Position numbers and translations under genes: made by a program. A stretch of 64,000 bases of DNA from Chondrosia reniformis (Eukaryota > Porifera > Demospongiae > Chondrillida > Chondrillidae), in assembly GCA_947172415.1 (NCBI GenBank), contig OX359191.1:6634001-6698000 (forward strand). The letters are read 5' to 3'. Under the pieces are notes generated by a model that was not told the origin of the DNA, did no database searches, and was given only the letters and a program-made list of their open reading frames with translations. This document shows positions 1-64,000 of the stretch, piece by piece (within the stretch, counting starts at the first letter, position 1; every line of letters starts with the position of its first letter).

Positions 1-455
1 TCAATGCATTGTATAAATAAGAATTGACAATCTCTCCAGTGATTGGAGATTTAAGGATTGACCCTCCATTAGAACAATTAGTCTTTTATAGTTTGATTAT
101 TACTCAAATGGTTGTTTGGAACTTCAATTCCTTCCTCTGTAATCACTCCTTTAGACTTTGTTCCACTTTCTAAGAAATCAAAGTACAATAAATGCAGTAA
201 TGTTGATGTTAGCAGTTGGTTCTATAGTAATGTCCACGATAATCAAACTCAATATGAATGTCCGTTTGATCTACACCATGATCACTAGTCTGTATCGAGT
301 AGTGTCAGTATAGAGCTACGTAGTTCCACCATATCCATCTTATATACTGAGGTGGTTCTCCATAGGCCAGACCACTATCTAACCGCCATATTTATTTGAG
401 AATGTAAAAAGGAGAAGTGCAAGTGATATGAATAGAATGTTCTTTACTTTATTAG
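1..455. other. Left edge, no confident gene
   Basis: No exon could be established here. The next exon (from 456) enters in phase 1, so upstream exons of that gene must lie here or beyond the window. A phase-1-compatible open stretch follows a possible acceptor near 210, but nothing recognisable is encoded in it. Confidence 0.4.
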
Positions 456-1287
456 GAGAATATGAGTTATCCCAAACAGAACCACAAGTCAGTCAAACTG
501 CAGACCAGACAGAACCACAAGTCAGTCAAACTGCAGACCAGACAGAACCACAAGTCAGTCAAACTGCAGACCAGACAGAACCACAAGTCAGTCAAACTGG
601 AGACCAGACAGCAACCATCACAAGTTAGTTAAACAACTCATGAAAATTTTCAAGTACTGCATACATGGTAAATGAATAATGAATGAATACTTGTGAAAAC
701 CAGTGGCTATACCACTAAAATACAGTCACTATAGCCAGTATATTGCATATAAATTGCTTATAAGACAGACATGGCAGGGTCACCAGTATAATCACAGTTT
801 GTAAGTGTATATATATACATAGATATACAGCTTCACTGCATGTAAATGTACTAGTAGTTCATTGTAAAGTTATCATTCCACAGAATGTATGCTACAATAA
901 GTAGACATTGCGTAATTTTAATAAATACGTAAGGCTTAACATGTTGTATATTTGTGTTATATAGCGATGGAAAGGAGACCAGATGAGGTTATAGAATTCC
1001 TGGGCCAACATAGGGAGAGCCATATAAAGTATTGTGATACTAAAGTAGTGCGTTTTGATCTTGAGCGTGAGCATGCCATAACTCAAGGACAGAGACAACA
1101 GTTGGACTCCACTTCAAGTGTAGCTGATGCAAATGACCTGTTCTACCAGTTCCTTTACAATGACCCAGCTCCAAAGACACTTGAAGCAGCTGCTAAAGTA
1201 CTAGAGAAAGCTCCTAATACTACAAACATGAATAAGATGTTTGCAAAGGTTATTGAAGATTTCTTGTCTCTCAAAGTTACCTTATAA
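456..1287 (+). CDS. 3' end of a CARD-like death-fold gene (partial)
   Basis: Two exons of a gene whose 5' part is outside the window or unrecognised: 456..623 and 965..1287. The first follows an acceptor ending ATTAG and encodes four tandem copies of TEPQVSQTADQ; it ends A|GTTAGT in phase 1. The second enters in the matching phase after ATATAG and runs to a TAA stop. Its C-terminal half (LFYQFLYNDPAPKTLEAAAK and following) has the helical pattern of a CARD-type death fold and resembles the CARD exons of the three Death-Death-CARD genes downstream. Such domains are protein-interaction modules of innate immune and apoptotic adaptors. The phase-1 boundaries and the GTTAGT donor are shared with those downstream genes, so this is probably a fourth, more diverged member. 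The exact fold (CARD or DED) is uncertain. Confidence 0.55.
476..608 (+). repeat. 33-bp coding minisatellite, four copies
   Basis: Four head-to-tail 33-bp units, nearly identical, each encoding TEPQVSQTADQ (the last reads TGDQ). They lie inside the exon 456..623 and keep its frame. The peptide is a polar, probably disordered linker ahead of the CARD-like domain. Copy number is likely to vary between alleles. Confidence 0.9.
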
Positions 1288-1289
1288 GG

Positions 1290-1825
1290 TGGGTTTTCAT
1301 GTGTAACTATGTGTGACATCCTTGTAAACTTATATAGCCTGGCTTTGTCTTATAGATTACTCTAGTAAAGTCTATCTGAAGTATATTCCATGGTAGTGTG
1401 GGTGGTCAGAAATATAGACAATAAAAATAGTGCACTCAATCCTCCCTTATTTGGGCACCTTGGGACCGAGCTCAGCCAGTAACTCAGATATGCCCAGAAC
1501 TCAGAAAACACATTACATGTGTTTCACCAGTTCAAATTTGGCATGGCTAACAATGCAACGATTTTTAGTGAATGTGGGTGCCTAACATATCTTCTTGCGA
1601 TCATTCCAAATGTCTGCTGCCATCACCATTTTGTTAACTGTTTTGGGGAAGTGTTGTGTACTAACATTTCACACAGTGTGAGACAATTGTCTCTCCGGAA
1701 CTGGAGGACATTGCTTCCTCAAAAGACTCCTGCCAATGCATATAAAAGCTTGATAGTGTATATAACACATTAGTCTGGTGTGCTATCCCCTACTTCCTGC
1801 CCCCGACGATAATTGTGCAGGGGCG
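1290..1825. other. Intergenic, no gene seen
   Basis: Sequence between the end of the CARD-like gene and a foldback element. Short open frames are present but have no domain pattern, no counterpart elsewhere in the window and no splice context. Confidence 0.5.
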
Positions 1826-1956
1826 AGAAAGTCGGGTCTAGCCGAAATTTAAATACCACACCTCGCCTCAACCAATCACCTTACAGCTACCGATTTCACA
1901 CCAGTAAACTGTTGTCGAGGTGTGGAATTTACATTTTTGGCTAGACCCTACTTTCT
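1826..1956. mobile_element. Foldback element with about 40-bp inverted repeats
   Basis: Left arm 1826..1865 and right arm 1916..1956 are imperfect inverted repeats of about 40 nt around a 50-nt loop. Both arms carry GTCTAGCC and CACACCTCG or their complements. The size and structure fit a MITE or other foldback element. No target-site duplication was established. Confidence 0.6.
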
Positions 1957-1959
1957 CAT

Positions 1960-2577
1960 ACTGTACATAAACTTTGTATGTATGCACAGTTCTAATACTC
2001 ATGATCACAATGCAAAACTGCCAACAGTCATGATTGAGTAGAGTAAGTAGTACTATGTATATGGATCAGTGTGATGGTGATATTACATGAAGTTCTAATT
2101 CTTTTCCTTAGTGTTACTGCAGAGGTTGTGAACTTTTTTAAAACTTCAAAATTGTATGAGATACTTCATAATCTCAACATAAATATACGTATATACACTA
2201 AAATATTGCATGATTTCTAACCTGTATTTCAGCTTTTACACTTATACATTCCTTTATACTTTCACATTATATATGTAAGTAACAAAATGCTGTTCTTTAT
2301 AAACATTCATTAAAAAACTACATTCCTATAGTTTAGTTATTTCTTTAGTTTCGTTGAATTGACAGTATGCCATGTATTCAGTCATAGTCTCGGTGTACTT
2401 CAGCATTGAACAAAGTTTTCCGACGCAAAACATACGATCACAGCAATACAATAATTATAATTGCAACAGTAATAGCAGCATATGATAACAGTATGTACTA
2501 AAATAAGTTCTACCATACTAGTGGTTTTCTCAAGCAAAAACTAAAAGTTAATTCTAGACCTTCACTAGGTATTTTGA
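1960..2577. other. Duplicated 3' flank of the TRAF-like genes
   Basis: From about 1970 this matches the sequence that precedes the other TRAF-like genes on the plus strand (about 15240-15877, 35790-36444 and 61140-61756). It marks the left edge of the segmental duplication. No coding potential was seen. Confidence 0.7.
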
Positions 2578-4380
2578 TCAATCTTGCTTTAGCAGGATAC
2601 TGTCTATTCTGAAGTAGAGGCAGTCCTCTTGTAAATAGGATGTGCCTTCTTTAGCCTTAATAAGTGCTTTATTAGATATAAAATTTCCTGGTCCTCTTCC
2701 GCTTTTTGCTCTATTTGTTTTTGTAACTTGCCCACTTGATTCAATAGGTGTAGCTTTATTAAAGACTATCTTATATGTGTGGTGGTTGTCGTTCTGAAGC
2801 TGGTTCAATAAGCTGACTATAACTATGCCTCTAAAAGGCCACTTTAGTTTGGCATCATTCTCACCTTTCATCAAGTAAATGAACACTGAAACATGTGTTC
2901 CCTTAAATGTGCCATGTCCACCAGGAAGAATATTAAGACACATTTTGTATCCTCTATAGTGTGAGTAGAATGGCTCACTATACCAGTCAGCATTTGTCAT
3001 TCTCTTTTCCATGTGCTGGGTTAGCTTGATGATATAAGGGGGTTAGTAGGTGAGTGGAACGCTAAGCCAAGGTCGCTGCAGTGTGTCCTGCACTGAGCTG
3101 GCTTCACTGGCTGGCTGTATGTCAATGTTGTCAATTCTGAAGTAGAGATGATTATTTTGCAAAAAACAGCATTTCTGCTCTTCTCTGTGGGTTAGCTCAG
3201 AATGGGGAATGAACTTTTGGTGTCCAAGACCTGACTCTCTTTCAACTTCTTGAACACAGCCACTGATATTGGGATTTTCATCATTAAATACAATTGCTTT
3301 TCTATGATGTCTTTCTGGCCAAAGTTGATTCAGCAAGCTGACCGTGATTGTTCCTCTGAAAGGCCAAGTCAGATTGTCATCATTTTCCCCTCTCATCAAA
3401 CAGAAGAAAACTGATAAATGTGAACCTTCGCCAGCACCACATCCATTAATGTAGACATTCATTCGGAATTTGTATCCTCCAGCATGAGAATAAAGTGGGT
3501 TGCTATACCAATTGACTTTACGTTTCTTCAATTCGTCAACATTACCTATCTTTATTATAGTAGGAGGCAGTGGATATTGTGATGGCGTGGTAGAGAGCCA
3601 TGGAGTAAGGGGCGGGGCTACGGATTGCCCAGTGAGGCACATTTGAGTAAGTATGACAGCCATCTTGTTTACACTGCTCATGCACGTGTTCAGGTGACTG
3701 TCTTTATCCTCTTTCATATGCTTCGCAAGGTCTTTCCGTTTCATGACTTCTGTACACCCAATCTGTGCGTACTCACAAGCAACCAATTCCTCCTGGCAGG
3801 TTGCTAGGTGAGCCTTTATGCCACTTCGCTTAATAGATAGCCTACACCCAGCTGGACATGAGATTGGAAAGTTGCTGCACACAGTGTAATGAGAAGTTAC
3901 TATTAAGTCAAATACACCTTGTTTCTTACAATGAGGGCAGTTGAATGATCGCAGTTCACACTCTTCTTCAGTGTGATATTTCACTTTTTCCATCTGTAAT
4001 AGTTTGCCACACTTCAAAGGGCAGGCTGTGAGCTTAAAAGGACAATTCTTTGTCTTATGATCCTCACAGTTTCCAAGTTCTCCCTGCCACTTGCATCCTC
4101 TCTGGCTGTTTAAACACTTGACTTTCAAATTTCTAATCTGTCTAGCAGTGCGATTATCAGCAAAGATTTGACATTCAGACCTGCAAACTGGACAGTGATC
4201 CTTCACTTTGATGCACCCAGCACAGAACACATGACCACACGGACTAGTCTGTTGAGCCTCGTGAACTAACTCCAAACAAATGGGGCATTTGAGGTCTTCC
4301 AACACTCCTGGATCCTTCAGCAGGAAGATATACTCCTGGTCAGCATAACAGGCCTTATATTCTTCAAACTGCTTGGACAT
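2578..4380 (-). pseudogene. TRAF-like RING/zinc-finger/MATH-MATH gene, copy A, with a nonsense codon
   Basis: This copy aligns end to end with the intact copy at 61757..63559 (same total length). In the linker after the first MATH domain the codon CAA has become TAA (plus-strand TTA at 3043..3045). The first open frame is therefore 445 residues: RING, TRAF zinc fingers and MATH1, followed by a stop. The frame resumes at once and MATH2 stays open to 2578, so the change is a single substitution, not decay. The 5' flank is also abnormal: right upstream of the ATG, about 810 bp present in copies B, D and G is missing, which joins the start codon to intron sequence of PTGR1. The copy has probably lost its promoter. 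It could still encode a MATH2-less protein if another promoter drives it. Closest relative: copy G. Confidence 0.85.
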
Positions 4381-4740
4381 AAATGTTCAAGGGTGCAAAT
4401 TTTCACGGAAACACCACCAGATGTTCCAGAAGAAATATTTGCAATTTTTATTTTCGAAACGACATGACCAATGATGAAGTTATGGCCGTTGAAGAATCTG
4501 CCCTATTTAATTTTTCATATCTTTATTTTTGCGGCACTCAGCTCCCATCCATGAAAACAACAAGATCTCACTAGGTTTAGTTCCCTATAGGCCATTTACT
4601 GTACATACATTTAGAATAGACATACAGTATATATAACATGCAGAAAATGGTTATACGTAAGTACAAAAATTACAAAGCTGTATTAATCTATCTAGTAAGT
4701 ATGTATGTAGGTGATACATGAAGAATTGAACAAAGTTTTC
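4381..4740 (-). other. PTGR1 intron 8 remnant with dispersed repeat
   Basis: Matches the PTGR1 intron segments at 18472..18839 and about 39015..39378. An open frame on the plus strand (4383..4574) recurs in the copy at 18474 but has no recognisable domain and lies in an intron. Its right part (from about 4563) carries the 3' half of the hammerhead-bearing dispersed repeat (TAGGTTTAGTTCCCTATAGG). Confidence 0.6.
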
Positions 4741-4747
4741 CCTATAC

Positions 4748-4849
4748 CTCCTGGATCCACCTGTCCAGTTCTTTGAAGGCTACAGGCCACTCTTCAATCC
4801 ACCTCCCTACCATGAATCCTTCAATCCTTAGCTGCTTACCCAAAATTGG
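4748..4849 (-). pseudogene. PTGR1 exon 8 fragment
   Basis: Reverse-strand translation gives a stretch containing EGFMVGRWIEEWPVAFKELD, nearly identical to exon 8 of the two intact PTGR1 genes at 18840..18958 and 39379..39497. The donor side is kept (GGAG|GTATAG). The acceptor side is cut off at about 4850, where the sequence switches to the dispersed hammerhead repeat. The other eight exons are absent. This is a remnant left by a deletion or insertion in unit 1. Confidence 0.85.
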
Positions 4850-4852
4850 CAC

Positions 4853-5010
4853 TGGCCCAGTATATTAACCAAATAAAGAAAGAAAGGACTCCTGTATCCT
4901 CATCCAAAGCTCTCACCAGGTTCAGCTTCCTATAGGCTTTTCGATTTATTACAGAATAGGCATAGCATGTAGGAAAATGGTGTATTAGATTATTCATGGA
5001 CCATCAAAGT
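4853..5010 (+). mobile_element. Hammerhead-bearing dispersed repeat, truncated at the cleavage site
   Basis: Starts with TGGCCCAGTATATTAACC, the sequence that directly follows the predicted cleavage position in the complete copies at 26086 and 50738. The catalytic core itself is missing. It continues through the shared 3' part of the repeat (CTCCTGTATCCTCATCC, then CTTCCTATAGGC, then GCATGTAGGAAAATGG). The left junction lies inside PTGR1 exon 8. Confidence 0.7.
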
Positions 5011-5423
5011 GTTTCAACATTATCACAACCTAGAGAGAAGGTAGATCTGGTAACTGGACGGGAAACAGCTATTTCTATAGTGTATCACCATTATAATATG
5101 TATTCAGTTTTGTTTATTCCTACGGAAAGCTACGTAGCTAGGTGAATTGTACTTTTTATGTGTGCATACGTACACTACATGTAGTATAAGTAGTACATAT
5201 ACACTCAGTTGCTGGGGCAACCTAGGCAAATTATATTCCACAACCGTTGTATAACACTTTGGTCTCTTATTATAGTTATACAATGTGATATCCCGCCGAT
5301 AACTCAGTAAACGCCTATAAGCTTGCGTTATCCTGCAAAATGCATGAAAAGCCTAGGGGTGGAGTGTATAACTATTACGTATATATGTAGTTGTATTTAT
5401 TAGTAGTTTAATTCCCCTTTCAG

Positions 5424-7782
5424 ATTGAACCTGTTTTACATTCACTTTGAGAATGGGGACCCTCACAAGTTTGGTTTGCTGATAAAGAGAGTCAACTATG
5501 CAGTGCACTTCAAGTTAGGAATGTTGCTGAATGTCGACCAGTCAAAGGTAGGTATGGCAATCTTAAGGTACTGTAGGTATGGCAATCTTAAGTTGAAGCA
5601 ACATAAACATGGCCGTCAAAAGGTTTGGTTTAATATTTTACATGAATTGGTTGCACTAAATAACAAGTCAATGGAACTTCAATTAACTGAATAATTAGCA
5701 AATCAGATGTTCATAAAATTAATATATCTGTATATTGTATTAGCTATGTTAATAGGTTAAGTAGTACAAAATTGTCAGTTTTGACTGATTATGATGGGAT
5801 TGTCGCTTTTTATCTAAATTCTCAACTGAAACAGATATGCTGAAGTGTTTTATGACAAATTACAAGCCTTCAATCTATTACGTATATTTGTAGTTGAATT
5901 GTGCAACAAATCGACCTGTTGTGACATTCTACTGTTCTAACAACACAACTTTACAAGCTAAACTTAATACTGAAATATCTCTCATGTCTTCCCCTCCCAC
6001 CCAACCACTCACTTGTACAGCAGTGCATGTTCCATCCTTCAGGCCTCTCAGTGGGTGAAGCAGTGTAGGTGCACTCCCCCTCAGAAGAGGGAGCTGTACA
6101 AGGCTCTCTGGGAGGTCTACCACTTAAGCCACAGAAGGTGAGCAGTGATGCTCTACGTATGTAGTTCAGTTTTGTTGGTAAACACGTCTTATTTATGTCA
6201 CACTTGCTTGTACTACGCTAGTCTACCCATCCTTACACTGCCACTCTACTCTCTTTCCATCTCCATCCTCAGTCTTGCTGCCGCCTTCCTTGGTAAATCT
6301 GTCAAAACCCTAACTGATGAAGATGCCGCAAGTGGAGCTGAACTTACGCGTCTCTCCATTACAGAGGCCCTCATGGACAAGCAACAGTAAGTGTTTGATG
6401 ACCTGCTCAACCTGCCGGCCATGAAGGCCATCGCTGCAGAACCACTACATGAGGTGGGCGGAATGTTACCATGACAACCAAGTCATACTTTCTTTAAACG
6501 TTTTGATTAAATTTGACTTATTTTATTGCTGAAAGTTTGGCTGCATTCCTATGGCAATAGTATATTTAATTCATCTGTACTCAGTAATACAGTACTTTTT
6601 GAGTCGGTTGTCCGGACCAGATGTTGCAATCGGTAACTCGCGACTACCATTTGACCAAGCATTCCCACTAGAATGACGTCACCATGCATGCGATGATAAC
6701 CTTTTACAATTACCGATTGCAATGTCCTGTCTGGACAACCGACCCAAAAAGTACTGTATTACATAAAAGATAAAGGATACATGTTTATGCATTTATTTTT
6801 GCATTTCTTCTGTAGCTGTTAAAAATATTTGTTTCAGGCAAATTAACTGATTTTAAAGCATTTCTAGTGAAAAATAGTCAGTTATTTGATTCTACAGGTA
6901 CAGTGATTGCCTGCATTAGTAACCTTGGTAACGCCATGGTAACCATACCCTCTCCAATTGTGTGTTCAGGACTAGATGTACAAGTGCTGACAAAAAAGAT
7001 GCAACTGTTAACACTAAAGTCAATGGCAACTACAAGAAGTGAGATTGAATTCTCTTTGGTTGAGAGAGAGTTGGACATTGAACCTGCTTCAGTTGATAGT
7101 ACAGTCATCGAAGGTACAGCTAACGCTTTTGAATGCATTATACTGTACAGTTTGTGTGTTATTGCATTCACTTGTTCATATAGCTGTTTGTTTGAAATTG
7201 ATGACAGCCAAAGTTGATCAAATTAACAAGAAGATTGTTGTCAGGTAGAAAGTATAGCATATCACAATACACACGTTCTTTGTTTAATTTGTTCTCAAGC
7301 TCCTCTTAGTTCACGTGATTAACCTGAACTAACCTGACCTCCTGAGGGACATCTGTGGAGTGTCCTAAAGGATTGGCATTTCATTTGGCCTTCCTTATCA
7401 ATTTGACCTTGTATCCGTTATTCACCGTATTTGAAGACATTATATTTTGGCTCTTATACAGAAGTACGCCGTTGTCATGGCAATAGGTTATCACATGTAG
7501 CTGAACAGGAAGTTGTACATCAATTGTCTTACTACTTTAATCAGAATGACATGCGAGATGAGGAACCCACCCTCCCAAAGGGCGGGGTTCTGAAACACAT
7601 ACACCTAAATTCATTACCTAAATCTGGTTCATTGTATTATTTCTCTTCTTCTTAGTGGGTCTACCGTACGTCAATTTGGACCAGAACAGTGGAAGGAAAT
7701 TCACGACAAACTCTCAATTTTCCGAAAAAATCTTAATTCTATTCGTAATAGGTTTGAATCTATCACTAATTTGAAATCTTAG
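5424..7782 (+). pseudogene. EIF3M: eIF3m-like gene, unit 1 copy, 5'-truncated with a stop codon
   Basis: Exons 5424..5547, 6043..6137, 6273..6453, 6816..6897, 6970..7113, 7184..7244 and 7656..7782 join in consistent phases. They encode the C-terminal two-thirds of translation initiation factor 3 subunit M, including the PCI region. Recognisable pieces are VFDDLLNLPAMKAIAAEPLH, LLKIFVSGKLTDFKAFLVKN and RQFGPEQWKEIHDKL. The protein normally belongs to the eIF3 complex on the 40S ribosome. This copy lacks the exon found at 25727..25863 in unit 2, because the unit 1 junction at 4850 removed it. It also has TAA in place of TAC after MDKQQ (6388..6390). In contrast to the other two copies, the 6043..6137 exon is full length (ends VYHLSHR). 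Two defects make a working product unlikely. Confidence 0.8.
6584..6762. mobile_element. MITE in an eIF3m intron (unit 1)
   Basis: About 180 bp with long terminal inverted repeats. The left end reads GTAATACAGTACTTTTTG and the right end is its near-perfect complement; further in are GGTTGTCCGGAC and its counterpart. It lies between the eIF3m exons ending at 6453 and starting at 6816. It is present at the same site in units 2 and 3, so it inserted before the duplications. Confidence 0.75.
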
Positions 7783-8007
7783 TTGCCATGCCAACAACCG
7801 TTTCCATGACTATGAAAACACCTTCTCTTCCACACTGGACTGATAAATTGCAGCTTTATCTAATTCTGTTAACTTATCTCTTTAAGCACAAACACTATAT
7901 TGAGTAGTTTGTATACCTGTATTGTGAAGATTGTTAATGTTGATATGTACGACTATAATATAGCTACGTACATATGCAAACAAACATGACGGAAATACAT
8001 GATAAAC

Positions 8008-8050
8008 ACATGACATCACGGTACTTCCCCCGGGACTTCACCTCTTAACA
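8008..8050 (+). promoter_or_regulatory. Conserved block upstream of the Death-domain gene start (unit 1)
   Basis: The segment just before the ATG, with TGACATCACGGTACTTCCCC and a CCCGGGACTTCACC stretch, is almost unchanged in the three Death-Death-CARD genes, while surrounding intergenic sequence differs by small indels. Proximal promoter or 5'UTR function is inferred from position and conservation. No TATA box is evident. Confidence 0.35.
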
Positions 8051-11000
8051 ATGGCGAGAAGCATGAATGAAGGCCCAAACCTTCTTTCAGGTGAGAGAAA
8101 GAATGAACTAATACTTACTGCAGTCAGATCAGTTGTTTTTCTGTCAACAAAAAGAGTTTACCATCAAATATAGAACCAGTGTAGATACAGTATATTTCGT
8201 TTAGACAAGCTCAACCATAGCTAATTAAGAACCAGTGTAGATACATTAGACAAGCTCAACTTTTACTAATGACGTACTGACTAAATTGTATTTCCAATAT
8301 TCTTTTCCGCCGTACATCTATGAAAATAATGAAAGGTACGCTAACCTTCCTCGATATGAATTAGTCTAGCATATCTAAGTGTATTGGAGATGTAATACAT
8401 TTCCAACCTTAAGGCTTTGAAGGAGGTGCTAAAATGTGTTTTGATTACAAGATGTTGTCATAATTGAATGAATGTTTGCTAGTATTGATTTAGTTGCTTC
8501 ATGTATACTTCTGTCTTCTCCTCCATTCCTGAATTGAATACATCATTGCAATGGAACAATAGTCCGTGAGTATCTGTTTAATGTGAATCCTTTATAATGA
8601 CATTATAAAGCACATTGTATAGTAATTGACTGCCTACGTACATAGCAACATGTAATTTGTGAATGTATCTCTGAGATGTTCACTTTACTAAGGAATATGT
8701 TTTGATTTTAAGATGTTGTCATAATTGAATGAATGTTTGCTAGTATTGATTTAGTTGCTTCATGTATACTTCTGTCTTCTCCTCTATTCCTGAATTGAAT
8801 ACATCATTGCAATGGAACAGTTGAACGTGAGTGTCTGTTTAATGTGAATTATAGTGAAGCACATTGTGTAATAATTGACTACCTATGTACATAGCAACAT
8901 GTAATTTGTGAATGTGTCTCTGAGATGTTCACTTTACTAAGGAATATGTTTTGATAGCAAGATGTTGTCATAATTGAATGAATGTTTGCTAGTATTGATT
9001 TAGTTGCTTCATGTATACCTCTGTCTTCTCCTCCATTCCTGAATTGAATACATCATTGCAATGGAACAGTTGAATGTGAGTGTCTGTTTAATGTGAATTA
9101 TAGTGAAGCACATTGTGTAGTAATTGACTACCTATGTACATAGCATCATGTAATTTGTGAATGTGTCTCTGAGATGTTAACTTTATTAATGAATATGTTT
9201 TGATTGCGAGATGTTGTCATAATTGAATGAATGTTTGCTAGTATTGATTTAGTTGCTTCATGTATACTTCTGTCTTCTCCTCCATTCCTGAATTGAATAC
9301 ATCATTGCAATGGAACAATAGGTTGTGAGTGTCTGTTTAATGTGAATTATAGTGACAAAATGAAGCACATTGTGTAGTAATTGACTACCTACGTATATAG
9401 CAACATGTAATTTGTGAATGTGTCTCTGAGATGTTCACTTTATTAATGAATATGTTTTGATTGCAAGATGTTGTCATAATTGAATGAATGTTTGCTAGTA
9501 TTGATTTAATTGCTTCATGTATACTTCTGTCTTCTCCTCCATTCCTGAATTGAATACATCATTGCAATGGAACAGTTAAACGTGAGTGTCTGTTTAATGT
9601 GAATTATAGTGAAGCACATTGTGTAGTAATTGACTACCTATGTACATAGCATCATGTAATTTGTGAATGTGTCTCTGAGATGTTCACTTTATTAATGAAT
9701 ATGTTGTGATTGCAAGATGTTGTCATAATTGAATGAATGTTTGCTAGTATTGATTTAATTGCTTCATGTATACTTCTGTCTTCTCCTCCATTCCTGAATT
9801 GAATACATCATTGCAATGGAACAATAGGGTGTAAGTGTCTGTTTAATGTGAATATTGTATACATAATGATGTCTAAAGCACATTCTCTGTTTATTACGTA
9901 TTTTGTGGGTGTGACATTGACTTTTTTTCCTGTAAATGTTTTCAAAATGTCCTGTATTGTTAATGTTATTCATTAATATTATGTTATTCATTTTTTCCCA
10001 AAACAGGTTGTACGTATATGCTAATGTATTTTGTACATATGTATAAATGTTAAATAAATACTCTTAAAATCCTTTCCTGCCCAAATTTATATCATTGCGA
10101 TAGAACAACATTGGTCATGTTACACATACATAATCAAAAGTATATAGCTTTTTACATTTCACTGCTAAAGTGTAAGCTAATATTTTATATCTCATTGTTA
10201 GTGTTATGTGAAAGACCAAAGATTGATGATTTGGATGATCTGGTGGTACCTCATTTGAGCAATGATTGGAATAAAGTTGGATCTAACCTTGATATCCAGG
10301 GACCTGTTTTAGGAATAGTCAAACGGGAGCATCACAACATTCCAGAGAAATGTGCTAGCAGCATGTTTGATGAGTGGCTGGAGCATTCCCCAGGGACAGG
10401 AAGAAAGGAGAGAACATGGAAGACTGTACTCACTTCACTGAGAAACAGTGGAAGAGAAGACATTGCCAAAAATGTAACTGACCATTTCACATGGGAAGAA
10501 ATTACAAGTAAGTAACAATATACTACGTATAATATATCATATCTTGTGATGTTGTTAATTGTAGTCGTAGCACACACACAGTCTGTGTATATAAATATGA
10601 CTGATGTACATACGTACATGTTTATTATAAAATATCCGCTAGTGCACAAAGCCTAACATATTATTTCAGTAACTATATATAGCACAATCTCCTCCCTCCA
10701 CACATACATAAGGACATTCTTATACTTAAATATAAGGGGTGATGAATGAGATGCCAAATAAAGCTGACCTGAGGAGCCTCGTGATCCAGCAGATAGCAAG
10801 GATGTGGAGGGCAGTGGGTCGGCTCTTGGGAATCAGTAGCTCCACTCTGAAATACATTGAGGAGAGAGTGAAAGGAGACACACTCCAAGCCAGTCGGTTG
10901 ATGTTTGACCTGTGGCTGAATGGGGCTGAGGGCACGGGAGACGAGAAGCGTACATGGTGCACTATCATCAGAGCTCTGGTACATAGTGGCCTCTCTGGTC

Positions 11001-12264
11001 TAGCTGAGGAGGTTGTTCATGAGTTGTGTCCTGAAACTGCACAGGACTTGAAAATGACTGCAATGAGTTAGTGATTATGAACTTGTTATAATATGAGTGT
11101 CTCATGATAATAATAATGTTATTTGTAGAGATCACTTTACACTGTTTTCCATCTCTCCTAGTATTCGGGATCACTTCTACAAGTAGTGTCAATGATGTTG
11201 AAGTGACCATCAGTTCAGAGGAGCAGCTAATATCATGTGATACGAGAGGTAAATGGGATGTGTGGTAGCACATGTAACTGTAATGTGTTAATAGTTCAGA
11301 TGAAAGTGAAACAATTACTGTATTTTAGTTTTATATGGGTATGTACGTACTTGTCTTAGTCGTTGCCTAACACTCACTTGTACAATGTGTAAACATGTTA
11401 GGGTTGTGAAATTATCCAATACAAATATATCATTTATACTTTGTGATGTTTACAGGTACTGAATCAGGTATTGACAGATTTTTAGAAATGTCAAAAGAAC
11501 AAGACATGCTTTCTGTCGATGAGGGAGGCGATCATGGTGAGGAAATGACTTCTAATATCTCCAACTTCTTTGCTACTTCTACCAATGTTTCAACATTATA
11601 TTATGTAATGTACAATTTAGTCTGAAGTACTAGTATGACACCTACTTAGGTGTACATACGTAAGTCTGAAGTACTAGTATGACACCTACTTAGGTGTACA
11701 TACGTAAGTCTGAATTCTTACAGAATGAACAATATTCTCTATATATGCAGTATATAATTACATACATATGTATCATTCATCAGACACTACCTCTTCTGGA
11801 GGTATCAAGGAATGTGGCACAGCTGTGGCACCTATTTGTGGTCGGAAGAGAGCTTGTCTGCCATCTTTTGCTGAGAAACACATCAAAAGAACAAAAGGTT
11901 CAAACAATTTGGAAAAAACATTTTTATACTTGTCAGATATTATTCTTGTATACATTTAACAGGTACTAATAGAAAGACTATAGTTTTTTTGAGGAAGAAC
12001 CACCAGTTCATCAAGTCCGAGTCTGATTTTAAGAATGTTGCCACAGATCTCCTAGCTTCTGGAGTTATTACTCATTTTGAGTGTGAGCGGCTCTTGCATT
12101 CCATTAGTGAACAGGCCAATCAAGAGATGTACCTGATCCTTGAGAGGAGTCCTTCTTTGGAGAAGCTAGCTAAAGTTGCTGATGCACTTGCTACTGATTC
12201 AACTCATGACCCTCACCAAGAGTTAGTGAGGAGGATCAGGGAATTTATTGGTTGGTTGGTGTAA
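8051..12264 (+). CDS. Death-Death-CARD adaptor gene, unit 1 copy
   Basis: Inferred exons 8051..8090, 10202..10507, 10737..11066, 11162..11248, 11456..11536, 11784..11897 and 11963..12264 give 419 residues with no frame break. Exon 1 is a 13-residue leader. Residues ~22-105 form a Death domain (DLVVPHLSNDWNKVG; ends with a TWKTVLTSLRNSGRED helix). Residues ~121-205 form a second one (LRSLVIQQIARMWRAVGRLL). Exons 4-6 are a polar linker with a basic patch (GRKRA). Residues ~325-415 are CARD-like (LLASGVITHFECERLLHSIS). There is no signal peptide or membrane segment; such proteins are cytosolic scaffolds of immune and death signalling. Every internal exon is phase 1 at both ends. The DD2 exon ends A|GTTAGT, where retention of the intron would give an immediate stop. 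The first intron holds the micro-exon array. Unlike the other copies, the CARD frame stops after GWLV. Confidence 0.7.
8437..9850 (+). repeat. Six-cassette candidate micro-exon array (unit 1)
   Basis: Six tandem repeats (spacing 249-261 bp) inside intron 1 of the Death-Death-CARD gene. Each has a pyrimidine tract (TTCTGTCTTCTCCTCCATTC), a stretch free of AG, an acceptor AG, 3 or 6 nt, and GTGAGT or GTAAGT. Candidate micro-exons: TCC 8563..8565, TTGAAC 8821..8826, TTGAAT 9070..9075, GTT 9322..9324, TTAAAC 9576..9581, GGT 9828..9830. The last triplet differs between repeats that are otherwise near-identical. The repeat is certain; use as exons is inference. Confidence 0.85.
11621..11708. repeat. 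44-bp tandem duplication in an intron
   Basis: Two identical 44-bp units (starting TCTGAAGTACTAGTATGACA) in the intron between the exons ending 11536 and starting 11784. Units 2 and 3 have one shortened unit at this place, so the duplication is specific to unit 1. Confidence 0.85.
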
Positions 12265-14083
12265 TATGTATATATGTACTAGTTCTTAAGGCAGTTCAAC
12301 ATGCATATTGGATAGTTAATTATGCGTAATCTTTTGTACTTATTTACAAATAGAGAACATGGAAAGGGAAGGTACTGGAATCACTCACAAACAAGTGGTA
12401 GCTACAAATGGATCAATAAAATACAGAAGATGTGACAATGAATCCTCAGATGACAGTATGTGTGAATATTGTCTAGTTAATAATTAGAATGTATTTCCTT
12501 GATCAGGTGCTATTTCCATTTTAGTACCTGCTCTCAAATAACAGCCTCACTGCTTAGCTCCTCATATTCCTCAATCACACACCACAACTATATACTGCAT
12601 GTGTAATTATCCCCTGAGATGCAAGTCGGATGTATAGGAAAGGAAGCAATTTGAAAAGTGGTATTCCCAGTTTTTACCATAATATACGGTATTGCCTTGT
12701 GTATAGTTTCATTCTGAATTTTCTCCAGACTAAAAGTTACCCTGCACATACAGGTAGCCATGCCTTCACAACTGCATACCTCCACATGCCACATGCACGA
12801 GACCCAAGTGTGCACATGCCATTCACTGATACCAGGCCTAGGATGAATGTGTCCAATATTTTTTTGTGATGACTGAAGTACTAAATTGTAGTACCATGCA
12901 GATGAGGAGAACTTGAATAAACATAGAAATCTAAGAATAAATAAATATTACTCTAAGTAGGTTGGTCTAATTAGAGTGCACGTTTGTAAATTTTTGAGTG
13001 GCTAAGGGGAGACTCTGGTTCCCATCAAGCAAACTTTGGTTCCACCCATTAGCTCCTCAAGGGACATGAGTGGGCGGGGGAATATCCAGAGTTCAATGAT
13101 GATGATAATAAATTTTAATTGAGAAGCTCTTCAGGATTTATCTCTACAACCCAGCCATCAAATAAAAATATTGTAAAATCTTTGTATTGTGCTTAAATGC
13201 CTTTCATATACTGTATATTGCGTCTCACTTCTCCACATGCAGGTGCAGAGATTACACTTAATTATTCGTATTGCATATAAGTATCAAGTGCAAGCAATAA
13301 ACAACAAACTGGAGTGTGCATGCTTCTTAGATAAACACCTTTCCATGTATATGCACTGCATGCTTCTCTATTTCGTGTTTCTCAGTGTATTTTGATATTT
13401 CTTTTTATCAACAGTAGTAACTACTTGTTGTCTGGTTCACTGATTCCAGTTGTCACTTGAATACCACCAATTTCAAGGCCATAGATCGTAGAAAACCTTT
13501 TGCGCAGGCTTTCCATTGCATAGCATTAGTAAAGGTGGTTTATAAATTCTTTTCATTGGTTCAATGTTCAATGCAGAGGAAGAGAAGGCTAATTTTAAGT
13601 TTAGAAAGCTAGCTAAAGCTAGCCCAGTGTCCGCCATTTTGTTGACAGATTTATGTACACAGTGCAAGTAAGAGATGTAAGCAAAGTGACTCCTAAGCCT
13701 ATAGGTGCATTTGGAGATCAATTTGAAGGCAAGCAAAAAATGTTTAAAAATTTACTGTAATTATGTGTACCATCTTCCTTTTTTCTTTTTATATAATTAC
13801 CTTTTTCTTTATGTACAATTGACATTATGAATGTACATATTGCAATGTAGCCGCAATCTTAGGGACATGGACCTGCCTTTAAATGGTATTTTTATAATAC
13901 TTAATAAATGTATTAACCATTTTCCAGCAATCTGGTCTAATCCTCATAGCTTCCACAATTTTTCTCTGCCAATAATTAGGTGTAGTACTCTTAACTCTGG
14001 CACTGTACCCAGTCAATCCCATGCTGGGTTTCATGAGCATGAACAGCAATGCCATTTTTAGGATTTATTGGTTGGTTGGTGAA
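12265..14083 (+). other. Unit 1-specific 1.8-kb segment with one candidate exon
   Basis: This segment is absent from units 2 and 3. It is bounded by two copies of a ~21-bp sequence (ATTTATTGGTTGGTTGGTG, near 12244..12263 and 14064..14083). It contains a candidate exon 12354..12455 (after TACAAATAG, before GTATGTG) that is phase 1 at both ends, like all other exons of the gene, and encodes a polar stretch including GTGITHKQVVATNG. A copy of the AGACTCTGGTTCCCATCAAG repeat lies at about 12998..13110. It is either an insertion in unit 1 or ancestral sequence lost by recombination between the flanking copies in the others. Confidence 0.5.
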
Positions 14084-14161
14084 AATTCACATTCAAATTA
14101 TTATCAACAGTAATTGCTTACACACCATTTGAACATACTTAAGATTTAATGTCTCTTGCAG

Positions 14162-14358
14162 GTATCACCTTTAATTATTTATGTAACATATTGTATATGT
14201 GGCTATGTCATACATTAGTTGTTCATTGTATTACCTTAGCTACTGATTGTACTGAAGATGTTGCTAAGGAGACATTGGATGATGAAGGCTTTAAACGTGA
14301 CAAACTGTTAGGATCCATTTCAGAATGCAAGGAGAATGGTTTGTTTCATATTGCATGA
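14162..14358 (+). CDS. Candidate alternative 3' exon of the Death-Death-CARD gene (unit 1)
   Basis: After TCTCTTGCAG an open frame in the gene's usual phase runs to a TGA at 14358. It starts with a hydrophobic stretch (NYLCNILYMWLCHTLVVHCI) that could span a membrane. A second acceptor (TTACCTTAG) starts a shorter exon 14240..14338, again phase 1 at both ends, encoding ATDCTEDVAKETLDDEGFKR and ending before GTTTGT. No good donor in the CARD exon was found to reach it (only weak GTTGGT), so the connection is uncertain. Confidence 0.35.
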
Positions 14359-14440
14359 AAAATCTAATACACCATTTTCCTACATGCTATGCCTACTCGG
14401 TAAAAAAGCCTATAGGGAACTAAACCTGAAGAGAGCTTGT
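14346..14440 (-). mobile_element. 3' half of the dispersed repeat, inverted
   Basis: The reverse complement carries CAGGTTTAGTTCCCTATAGG followed by GCATAGCATGTAGGAAAATG, matching the 3' part of the hammerhead-bearing repeat. No ribozyme core was found on this side. It forms the tail of the candidate 3' exon. Confidence 0.7.
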
Positions 14441-14627
14441 ATCAACGTGCTTTAAATTGTTCATTACCTTCACTAGTAGCTAAAAGCATCTCTCCTGGGT
14501 TCAACCCAGTGATTACACCTTTCCCTCTTAGAATACTTGTGTTTGCTTATCACTCCCTTCATTAATACACTATCTAAACATTACTACTGCTTTATTAATG
14601 CCATTGTTATAAATCATTTCTTGATAA

Positions 14628-15089
14628 TTATTCATTTGTAGCTACATAATGTACATATTGTACATGCATACAACTGCACTTGTTAGTAAAGATTTTATAT
14701 ATGTCTGTATAGCATATAATATGTAAGAGATAACTAGTACGATTAAAGGTGAGGACTATAGCCAACGTATGATCCAAGGGCGAGGTGGAGTACATTAACA
14801 TTTCAGCGGAAGTCAGAACCTCTGGACTATATACTATTACATTACATACATGTATATTTGGTGCATACGTAGCATATACAAACAGTGTATAGTATTGAAG
14901 AGATCTAAGATCAAGAGCAGATCTTAAAGCTCGGGTGTCATCATCGTTGGAGTCTGGATCTTTTGGACTCCATCCTATGCCATACTGATGAGTCCTAATA
15001 AGGACAAAACAGTTGTCTATGACTCGAACATCTTTTTGAGTGGCTAGGGGGAGACTCTGGTTCCCATCAAGTGAACTTTGGTTCCACAC
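14628..15089 (-). other. Conserved block with an open frame of uncertain status (unit 1)
   Basis: A 153-codon reverse-strand frame contains VIDNCFVLIRTHQYGIGWSP. The block recurs in units 2 and 3 (about 35200-35650 and 60552..61001) with few differences, but in unit 2 two extra G's in a G run break the frame. Its first codons overlap a dispersed repeat (AGACTCTGGTTCCCATCAAG) also present near 13000. No domain recognised; it may be non-coding. Confidence 0.3.
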
Positions 15090-15170
15090 ATTAGCTCATT
15101 GAGCTCCTCAGGAGACATGAGTGGGTGGGGTAATATCCATTGGTAAATCCAGAGTCCAATAATGATGACG

Positions 15171-15877
15171 TAGCTATATACTTTGCAAATTTAAAAGATG
15201 CATCTGTTTTTGTGAGTACTTATATACGTACTTAAACTTTGTATGTATGTAGTTCTAAAGGATAATACTCACAATGCAAAACTGCTGGCGCCGTGGCCAA
15301 CTACTGGCAGTCATGAATGAGTAGAGTAAGTAGTACTATGTATATGGGTCAGTGTGATGGTGATATTACATAAAGTTCCATTCTTATTCTTAGTGTTGCT
15401 GCAGAGGTTGTGCACTTTTTGTAAACTAATAAAACTTCAAACTCTTATGAAAAAATCTAGATAATTTGATACTTTATAATCACAACATAAGTATACACTA
15501 AAACACTGATTTCTAACCTGTATTTCAGCTTTTACACTTATACATTCCTTTATACTTTCACATTCATTATTCATTTAAAAACAACTAAATTAGGAATGTG
15601 AACTGAAACTAAATAAATTAAATTAATTAGGAGTGTAATTTCTTTAGTTTCAGTTCACTTGACAGTATGCCATGTATTCAGTCATAGTCTCAGTGTACTT
15701 CAGCATTGAACAAAGTTTTCCGATGCAAAACATACGATCACAGCAATACAATAATTATAATTGCAACAGTAATAGCAGCATATGATAACAGTATGTACTA
15801 AACCAAGTTATGTCACACAAGTGGTTTTGTCAAGCAAAAACTAAAAGTTAATTCTAGACCTTCACTAGGTACGTTGA
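15171..15877. other. 3' flank of TRAF copy B
   Basis: Sequence shared with the 3' sides of copies A, D and G. It contains a short inverted pair near 15570-15650 (AATTAGGAATGTGAACTGAA and its complement). No gene was seen. Confidence 0.6.
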
Positions 15878-17659
15878 TCAAGCTTGCTTTAGCAGGATAC
15901 TGTCTATTCTGAAGTAGAGGCAGTCCTCTTGTAAATAGGACGTGCCTTCTTTAGTCTTAAGTGCTTTATTAGATATAAAATTTCCTGATCCTCTTCCGCT
16001 TTTTGCTCTATTTGCTTTTGTAACTTGCCCACTTGATTCAATAGGTGTAGCTTCATTAAAGACTATCTTATCCGTGTGGTGATTGTCATTCTGAAGCTGG
16101 TTCAGTAAGCTGACTATAACTATGCCTCTGAAGGGCCACTTTAGCTTGGCATCGCTCTCACCTTTCATCAAGTAAATGAACACTGAAACATGTGTTCCCT
16201 TAAATGTGCCATGTCCACCGGGAAGAATATTGAGACACATTTTATATCCTCTATAATGTGAGTAGAATGGCTCACTATACCAGTCAGCATTTGCCATTCT
16301 CTTTTCCATGTGCTGGGTTAGCTTGATGATGTATGGGGGTTGGTAGGTGAGTGGAACGCTAAGCCAAGGTCGTTGCAGTGTGTCGCTGGCTGGCTGTATG
16401 TCAATGTTGTCAATTCTGAAGTAGAGATGATTATTTTGCAAAAAACAGCATTTCTGCTCTTCTCTGTGGGTTAGCTCAGAATGGGGAATGAATGTTTGGT
16501 GTCCAAGACCTGACTCTCTTTCAACTTCTTGAACACGGCCACTGATATTGGGATTTTCATCATCAAAGACGATTGATTTTCTATGATGTCTTTCTGGCCA
16601 AAGTTGATTCAGCAAGCTGACCGTGATTGTTCCTCTGAAAGGCCAAGTCAGATTGTCATCATTTTCCCCTTTCATCAAACAGAAGAAAACTGATAAATGT
16701 GAATCTTTGCCAACACCACATCCATTTATATAGACATTCATTCGGAACTTGTACCCCCCAGCATGAGAATAAAGTGGGTTGCTAAACCATTCAGCTGTAC
16801 TATTCTTGAATTCGTCAACATTACCTATCTTTATTATAGTAGGAGGCAGCGGATATTGTGATGGCATGGTAGAGAGCCATGGAGTAAGGGGCGGGGCTAC
16901 AGATTGCCCAGTGAGACACACTTGAGTAAGTATGACAGCCATCTTGTTTACACTGCTCATGCACATGTTCAGGTGACTGTCTTTCTCCTCTTTCATATGC
17001 TTATCAAGGTCTTTCCGTTTCATGACTGTTGTACACCCAATCTGGGCATACTCACAAGCAACCAATTCCTCCTGGCAGGTTGCTAGGTGAGCTTTTATGC
17101 CACTTCGCTTAATAGATAGCCTACACCCAGCTGGACATGAGATTGGAAAGTTGCTGCACACAGTGTAATGAGAAGTTACTATTAAGTCAAATACACCTTG
17201 TTTCTTACAATGAGGGCAGTTGAATGATCGCAGTTCACACTCTTCTTCAGTGTGATATTTCACTTTTTCCATCTGTAATAGTTTGCCACACTTCAAAGGG
17301 CAGGCTGTGAGCTTAAAAGGACAATTCTTTGTATTATGATCCTCACAGTTTCCAAGTTCTCCCTGCCACTTGCATCCTTTCTGGCTGTTTAAACACTTGA
17401 CTTTCAAATTTCTAATCTGTCTAGCAGTGCGATTATCAGCAAAGATTTGACATTCAGACCTGCAAACTGGACAGTGATCCTTCACTTTGATGCACCCAGC
17501 ACAGAACACATGACCACACGGACTAGTCTGTTGAGCCTCGTGAACTAACTCCAAACAAATGGGGCATTTGAGGTCTTCCAACACTCCTGGATCCTTCAGC
17601 AGGAAGATATACTCCTGGTCAGCATAACAGGCCTTATATTCTTCAAACTGCTTGGACAT
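15878..17659 (-). CDS. TRAF-like RING / TRAF-zinc-finger / tandem MATH protein, copy B
   Basis: An intronless 593-residue frame. A C3HC4 RING finger (C32, C35, C48, H50, C53, C56, C63, C66) should give E3 ubiquitin ligase activity. Residues ~89-233 hold a run of TRAF-type zinc fingers with Cys/His spacing of that family. Residues 234-285 are a proline-containing linker instead of the TRAF-N coiled coil that normally trimerises TRAFs. Two MATH (TRAF-C) domains follow: ~287-420 (GGYKFRMNVYINGCG, TWPFRGTITVSLLNQL) and ~456-590 (GYKMCLNILPGGHG, KWPFRGIVIVSLLNQL). Classical TRAFs have one MATH domain. The likely place is the cytosol, coupling receptor or adaptor complexes to ubiquitin signalling. 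The start is set by the conserved MSKQFEE; upstream there is a TTTTAG that could be the acceptor of a 5'UTR intron. This copy and D lack a 7-residue SEASSVQ segment in the MATH1-MATH2 linker. Confidence 0.9.
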   Translation of the reverse strand: MSKQFEEYKACYADQEYIFLLKDPGVLEDLKCPICLELVHEAQQTSPCGHVFCAGCIKVKDHCPVCRSECQIFADNRTARQIRNLKVKCLNSQKGCKWQGELGNCEDHNTKNCPFKLTACPLKCGKLLQMEKVKYHTEEECELRSFNCPHCKKQGVFDLIVTSHYTVCSNFPISCPAGCRLSIKRSGIKAHLATCQEELVACEYAQIGCTTVMKRKDLDKHMKEEKDSHLNMCMSSVNKMAVILTQVCLTGQSVAPPLTPWLSTMPSQYPLPPTIIKIGNVDEFKNSTAEWFSNPLYSHAGGYKFRMNVYINGCGVGKDSHLSVFFCLMKGENDDNLTWPFRGTITVSLLNQLWPERHHRKSIVFDDENPNISGRVQEVERESGLGHQTFIPHSELTHREEQKCCFLQNNHLYFRIDNIDIQPASDTLQRPWLSVPLTYQPPYIIKLTQHMEKRMANADWYSEPFYSHYRGYKMCLNILPGGHGTFKGTHVSVFIYLMKGESDAKLKWPFRGIVIVSLLNQLQNDNHHTDKIVFNEATPIESSGQVTKANRAKSGRGSGNFISNKALKTKEGTSYLQEDCLYFRIDSILLKQA

Positions 17660-18156
17660 AGTGATTACCGTAAAACTAAAAGATAAAATATAGTCCCTTT
17701 GTAACCTTTTGAAAAAAGGGCGTTTTTGTTATTACTGGCAGGATCGTGACACTTGTACATATATAGTGAAAATTAATGACATTCATACACTCCATGAATA
17801 TAATTATGAATTCTAAGAACAAAACATGGCTTTCTGTCAATGAGAGAGGTAATCAAGGTGAGGTATGACTTCATTAATTTGCTACTTCTACCAATGTTTC
17901 AACATTAAAACTACGTATAGTAAAATTTAGCCTTCAACACCTACATATGTACGTACGTACACTAGGTGTATATAAGTCTATAATCACAACATAAGTATAC
18001 ACTAAAACAGCACACTGTATGCACGTATGTCAGCTTTTACATTTATACATTCCTTTATACTTTCATATAAACAAAATGCTATTTCTTTATAAATTCATTT
18101 ACAAAACTACATTCCTAATTTAGTTTCAGTTGACTCAATAGTATGTACGTATGTAT
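17660..18156. other. Intergenic between TRAF B and PTGR1
   Basis: About 500 bp separating two genes on the same strand. It should hold the TRAF B promoter and the PTGR1 3' end. No coding sequence was seen. It matches the flanks of copies D and G and is the left part of the segment deleted in copy A. Confidence 0.6.
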
Positions 18157-21629
<3,473 letters not shown>

Positions 21630-21876
21630 TTCCTAAGCTATACCGTAGATACACCAGCACAGGTCATGTGCAAATGGCGCTGTAGGAGTAGTAATATATG
21701 GGCCCCTCGGGAATTTGGCCCGGGGGAGCTAATTTACTAAAATGGCCCCTGGCAAAGGATTAACGATTTACGGCAATATACGATAATTAGGGGCATGATA
21801 ATTGCAACAATAATAGCAGTTATTAATCTAAGTTCTGTCACACAAGTAGTTTTGTCAAGCAATTAATTCTAGACCT
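21630..21876. other. PTGR1 5' flank and TRAF C 3' flank
   Basis: A short intergenic stretch that must hold the PTGR1 promoter. It is more G+C-rich than its surroundings around 21700-21730 (GGGCCCC, GGCCCGGGGG). No exon was seen. Confidence 0.5.
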
Positions 21877-23679
21877 TCACCAATCTAGCTTTAGTAGGAT
21901 ACTGTCTATTCTGAAGTAGAGGCAGTCCTCTTGCAAATAGGATGTGCCTTCTTCAGCCTTAAGTGCATTATTAGATATGAAATCTCCTGATCCTCTTCCG
22001 CTTTCTGCTCTATTTGCTTTTGTAACTCGGCCACTTGATTCAATAGGTGTAGCTTCACCAAAGACTATCTTCTGTGTGTGGTGGTTGTCATTCTGAAGCT
22101 GGTTCAGTAAGCTGACTATAACTATGCCTCTGAAGGGCCACATTAGTTTGGCATCGTTCTCACCTTTCATCAAGTAAATGAACACTGAAACATGTGTTCC
22201 CTTAAATGTGCCATGTCCACCAGGAAGAATATTGAGACACATTTTGTATCCTCTATAGTGTGAGTAGAATGGTTCACTATACCAGTCAGCATTTGCCATT
22301 CTTTTTTCCATGTACTGGGTTAGCTTGATGATGTAAGGAGGTTGGTAGGTGAGTGGAACGCTAAGCCAAGGTCGCTGCAGTGTGTCCTGCACTGAGCTGG
22401 CTTCACTGGCTGGCTGTATGTCAATGTGGTCAATCCTGAAGTAGAGATGATTATTTTGCAAAAAACAGCATTTCTGCTCTTCTCTGTGGGTTAGTTCAGA
22501 ATGGGGAATAAATTTTTGGTGTCCAAGACCTGACTCGCTTTCAACTTCTTGAACACGGCCACTGATATTGGGATTTTTATCATCAAATACGATTGATATT
22601 CTATGATGTCTTTCTGGCCAAAGTTGATTCAGCAAGCTGACCGTGATTGTTCCTCTGAAAGGCCAAATCAGATTGTCATCATTTTCCCCTCTCATCAAAC
22701 GGAAGAAAACTGATAAATGTGAACCTTCACCAGGACCACTTCCATTAATGTAGACATTCATTCGGAACTTGTAGCCACCAGCATGAGAATAAAGTGGGTT
22801 GCTATACCAATTGACTTTACTCTTCTTCAATTCATCAAAATTATCTATCTTTATTATAGTAGGAGGCAGTGGATATTGTGATGTCGTGGTAGAGAGCCAT
22901 GGAGTAAGGGGCGGGGCTACGGATTGCCCAGTGAGACACATTTGAGTAAGTATGACAGCCATCTTGTTTACACTGCTCATGCACATGTTCAGGTGACTGT
23001 CTTTATCCTCTTTTATATGCTTATCAAGGTCTTTTCGTTTCATGACTTCTGTACACCCAATCTGTGCGTACTCACAAGCAACCAATTCCTCCTGGCAGGT
23101 TGCTAGGTGAGCTTTTATGCCACTTCGCTTATTAGATTGCCTACACCCAGCTGGACATGAGATTGGAAAGTTGCTGCACACAGTGTAATGAGAAGATACT
23201 ATTAAGTCAAATACACCTTGTTTCTTACAATGAGGGCAGTTGAATGATCGCAGTTCACACTCTTCTTCAATGTGATATTTCACTTTTTGCTTCTGTAATA
23301 GTTTGCCACACTTCAAAGGGCAAGCTGTGGTCTGAAAAGGACATTTCTTTGTCTTATGATCCTCACAATTTCCAAGTTCTCCTTGCCACTTGCATCCTTT
23401 CTGGCTGTTTAAACACTTGACATTCAAATTTCTAATCTGTCTAGCAGTGCGATTATCAGCAAAGATTTGACATTCAGACCTGCAAACTGGACAGTGATCC
23501 TTTACTTTGATGCACCCAGCACAGAACACATGACCACACGGACTAGTCTGTTGAGCCTCGTGAACTAATTCCAAACAAATGGGGCATTTGAGGTCTTCCA
23601 ACACTCCTGGATCCTTCAGCAGGAAGATATACTCCTGGTCAGTATAACAGGCCTTACATTCTTCAAACTGCTTGGACAT
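21877..23679 (-). CDS. TRAF-like RING / zinc-finger / tandem MATH protein, copy C
   Basis: 600 residues from the conserved MSKQFEE start. Same domain order as copy B, with all eight RING ligands and both MATH domains intact; it ends KLDW. An in-frame ATG 19 codons upstream (23734..23736) would add MSLSTHKGAITYLGCTVIN. That extension is found only in copies C, E and F, whose 5' flanks form a class distinct from B, D and G; I place the start at the shared methionine. The linker holds the SEASSVQ segment absent from B and D. Differences include a tyrosine-to-cysteine change in MSKQFEECK and a substituted finger region (RQSNKRS). Lies just beyond the PTGR1 promoter. Confidence 0.9.
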   Translation of the reverse strand: MSKQFEECKACYTDQEYIFLLKDPGVLEDLKCPICLELVHEAQQTSPCGHVFCAGCIKVKDHCPVCRSECQIFADNRTARQIRNLNVKCLNSQKGCKWQGELGNCEDHKTKKCPFQTTACPLKCGKLLQKQKVKYHIEEECELRSFNCPHCKKQGVFDLIVSSHYTVCSNFPISCPAGCRQSNKRSGIKAHLATCQEELVACEYAQIGCTEVMKRKDLDKHIKEDKDSHLNMCMSSVNKMAVILTQMCLTGQSVAPPLTPWLSTTTSQYPLPPTIIKIDNFDELKKSKVNWYSNPLYSHAGGYKFRMNVYINGSGPGEGSHLSVFFRLMRGENDDNLIWPFRGTITVSLLNQLWPERHHRISIVFDDKNPNISGRVQEVESESGLGHQKFIPHSELTHREEQKCCFLQNNHLYFRIDHIDIQPASEASSVQDTLQRPWLSVPLTYQPPYIIKLTQYMEKRMANADWYSEPFYSHYRGYKMCLNILPGGHGTFKGTHVSVFIYLMKGENDAKLMWPFRGIVIVSLLNQLQNDNHHTQKIVFGEATPIESSGRVTKANRAESGRGSGDFISNNALKAEEGTSYLQEDCLYFRIDSILLKLDW

Positions 23680-24448
23680 ATTGATTACAGTACAACCAAG
23701 ATAAGTAATAGCCCCTTTGTGGGTTGACAAGGACACTTCCTTAACAATGAAAAAGCTATATAGGAATTACCAAATTTAAACCACTGGAATGCAGCTTTGT
23801 TTATACAGTCATTGTAGATATATTTGCACAAGAACTACATCAAATAATATACAGTATATATAACTATGTAAAGGTTGCAATATTAATATAATTATAATGT
23901 GCAGAATATTATACACCTGTATGTATACCTTTTTGGATCATCCCTGTATAGTGAACATACGTATATAGTTAAAGGTATATATAGGAATACTGCAGTGCTT
24001 GCAAGAGTGATTAATAATATTATTATATATAAACCATGCATAATTATATATGTAGAAGTTCATTCTGTATTTCTTAATTAAAAATGTCTGTACATATGGA
24101 ATTTGTATATATAATATCAAACTGGTAATGCCACTTTGGAAAAGGTAGCAAAACAAGACAGTCATCATGTGATAAGGCTAACCATGCAGAATTGGCATAC
24201 TGAAACATTTATATAATTACAGTAGATGATTTAACCATACATACGTATCTACGTTAATTAGGCACATCATGTTAGCTGAAGTAGGCCTAGAAGTGATTAA
24301 TTTACATTGGAGACTGACAAAATGCATGTTCATATATATATACATGCTTAATGATGGAATATACCATGCTTGGCCATGTCTTTGCTCAAGTCAATTCTCA
24401 AAAAAGGATTGAAACAAGAAAGTAATTCCTAGCTAATCATAATTCCGT

Positions 24449-24600
24449 ACAGTGTAACCCAGATAATCCGCCCCCGCTTAATACACCAAACCACCAAATC
24501 TGCCCGAGTTTGTATAGAACAAATTCATTTGCATACTAGAAGTATCTATGTAATCCGCCAACCGCCGAATCCTCCATCCGCCATTATTTTCTCGCCTCAA
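24449..24600. mobile_element. Possible pogo/Tigger-like transposon end
   Basis: CAGTGTAACCCAGATAATCC followed by repeats of CCGCC- and CCGAATCC-type sequence resembles the termini of pogo-type elements, which often start CAGT..AACC. Only one end was recognised and no transposase is present. A cleaner copy starts near 49131 (CAGTGTAACCCGGATAATCC). Confidence 0.35.
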
Positions 24601-25142
24601 TTGCACATTTAAAGGTGTTTTCCACCTTATTATTTGGTATTTTGATATTATAAATAAAGTTGAGAAAATGGCATATATTACATATAAAGTAAGAGAGACA
24701 TACGTACAATAATATTCTTTTAATAATAAAAAGTATTTGTATTAAAGCATGCATATAATTACGTAGAAGTGAATATAAAGTCATTGATGGAAATTCGAGG
24801 GAGCTCCATTTCCAAATGAAAATGTCTGTGGAACTTGTACAATATCAAACTGGTAACCGCCACTTTCAGAGATATGTTTTGACTCTGTGATGCAACAACA
24901 AACAACATGAGAAATGATAAATAATCAGTACTAGTGAGAGCAGACTGGAATGTCATACAAGTATGTAGCAACATTGAGCCCAGAAGAGGAAGGTTCAGTC
25001 TGAAAGAAATATCTACTAGGAATTTTAGAAAATGAATTAAGGATTAATAAACAATTACCAAGTGTACTAAAACTCTCAAATACATATTGTGGTAGATAAT
25101 TATTTGAGTGTCCGCAACACTTATTGAACAGGTTTGAACATT

Positions 25143-25186
25143 TCTACCTAATGAAGATTAGGTCTTCATCAGCAATCACCAAAATA
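25143..25186 (-). ncRNA. Degenerate hammerhead-like motif (minus strand)
   Basis: The reverse complement has CTGATGA, then a perfect 7-bp hairpin (ACCTAAT with loop CTTC and ATTAGGT), then A-GAAA. Two extra nucleotides separate the core from the stem, and no convincing stem III or cleavage triplet follows. Related sequences occur near 44615-44660 and 49790-49815. Confidence 0.3.
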
Positions 25187-25365
25187 ATTATCAACACCAA
25201 TGATCACAACAGCTCCCTTATCATTACACATACACAATATTGAATGGATAAAACTGACTGATAAAGTCCTCCTATTAGCATGTACGTATCTCACATGCAA
25301 CTATACACTACAATTCCTACACTAATAGAATAAGGATTTCTTCTAACTGCATGCGTCGAACTTAT

Positions 25366-25501
25366 CTTTGTAAAGGTTCATCTTTCGACTTTGGGAGCTT
25401 CTAGAGATGCAGTTTTTTCGATTCTTCTTTCTGCCAAACGTTTCGACCCTGGGGGTCTTCTTCAAGGGCGTCCCAAAGTCGAAAGATGAACCTTTACAAA
25501 G
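25366..25501. mobile_element. Foldback element with 31-bp perfect inverted repeats
   Basis: Left arm 25366..25396 and right arm 25471..25501 are perfect reverse complements (CTTTGTAAAGGTTCATCTTT at the outer end). The 74-nt loop contains, on the minus strand, GACCC-CCA-GGGTC-GAAACG, which resembles stem II and the GAAA box of a hammerhead. A copy is at 50006..50144. Confidence 0.7.
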
Positions 25502-25595
25502 CACTAGTTACTACACTAATAAACTACAATAGTTTAAGGTACGTAAGCCTCTCAAATGCCACAAACCACAATTATAAACTTTCGTCTGGTGAGGA

Positions 25596-25690
25596 CTAAC
25601 TTGCTATTGTTTCGTTGAAAACAATGTACTCATCTATTCCACAATTATCATCATCAATCCAGGTTTCAAAATCAACTTCCAACATCAGAT
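25596..25690 (-). pseudogene. Truncated C-terminal exon of an unrecognised gene (unit 2)
   Basis: Minus-strand frame with LEVDFETWIDDDNCGIDEYI ending NETIAS and a stop at 25596..25598. The fuller version of this exon is at 44892..45038. Here it breaks off at about 25690 and is joined directly to the first recognisable eIF3m exon on the opposite strand, so this is a rearrangement junction. Confidence 0.5.
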
Positions 25691-26085
25691 GCATGTTTTA
25701 ATTTAATCCTCCTCATTTCTGTACAGATCTTGAAGGTATCCTTTTCTTCTCTGTTCTGCTTGATTCCCGTGGAGAAGGTCAGTGAGGTTGTGAATACATT
25801 TGCTGACCAAATTCTATCTGAAGAGACACAGAAAGACAAGAATGCTCCAATCAAAATCAAAATGTGAGTTTCCACTTCATCCACCTTACAATGTTTGGGT
25901 AGCTTTCCTTATATGGACAGACATACGTATTTCCATATTTGGTGTTGTGTCTTATAAAGGGTTTGTCATAAGGTCTTGTACCTGTCTACTGAACCAATGC
26001 ATCCATTTATTGTATAAATAACCCCACGATTAAGAGAGAGCTAAAGATCTTGGGATTCAAAGAAGAACTGCCAGAAAGATTCCTA

Positions 26086-26131
26086 GGATCACTGATGAAG
26101 GGTGCTGTTCCCAGAAACAGCTGTCTGGCCC
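26086..26131 (+). ncRNA. Hammerhead ribozyme, type I, upstream of eIF3m exon 2 (unit 2)
   Basis: GGATCA, CTGATGA (26092..26098), stem II AGGG/CCCA, GAAA, ACA-GC-TGT stem III, cleavage GTC (C at 26125), TGGCCC. Stem I has one A-C mismatch and one wobble. Repeat sequence continues to about 26270. Same genomic site as the copy at 50738. Confidence 0.65.
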
Positions 26132-27630
26132 AGTGTATTAACCAAATAAATAAATAAAGACTCCTGTATCCTCATCCAAAGCTCTTACTAGGTTTAGCTT
26201 CCTATAGGCTTTCCGATTTATTACAGAATAGACATAGCATGTAGGAAAATGGTATATTAGATTATTCATGGACTATTCAAGTGTTGCGACATTATCACAA
26301 CCTAGCTATATAGAGAGAAGGTTGATCTGGTAACTGGACGGGAAACAGCTCTTTCTAGTATATCACCATTATAATGTGTATTCAGTTAATCCTGTTTTGT
26401 TTTGTGTTATTCCTATGGAAAGTTAGCTACGTAGGTGAATTGTACCTTTCATGTGTACGTACACTACATGTAGTATTAAATGTAGTACAAGTAGTATATT
26501 TGTATTTATTAGTAGTACAATTCCCCTTTCAGATTGAACCTGTTTTACATTCACTTTGAGAATGGGGACCCTCACAAGTTTGGGTTGCTGATAAAGAGAG
26601 TCAACTATGCAGTACACTTCAAGTTAGGAATGTTACTGAATGTCGACCAGTCAAAGGTAGGTATGGCAATCTTAAGTTGAAACAACATAAACATGGCCGT
26701 CAAATGGTTTAGTTTAATATTTTATTGCACTAAATAACAATTCAATGGAGTTAGCAAATCAGATGTTCATAAAATTAATATACCTGTATATTGCATTGGC
26801 TATGTTACAGGTTAAGTAGTACAAAATTGTCAGCTTTGACTGATTATGATGGGATTGTCACTTTTTATCTAATTCTCAAATGAAACAGGTGTGCTGAAGT
26901 GTTTTATGACAAATTTCAAGCCTTCTATCTTGGGAAAGAATTATATTTGTAGTAGAATTGTGCAACAAATCAACCTGTTGTGACATTCCACTGTATAATT
27001 GTTCTAACAACACAACTTTACAAGCTAAACTTAATACTGAAATATCTCTCATGTCTTCCCCTCACACCCAACCACTCACCTGTACAGCAGTGCATGTTCC
27101 ATCCTTTAGGCCTCTCAGTGGGTGAAGCAGTGTAGGTGCACTCCTCCTCAGAAGAGGGAGCTGTACAAGGCTCTCTGGGAGGTCGGTGAGCAGTGATGCT
27201 CTACGTATGTAGTTCAGCTTTGTTGGTAAACACGTCTTGTTTATGTCACACTTGCTTATACTACACTAGTCTACCCATCCTTACACTACCACTTTACTCT
27301 CTTTTCATCTCCATCCTCAGTCTTGCTTCCGCCTTCCTTGTTGAATCTGTCAAAACTCTAACTGATGAAGATGCCGCAAGTGGAGCTGAACTGACGCGTC
27401 TCTCCATCACAGAGTCCCTCATGGACAAGCAACAGTACGTGTTTGATGACCTGCTCAACCTGCCGGCCATGAAGGCCATCACTGCAGAACCACTACATGA
27501 GGTGGGCGGAATGTTACCATGACAACCAAGTCATACTTTCTTTAAATGTTTTGATTAAATTTGATTATTTTATTGCTGAATGTTTGGCTACATCCCTATG
27601 GCAATAGCATATTTAATTCATCTGTACTCA

Positions 27631-27813
27631 GTAATATATACAGTACTTTTTGGGTCGGTTGTCCAGACCAGATGTTGCAATCGATAACCCGCAACTACCA
27701 TTTAAACAACCATTCCCACTCGAATGACGTCACCATGTATGCGACGATAAGCTTTTACGATTACCGATTGCAATGTCCTGTCTGGACAACCGACCCAAAA
27801 AGTACTGTAATAC
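27631..27813. mobile_element. MITE in an eIF3m intron (unit 2)
   Basis: Same element and site as 6584..6762. Long terminal inverted repeats read AGTACTTTTTGGGTCGGTTG on the left and the complement on the right. Confidence 0.75.
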
Positions 27814-29064
27814 ATAAAAGATAAAGGATACATGTTTATGCATTTATTTTTGCATTTCTTCTGTAGCTGTTAAAAATATTTGTTCCAGGCAAATTAACTG
27901 ATTTTAAAGCATTTCTAGTGAAAAATAGTCCGTTATTTGATTCTACAGGTACAGTGATTGCCTGCATTAGTAACCTAGGTAACGCCATGGTAACCATACC
28001 CTCTCCAATTGTGTGTTCAGGACTAGATGTACAAGTGCTGACAAAAAAGATGCAGCTGTTAACACTAACGTCAATGGCAACTACAAGAAGCGAGATTGAC
28101 TTCTCTTTGGTTGAGAGAGAGTTGGACATTGAACCTGCTTCAGTTGATAGTACAGTCATCGAAGGTACAGCTAGCACTTTTGAATGCATTATACTGTACA
28201 GTTTGTCTGTTATTGCATTCACTTGTTCATATAGCTGTTTGTTTGAAATTGATGACAGCCAAAGTTGATCAAATTAACAAGAAGATTGTTGTCAGGTAGA
28301 AAGTATAACATATCACAATACACACGTTCTTTGTTTGTTTGTCCTCAAACTCCTCTTAGTTCACGTGATTAACCTGAAACTAAACTGACGTCCTTGAGGG
28401 ACATCTGTGGAGTGTCCTAAAGGATTGGCATTTCTTTTGGCCTTCCTTTATCAACTTGACCTTGTATCTGTTATTCACATTATATTTTGGCTCTCATACA
28501 GAAGTACGCCATTGTCACTGGCTATAGGTTATCACATGTAGCTGAACAGGAAGTTGTACTTTAAATGACTTTTATCAGAATGACATGCGAGATGAGGAAC
28601 CCAACCCACCCAAGGGCGGGTTCTGAAACACATACATTTAAATCTGGTTCATTGTAATATTGGTTTATATTTCTCTCCTTCTTTAGTAGGTCTACCGTAC
28701 GTCAGTTTGGACCAGAACAGTGGAAGGAAATTCACGACAAACTCTCAATTTTCGGAAAAAATCTTAATTCTATTCGTAATAGGTTTGAATCTATCACTAA
28801 TTTGAAATCTTAGTTGCCATGCCAACAACCGTTTCCATGACTATGAAAACACCTTCTCTTCCACACTGGACTGATAAATTGCAGCTTTATCTAATTCTGT
28901 TAACTTATCTCTTTAAGCATAAACACTATATTGAGTAGTTTGTATACCTGTATTGTGAAGATTGTTAATGTTGATATGTACGACTATAATATATTAGATT
29001 ACCTTAGTATATTGTAACTTGTACTGTATATACGTACCTGCAAACAAACATGACGGAATACACA

Positions 29065-29106
29065 CATGACATCACGGTACTTCCCCCGGGACTTCACCTA
29101 TTAACA
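29065..29106 (+). promoter_or_regulatory. Conserved block upstream of the Death-domain gene start (unit 2)
   Basis: Same TGACATCACGGTACTTCCCC block as at 8008..8050, directly before the ATG. Function is inferred from conservation only. Confidence 0.35.
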
Positions 29107-32100
29107 ATGGCGAGAAGCATGAATGAAGACCTTCTTTCAGGTGAGAGAACGAATGAATGTAACTAATACTTAGTCAGATCAGTTGTTTTCCTGTCAACAA
29201 AAAGAGTTTACCATCAAATATAGAACCAGTGTTGATACACCTCGTTTACAGTACATTTCGTTTCAATAGACAAGCTAAACCATAGCTATATAGTGTTGAG
29301 GTTATAAGGAGATCTTGGTAGGAAACTCGAATAAGTTCGACATTACTTTTGCGAACTTTTACTAATGACGTACTGACTAAATTGTACTTCCAATATACTA
29401 TCTATGAAAATAATGAAAGGTACGCTAACCAGATATCTAAGTGAATTGACGATCTAACACATTTCCAACCTTAAGGCTTTGAAGTAGGTGCTAAAATGTG
29501 TTTTGATTGCAATATGTTGTTATAATTGAATGAATGTCTGCTAGTATTGATTTAGTTGCTTCATGTATACTTCTGTCTTCTCCTCCATTCCTGAATTGAA
29601 TACATCATTGCAATGGAACAATAGCAAGTGAGTATCTGTTTAATGTGAATCCTTTATAATGACAATATAAAGCACATTGTATAGTTATTGAGTACCTACA
29701 TATATAGCAACATGTAATTTGTAAATATGTCTCTGAGATGTTCACTTTATTAATGAATATGTTTTGATTGCAAGATGTTGTCGTAATTGAATGAATGTTT
29801 GCTAGTATTGAGTTAGTTGCTTCATGTATACTTCTGTCTTCTCCTCCATTCCTGAATTGAATACATCATTGCAATGGAACAGTTGAAAGTAAGTGTCTGT
29901 TTAATGTGAATTATAGTGAAGCACATTGTGTAATAATTGACTGCCTACGTATATAGCAACATGTAATTTGTAAATATGTCTCTGAGATGTTCACTTTATT
30001 AATGAAAGTGTTTTGATTGCAAGATGTTGTCAAAATTGAATGAATGTTTGCTAGTATTGATTTAGTTGCTTTATGTATACTTCTGTCTTCTCCTCCATTC
30101 CTGAATTGAATACATCATTGCAATGGAACAATAGCCCGTAAGTGTCTGTTTAATGTGAATCCTTAATAGTGACAAAATGAAGCACATTGTGTAGTAATTG
30201 AGTACCTACGCATATAGCAACATGTAATTTGTGAATGTGTCTCTGAGATGTTCACTTTATTAATGAACGTGTTTTGATTGCAAGATGTTGTCGTAATTGA
30301 ATGAATGTTTGCTAGTATTGATTTAGTTGCTTCATGTATACTTCTGTCTTCTCCTCCATTCCTGAATTGAATACATCATTGCAATGGAACAGTTAAATGT
30401 GAGTATCTGTTTAATGTGAATCCTTTATAATGACAATATAAAGCACATTGTATAGTTATTGAGTACCTACGTATATAGCAACATGTAATTTGTAAATATG
30501 TCTCTGAGATGTTCACTTTATTAATGAAAGTGTTTTGATTGCAAGATGTTGTCAAAATTGATTGAATGTTTGCTAGTATTGATTTAGTTGCTTTATGTAT
30601 ACTTCTGTCTTCTCCTCCATTCCTGAATTGAATACATCATTGCAATGGAACAATAGCCCGTAAGTGTCTGTTTAATGTGAATCCTTAATAGTGACAAAAT
30701 GAAGCACATTGTGTAGTAATTGAGTACCTACGCATATAGCAACATGTAATTTGTGAATATATCTCTGAGATGTTCACTTTATTAATGAATATGTTTTGAT
30801 TGCAAGATGTTGTCGTAATTGAATGAATGTTTGCTAGTATTGATTTAGTTGCTTCATGTATACTTCTGTCTTCTCCTCCATTCCTGAATTGAATACATCA
30901 TTGCAATGGAACAGTTAAATGTGAGTGTCAGTTTAATGTAAATTCTTTATAGTGACATTATAAAGCACATTGTATAGTAATTGAGTACCTACGTATATAG
31001 CAACATGTAATTTATGAATGTATCTCTGAGATGTTCACTTTATTTATGAATATGATTTGATTGCAAAATGTTGTCATAATTGAATAAATGTCTGCTAGTA
31101 TTGATTTAGTTGCTTCATGTATACTTCTGTCTTCTCCTCCATTCCTGAATTGAATACATCATTGCAATGGAACAATAGATGGTGAGTATCTGTTTAATGT
31201 GAATTATAGTGAAGTACATTGTATAGTAATTGACTGCCTACGTATATAGCAACATGTAATTTGTGAATGTATCTCTGAGATGTTCATTTTACTAATGAAT
31301 ATGTTTTGATTGCAAGATGTTGTCATAATTGAATGAGTGTTTTCTAGTATTGAGTTAGTTGCTTCATGTATACTTCTGTCTTCTCCTCCATTCCTGAATT
31401 GAATACATCATTGCAATGGAACAATAGATGGTGAGTATCTGTTTAATGTGAATTATAGTGAAGTACATTGTGTAGTAATTGACTGCCTACGTATATAGCA
31501 ACATGTAATTTGTGAATGTATCTCTGAGATGTTCATTTTACTAATGAATATGTTTTGATTGCAAGATGTTGTCATAATTGAATGAGTGTTTTCTAGTATT
31601 GAGTTAGTTGCTTCATGTATACTTCTGTCTTCTCCTCCATTCCTGAATTGAATACATCATTGCTATGGAACAATAGCCCGTAAGTGTCTGTTTAATGTGA
31701 ATCCTTAATAGTGACAAAATGAAGCACATTGTGTAGTAATTGAGTACCTACGTATATAGCAACATGTAATTTGTAAATATGTCTCTGAGATGTTCACTTT
31801 ATTAATGAATATGTTTTGATTGCAAGATGTTGTCGTAATTGAATGAATGTTTGCTAGTATTGAGTTAGTTGCTTCATGTATACTTTTGTCTTCTCCTCCA
31901 TTCCTGAATTGAATATATACATCATTGCAATGGAACAGTTGAAAGTGAGTGTCTGTTTAATGTGAATTATAGTGAAGCACATTGTGTAATAATTGACTGC
32001 CTACGTATATAGCAACATGTAATTTGTGAATGTATCTCTGAGATGTTCATTTTACTAATGAATATGTTTTGATTGCAAGATGTTGTCATAATTGAATGAG

Positions 32101-34675
32101 TGTTTGCTAGTATTGAGTTAGTTGCTTCATGTATACTTCTGTCTTCTCCTCCATTCCTGAATTGAATACATCATTGCAATGGAACAATAGGCTGTGAGTA
32201 TCTGTTTAATGTGAATACTTTATACATAATGACAATATAAAGCACATTCTGTAGTTACTCTCTGTTTAATAGTTTGTGGGTGTGACATTGACTTTTTTTC
32301 CTGTAAATGTTTTCAAAATGTCCTGTATTGTTAATGTTTTTGTTATTATTTGTTTTTTTCCAAAAAAAGTTGTACGTATATGCTAATATATTTTAGTTAC
32401 TTCATGTATTTTGTATGTTAAATAAATACTCTTAAAATCCTTTCCTGCACCAATTTATATCATTGCAATTGAACAACAATGGTCATGTTACATATACATA
32501 CACTGTATGTACAACATAATCAAAAGTATATAGGAGCTTTTTAGTTTTCACTGCTAAAGCTAATATTTTATATCTCATTGTTACATTGTTAGTCTTACGT
32601 TTAAGTTTACGTGAAAGACTAAAGAAGGAATATTTGGATGATCTGGTGGTACCTCATTTGAGCAATGATTGGAATGAAGTTGGATCTAACCTTGATATCC
32701 AGGGACCTGTTTTAGGAAGAGTCAAACGGGAGCATCACAACATTCCAGAGAAATGTGCCAGCAACATGTTTGATGAGTGGCTGGAGCATTCTCCAGGGAC
32801 AGGAAGAAAGGAGAGAACATGGAAGACTGTACTCACTTCACTGAGAAACAGTGGAAGAGAAGACATTGTGGAAAATGTAACTGACCATTTCACATGGGAA
32901 GGAATTATAAGTAAGCAACAATATACTACGTACATATAATATATCATATCTTGTGATGTTGTTAATTGTAGTCGTAGTACACACACAGTTTGTGTATATA
33001 AATACATGATATACATACATGTTTAGAAATATCAGCTAGTGCACAAAGCCTAACATATTATTTCAAACTTAAACCTAATAGCACAATCTCCTCCCTCCAC
33101 ACATACATGCATAAGGACATTCTTATACTTAAATATAAGGGGTGATGAATGAGATGCCAAATAAAGCTGACCTGAGGAGCCTCGTGATCCAGCAGATAGC
33201 AGGAATGTGGAGGGCAGTGGGTCGGCTCTTGGGAATCAGTAGCTCCACTCTGAAATACATTGAGGAGAGAGTGAAAGGAGACACACTCCAAGCCAGTCAG
33301 TTGATGTTTGACCTGTGGCTGAGTGAGGCTGAGGGCACAGGAGACAAGAAGCGTACATGGTATACTATCATCAGAGCTCTGGTACATAGTGGCCTCTCTG
33401 GTCTAGCTGAGGATGTTGTTCATGAGTTGTGTCCTGAAACTGCACAGGACTTGAAAATGACTGCAAAGAGTTAGTGATTTGATCTTCTTATAATATGAGT
33501 GTCTCATGATAATAATAAAGCTATTGGCAGAGATCACTTTACACTGTTTTCCATCTATTCTAGTATTCGGGATCACTTCTACAAGTAGTGTCAATGATGT
33601 TGAAGTGACCATTAGCTCAGAGGAGCAGCCAATATCATGTGATACGAGAGGTAAATGAGATTAGTGCTAGCACATGTAACTGTAACTGTAATGTGTTAAT
33701 AGTTCAGATGAAAGTGAAGAAATTATTGTATTTTAGTTTTATACCGGTATGTACGTACTTGTCTTAGTTTAATATACTTGCATTACTTGTAGAATGTGTA
33801 AAGATGTTAGGTTTGTGAAATTATCCAATACAAATATATCATTTATACTTTGTGATGTTTTACAGGTAGTGAATCAGGTATTGACAGATTTTTAGAAATG
33901 TCGAAAGAACAAGACATGTTTTCTGTCAATGAGGGAGGAGATCAAGGTGAGGAAATGACTTCTAATATCTCCAATTTCTTTGCTACTTCTACCAGTGTTT
34001 CAACATTATATTATGTAATGTAAAATTTAGTCTTCAGTACTAGTATGACACCTACGGTGTACATAAGTCTGAATTCTTACAGAATGAACAATATTCTCTA
34101 TATGTGTAGTATATAATTATATACATATTATGTATCATTCATCAGACACTACCTCTTCTGGAGGTATCAAGGAATGTGGCACAGCTGTGGCACCTATTTG
34201 TGGTCGGAAGAGAGCTTGTCTGCCATCTTTTGCTGAGAAACACGTCAAAAGAACAAAAGGTTCTACCAATTTGGAGAAAACATTCTTTATACTTGTCAGA
34301 TATTATTCTTGTATACATTTAACAGGTGTTAATAGAAAGACTACAGTTTTTTTGAGGAAGAACCACCAGTTCATCAAGTCCGAGTCTGATTTTAAGAATG
34401 TTGCCACAAATCTCCTAGCTTCTGGAGTTATTACTCATTTTGAGTGTGAGCGGCTCTTACATTCCATTAGTGAACAGGCCAATCAAGAGATGTACCTGAT
34501 CCTTGAGAGGAGTCCTTCTTTGGAGAAGCTAGCTAAAGTTGCTGATGCACTTGCTACTGATTCAACTCATGACCCTCACCAAGAGTTAGTGAGGAGGATC
34601 AGGGAATTTATTGGTTGGTTGGTGAAAATTCACATTCAAATTATTATCAACAGTAATTGCTTACACACCATTTAA
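29107..34675 (+). CDS. Death-Death-CARD adaptor gene, unit 2 copy
   Basis: Exons 29107..29140, 32593..32910, 33140..33469, 33564..33650, 33866..33946, 34146..34259, 34326..34675 give an uninterrupted 437-residue product. The leader is shorter than in the other copies (MARSMNEDLLS). The first Death exon begins with a charged helix (LRLSLRERLKKEYLDDL) where unit 1 has LCERPKIDDLDDL. The second Death domain is nearly identical to unit 1 (one change to WLSEAEGTGDKKRTW). The CARD exon runs 16 codons further than in unit 1 (to NSNCLHTI), because the segment inserted in unit 1 is absent. All internal boundaries are phase 1. Intron 1 (3.45 kb) is mostly the 11-cassette array. The gene is directly downstream of the broken eIF3m copy, about 290 bp after its stop. 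Confidence 0.7.
29497..32220 (+). repeat. Eleven-cassette candidate micro-exon array (unit 2)
   Basis: Eleven tandem repeats, spacing 249-265 bp. Segment between acceptor AG and GTRAGT donor: CAA 29625..29627, TTGAAA 29883..29888, CCC 30135..30137, TTAAAT 30393..30398, CCC 30657..30659, TTAAAT 30915..30920, ATG 31179..31181, ATG 31428..31430, CCC 31677..31679, TTGAAA 31939..31944, GCT 32191..32193. All eleven keep AG and the full donor. Two sub-types alternate: AATAG followed by 3 nt, and ACAG followed by TTR plus 3 nt. Confidence 0.85.
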
Positions 34676-34704
34676 ACATACTTAAGATTTAATGTCTCTT
34701 GCAG

Positions 34705-34970
34705 GTATCACCTTTAATTATTTATATAGCATATTGTATATGTGGCTATGTCATACATTAGTTGTTCATTGTATTACCTTAACTACTGATTGTACTGAAG
34801 ATGTTGCTAAAGAGACATTGGATGATGAAGGTTTTAAACGTGACAAACTGTTAGGATCCATTTCAGAATGCAAGGAGAATGGTTGGTTTCATTCATATTG
34901 CATGAAAAATCTAATACACCATTTTCCTACATGCTATGCCTACTCGGTAAAAAAGCCTATAGGGAACTAA
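34705..34970 (+). CDS. Candidate alternative 3' exon (unit 2)
   Basis: After TCTCTTGCAG the frame GITFNYLYSILYMWLCHTLV continues to a stop at 34970. The inner acceptor used in units 1 and 3 (CTTAG) is CTTAA here, so only the longer, hydrophobic form is possible. The last ~35 codons come from the inverted dispersed repeat. Confidence 0.3.
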
Positions 34971-35199
34971 ACCTGAAGAGAGCTTGTATCAACATGCTTT
35001 AAATTGTTCATTACCTTCACTAGTAGCTGAAAGCATCTCTCCTGGGTTCAACCCAGTGATTACACCTTTCCCGCTTAGAATACTTGTGTTTGCTTATCAC
35101 TCCCTTCATTAATACACTATCTAAACATTACTACTGCTTTATTAATGCCATTGTTATAAATCATCTCTTGATAGGTATGTATATAATTATTCATTTGTA

Positions 35200-35735
35200 G
35201 CTACATATTGTACATATTGTACATGCATACAACTACACTTGTTAGTATGTACTCTTAAAGATTTTATATATGTCTATATAGCATATAAAATGTAATAGAT
35301 AACTAGTACATGATTAAAGGTGAGGACTATAGCCAACGTATGATCCAAGGGCGAGGTGGAGTACATTAACATTTCAGCGGAAGTCAGAACCTCTGGACTA
35401 TATACTATTACATTACATACATGTATATTGGGTATATACGTAGCATATACAAACAGTGTATAGTATTGAAAAGATCTAAGATCAAGAGCAGATCTTAAAG
35501 CTCGGATGTCATCATCATTGGAGTCTGGATCTTTTGGACTCCATCCTATGCCATACTGATGAGTCCTAATAAGGACAAAACAGTTGTCTATGACTCGACC
35601 ATCTTTTGGAGTGGCTAGGGGGGGAGACTCTGGTTCCCATCAAGTGAACTTTGGTTCCACACATTAGCTCATTGAGTTCCTCAGAAGACATGAGTGGGTG
35701 GGGTAAATCCAGAGTCCAATAATGATGACGTAGCT
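35200..35735. other. Conserved block, frame broken (unit 2)
   Basis: Counterpart of 14628..15089 and 60552..61001. The G run near 35629 is two bases longer, breaking the minus-strand frame seen in the other two copies. A copy of the AGACTCTGGTTCCCATCAAG repeat follows. Confidence 0.4.
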
Positions 35736-35739
35736 ATAT

Positions 35740-36444
35740 ACTTTGCAAATTTAAAAGATGCATCTGTTTTGTGAGTACTTATATACGTACTTAAACTTTG
35801 TATGTAGTTCTAAAGGATAATACTCACAATGCAAAACTGCTGGCGCCGTGGCCAACTACTGGCAGTCATGAATGAGTAGAGTAAGTAGTACTATGTATAT
35901 GGGTCAGTGTGATGGTGATATTACATGAAGTTCCACTTTTATATTCTTAGTGTTGCTGCAGAGGTTGTGCACTTTTTGTAAACTAATAAAACTTCAAACT
36001 TGTGTGAAAAAATCTAGATAATTTGATACTTTATAATCACAATAAAAGTATACACTAAAACACTGATTTCCAACCTGTATTTCAGCTTTTACACTTATAC
36101 ATATTCCTTTATACTTTCACATTCATTATTCATTTAAAAACAACTAAATTAGGAATGTGAACTGAAACTAAAGAAAAAACTAAATTAGGAGTGTAATTTC
36201 TTTAGTTTCAGTTCACTTGACAGTATGCTATGTATTCAGTCATATAGTCTCGGTATACTTCAGCATTGAACAAAGTTTTCCCATGCAAAACATTATATGA
36301 TCACAGCAATATGATAATTATATATAATTGCAACAGTAATAGCAGCATATGATAACAGTATGTACTAAACCAAGTTATGTCACACAAGTGGTTTTGTCAA
36401 GCAAAAACTAAAAGTTAATTCTAGACCTTCACTAGGTATGTTGA
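35740..36444. other. 3' flank of TRAF copy D
   Basis: Matches 15175..15877. No gene was seen. Confidence 0.6.
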
Positions 36445-38226
36445 TCAAGCTTGCTTTAGCAGGATACTGTCTATTCTGAAGTACAGGCAGTCCTCTTGCA
36501 AATAGGACGTGCCTTCTTTAGTCTTAAGTGCTTTATTAGATATAAAATTTCCTGATCCTCTTCCGCTTTTTGCTCTATTTGCTTTTGTAACTCGGCCACT
36601 TGATTCAATAGGTGTAGCTTCACCAAAGACTATCTTATCCGTGTGGTGATTGTTGTTCTGAAGCTGGTTCAGTAAGCTGACCACAACTGTGCCTCTGAAG
36701 GGCCAATTAAGCTTGGCATCGTTCTCACCTTTCATCAAGTAAATGAACACTGAAACATGTGTTCCCTTAAATGTGCCATGTCCACCAGGAAGAATATTGA
36801 GACACATTTTATATCCTCTATAGTGTGAGTAGAATGGCTCACTATACCAGTCAGCATTTGTCATTCTCTTTTCCATGTGCTGGGTTAGCTTGATGATGTA
36901 AGGAGGTTGGTAGGTGAGTGGAACGCTAAGCCAAGGTTGTTGCAGTGTGTCACTAGCTGGCTGTATGTCAATGTTGTCAATTCTGAAGTAGAGATGATTA
37001 TTTTGCAAAAAACAGCATTTCTGCTCTTCTCTGTGGGTTAGCTCAGAATGGGGAATGAATGTTTGGTGTCCAAAACCTGATTCTCTTTCAACTTCTTGAA
37101 CACGGCCACTGATATTGGGACTTTCATCATCAAATACAATTGATTTTCTATGATGTCTTTCTGGCCAAAGTTGATTCAGCAAGCTGACCGTGATTGTTCC
37201 TCTGAAAGGCCAAATCAGATTGTCATCATTTTCCCCTCTCATCAAACAGAAGAAAACTGATACATGTGAACCTTTGCCAGCACCACATCCATTAATGTAG
37301 ACATTCATTCGGAATTTGTAGCCACCAGCATGAGAATAAAGTGGGTTGCTAAACCATTCAGCTGTACTATTCTTGAATTCATCAACATTACCTATCTTTA
37401 TTATAGTAGGAGGCAGCGGATATTGCGATGGCGTGGTAGAGAGCCATGGAGAAAGGGGCGGGGCTACGGATTGCCCAGTGAGACACATTTGAGTAAGTAT
37501 GACAGCCATCTTGTTTACACTGCTCATGCACATGTTCAGGTGACTGTCTTTCTCCTCTTTCATATGCTTATCAAGGTCTTTCCGTTTCATGACTTCTGTA
37601 CACCCAATCTGTGCATATTCACAAGCAACCACTTCCTCTTGGCAGGTTGCTAGGTGAGCCTTTATGCCACTTCGCTTAATAGATAGCCTACACCCAGCTG
37701 GACATGAGATTGGAAAGTTGCTGCACACAGTGTAATGAGAAGTTACTATTAAGTCAAATACACCTTGTTTCTTACAATGAGGGCAGTTGAATGATCGCAG
37801 TTCACACTCTTCTTCAGTGTGATATTTCACTTTTTCCATCTGTAATAGTTTGCCACACTTCAAAGGGCAGGCTGTGAGCTTAAAAGGACAATTCTTTGTA
37901 TTATGATCCTCACAGTTTCCAAGTTCTCCCTGCCCCTTGCATCCTTTCTGGCTGTTTAAACACTTGACTTTCAAATTTCTAATCTGTCTAGCAGTGCGAT
38001 TATCAGCAAAGATTTGACATTCAGACCTGCAAACTGGACAGTGATCCTTCACTTTGATGCACCCAGCACAGAACACATGACCACACGGACTAGTCTGTTG
38101 AGCCTCGTGAACTAACTCCAAACAAATGGGGCATTTGAAGTCTTCCAACACTCCTGGATCCTTCAGCAGGAAGATGTACTCCTGGTCAGCATAACAGGCC
38201 TTATATTCTTCAAACTGCTTGGACAT
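36445..38226 (-). CDS. TRAF-like RING / zinc-finger / tandem MATH protein, copy D
   Basis: 593 residues, same length as copy B and the same short MATH linker without SEASSVQ. RING ligands are complete (context LEDFKCPIC, where other copies have LEDLKCPIC). In the first zinc-finger region the usual GCKWQGELG reads GCKGQGELG, replacing a conserved tryptophan next to a zinc ligand. Both MATH domains are intact (GGYKFRMNVYINGCGAG; ends SILLKQA). 5' flank of the B/D/G class. PTGR1 copy 2 follows on the same strand. Confidence 0.9.
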   Translation of the reverse strand: MSKQFEEYKACYADQEYIFLLKDPGVLEDFKCPICLELVHEAQQTSPCGHVFCAGCIKVKDHCPVCRSECQIFADNRTARQIRNLKVKCLNSQKGCKGQGELGNCEDHNTKNCPFKLTACPLKCGKLLQMEKVKYHTEEECELRSFNCPHCKKQGVFDLIVTSHYTVCSNFPISCPAGCRLSIKRSGIKAHLATCQEEVVACEYAQIGCTEVMKRKDLDKHMKEEKDSHLNMCMSSVNKMAVILTQMCLTGQSVAPPLSPWLSTTPSQYPLPPTIIKIGNVDEFKNSTAEWFSNPLYSHAGGYKFRMNVYINGCGAGKGSHVSVFFCLMRGENDDNLIWPFRGTITVSLLNQLWPERHHRKSIVFDDESPNISGRVQEVERESGFGHQTFIPHSELTHREEQKCCFLQNNHLYFRIDNIDIQPASDTLQQPWLSVPLTYQPPYIIKLTQHMEKRMTNADWYSEPFYSHYRGYKMCLNILPGGHGTFKGTHVSVFIYLMKGENDAKLNWPFRGTVVVSLLNQLQNNNHHTDKIVFGEATPIESSGRVTKANRAKSGRGSGNFISNKALKTKEGTSYLQEDCLYFRIDSILLKQA

Positions 38227-38729
38227 AGTGATTACCGTAAAACTAAAAGATAAAATATAGTCCCTTTGTAACCTTTTGAAAAAAGGGCGTTTTTGTTATT
38301 ACTGGCAGGATCGTGCCACTTGTATATACATAATGAAAGTTAATGACATTCATACACTCTATGAATATAATTATGAATTCCAAGAACAAAACATGGCTTT
38401 CTGTCAATGAGAGAGGTAATCAAGGTGAGGTATGACTTCATTAATTTGCTACTTCTACCAATGTTTCAACATTAAAACTATATAGTAAAATTTAGTCTTC
38501 AGCACCTACATATGTATGTACGTACAGTAGGTGTACATAAGTCTAATTCTTGTGAAAAAATCTATAATCACAACATAAGTATACACTAAAACAGTGTACT
38601 GTATGCATGTCAGCTTTTACATTTATACATTCCTTTATACTTTCATATAAACAAAATGCTATTTCTTTATAAATTCATTTACATTCCTAATTTAGTTTCA
38701 GTTGACTCGACAGTTTGCTACGTATGTAT
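38227..38729. other. Intergenic between TRAF D and PTGR1 copy 2
   Basis: Counterpart of 17660..18156. No coding sequence was seen. Confidence 0.6.
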
Positions 38730-42165
<3,436 letters not shown>

Positions 42166-42391
42166 TTCCTAAGCTATATATCGTAGCACAGGTCATGTGC
42201 AAATGGCGCTGTAGGAGTAATAATATGTGGGCCCCTCGAGTATTTGGCCCGGGGGAGCTAAGCATTAACGATTTACGGCAATATACGATAATTAGGGGCA
42301 TGATAATTGCAACAGTAATAGAAGTTATTAATCTAAGTTCTGTCACACAAGTGGTTTTGTCAAGCAAAAACTAAAAATTAATTCTAGACCT
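42166..42391. other. PTGR1 copy 2 promoter region / TRAF E 3' flank
   Basis: Counterpart of 21630..21876, with a small deletion near 42255. No exon was seen. Confidence 0.5.
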
Positions 42392-44215
42392 TCACCAATC
42401 TTGCTTTAGAAGGATACTGTCTATTCTGAAGTAGAGGCAATTCTCTTGCAAATAGGATGTGCCTTCTTCAGCCTTATGTGCATTATTAGATATGAAATTT
42501 CCTGATCCTCTCCCATTTTCTGCTCTATTTGCTTTTGTAACTCGGCCACTTGATTCAATAGGTGTAACTTCACTAAAGACTATCTTCTGTGTGTGGTGGT
42601 TGTCATTCTGAAGCTGGTTCAGTAAGCTGACCACAACTGTGCCTCTGAAGGGCCAATTAAGCTTGGCATCGTTCTCACCTTTCATCAAGTAAATGTACAC
42701 CGAAACATGTGTTCCCTTAAATGTGCCATGTCCACCAGGAAGAATATTGAGACACATTTTATATCCTCTATAGTGTGAGTAGAATGGCTCACTATACCAG
42801 TCAGCATTTGTCATTCTCTTTTCCATGTGCTGAGTTAGCTTGATGATGTAAGGAGGTTGGTAGGTGAGTGGAACGCTAAGCCAAGGTCGCTGCAGTGTGT
42901 CCTGCACTGAGCTGGCTTCACTGGTGGTCCAATTACGGAAATCTCCTGGCTGTATGTCAATGTTGTCAATTCTGAAGTAGAGATGATTATTTTGCAAAAA
43001 ACAGCATTTCTGCTCTTCTCTGTGGGTTAGTTCAGAATGGGAAATGAATGTTTGGTGTCCAAAACCTGATTCTCTTTCAACTTCTTGAACACGGCCACTG
43101 ATATTGGGATTTTCATCATCAAAGACAATTGATTTTCTATGATGTCTTTCTGGCCAAAGTTGATTCAGCAAGCTGACTGTGATTGTTCCTCTGAAAGGCC
43201 AAGTCAGATTGTCATCATTTTCCCCTCTCATCAAACAGAAGAAAACTGATAAATGTGAACCATCACCAGCACCATTTCCATTTATGTAGACATTCATTCG
43301 GAATTTGTATCCCCCAGCATGAGAATAAAGTGGGTTGCTAAACCATTCAGCTTTACTCTTCTTCAATTCATCAACATTATCTATCTTTATTATAGTAGGA
43401 GGCAGCGGATATTGCGATGGCGTGGTAGAGAGCCATGGAGTAAGGGGCAGGGCTACTGATTGCCCAGTGAGACACATTTGAGTAAGTATGACAGCCATCT
43501 TGTTTACACTGCTCATGCACATGTTCAGGTGACTGTCTTTATCCTCTTTCATATGCTTCGTAAGGCCTTTCCGTTTCATGACTGTTGTACACCCAATCTG
43601 TGCATACTCACAAGCAACCAATTCCTCCTGGCAGGTTGCTAGGTGAGCTTTTATGCCACTTCGCTTAATAGATAGCCTACACCCAGCTGGACATGAGATT
43701 GGAAAGTTGCTGCACACAGTGTAATGAGAAGATACTATTAAGTCAAATACACCTTGTTTCTTACAATGAGGGCAGTTAAATGATCGCAGTTTACACTCTT
43801 CTTCAGTGTGCTTTTTCACTTTTTGCTTCTGTAATAGTTTGCCACACTTCAAAGGGCAGGCTGTGGTCTGAAAAGGACATTTCTTTGTCTTATGATCCTC
43901 ACAATTTCCAAGTTCTCCCTGCCACTTGCATCCTCTCTGGCTGTTTAAACACTTGACTTTCAAATTTCTAATCTGTCTAGCAGTGCGATTATCAGCAAAG
44001 ATTTGACATTCAGACCTGCAAACTGGACAGTGATCCTTCACTTTGATGCACCCAGCACAGAACACATGACCACACGGACTAGTCTGTTGAGCCTCGTGAA
44101 CTAATTCCAAACAAATGGGGCATTTGAGGTCTTCCAACACTCCTGGATCCTTCAGCAGGAAAATATACTCCTGGTCAGTATAACAGGCCTTATATTCTTC
44201 AAACTGCTTGGACAT
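42392..44215 (-). CDS. TRAF-like RING / zinc-finger / tandem MATH protein, copy E
   Basis: 607 residues from MSKQFEE (an in-frame ATG 19 codons upstream, 44270..44272, as in C and F). RING and finger ligands are intact. Unlike every other copy, the linker after MATH1 has about seven extra residues: the sequence reads IQPGDFRNWTTSEASS where others read IQPASEASS, from a 21-nt insertion near 42926-42946. Finger region contains KKHTEEECKLRSFNC. Ends SILLKQDW. Closest to copy F in the N-terminal half. Confidence 0.9.
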   Translation of the reverse strand: MSKQFEEYKACYTDQEYIFLLKDPGVLEDLKCPICLELVHEAQQTSPCGHVFCAGCIKVKDHCPVCRSECQIFADNRTARQIRNLKVKCLNSQRGCKWQGELGNCEDHKTKKCPFQTTACPLKCGKLLQKQKVKKHTEEECKLRSFNCPHCKKQGVFDLIVSSHYTVCSNFPISCPAGCRLSIKRSGIKAHLATCQEELVACEYAQIGCTTVMKRKGLTKHMKEDKDSHLNMCMSSVNKMAVILTQMCLTGQSVALPLTPWLSTTPSQYPLPPTIIKIDNVDELKKSKAEWFSNPLYSHAGGYKFRMNVYINGNGAGDGSHLSVFFCLMRGENDDNLTWPFRGTITVSLLNQLWPERHHRKSIVFDDENPNISGRVQEVERESGFGHQTFISHSELTHREEQKCCFLQNNHLYFRIDNIDIQPGDFRNWTTSEASSVQDTLQRPWLSVPLTYQPPYIIKLTQHMEKRMTNADWYSEPFYSHYRGYKMCLNILPGGHGTFKGTHVSVYIYLMKGENDAKLNWPFRGTVVVSLLNQLQNDNHHTQKIVFSEVTPIESSGRVTKANRAENGRGSGNFISNNAHKAEEGTSYLQENCLYFRIDSILLKQDW

Positions 44216-44272
44216 ATTGATTACAGTACAACCAAGATAAGTAATAGCCCCTTTGTGGGTTATCAAGGACAC

Positions 44273-44890
44273 TTCCTTAACAATGAAAAAGCTATATAGG
44301 AATTACAAAATCTAAACCACTGGAATGCAGCTTTGTTTATACAGTCATTGTAGATATATATATTTGCACAAGAACTGCATCAAATAATATACAGTATATA
44401 TAACTATGTAAAGGTTGCAATATTAATATAATTATAATGTGCAGATAATATTATACACCTGTATGTATACCTTTTTGGATCATCCCTGTATAGTGAACAT
44501 ACGTATATAGTTAAGAGTATATATTCTAGTTGCACCTAATGAAGTTATGTCCATACATATATACACTGTACATCATATTGTGGTAGATAATTATTAGAGT
44601 GTCAGAATTACTTATTGAATGGGTTTGAACGTTTTGACCCTTCATCAGGTCTTCATCAGCAATCACCAAAATAATTATCAATGCCAATAATCACAACAGC
44701 TATCCCTTATCGTTACACATACTCAATATTGAACGGACAAAACTGACTGATAAAGTCCTCCTATTAGCATGTATCTCACAACTACACTACAATTCCTACA
44801 CTAGTTACTACACTAGTAAACTACAATAGTTTAAGGTATGTAGGCCTCTCAAATGCCACAAACCACAATATAAACTTTCGTCTGGTGAGG
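44273..44890. other. Intergenic, hammerhead-like remnant
   Basis: The first part matches 23737-23980. Near 44605-44665 the minus strand reads CTGATGA-A-GACC-loop-GGTC-AAAACG, a hammerhead-like core in which the GAAA box has become AAAA. No gene was seen. Confidence 0.45.
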
Positions 44891-44891
44891 A

Positions 44892-45038
44892 CTAACTTGC
44901 TATTGTTTCGTTGAAAACAATGTACTCATCTATTCCACAATCATCATCATCAATCCAGGTTTCAAAATCAACTTCCAACATCAGATCAGCATAGGGATTG
45001 ATGTCCGGATCAGACAGCTTGCTCAAGGCATCTACAGC
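44892..45038 (-). CDS. C-terminal exon of an unrecognised acidic protein
   Basis: After an acceptor (GATGCCAG) the minus strand encodes 48 residues, AVDALSKLSDPDINPYADLM then an acidic stretch and EYIVFNETIAS, with a stop at 44892..44894. The fullest of three copies in the window; those in units 2 and 3 are cut after MLEVDFE. A matching donor lies near 45588..45590 after LQKLKEK in the right phase, but that upstream exon has an in-frame TAA (45644..45646), so the gene is probably broken here. Family not recognised. Confidence 0.4.
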   Translation of the reverse strand, partial: AVDALSKLSDPDINPYADLMLEVDFETWIDDDDCGIDEYIVFNETIAS

Positions 45039-45348
45039 CTGGCATCAGAGAGATGACGGTAATATTTCAATGTCAGAATAATATATTAGTTTAGGAAAAT
45101 ACAAGAAACTCAGTCACTGAGGAAGACTCTAAGGGTTGAAACATTCAACTTCTAAAAAATCATTACTAACTGCATCTCTATAGGCGCACTCAAAGTTCAA
45201 AAGATGAACTACTCAAAAGGTAATTAGAATTGATATTTCAAAGAGTATTTTTTACTAGTTACGTAAAACCACTAAATCATGTTTTGCATGTGCATGTGTG
45301 CCAAGGATTCACAGAAGATCAAGATAAAGAAAAAGACAAAGACTCCCA

Positions 45349-45394
45349 GGATCACTGATGAAGGGTGGAATTCCCAGAAACGGCTGTCTGACCC
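45349..45394 (+). ncRNA. Hammerhead ribozyme, type I (unit 3, intergenic)
   Basis: GGATCA, CTGATGA (45355..45361), short stem II with GGAATTCC in place of the longer loop, GAAA, a C-G and A-U stem III (ACGGCTGT), cleavage GTC (C at 45388), TGACCC. This insertion site is not shared with other units, which supports independent mobility. Repeat sequence continues to about 45535. Confidence 0.6.
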
Positions 45395-45590
45395 AGTGAA
45401 GAAGAAGATGAAAGAAGGGAAAAGAAGGAAGAAAAGACTCCTGTATCTTCATTCAAAGCTCTCTTCAGGTTTAGTTCCCCTATAGGCTCTTTTACAGAAT
45501 AGGCATATAGCATGTAGGAAAATGGTATCTTAGATTTTTCATGTACGTAGATAATTGTTTTTGTATATTTTAGCTCTATATGTACGTACC

Positions 45591-45680
45591 TTTTCCTTTA
45601 ATTTTTGCAGATCAATGTCTCCTTTCTCTTCCTCTAATTCATCTTACTCAGAATCCTCTTCCTCTCTAGCCAAATGGATT
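45591..45680 (-). pseudogene. Possible penultimate exon of the unrecognised acidic gene
   Basis: Minus-strand frame LEEEKGDIDLQKLKEK ends in AAAAG|GTACGT, in phase with the exon at 44892..45038. Further upstream it has EEEDSE followed by TAA. Acidic, coiled-coil-like. Low-complexity composition makes this weak. Confidence 0.25.
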
Positions 45681-45769
45681 TGCAAATGATCACACATGAA
45701 CACACAAAAACAACACAAAACCACAGACACATACATACATACGTAAATGTATAAATACAGAGGAGTACA

Positions 45770-46175
45770 CATATGTTAGTATAGGGTAGATAGAGAGTGG
45801 ATACAGAGTACACATACGTATGTTAGTATGGGGTAGATAGAGAGTAGATATAGGGTACACATATGTAAGTATGGGGTAGATAGAGAGTAGATATAGGGTA
45901 CACATATGTAAGTATGGGGTAGATAGAGAGTAGATATAGGGTACACATATGTAAGTATGGGGTAGATAGAGAGTACGTAGATATAGGGTACACATATGTA
46001 AGTATGGGGTAGATAGAGAGTACGTAGATATAGGGTACACATATGTAAGTATGGGGTAGATAGAGAGTAGATATAGGGTACACATATGTAAGTATGGGGT
46101 AGTAGAGAGTAGATATAGGGTACACATATGTAAGTATGGGGTAGATAGAGAGTAGATATAGGGTACACATATGTT
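45770..46175. repeat. 43-bp minisatellite, about nine copies
   Basis: Tandem units of GTAGATATAGGGTACACATA plus TGTAAGTATGGGGTAGATAGAGA, period 43 bp, with two units expanded by ACGT. All three reverse frames are open only because of the repeat composition. Found only here in the window. Confidence 0.9.
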
Positions 46176-46189
46176 AGGTCCCATTAAGT

Positions 46190-46430
46190 AATAATAATAA
46201 ACTAATCAGGACATAACTAGCACTACTCAACTATTAACATGGAAGGAAATACCCACTTTAAATTTAATTCCCACTTTAAATTTAATTTCAGGGAGATATA
46301 CCACTTCCGTGAAGAACTCTCCATCTTTTAGAGGAGGTAGCTCTTCTTCTTCGATTCTGCAATCGTCTCTTACCAAGAAGCGGGATAGTATACATACCAT
46401 TTCCTAAGCTATATACCGTAGATACTCCAA
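46190..46430 (-). pseudogene. PTGR1 remnant between TRAF E and F
   Basis: Pieces of PTGR1 in collapsed order: intron sequence (CCCACTTTAAATTTAATT), then half of exon 2 (minus strand, [16 protein letters not shown], 46294..46367), then the sequence around exon 1 with its ATG at 46398..46400. The rest of the gene is gone. It marks where an extra TRAF copy was created in unit 3. Confidence 0.8.
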
Positions 46431-46644
46431 CAGGTCATGTGCAAATGGCGCTGTAGGCGTAATTATAATATGTGGGCCCCTTGAGAATTTGGCCCCAGGG
46501 GGGCTAATTTACCAAAATGGCCCCCCTGGCAAAAGCATTAGCGATCACGATCGTGGCAATATACGATAATTATGGGCATGATAATTACAATAGTTATAGA
46601 AGTTGTTAATCTAAGTTCTGCCACACAAGTGGTTTTGTCAAGCA

Positions 46645-46680
46645 ATTAATTCTAGACCTTCACCAATCTTGCTTTAGCAA
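46645..46680 (-). pseudogene. 3' stub of a TRAF-like gene
   Basis: Matches the last codons and 3' flank of TRAF C/E (minus strand, ending at TGCTAAAGC) and then switches to the flank found outside copies B/D/G. This is a recombination scar just left of copy F. Confidence 0.6.
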
Positions 46681-46839
46681 AACATTATAATCACAGCAAT
46701 ACAATAATTATATATAATTGCAACAGTAATAGCAGCATATGATAACAGTATAAACTAAACTAAGTTCTGCCACAGAATTCGAAGTGGCTTTGTCAAGTAA
46801 AAACTAAAAATTAATTCTAGACCTTCACTAGTATGTTGA

Positions 46840-48633
46840 TCAATCTTGCTTTAGCAGGATACTGTCTATTCTGAAGTAGAGGCAGTCCTCTTGCAAATAG
46901 GATGTGCCTTCTTCAGCCTTAAGTGCATTGTTAGATATAAAATTTCCTGATCCTCTTCCGCTTTCTGCTCTATTTGTTTTTGTAACTCGGCCACTTGATT
47001 CAATAGGTGTAGCCTTACTAAAGACTATCTTCTGTGTGTGGTGATTGTCATTCTGAAGCTGGTTCAGTAAGCTGACCACAACTGTGCCTCTGAAGGGCCA
47101 ATTAAGCTTGGCATCGTTCTCACCTTTCATCAAGGAAATGTACAACGAAACATGTGTTCCCTTAAATGTGCCATGTCCACCAGGAAGAATATTGAGACAC
47201 ATTTTGTATCCTCTATAGTGTGAGTAGAATGGCTCACTATACCAGTCAGCATTTGCCATTCTCTTTTCCATGTGCTGGGTTAGCTTGATGATGTAAGGAG
47301 GTTGATAGGTGAGTGGAACGCTAAGCCAAGGTCGCTGCAGTGTGTCCTGCACTGAGCTGGCTTCACTGGCTGGCTGTATGTCAATGTTGTCAATTCTGAA
47401 GTAGAGATGATTATTTTGCAAAAAACAGCATTTCTGCTCTTCTCTGTGGGTTAGCTCAGAATGGGGAATGAATTTTTGGTGTCCAAGACCTGACTTTCGT
47501 TTAACTTCTTGAACACGGCTACAGATGTTTTCATCATCAAATACAATTAATTTTCTATAATGTCTTTCTGACCCAAGTTGATTCAGCAAGCTGACCATGA
47601 TTGTTCCTCTGAAAGGCCAAGTCAGATTGTCATCATTTTCCCCTCTCATTAAACAGAAGAAAACTGATACATGTGAATCTTTGCCAGCACCATATCCATT
47701 TATGTAGACATTCATTCGGAACTTGTAGCCCCCAGTATGAGAATAAAGTGGGTTGCTATACCAATTGACTTTACGTTTCTTGAATTCATCAACATTATCT
47801 ATCTTTATTATAGTAGGAGGCAGCGGATATTGCGATGGCGTGGTAGAGAGCCATGGAGTAAGGGGCAGGGCTACTGATTGCCCAGTGAGACACATTTGAG
47901 TAAGTATGACAGCCATCTTGTTTACACTGCTCATGCACATGTTCAGGTGACTGTCTTTATCCTCTTTCATATGCTTATCAAGGTCTTTCCGTTTCATGAC
48001 TGTTGTACACCCAATCTGTGCATACTCACAAGCAACCAATTCCTCCTGGCAGGTTGTTAGGTGAGCCTTTATGCCACTTCGCTTAATAGATAGCCTACAC
48101 CCAGCTGGACATGAGATTGGAAAGTTGCTGCACACAGTGTAATGAGAAGTTACTATTAAGTCAAATACACCTTGTTTCTTACAATGAGGGCAGTTGAATG
48201 ATCGCAGTTCACACTCTTCTTCAGTGTGATATTTCACTTTTTGTTTCTGTAATAGTTTGCCACACTTCAAAGGGCAAGCTGTGGTCTGAAAAGGACATTT
48301 CTTTGTCTTATGATCCTCACAATTTCCAAGTTCTCCCTGCCACTTGCATCCTTTCTGGCTGTTTAAACACTTGACTTTCAAATTTCTAATCTGTCTAGCA
48401 GTGCGATTATCAGCAAAGATTTGACATTCAGACCTGCAAACTGGACAGTGATCCTTCACTTTGATGCACCCAGCACAGAACACATGACCACACGGACTAG
48501 TCTGTTGAGCCTCGTGAACTAACTCCAAACAAATGGGGCATTTGAGGTCTTCCAACACTCCTGGATCCTTCAGCAGGAAAATATACTCCTGGTCAGTATA
48601 ACAGGCCTTATATTCTTCAAACTGCTTGGACAT
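46840..48633 (-). CDS. TRAF-like RING / zinc-finger / tandem MATH protein, copy F
   Basis: 597 residues from MSKQFEE (in-frame upstream ATG at 48688..48690). All domains are present. MATH1 is the most diverged of the family: NQLGSERHYRKLIVFDDENI replaces the usual NQLWPERHHRK and a PNISG stretch is shortened, and the following strand reads EVKRKSG. MATH2 has SLYISLMKGEND. Its left flank joins a PTGR1 remnant and a TRAF 3' stub, so it arose by unequal exchange within unit 3. Confidence 0.9.
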   Translation of the reverse strand: MSKQFEEYKACYTDQEYIFLLKDPGVLEDLKCPICLELVHEAQQTSPCGHVFCAGCIKVKDHCPVCRSECQIFADNRTARQIRNLKVKCLNSQKGCKWQGELGNCEDHKTKKCPFQTTACPLKCGKLLQKQKVKYHTEEECELRSFNCPHCKKQGVFDLIVTSHYTVCSNFPISCPAGCRLSIKRSGIKAHLTTCQEELVACEYAQIGCTTVMKRKDLDKHMKEDKDSHLNMCMSSVNKMAVILTQMCLTGQSVALPLTPWLSTTPSQYPLPPTIIKIDNVDEFKKRKVNWYSNPLYSHTGGYKFRMNVYINGYGAGKDSHVSVFFCLMRGENDDNLTWPFRGTIMVSLLNQLGSERHYRKLIVFDDENICSRVQEVKRKSGLGHQKFIPHSELTHREEQKCCFLQNNHLYFRIDNIDIQPASEASSVQDTLQRPWLSVPLTYQPPYIIKLTQHMEKRMANADWYSEPFYSHYRGYKMCLNILPGGHGTFKGTHVSLYISLMKGENDAKLNWPFRGTVVVSLLNQLQNDNHHTQKIVFSKATPIESSGRVTKTNRAESGRGSGNFISNNALKAEEGTSYLQEDCLYFRIDSILLKQD

Positions 48634-48690
48634 ATTGATTACAGTACAACCAAGATAAGTAATAGCCCCTTTGTGGGTTATCAAGGACAC

Positions 48691-50240
48691 TTCCTTAACA
48701 ATGAAAAAGCTATATAGGTATTACAAAATCTAAACCACTGGAATGCAGCTTTGTTTATACAGTCATTGTAGATATATTTGCACAAGAACTGCATCAAATA
48801 ATATACAGTATATATAACTATGTAAAGGTTGCAATATTAATATAATTATAATGTGCAGATAATATTATACACCTGTATGTATACCTTTTTGGATCATCCC
48901 TGTATAGTGAACATACGTATATAGTTAAAGGTATATATAGGAATACTGCAGTGCTTGCAAGAGTGATTAATAATATAAACCATGCATAATTATATACGTA
49001 TGTAGAAGTTCATTCTGTATTTCTAAATTAAAAATGTCTGTACATGTGGAATTTGTATATATAATATCAAACTGGTAACTGGTAAAAGGATTGAAACTAG
49101 AAAGTAATTCCTAGCTAATCATAATTCAGTACAGTGTAACCCGGATAATCCGCCAAACTGCCTAATCTGCCTGAGTTTGTATAGAACGAATTCATTTGCA
49201 TACTAGAAGTATCTATGTAATCCGCCAACCGCCGAATCCTCCATCCGCCATTATTTTCTCGCCTCAATTGCACATTTAAAGGTGTTTTCCACCTAATTAT
49301 TTGGTATTTTATTGATATTATAAATAAAGTTGAGAAAATGGCATATATTACATATAAAGTAAGAGAGACATACGTACAATAATATTCTTTTAATAATAAA
49401 AAGTATTTGTATTAAAGCATGCATATAATTACGTAGAAGTGAATATAAAGTCATTGATGGAAATTCGAGGGAGCTCCATTTCCAAATGAAAATGTCTGTG
49501 GAACTTGTACAATATCAAACTGGTAACCGCCACTTTCAGAGATATGTTTTGACTCTGATGCAACAACAAACAACATGAGAAATGATAAATAATCAGTACT
49601 AGTGAGAGCAGACTGGAATGCCATACAAGTATGTAGCAACATTGAGCCCAGAAGAGGAAGGTTTGGTCTGAAAGAAATATCTACTAGGAATTTTAGAAAA
49701 TGAATTAAGGATTAATAAACAATTACCAAGTGTACTAAAACTCTCAAATACATATTGTGGTAGATAATTATTTGAGTGTCTGCAACACCTACCTAATGAA
49801 GATTAGGTCTTCATCAGCAATCACCAAAATAATTATCAACGCCAATGATCATAACAGGTATCCCTTATCATTACATATACACAATATTGAATGGATAAAA
49901 CTGACTGATAAAGTCCTCCTATTAGCATGTATCTCACATGCAACTATACACTACAATTCCTACACTAATAGAATAAGGATTTCTTCTAACTGCATGCGTC
50001 GAACTTATCTTTGTAAAGGTTCATCTTTCGACTTTGGGAGCTTCTAGAGATGCAGTTTTTTCGATTCTTCTTTCTGCCAAACGTTTCGACCCTGGGGGTC
50101 TTCTTCAAGGGCGTCTCTAGTCGAAAGATGAACCTTTACAAAGATAATTCCTACACTAGTTACTACACTAGTAAACTACAATAGTTTAAGGTACGTAAGC
50201 CTCTCAAATGCCACAAACCACAATTATAAACTTTCGTCTG
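48691..50240. other. Repeat-rich intergenic region (unit 3)
   Basis: Counterpart of 23737-25590, with an internal deletion near 49080. Contains the pogo-like end (about 49131), a hammerhead-like remnant (49790-49815) and a foldback element. No gene was seen. Confidence 0.6.
50006..50144. mobile_element. Foldback element (unit 3 copy)
   Basis: Same element as 25366..25501. The outer ~25 nt of the arms (TTATCTTTGTAAAGGTTCAT and complement) remain paired; the inner part of the right arm is altered. Confidence 0.6.
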
Positions 50241-50247
50241 GTGAGGA

Positions 50248-50342
50248 CTAACTTGCTATTGTTTCGTTGAAAACAATGTACTCATCTATTCCACAATTAT
50301 CATCATCAATCCAGGTTTCAAAATCAACTTCCAACATCAGAT
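50248..50342 (-). pseudogene. Truncated C-terminal exon of the unrecognised gene (unit 3)
   Basis: Same truncated exon and same junction to eIF3m as in unit 2 (25596..25690), so the fusion predates the unit 2/3 duplication. Confidence 0.5.
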
Positions 50343-50737
50343 GCATGTTTTAATTTAATCCTCCTCATTTCTGTACAGATCTTGAAGGTATCTTTTTCTT
50401 CTCTGTTCTGCTTGATTCCCGTGGAGAAGGTCAGTGAGGTTGTGAATACATTTGCTGACCAAATTCTATCTGAAGAGACACAGAAAGACAAGAATGCTCC
50501 AATCAAAATCAAAATGTGAGTTTCCACTTCATCCACCTTACAATGTTTGGGTAGCTTTCCTTATATGGACAGACATACGTATTTCCATATTTGGTGTTGT
50601 GTCTTATAAAGGGTTTGTCATAAGGTCTTGTACCTCTCTACTGAACCAATGCATCCATTTATTGTATAAATAACCCCACGATTAAGAGAGATCTAAGGAT
50701 CTTGGGATTCAAAGAAGAACTGCCAGAAAGATTCCTA

Positions 50738-50783
50738 GGGTCACTGATGAAGGGTGGTGTTCCCAGAAACAGCTGTCTGGCCC
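50738..50783 (+). ncRNA. Hammerhead ribozyme, type I (unit 3)
   Basis: GGGTCA (50738..50743), CTGATGA, stem II AGGG/CCCA, GAAA, ACA-GC-TGT, cleavage GTC (C at 50777), TGGCCC (50778..50783). Here all six stem I positions pair (one T-G wobble). The A-A closing pair in stem II is the remaining defect. Same site as the unit 2 copy at 26086. Confidence 0.7.
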
Positions 50784-52308
50784 AGTGTATTAACCAAATA
50801 AATAAATAAAGACTCCTGTATCCTCATCCAAAGCTCTTACTAGGTTTAGCTTCCTATAGGCTTTCCGATTTATTAAAGAATAGACATAGCATGTAGGAAA
50901 ATGGTATATTAGATTATTCATGGACTATTCAAGTGTTGCGACATTATCACAACCTAGCTATATAGAGAGAAGGTTGATCTGGTAACTGGACGGGAAACAG
51001 CTCTTTCTAGTATATCACCATTATAATGTGTATTCAGTTAATCCTGGTTTTGTTTTGTGTTATTCCTATGGAAAGTTAGCTACGTAGGTGAATTGTAACT
51101 TTCATGTGTACATACACTACATGCCTATTAAATGTAGTATATTTGTATGTAGTTGTATTAGTCAGTAGTTTAATTCCCCTTTCAGATTGAACCTGTTTTA
51201 CATTCACTTTGAGAATGGGGACACTCACAAGTTTGGGTTGCTGATAAAGAGAGTCAACTATGCAGTACACTTCAAGTTAGGAATGTTACTGAATGTCGAC
51301 CAGTCAAAGGTAGGTATGGCAATTTTAAGTTGAAACAACATAAACATGGCTGTCAAAAGGTTTGGTTTAATACATGAATTGGTTGCCCTAAATAACAATT
51401 CAATGGAACTTCAATTAACTGAAATAATTAAAAAATCAGATGTTCATAAAATTAATATACCTGTATATTGTATTAGCTATATTACTATGTTAAGTAGTAC
51501 AAAATTGTCAGCTTTGACTGGTTATGATGGAATGTCGCCTTTTAGCTAAATTCTCAACTGAAGCAGTTGTGCTGAAGTGTTTTATGACAAATTTCAAGCC
51601 TTCTATCTTGGGAAAGAATTATATTTGTAGTAGAATTGTGCAACAAATCAACCTGTTGTGACATTCCACTGTATAATTGTTCTAACAACACAACTTTACA
51701 AGCTAAACTTAATACTGAAATATCTCTCATGTCTTCCCCTCACACCCAACCACTCACCTGTACAGCAGTGCATGTTCCATCCTTTAGGCCTCTCAGTGGG
51801 TGAAGCAGTGTAGGTGCACTCCTCCTCAGAAGAGGGAGCTGTACAAGGCTCTCTGGGAGGTCGGTGAGCAGTGATGCTCTACGTATGTAGTTCAGTTTTG
51901 TTGGTAAACAAGTCTTGTTTATGTCACACTTGCTTGTACTACGCTAGTCTACCCATCCTTACACTACCACTTTACTCTCTTTTCATCTCCATCCTCAGTC
52001 TTGCTGCCGCCTTCCTTGGTGAATCTGTCAAAACTCTAACTGATGAAGATGCCGCAAGTGGATCTGAACTGACGTGTCTCTCCATCACAGAGTCCCTCAT
52101 GGACAAGCAACAGTACGTGTTTGATGACCTGCTCAACCTGCCGGCCATGAAGGCCATCACTGCAGAACCACTACATGAGGTGGGCGGAATGTTACCATGA
52201 CAACCAAGTCATACTTTCTTTAAATGTTTTGATTAAATTTGATTATTTTATTGCTGAATGTTTGGCTACATCCCTATGGCAATAGCATATTTAATTCATC
52301 TGTACTCA

Positions 52309-52487
52309 GTAATACAGTACTTTTTGGGTCGGTTGTCCAGACCAGATGTTGCAATCGATAACCCGCAACTACCATTTAAACAACCATTCCCACTCGAATG
52401 ACGTCACCATGTATGCGACGATAAGCTTTTACGATTACCGATTGCAATGTCCTGTCTGGACAACTGACCCAAAAAGTACTGTAATAC
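52309..52487. mobile_element. MITE in an eIF3m intron (unit 3)
   Basis: Same element as at 6584 and 27631. One end has CAACTGACCC where the others have CAACCGACCC. Confidence 0.75.
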
Positions 52488-53751
52488 ATAAAAGATAAAG
52501 GATACATGTTTATGCATTTATTTTTGCATTTCTTCTGTAGCTGTTAAAAATATTTGTTTCAGGCAAATTAACTGATTTTAAAGCATTTCTAGTGAAAAAT
52601 AGTCAGTTATTTGATTCTACAGGTACAGTGATTGCCTGCATTAGTAACCTAGGTAACGCCATGGTAACCATACCCTTTCCAATTGTGTGTTCAGGACTAG
52701 ATGTACAAGTGCTGACAAAAAAGATGCAGCTGTTAACACTAACGTCAATGGCAACTACAAGAAGCGAGATTGACTTCTCTTTGGTTGAGAGAGAGTTGGA
52801 CATTGAACCTGCTTCAGTTGATAGTACAGTCATCGAAGGTACAGCTAGCACTTTTGAATGCATTATACTGTACAGTTTGTCTGTTATTGCATTCACTTGT
52901 TCATATAGCTGTTTGTTTGAAATTGATGACAGCCAAAGTTGATCAAATTAACAAGAAGATTGTTGTCAGGTAGAAAGTATAACATATCACAATACACACG
53001 TTCTTTGTTTGTTTGTCCTCAAACTCCTCTTAGTTCACGTGATTAACCTGAAACTAAACTGACGTCCTTGAGGGACATCTGTGGAGTGTCCTAAAGGATT
53101 GGCATTTCTTTTGGCCTTCCTTTATCAACTTGACCTTGTATCTGTTATTCACCGTATTTGAAGACATTATATTTTGGCTCTCATACAGAAGTACACCATT
53201 GTCACTGGCTATAGGTTATCACATGTAGCTGAACAGGAAGTTGTACTTTAAATGACTTTTATCAGAATGATATGCGAGATGAGGAACCCAACCCACCCAA
53301 GGGCGGGGTTCTGAAACACATACATTTAAATCTGGTTCATTGTAATATTGGTTTATATTTCTCTCCTTCTTTAGTGGGTCTACCGTACGTCAGTTTGGAC
53401 CAGAACAGTGGAAGGAAATTCACGACAAACTCTCAATTTTCCGAAAAAATCTTAATTCTATTCGTAATAGGTTTGAATCTATCACTAATTTGAAATCTTA
53501 GTTGCCATGCCAACAACCGTTTCCATGACTATGAAAACACCTTCTCTTCCACACTGGACTGATAAATTGCAGCTTTATCTAATTCTGTTAACTTATCTCT
53601 TTAAGCACAAACACTATATTGAGTAGTTTGTATACCTGTATTGTGAAGATTGTTAATGTTGATATGTACGACTATAATATATTAGATTACCTTAGTATAT
53701 TGTAACTTGTACTGTATATACGTACATGCAAACAAACATGACGGAATACAC

Positions 53752-53794
53752 ACATGACATCACGGTACTTCCCCCGGGACTTCACCTCTTAACA
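53752..53794 (+). promoter_or_regulatory. Conserved block upstream of the Death-domain gene start (unit 3)
   Basis: Same block as at 8008 and 29065, directly before the ATG. Confidence 0.35.
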
Positions 53795-56700
53795 ATGGCG
53801 AGAAGCATGAATGAAGACCCATATGACCTTCTTTCAGGTGAGAGAACGAATGAATGTAACTAATACTTAGTCAGATCAGTTGTTTTCAACAAAAAGAGTT
53901 TACCATCAAATATAGAACCAGTGTTGATACACCTCGTTTACAGTACATTTCGTTTCAATAGACAAGCTAAACCATAGCTATATAGTGTTGAGGTTATAAG
54001 GAGATCTTGGTAGGAAACTCGAATAAGTTCGACATTACTTTTGCGAACTTTTACTAATGACGTACTGACTAAATTATACTTCCAATATACTATCCCACAT
54101 CTATGAAAATAATGAAAGGTACGCTAACCAGATATCTAAGTGAATTGACGATCTAACACATTTCCAACCTTAAGGCTTTGAAGTAGGTGCTAAAATGTGT
54201 TTTGATTGCAATATGTTGTTATAATTGAATGAATGTTTGCTAGTATTGATTTAGTTGCTTCATGTATACTTCTGTCTTCTCTTCCATTCCTAAATTGAAT
54301 ACATCATTGCAATGGAACAATAGCAAGTGAGTATCTGTTTAATGTGAATCCTTTATAATGACAATATAAAGCACATTGTATAGTTATTGAGTACCTACGT
54401 ATATAGCAACATGTAATTTGTGAATGTGTCTTTGAGATGTTCACTTTATTAATGAATATGTTTTGATTGTAAGATGTTGTCGTAATTGAATGAATGTTTG
54501 CTAGTATTGATTAAGTTGCTTCATGTATACTTCTGTCTTCTCCTCCATTCCTGAATTGAATACATCATTGCAATGGAACAGTTAAATGTGAGTGTCTGTT
54601 TAATGTAAATTCTTTATAGTGACATTATAAAGCACATTGTATAGTTATTGAGTACCTACGTATATAGCAACATGTAATTTGTGAATGTATCTCTGAGATG
54701 TTCACTTTATTAATGAATATGTTTTGATTGCAAAATGTTGTCAAAATTGAATGAATGTTTGCTAGTATTGATTTAGTTGCTTTATGTATACTTCTGTCTT
54801 CTCCTCCATTCCTGAATTGAATACATCATTGCAATGGAACAATAGGTGGTGAGTATCTGTTTCATGTGAATTATAGTGAAGCACATTGTGTAGTAATTGA
54901 CTGCCTACGTATATAGCAACATGTAATTTGTGAATGTATCTCTGAGATGTTCATTTTACTAATGAATATGTTTTGATTGCAAGATGTTGTCATAATTGAA
55001 TGAATGTTTGCTAGTATTGAGTTAGTTGCTTCATGTATACTTCTGCATGTCTTCTCCTCCATTCCTGAATTGAATACATCATTGCAATGGAACAATAGTC
55101 AGTGAGTATCTGTTTAATGTGAATCCTTTATAATGACAATATAAAGCACATTGTATAGTTATTGAGTACCTACGTATATAGCAACATGTAATTTGTAAAT
55201 ATGTCTCTGAGATGTTCACTTTATTAATGAATATGTTTTGATTGCAAGATGTTGTCGTAATTGAATGAATGTTTGCTAGTATTGAGTTAATTGCTTCATG
55301 TATACTTCTGTCTTCTCCTCCATTCCTGAATTGAATACATCATTGCAATGGAACAATAGACTGTGAGTATCTGTTTAATGTGAATCCTTTATAATGACAA
55401 TATAAAGCACATTGTATAGTTATTGAGTACCTACGTATATAGCAACATGTAATTTGTAAATATGTCTCTGAGATGTTCACTTTATTAATGAAAGTGTTTT
55501 GATTGCAATATGTTGCTAGTATTGATTTAGTTGCTTCATGTATACTTCTGTCTTCTCCTCCATTCCTGAATTGAATACATCATTGCAATGGAACAATAGC
55601 CCGTAAGTGTCTGTTTAATGTGAATCCTTAATAGTGACAAAATGAAGCACATTGTGTAATAATTGAGTACCTACGTATATAGCAACATGTAATTTGTGAA
55701 TATATCTCTGAGATGTTCACTTTATTAATGAATATGTTTTGATTGCAAAATGTTGTCGTAATTGAATGAATGTTTGCTAGTATTGATTTAGTTGCTTCAT
55801 GTATACTTCTGTCTTCTCCTCCATTCCTGAATTGAATACATCATTGCAATGGAACAGTTAAATGTGAGTGTCAGTTTAATGTAAATTCTTTATAGTGACA
55901 TTATAAAGCACATTGTATAGTAATTGACTACCTACGTATATAGCAACATTTAATTTGTGAATGTATCTCTGAGATGTTCACTTTATTAATGAGTATGTTT
56001 TGATTGCAAAATGTTGTCATAATTGAATGAATGTTTGCTAGTATTGAGTTAGTTGCTTTATGTATACTTCTGTCTTCTCCTCTGTTCCTGAATTGAATAC
56101 ATCATTGCAATGGAACAATAGACTGTGAGTGTCTGTTTAATGTGAATTATAGTGAAGCACATTGTGTAATAATTGACTGCCTTCGTATATAGCAACATGT
56201 AATTTGTGAATGTATCTCTGAGATGTTCATTTTACTAATGAATATGTTTTGATTGCAAGATGTTGTCATAATTGAATGAGTGTTTGCTAGTATTGAGTTA
56301 GTTGCTTCATGTATACTTCTGTCTTCTCCTCCATTCCTGAATTGAATACATCATTGCAATGGAACAATAGATGGTGAGTATCTGTTTAATGTGAATTATA
56401 GTGAAGCACATTGTGTAGTAATTGACTGCCTACGTATATAGCAACATGTAATTTGTGAATGTATCTCTGAGATGTTCATTTTACTAATGAATATGTTTTG
56501 ATTGCAAGATGTTGTCATAATTGAATGAGTGTTTGCTAGTATTGAGTTAGTTGCTTCATGTATACTTCTGTCTTCTCCTCCATTCCTGAATTGAATACAT
56601 CATTGCAATGGAACAATAGCAAGTGAGTATCTGTTTAATGTGAATCCTTTATAGTGACATTATAAAGCACATTGTATAGTAATTGAGTACCTACGTATAT

Positions 56701-59595
56701 AGCAACATGTAATTTGTGAATGTATCTCTGAGATGTTCACTTTATTAATGAATATGTTTTGATTGCAAAATGTTGTCATAATTGAATGAATGTTTGCTAG
56801 TATTGAGTTAGTTGCTTTATGTATACTTCTGTCTTCTCCTCCATTCCTGAATTGAATATATACATCATTGCAATGGAATAGTTGAAAGTGAGTGTCTGTT
56901 TAATGTGAATTATAGTGAAGCACATTGTGTAATAATTGACTGCCTACGTATATAGCAACATGTAATTTGTGAATGTATCTCTGAGATGTTCATTTTACTA
57001 ATGAATATGTTTTGATTGCAAGATGTTGTCATAATTGAATGAGTGTTTGCTAGTATTGAGTTAGTTGCTTCATGTATACTTCTGTCTTCTCCTCCATTCC
57101 TGAATTGAATACATCATTGCCATGGAACAATAAACCGTGAGTGTCTGTTTAATGTGAATACTTTATACATAATGACAATATAAAGCACATTCTGTAGTTA
57201 CTCTCTGTTTAATAGTTTGTGGGTGTGACATTGACTTTTTTTCCTGTAAATGTTTTCAAAATGTCCTGTATTGTTAATGTTTTTGTTATTATTCGTTTTT
57301 TCCCAAAAGAGTTGTACGTATATGCTAATATATTTTATTTACTTCATGTATTTTGTATGTTAAATAAATACTCTTAAAATATCATTGCAATTGAACAACA
57401 ATGGTCATGTTACATATACATGTATATGTACAACATAATCAAAAGTATATGGAGCTTTTTATTACTTTTCATTGCTAAAGTGTAAGCTAATATTTTATAT
57501 CTCATTGTTAGTCTTACGTGAAAGACTACGTGAAAGAGCAAAGAAGGAATATTTGGATGATCTGGTGGTACCTCATTTGAGCAATGATTGGAATGAAGTT
57601 GGAGCTAACCTTGATATCCAGGGACCTGTTTTAGGAAGAGTCAAACGGGAGCATCACAACATTCCAGAGAAATGTGCTAGCAGCATGTTTGATGAGTGGC
57701 TGGAGCATTCTCCAGGGACAGGAAGAAAGGAGAGAACATGGAAGACTGTACTCACTTCACTGAGAGACAGTGGAAGAGAAGACATTGTGGAAAATGTAAC
57801 TGACCATTTCACATGGGAAGGAATTATAAGTAAGCAACAATATACTACGTACATATAATATATCATATCTTGTGACGTTGTTAATTGTAGTCGTAGTACA
57901 CACACACAGTTTGTGTATATAAATACATGATATACATACATGTTTAGAAATATCAACTAGTGCACAAAGCCTAACATATTATTTCAAACTTAAACCTAAT
58001 AGCACAATCTCCTCCCTCCACACAGATAAGGACATTCTTATACTTAAATATAAGGGGTGATGAATGAGATGCCAAATAAAGCTGACCTGAGGAGCCTCGT
58101 GATCCAGCAGATAGCAGGAATGTGGAGGGCAGTGGGTCGGCTCTTGGGAATCAGTAGCTCCACTCTGAAATACATTGAGGAGAGAGTGAAAGGAGACACA
58201 CTCCAAGCCAGTCAGTTGATGTTTGACCTGTGGCTGAATGGGGCTGAGGGCACGGGAGACGAGAAGCGTACATGGTCTACTATCATCAGAGCTCTGGTAC
58301 AAAGTGGCCTCTCTGGTCTAGCTGAGGAGGTTGTTCATGAGTTGTGCCCTGAAACTGCACAGGACTTGAAAATGACTGTAATGAGTTAGTGATTTGATCT
58401 TTTTATAATATGAGTGTCTCATGATAATAATAAAGCTATTGGCAGAGATCACTTTACACTGTTTTTCATCCATCCTAGTATTCGGGATCACTTCTACAAG
58501 TAGTGTCAATGATGTTGAAGTGACCATTAGCTCAGAGGAGCAGCCAATATCATGTAGTATGAGAGGTAAATGAGATTAGTGCTAGCACATGTAACTGTAA
58601 TGTGTTAATAGTTCAGATGAAAGTGAAGAAATTATTGTATTTTAGTTTTATATCGGTATGTACGTACTTGTCTTAGTTTAATATACTTGCATTACTTGTA
58701 GAATGTGTAAAGATGTTAGGTTTGTGAAATTATCCAATACAAATATATCATTTATACTTTGTGATGTTTTACAGGTAGTGAATCAGGTATTGACAGATTT
58801 TTAGAAATGTCGAAAGAACAAGACATGTTTTCTGTCGATGAGGGAGGAGATCAAGGTGAGGAAATGACTTCTAATATCTCCAATTTCTTTGCTACTTCTA
58901 CCAGTGTTTCAACATTATATTATGTAATGTAAAATTTAGTCTTCAGTACTAGTATGACACCTACGGTGTACCTAAGTCTGAATTCTTACAGAATGAACAA
59001 TATTCTCTATATGGGTAGTATATAATTATATACATATTATGTATCATTCATCAGACACTACCTCTTCTGGAGGTAACAAGGAATGTGGCACAGCTGTGGC
59101 ACCTATTTGTGGTCGGAAGAGAGCTTGTCTGCCATCTTTTGCTGAGAAACACGTCAAAAGAACAAAAGGTTCTACCAATTTGGAGAAAACATTTTTTATA
59201 CTTGTCAGATACTATTCTTGTATACGTACATACGTACATTAACAGGTACTAATAGGAAGACTATAGTCTTTTTGAGGAAAAACCAGCAGTTCATCAAGTC
59301 CGAGTGTGACTTCAGGAACATTGCCACAAATCTCCTTGCTTCTGGAGTTATTACTCATTTTGAGTGTGAGCGGCTCTTACATTCAATTAGTGAACAGGCC
59401 AATCAAGAGATGTACCTGATCCTTGAGAGGAGTCCTTCTTTGGAGAAGTTAGCTAAAGTTGCTGACGCACTTGCTACTGATGAAACTCATGACCCTCACC
59501 AAGAGTTAGTGAGGAGGATCAGGGAATTTATTGGTTGGTTGGTGAAAATTCACATTCAAATTATTATCAACAGTAATTGTTTACACACCATTTGA
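53795..59595 (+). CDS. Death-Death-CARD adaptor gene, unit 3 copy
   Basis: Exons 53795..53837, 57512..57829, 58055..58384, 58479..58565, 58775..58855, 59055..59168, 59246..59595 give 440 residues without a break. Leader MARSMNEDPYDLLS is the longest of the three. The first Death exon starts with a duplicated charged motif (LRERLRERAKKEYLDDL). Death 2 has LVQSGLSGLAEEVVHELCPE. Exon 4 differs by SCSMRG in place of SCDTRG. The CARD exon is followed by a second, nearly identical CARD exon (59673..60019). Intron 1 is 3.7 kb and carries 12 cassettes. All three copies stay open although the neighbouring eIF3m is broken in every unit, which suggests selection on this gene. Confidence 0.7.
54198..57150 (+). 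repeat. Twelve-cassette candidate micro-exon array (unit 3)
   Basis: Twelve repeats, spacing 240-265 bp. Segments: CAA 54324..54326, TTAAAT 54582..54587, GTG 54846..54848, TCA 55099..55101, ACT 55360..55362, CCC 55600..55602, TTAAAT 55858..55863, ACT 56122..56124, ATG 56371..56373, CAA 56620..56622, TTGAAA 56882..56887, ACC 57134..57136. All have GTRAGT. In the last cassette the acceptor AG has become AA, so it is probably inactive. Confidence 0.85.
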
Positions 59596-59672
59596 ACATA
59601 CTTAAGATTTAATGTCTCTTGCAGGTATCACCTTAATTATTTATACTTGTCAGGTATAATTCTTGTACACAG

Positions 59673-60019
59673 GTACTAATAGGAAGACTATAGTCTTTTT
59701 GAAGAACCACCAGTTCATCAAGTCCGAGTGTGACTTCAGGAACATTGCCACAAATCTCCTTGCTTCTGGAGTTATTACTCATTTTGAGTGTGAGCGGCTC
59801 TTACATTCAATTAGTGAACAGGCCAATCAAGAGATGTACCTGATCCTTGAGAGGAGTCCTTCTTTGGAGAAGTTAGCTAAAGTTGCTGACGCACTTGCTA
59901 CTAATGAAACTCATGACCCTCACCAAGAGTTAGTGAGGAGGATCAGGGAATTTATTGGTTGGTTGGTGAAAATTCACATTCAAATTATTATCAACAGTAA
60001 TTGTTTACACACCATTTGA
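59673..60019 (+). CDS. Duplicated CARD exon
   Basis: A second copy of the exon at 59246..59595, about 427 bp downstream, preceded by its own acceptor (GTACACAG). It encodes the same CARD-like domain with few changes (FLKNHQF in place of FLRKNQQF; ATNETHD in place of ATDETHD) and the same stop. It enters in phase 1, so it could replace the first CARD exon by alternative splicing. Confidence 0.6.
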
Positions 60020-60048
60020 ACATACTTAAGATTTAATGTCTCTTGCAG

Positions 60049-60313
60049 GTATCACCTTAATTATTTATATAGCATATTGTATATGTGGCTATGTCATGCA
60101 TTAGTTGTTCATTGTATTACCTTAGCTACTGATTGTACTGAAGATGTTGCTAAGAAGACATTGGATGATGAAGGCTTTGAACGTGACAAATTGTTAGGAT
60201 CCATTTCAGAATGCAAGGAGAATGGTTGGTTTCATTCATATTGCATGAAAAATCTAATACACCATTTTCCTACATGCTATACCTACTCGGTAAAAAAGCC
60301 TATAGGGAACTAA
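60049..60313 (+). CDS. Candidate alternative 3' exon (unit 3)
   Basis: Counterpart of 14162 and 34705. One T is missing near 60055 relative to the other units, which breaks the hydrophobic frame from the first acceptor. The inner acceptor (TTACCTTAG) still gives a phase 1-1 exon 60126..60224 encoding ATDCTEDVAKKTLDDEGFER. Confidence 0.3.
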
Positions 60314-60325
60314 ACTTGGAGAGAG
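60245..60325 (-). mobile_element. 3' half of the dispersed repeat, inverted (unit 3)
   Basis: Same inverted fragment as at 14346. The unit 2 counterpart is about 34895..34985. Confidence 0.6.
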
Positions 60326-60551
60326 CTTGTATCAACGTGCTTTAAATTGTCATTACCTTCACTAGGAGCTAAAAGCATCTCTCCTTGGTTCAACTCAGTG
60401 ATTATTTCTCTTACACCTTTCCCGCTTAGAATACTTGTGTTTGCTTATCACTTCATTCATTAATACACTATCTAAACATTACTCATGCTTTATTAATGCC
60501 ATTGTTATAAATCATCTCTTGATAGATATGTATGTAATTATTCATTTGTAG

Positions 60552-61001
60552 CTACATATTGTACATATATTGTACATGCATACAACTGCACTTGTTAGTA
60601 AAGATTTTATATATGTCTATATAGCATATAATATGTAATAGATAACTAGTACGATTAAAGGTGAGGACTATAGCCAACGTATGATCCAAGGGCGAGGTGG
60701 AGTACATTAACATTTCAGCGGAAGTCAGAACCTCTGGACTATATACTATTACATTACATACATGTATATTTGGTACATACGTAGCATATACAAACAGTGT
60801 ATAGTATTGAAAAGATCTAAGATCAAGAGCAGATCTTAAAGCTCGGGTGTCAACATCATTGGAGTCTGGATCTTTTGGACTCCATCCTATGCCATACTGA
60901 TGAGTCCTAATAAGGACAAAACAGTTGTCTATGACTCGACCATCTTTTGGAGTGGCTAGGGGGAGACTCTGGTTCCCATCAAGTGAACTTTGGTTCCACA
61001 T
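60552..61001 (-). other. Conserved block with an open frame of uncertain status (unit 3)
   Basis: Open as in unit 1, with a few residue changes (SNDVDTRALRS; LRSFQYY). See 14628..15089 for the reasons to doubt it is coding. Confidence 0.3.
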
Positions 61002-61009
61002 ATTAGCTC

Positions 61010-61756
61010 ATTGAGCTCCTCAGGAGACATGAGTGGGTGGGGTAATATCCTTTGGTAAATCCAGAGTCCAATAATGATGACGTAGCTATATACTTTGTAA
61101 ATTTAAAAGATGCATCTGTTTTTGTGAGTACTTATATACGTACTTAAACTTTGTATGTATGTAGTTCTAAAGGATAATACTCACAATGCAAAACTGCTGT
61201 CGCCGTGGCCAACTACTGGCAGTCATGAATGAGTAGAGTAAGTAGTACTATGTATATGAATCAGTGTGATGGTGATATTACATAAAGTTCCACTTTTATA
61301 TTCTTAGTATTGCTGCAGAGGTTGTGCACTTTTTGTAAACTAATAAAACTTCAAACTTGTGTGAAAAAATCTAGATAATTTGATACTTTATAATCACAAC
61401 ATAAGTATACACTAAAACACTGATTTCTAACCTGTATTTCAGCTTTTACGCTTATACATTCCTTTATACTTTCACATTCATTATTCATTTAAAAACAACT
61501 AAATTAGGAGTGTAATTTCTTTAGTTTTAGTTCACTTGACAGTATGCTATGTATTCAGTCATATAGTCTCGGTATACTTCAGCATTGAACAAAGTTTTCC
61601 GACGCAAAACATACGATCACAGCAATACGATAATTATAATTGCAACAGTAATAGCAGCATATGATAACAGTATGTACTAAACCAAGTTATGTCACACAAG
61701 TGGTTTTCTCAAGCAAAAACTAAAAGTTAATTCTAGACCTTCACTAGGTATTTTGA
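61010..61756. other. 3' flank of TRAF copy G
   Basis: Matches the flanks of B and D. No gene was seen. Confidence 0.6.
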
Positions 61757-63559
61757 TCAATCTTGCTTTAGCAGGATACTGTCTATTCTGAAGTAGAGGC
61801 AGTCCTCTTGTAAATAGGATGTGCCTTCTTTAGTCTTAATAAGTGCTTTATTAGATATAAAATTTCCTGGTCCTCTTCCGCTTTTTGCTCTATTTGTTTT
61901 TGTAACTTGCCCACTTGATTCAATAGGTGTAGCTTTATTAAAGACTATCTTATATGTGTGGTGGTTGTCGTTCTGAAGCTGGTTCAGTAAGCTGACTATA
62001 ACTATGCCTCTAAAGGGCCACTTTAGTTTGGCATCATTCTCACCTTTCATCAAGTAAATGAACACTGAAACATGTGTTCCCTTAAATGTGCCATGTCCAC
62101 CGGGAAGAATATTGAGACACATTTTGTATCCTCTATAGTGTGAGTAGAAAGGCTCACTATACCAGTCAGCATTTGCCATTCTCTTTTCCATGTGCTGGGT
62201 TAGCTTGATGATGTATGGGGGTTGGTAGGTGAGTGGAACGCTAAGCCAAGGTCGCTGCAGTGTGTCCTGCACTGAGCTGGCTTCACTGGTTGGCTGTATG
62301 TCAATGTTGTCAATTCTGAAGTAGAGATGATTATTTTGCAAAAAACAGCATTTCTGCTCTTCTCTGTGGGTTAGTTCAGAATGGGGAATGAATTTTTGGT
62401 GTCCAAGACCTGAGTCTCTTTCAACTTCTTGAACACGGCCACTGATATTGGGATTTTCATCATCAAATACAATTGCTTTTCTATGATGTCTTTCTGGCCA
62501 AAGTTGATTCAGCAAGCTGACCGTGATTGTTCCTCTGAAAGGCCAAGTCAGATTGTCATCATTTTCCCCTCTCATCAAACAGAAGAAAACTGATAGATGT
62601 GAACCTTTGCCAGCACCACATCCATTTATGTAGACATTCATGCGGAACTTGTACCCCCCAGCATGAGAATAAAGTGGGTTGCTAAACCATTCAGCTGTAC
62701 TATTCTTGAATTCATCAACATTACCTATCTTTATTATAGTAGGAGGCAGCGGATATTGCGATGGCGTGGTAGAGAGCCATGGAGTGAGGGGCGGGGCTAC
62801 GGATTGCCCAGTGAGACACATTTGAGTAAGTATGACAGCCATCTTGTTTACACTGCTCATGCACGTGTTCAGGTGGCTGTCTTTATCCTCTTTCATATGC
62901 TTATCAAGGTCTTTCCGTTTCATGACTGTTGTACACCCAATCTGGGCATATTCACAAGCAACCAATTCCTCCTGGCAGGTTGCTAGGTGAGCTTTTATGC
63001 CACTTCGCTTAATAGATAGCCTACACCCAGCTGGACATGAGATTGGAAAGTGGCTGCACACAGTGTAATGAGAAGTTACTATTAAGTCAAATACACCTTG
63101 TTTCTTACAATGAGGGCAGTTGAATGATCGCAGTTCACACTCTTCTTCAGTGTGATATTTCACTTTTTCCATCTGTAATAGTTTGCCACACTTCAAAGGG
63201 CAGGCTGTGGTCTGAAAAGGACATTTCTTTGTCTTATGATCCTCACAATTTCCAAGTTCTCCCTGCCACTTGCATCCTTTCTGGTTGTTTAAACACTTGA
63301 CATTCAAATTTCTAATCTGTCTAGCAGTGCGATTATCAGCAAAGATTTGACATTCAGACCTGCAAACTGGACAGTGATCCTTCACTTTGATGCACTCAGC
63401 ACAGAATACATGACCACATGGACTAGTCTGTTGAGCCTCATGAACTAACTCTAAACAAATGGGGCATTTGAGGTCTTCCAACACTCCTGGATCCTTCAGC
63501 AGGAAGATATACTCCTGGTCAGCATAACAGGCCTTATATTCTTCAAACTGCTTGGACAT
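61757..63559 (-). CDS. TRAF-like RING / zinc-finger / tandem MATH protein, copy G
   Basis: 600 residues with complete RING, TRAF fingers and both MATH domains, and the SEASSVQ linker. It is the intact sister of the broken copy A: both have the same total length and the same ALIK(T/A)KEGTS segment in MATH2. Small differences: RING loop reads CAECIKVKDHCPVC (others CAGC) and NNQKGCKWQG precedes the first finger. 5' flank is of the B/D class, with a possible TTTAG acceptor 20 nt upstream of the ATG. Confidence 0.9.
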   Translation of the reverse strand: MSKQFEEYKACYADQEYIFLLKDPGVLEDLKCPICLELVHEAQQTSPCGHVFCAECIKVKDHCPVCRSECQIFADNRTARQIRNLNVKCLNNQKGCKWQGELGNCEDHKTKKCPFQTTACPLKCGKLLQMEKVKYHTEEECELRSFNCPHCKKQGVFDLIVTSHYTVCSHFPISCPAGCRLSIKRSGIKAHLATCQEELVACEYAQIGCTTVMKRKDLDKHMKEDKDSHLNTCMSSVNKMAVILTQMCLTGQSVAPPLTPWLSTTPSQYPLPPTIIKIGNVDEFKNSTAEWFSNPLYSHAGGYKFRMNVYINGCGAGKGSHLSVFFCLMRGENDDNLTWPFRGTITVSLLNQLWPERHHRKAIVFDDENPNISGRVQEVERDSGLGHQKFIPHSELTHREEQKCCFLQNNHLYFRIDNIDIQPTSEASSVQDTLQRPWLSVPLTYQPPYIIKLTQHMEKRMANADWYSEPFYSHYRGYKMCLNILPGGHGTFKGTHVSVFIYLMKGENDAKLKWPFRGIVIVSLLNQLQNDNHHTYKIVFNKATPIESSGQVTKTNRAKSGRGPGNFISNKALIKTKEGTSYLQEDCLYFRIDSILLKQD

Positions 63560-64000
63560 AGTGATTACCGTAAAACTAAAAGATATAAGTAATATAGTCC
63601 CTTTGTAACCTTTTGAAAAAAAAGGGCGTTTTGTTATTACTGGCAGGATCGTGACACTTGTATATAGTGAAAATTAATGACATTCATACACTCTATGAAT
63701 ATAATTATGAATTCCAAGAACAAAACATGGCTTTCTGTTAATGAGAGAGGTAATCAAGGTGAGGTATGACTTCATTAATTTGCTACTTCTACCAATGTTT
63801 CAACATTAAAACTATATAGTAAAATTTAGTCTTCAGCACCTACATATGTATGTACGTACAGTAGGTGTACATAAGTCTAATTCTTGTGAAAAAATCTATA
63901 ATCACAACATCTACAAATCTAGATCCTTTATAATCACAACATAAGCATACACTAAAACAGTACACTGTATGTATGTCAGCTTTTACATTTATACATTCCT
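63560..64000. other. Start of unit 4 right flank
   Basis: Matches 17660-18060 and 38227-38640. The window ends just before the position where the last exon of another PTGR1 copy would be expected on the minus strand. Confidence 0.6.

Follow-up and report, generated by a model that had tools for sequence, protein, structure and literature searches.

The window analysed here, a stretch of 64,000 nt, lies on chromosome 3 (C3) of the sponge Chondrosia reniformis and carries three paralogous Death–Death genes, in each of which the first intron contains an array of tandem units of ~250 bp, every unit holding a candidate micro-exon of one or two codons. The features are the following (position, strand, description):

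8051..8090, +, leader exon of Death–Death gene 1, 40 nt, ending in phase 1 (G/gtgag)
8437..9853, +, array 1 in intron 1 of gene 1, 6 units
8563..8565, +, putative micro-exon 1.1, TCC
8821..8826, +, putative micro-exon 1.2, TTGAAC
9070..9075, +, putative micro-exon 1.3, TTGAAT
9322..9324, +, putative micro-exon 1.4, GTT
9576..9581, +, putative micro-exon 1.5, TTAAAC
9828..9830, +, putative micro-exon 1.6, GGT
10202..10507, +, exon 2 of gene 1, first Death domain, starts with TG
10737..11071, +, exon 3 of gene 1, second Death domain, stop at end
29107..29140, +, leader exon of gene 2, 34 nt, phase 1
29495..32232, +, array 2 in intron 1 of gene 2, 11 units
29625..29627, +, putative micro-exon 2.1, CAA
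29883..29888, +, putative micro-exon 2.2, TTGAAA
30135..30137, +, putative micro-exon 2.3, CCC
30393..30398, +, putative micro-exon 2.4, TTAAAT
30657..30659, +, putative micro-exon 2.5, CCC
30915..30920, +, putative micro-exon 2.6, TTAAAT
31179..31181, +, putative micro-exon 2.7, ATG
31428..31430, +, putative micro-exon 2.8, ATG
31677..31679, +, putative micro-exon 2.9, CCC
31939..31944, +, putative micro-exon 2.10, TTGAAA
32191..32193, +, putative micro-exon 2.11, GCT
32593..32910, +, exon 2 of gene 2, first Death domain
33140..33474, +, exon 3 of gene 2, second Death domain, stop at end
53795..53837, +, leader exon of gene 3, 43 nt, phase 1
54194..57198, +, array 3 in intron 1 of gene 3, 12 units
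54324..54326, +, putative micro-exon 3.1, CAA
54582..54587, +, putative micro-exon 3.2, TTAAAT
54846..54848, +, putative micro-exon 3.3, GTG
55099..55101, +, putative micro-exon 3.4, TCA
55360..55362, +, putative micro-exon 3.5, ACT
55600..55602, +, putative micro-exon 3.6, CCC
55858..55863, +, putative micro-exon 3.7, TTAAAT
56122..56124, +, putative micro-exon 3.8, ACT
56371..56373, +, putative micro-exon 3.9, ATG
56620..56622, +, putative micro-exon 3.10, CAA
56882..56887, +, putative micro-exon 3.11, TTGAAA
57134..57136, +, unit 3.12, ACC, donor present, acceptor AG gone (ATAA)
57512..57829, +, exon 2 of gene 3, first Death domain, starts with TC, completing the phase-1 codon
58055..58389, +, exon 3 of gene 3, second Death domain, stop at end

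We recovered exactly the 29 units in three introns (6 + 11 + 12) described in the initial annotation, and a recount of its other figures gave the same numbers: each unit consists of a pyrimidine tract, an AG, 3 or 6 nt and GTRAGT, with a GTGAGT or GTAAGT donor in 29/29 units, the acceptor AG in 28/29 and 14 distinct triplets before the donor. The exception is the final unit of array 3 (at 57134), which is probably left out of the mRNA because its acceptor AG is lost. The triplet was indeed variable in an otherwise near-constant unit: in the alignment of the window units (columns with fewer than 20 letters excluded) mean pairwise diversity was 0.687 for the three triplet columns and 0.081 for the 241 other columns (highest single column 0.542), and all four bases were found only in the triplet columns. 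The pattern is therefore far from chance. The arrays were delimited by TRF at 8608-9853, 29495-32232 and 54194-57198, the first unit of array 1 beginning slightly upstream of the limit at 8608.

Four diverged array families with this anatomy were met in the genome, namely five Death–Death genes on C3 (three in the window, and two more C3 arrays elsewhere), an older Death–Death paralogue at C12:1.81 Mb, a coiled-coil/Death cluster at C12:4.86-5.11 Mb and a gene on C1. The array at C12:1.81 Mb was reached by a separate route, the locus being fetched for its Death exon, which shares 42% identity with that of the window. In total 290 in-array units were considered (90 on C3, 29 on C1, 23 in the fetched part of C12:1.81 Mb and 148 in the first set from C12:4.86-5.11 Mb), with unit-to-unit introns of ~215-265 nt; the C3 arrays hold 6, 11, 11, 29 and 30 intact units and the C12 runs up to 64 listed units, all with exons of 3 or 6 nt. 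A genome-wide search with the core of the C12 cluster (GATTAACAG-N3-GTRAGTATCTG, at most 1 mismatch) gave 380 matches on one strand and 0 on the other, and genome-wide searches with the reversed pattern as a control and with N2, N4 and N6 versions of the core each gave 0 matches.

The host genes could be assigned to the Death-domain class by Pfam Death (cut-off 22.6 bits), with scores of 24.8 and 27.0 bits for exons 2 and 3 of gene 3 and 30.2 bits for one exon of the C12 cluster; exon 2 of gene 1 stayed under the curated cut-off with 20.5 bits. Two proteins were the only hits of the protein search, and both match the Death exon. The CARD that the initial annotation had included in the gene name was not recovered: the three downstream ORFs had no match to any Pfam family at E<=0.1 and a PDB sequence search with one of them gave no convincing match; by eye, a stop codon closes the second Death exon in 5/5 C3 genes. 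The C3 leader (MARSMNEDPYDLLS) is non-hydrophobic and leads to the Death domains, as judged by eye and not by a signal-peptide program. Leader length is 1 mod 3 (40, 40, 34, 43 and 37 nt, hand count) and the junction with exon 2 is in phase 1 in 5/5 C3 genes, which fits the earlier proposal that the units add one or two residues after the leader and ahead of the first Death domain. On C1, only one frame is open in the exon preceding the array, with one base (G) left over, and only one in the exon following it, with two bases taken up first; the array intron is therefore in phase 1. The candidate leader at C12:1.81 Mb is, by eye, compatible with phase 1 as well, and the ordinary coil exons adjoining the big C12 arrays are in phase 0, with one codon per triplet (exon limits by eye).

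The splice-like sites are conserved. AG and GT are both kept in 286/290 in-array units (286/296 if six degenerate anchor copies without an AG-GT pair, outside the tandem runs, are included), and the form AG-N3/N6-GTRAG is found in 284/290 (one C1 unit parsed by hand). Only 4 lesions were observed where 39.5 were expected at the intron mismatch rate, and the 60 nt before the acceptor show a mismatch of 0.011-0.024 against 0.037-0.066 further away. Such conservation suggests that the sites are functional.

The micro-exons also look like coding sequence in the phase of their host gene. Read in that phase they contain 1 stop in 357 codons (a TAA unit in C12), against 8/341 and 43/341 in the other frames, although the C3 and C1 arrays lack stops in frame +1 too; the share of E/K/Q/R/L/A/I is 71%, against 49% and 32%. 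In both families that were tested, the final three bases of the exon require many more changes on the flank tree than intron columns do, 17-29 against a mean of 1.0 in C3 (ratio 22) and 47-67 against a mean of 2.3 in the C12 cluster (ratio 25). Even among unit pairs with less than 2% flank divergence the exon often differs: in 64% of 183 pairs, 65% of 31, 71% of 21 and 87% of 1469, each figure being for one of the four families. In C12 micro-exons NAA:NAG is 58:1, compared with 416:358 across seven TRAF ORFs from the window and 44:24 across five coil exons of the host genes; in a one-codon exon CAG, GAG or AAG would place a second acceptor AG against the donor. In a new C12 sample, for which predictions had been fixed beforehand, 52/54 units were intact, those 52 all of 3 nt, with 0 stops and an NAA:NAG of 22:0, and E/K/Q/R/L/A/I amounted to 65%, under the forecast of 75-80%.

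We therefore favour, with a probability of roughly 0.6, the explanation that the arrays are runs of coding micro-exons that stepwise splicing joins serially to form a linker ahead of the Death domain. Each exon, of 3 nt (one codon) or 6 nt (two), would sit in an intron unit that tandem duplication has multiplied, and the ordinary-sized introns between units would probably be taken out successively from the 5' side: the leader would be joined to the AG of a micro-exon, that exon would abut its own GTRAGT, and this would act as donor for the following step; the process would resemble recursive splicing, yet with one or two codons staying behind each time. Read serially in host phase, the codons would form a linker that is mostly rich in E/K/Q/R/L/A/I and helix-like, although the array at C3:6.623-6.631 Mb gives a Ser/His/Val-rich string that is not a helix; in the C3 genes the linker would follow the leader and precede the first Death domain, its length being set by array length and its surface by single-codon changes. 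Inclusion of the exons in the mRNA, a serial and not an alternative mode of inclusion and a helical role of the linker are each presumed from sequence. Exons of 3 nt are difficult for spliceosomes, which counts against this explanation. Serial inclusion accounts for the 286/290 units with both sites and needs no skipping over introns of 1.5-9 kb. Shuffling of unit order gave no significant drop in helical amphipathicity (13 arrays, P 0.11-0.80), so unit order carries no detectable signal and the serial reading is not proven. As the units arose from one another by duplication, nominal P values in general overstate their independence.

Alternatively, the units may be cassettes included singly or in varied combinations to give many isoforms of a Death-domain adaptor, as the initial annotation had proposed; the coding micro-exon part of that proposal has good support (four families, host phase, 22-25-fold exon change, AG avoidance in C12 and kept sites), while for the combinatorial part, which we consider rather unlikely, serial inclusion fits at least equally well. 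Since all 284 intact units measure 3 or 6 nt, the frame would be kept in any combination, and the flanking bases in C3 allow no stop at the boundaries of any single inserted exon. The diverse codons and their fast turnover (the intron 5' flanks of genes 2 and 3 are 99.7% identical but their codon strings differ), the NAGNAG-type tandem acceptors in C1 and one C3 array and the lack of dependence on unit order would also suit cassettes. Dispensable units, however, should show splice-site loss above 4/290, and skipping most of them requires introns far longer than the unit spacing. In the flanks of the three window arrays (six in all) no convincing docking element of the Dscam type came up: the longest complement to a unit measured 7-12 nt, with 1/6 at P 0.03 and no common element. 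More speculative, and in our view improbable, is a sponge somatic diversity system in which hundreds of one-codon exons of immune-type Death-domain genes are variably combined by splicing alone into a linker that differs per cell or individual, with array turnover and strong diversifying selection renewing the codons between individuals, for instance for self-recognition or escape from pathogens.

The sites might also have no coding role and act as recursive splice sites or decoys in the removal of a long intron, in which case the 3 or 6 nt would be unconstrained filler. An AG closely before GTRAGT resembles a ratchet point, which counts for this view. Ratchet points in Drosophila are zero-nt; here 3 or 6 nt separate AG and GT. 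Filler would evolve as fast as the intron rather than 22-25 times faster, and would avoid neither stops in host phase nor NAG codons. Between families and between units, exon lengths differ by 3 nt only, while in the C12 cluster 41/180 unit gaps deviate from 218 by an amount that is not a multiple of 3; the absence of out-of-length exons (0/380) is weak evidence, since only 1.3 indels were expected. This alternative, also raised in the initial annotation, leaves both the codon content and the restriction of variability to the exon unexplained and is very unlikely. A satellite or other non-exonic repeat with an incidental splice-like look, for which the tandem repeats with higher-order copies could speak, is still harder to uphold given the retained AG/GT, the conserved 60 nt before the acceptor, the host-gene strand and the old C12 paralogue, whose array lies before the first Death exon as in C3. 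A local mutation hot spot that diversifies triplets in ordinary introns without selection would fit the restriction of excess change to three or six bases but is very improbable, as it would ignore a host phase that varies by family (phase 1, phase 0) and would not spare the directly adjoining AG and GT.

If spliced as proposed, this is to our knowledge the finest-grained exon structure described, with a protein region encoded at 1-2 codons per exon over ~1.4 to >10 kb, hundreds of times per genome, and evolving via duplication of 250-bp intron units and single-codon change. The variation of codons in near-constant introns suggests a part of a protein that may be spelled almost letter by letter via splicing. 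The excess of codon change, 22-25 times what the introns show, points either to strong selection acting on immune-type Death-domain genes or to introns evolving in concert around protected codons, and the sponge arrays make both measurable. The arrays would also test how the spliceosome handles rows of 3-nt exons and offer natural reporters for stepwise splicing. Routine annotation may well overlook them, because aligners place 3-nt exons poorly.

Several known systems resemble the arrays in part. Mutually exclusive exons of the Dscam type, which encode parts of Ig domains, are likewise tandem-duplicated and diversify under a shared architecture, whereas the sponge exons encode one or two residues. 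The MEG genes of Schistosoma mansoni, as far as the available part of their description goes, have 10-20 exons per gene of 6-81 bp (3-81 in the abstract), mostly of 15 bp, and encode secreted proteins for which rapid change and alternative splicing are reported (PMC10526429). The C3 and C12 arrays share with them many very short, mostly frame-neutral exons placed serially between long introns, but differ in exons of 3-6 nt instead of ~15 bp, dozens per array at most, in near-identical tandem units, and in Death-domain genes with a C3 leader that, by eye, is not hydrophobic. Micro-exon 8 of Drosophila homothorax is a spliced exon of one codon, as is proposed here (3 bp, produced when an alternative donor within a 48-bp exon is used), and 3-bp exons are mentioned for troponin T and NCAM; in the section of that report at hand these are isolated single exons (PMC7392893), whereas the sponge exons form arrays. 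Recursive splicing and RS-exons, in the excerpt of PMC6224609, share an acceptor directly before a donor and stepwise intron removal, but leave nothing or a skipped exon where the sponge steps would leave 1-2 variable, phase-matched codons. The bicycle genes of aphids, according to the portion of PMC9168663 available, belong to a different protein class in a different animal and are likewise fast-evolving and recognised by their unusual gene structure.

All 29 units reported by the initial annotation, i.e. tandem intron repeats of ~250 bp with a pyrimidine tract, an AG, a candidate micro-exon of 3 or 6 nt and a GTRAGT donor, were recovered in the aligned window sequence; the CARD that had entered its naming of the genes was not recovered by Pfam or PDB comparison of the downstream ORFs. 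Between the aligned window units the mean pairwise diversity was 0.687 in the three bases preceding the donor versus 0.081 in the 241 other columns, and all four bases appear solely in those three columns. The unit at 57134 of the window has lost its acceptor AG. Two Death domains per window gene were identified by Pfam (the first match in gene 1 lies slightly below the cut-off), and all five Death-Death genes of C3, the contig that contains the window, have the order leader exon, array in intron 1, first Death exon, second Death exon. The leader exons are very short (40, 40, 34, 43 and 37 nt by hand count, all 1 mod 3) and end in G in phase 1, in gene 1 at position 8090 of the window; the first Death exon completes the split codon and the second terminates in a stop. 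Without a micro-exon the join reads G/TC or G/TG, i.e. valine (exon 2 of gene 1 starts with TG, not TC, which changes one codon of its host-phase reading), and insertion of a 3-nt exon XYZ gives G-X-Y, Z-T-C (or Z-T-G), so that a stop is impossible.

The genome searched comprised 117,379,552 bases in 15 contigs (10,409,357 in C1); PMC12181767 gives 117.37 Mb, 14 chromosomes plus the mitochondrion and a longest scaffold of 10.41 Mb for the odChoReni1.1 assembly, and the same specimen as the source of RNA-seq run ERR10177766. With a window unit as query we found two more arrays on C3 and stretches of 70-74% similarity on contigs C1 and C12. The C1 exons are mostly 6 nt long (ACAG/NNNNNN/GTGAGT), with 3 nt in three units (ATAG/GAA). 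On C12, the Death exon at 1.815 Mb, at 42% identity the closest relative of the window Death exon outside C3, is preceded by an array whose exons measure 3 or 6 nt; one of them, TTGAAC, also occurs in C3. The large C12 cluster at 4.86-5.11 Mb has a period of 218 bp, coiled-coil exons reading in phase 0 and a Death domain in one copy; in its first three pieces the exon was 3 nt in 84 of 84 donor-bearing anchor matches, and 10 more matches had no GTRAG donor within reach (one with a weakened donor, nine judged to be chance). Thus, three of the four array families are hosted by Death-domain genes or clusters, and for the C1 gene no significant Pfam family was found in the three ORFs run. A P-loop-like motif, GPPGTGKT, occurs downstream of the C1 host exons in an ORF at 8400-8780 of the fetched stretch L037. 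To check for contamination, prokaryote contigs were scanned with a single C3 core pattern, which gave no matches.

In the fetched stretches we recognised 290 in-array units without requiring AG or GT, and both were kept in 286. A GTRAG donor after 3 or 6 nt was present in 284 of the 290, namely 283 kept by the program and one C1 unit parsed by hand (1606987, ...ATAG/GAA, whose exon would grow to 9 nt with the first AG as acceptor); the remaining six have a lesion or a weak donor (C3 6623676, 6624459 and 6691114; C12 1813731, 4885174 and 4941141). A minimum of 17 pyrimidines in the 30 nt upstream was required of an anchor match, which removed 93 of 425, and other exon lengths among the rejected rows were confined to four 5-nt matches outside arrays and one 9-nt match within exon 2. 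The counts also exclude six degenerate copies of the anchor that lie apart from the tandem runs and have no AG-GT pair:

C3 6644092, 6666460, 6691382 and 6717591, degenerate anchor copies
C1 1666055, degenerate anchor copy
C12 1814199, degenerate anchor copy

In a new C12 sample, for which predictions were fixed before fetching (pyrimidine limit 19; 3 of 57 anchor matches dropped), 52 of 54 units were intact, all 52 with 3 nt and no stop; the other two have a weak donor and a split by an insertion. Genome-wide, a pattern with exactly three free bases gave 380 matches with at most one mismatch, on one strand only, and versions with 2, 4 or 6 free bases gave none. The 100 matches listed all lie on C12 at 4.86-4.94 Mb, and the 83 of these outside the fetched stretches contain, by eye, no stop and no exon ending in AG. 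The units are related and not independent, and with 1.3 indels expected in 380 exons the exon-length argument is by itself weak.

The splice signals were retained, with 4 AG/GT lesions against 39.5 expected at the intron mismatch rate. Conservation of the 60 nt upstream of the acceptor exceeds that of the remainder about three- to sixfold in three families, and less markedly so in C1 (0.024 vs 0.038). Another observation concerns the codons themselves: CAA/AAA/GAA outnumber CAG/AAG/GAG by 58:1 in the C12 micro-exons and by 22:0 in the new C12 sample, versus 416:358 in the window TRAF ORFs and 44:24 in five host coil exons. This shortage makes sense if an AG beside the donor would act as a second acceptor, with loss of the codon. 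Tandem acceptors of the NAGNAG type (ACAGAAG, CAGAAG), which would offer one-codon choices, were seen in the C1 arrays (stretches L036-L039) and in one C3 array (C3:6625848, 6630285 and 6630546). In the C3, C1 and C12:1.81 Mb families most units also carry a perfect 10-bp palindrome, CATTGCAATG, shortly upstream of the acceptor (e.g. window 56349-56358).

Concatenated in the phase of the host, the micro-exons contain 1 stop in 357 codons, versus 8 and 43 in 341 in the other frames, and the share of E/K/Q/R/L/A/I is 71% versus 49% and 32%. Stops separate the host phase from frame +1 at C12:1.81 Mb (0 versus 4 and 8) and partly in the C12 cluster (1 versus 4 and 12), but not in C3 and C1 alone, where they are absent from both. 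The flanking exons of C1 are each open in a single frame and agree on phase 1, G. The host-phase readings include:

Gene 2 of the window, predicted linker: AIETLKSLKYDALESF
C12:1.81 Mb: GQRLIERLERRQRLSQLDFERRRRLELLELERLIERLS, first residue uncertain (leader base G assumed; A is suggested instead, which changes one codon)
C12:5.088 Mb: DQFLKELNREEREKKEKFQQKAKEK
C3:6.623 Mb: DDHHHLSGKAIITVISSSSISSSSFSKAKATVTV, not helical-looking

Helix-type residues made up 65% of the new C12 sample, short of the forecast 75-80%.

The excess of change in the exons was apparent on flank-built trees for two of the four families. For the final three bases of the exon, the C3 tree requires 21, 17 and 29 changes (mean 1.02, maximum 7 over 160 intron columns) and that of the C12 cluster 67, 56 and 47 (mean 2.26, maximum 11 over 172 columns). 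Among unit pairs with a flank divergence below 2%, the exon differs in 64% (C3), 65% (C1), 71% (C12:1.81 Mb) and 87% (C12 cluster). The C3 introns are not generally frozen, since between loci intron 1 outside the units has diverged by anywhere from 0.3% to roughly one quarter on the 5' side, and by more still on the 3' side for one locus. Either the codons are driven to change, or the introns are homogenised while selection protects the codon differences.

How the units would be used is suggested by their geometry. Splice sites 3 nt apart are hard to occupy simultaneously, which makes removal in steps, starting at the 5' side, the natural route; on general grounds the unit introns would be removed one by one. 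Unit spacing is usually ~215-265 nt, and the distances at the ends of the window arrays are ~370-490 nt, rising to 624 nt if the inactive final unit of array 3 is passed over; introns of such lengths are ordinary. Judged from sequence, the most likely outcome is serial inclusion, in which all codons are joined in order. The joined strings would then be CTTTCAG+TCC+TTGAAC+TTGAAT+GTT+TTAAAC+GGT+TGTTATG in gene 1, CTTTCAG+CAA+TTGAAA+CCC+TTAAAT+CCC+TTAAAT+ATG+ATG+CCC+TTGAAA+GCT+TCTTACG in gene 2 and CTTTCAG+CAA+TTAAAT+GTG+TCA+ACT+CCC+TTAAAT+ACT+ATG+CAA+TTGAAA+TCTTACG in gene 3. Alternative inclusion, with cassettes in varying combinations, is also possible because unit order carries no detectable amphipathic signal (no significant order effect on helical amphipathicity in 13 arrays with 1000 shuffles each); no common element for Dscam-like docking was found in the array flanks of the window. 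A protein homology search for the inserted codons gave two proteins, both matching the Death exon alone, and in the literature searched, with subscription journals mostly outside it, no description of arrays whose exons are single codons came to light.

Some features of the surroundings were also observed. A ~30-bp motif, CATCACGGTACTTCCCCCGGGACTTCACCT, directly precedes the leader exon at window 53758-53787 and at L051:1794-1823 (a fetched stretch) and hardly differs in the C12 paralogue of 42% identity; it is possibly a promoter or 5' UTR element. Three C12 arrays (L046:2700-3360, L042:4360-4390 and L048:9290-9320) are preceded by the sequence CCTTCAATATG/GTAGGAGT, which may represent a leader exon with the start codon at its end, in which case these arrays would begin right after Met. 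Some C12 units (L041:8560-9404 and, in L049, near C12:4978242) are split at TTAA sites by mobile-element-like sequences whose ends are of the CCCTTTAT type and which lie within micro-exon introns. No known RNA family was found in the window at the gathering threshold. The opposite strand carries seven long TRAF-like ORFs of similar sequence, interspersed among the Death-Death genes:

3043-4386, minus strand, TRAF-like ORF 1
15878-17728, minus strand, TRAF-like ORF 2
21877-23766, minus strand, TRAF-like ORF 3
36445-38295, minus strand, TRAF-like ORF 4
42392-44302, minus strand, TRAF-like ORF 5
46840-48720, minus strand, TRAF-like ORF 6
61757-63673, minus strand, TRAF-like ORF 7

The last of these, the one run against Pfam, contains RING, zf-TRAF and MATH domains, and together with the Death-Death genes these ORFs form a repeated immune-type cluster. 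A 43-bp minisatellite of ~9 copies occupies 45765-46174 of the window.
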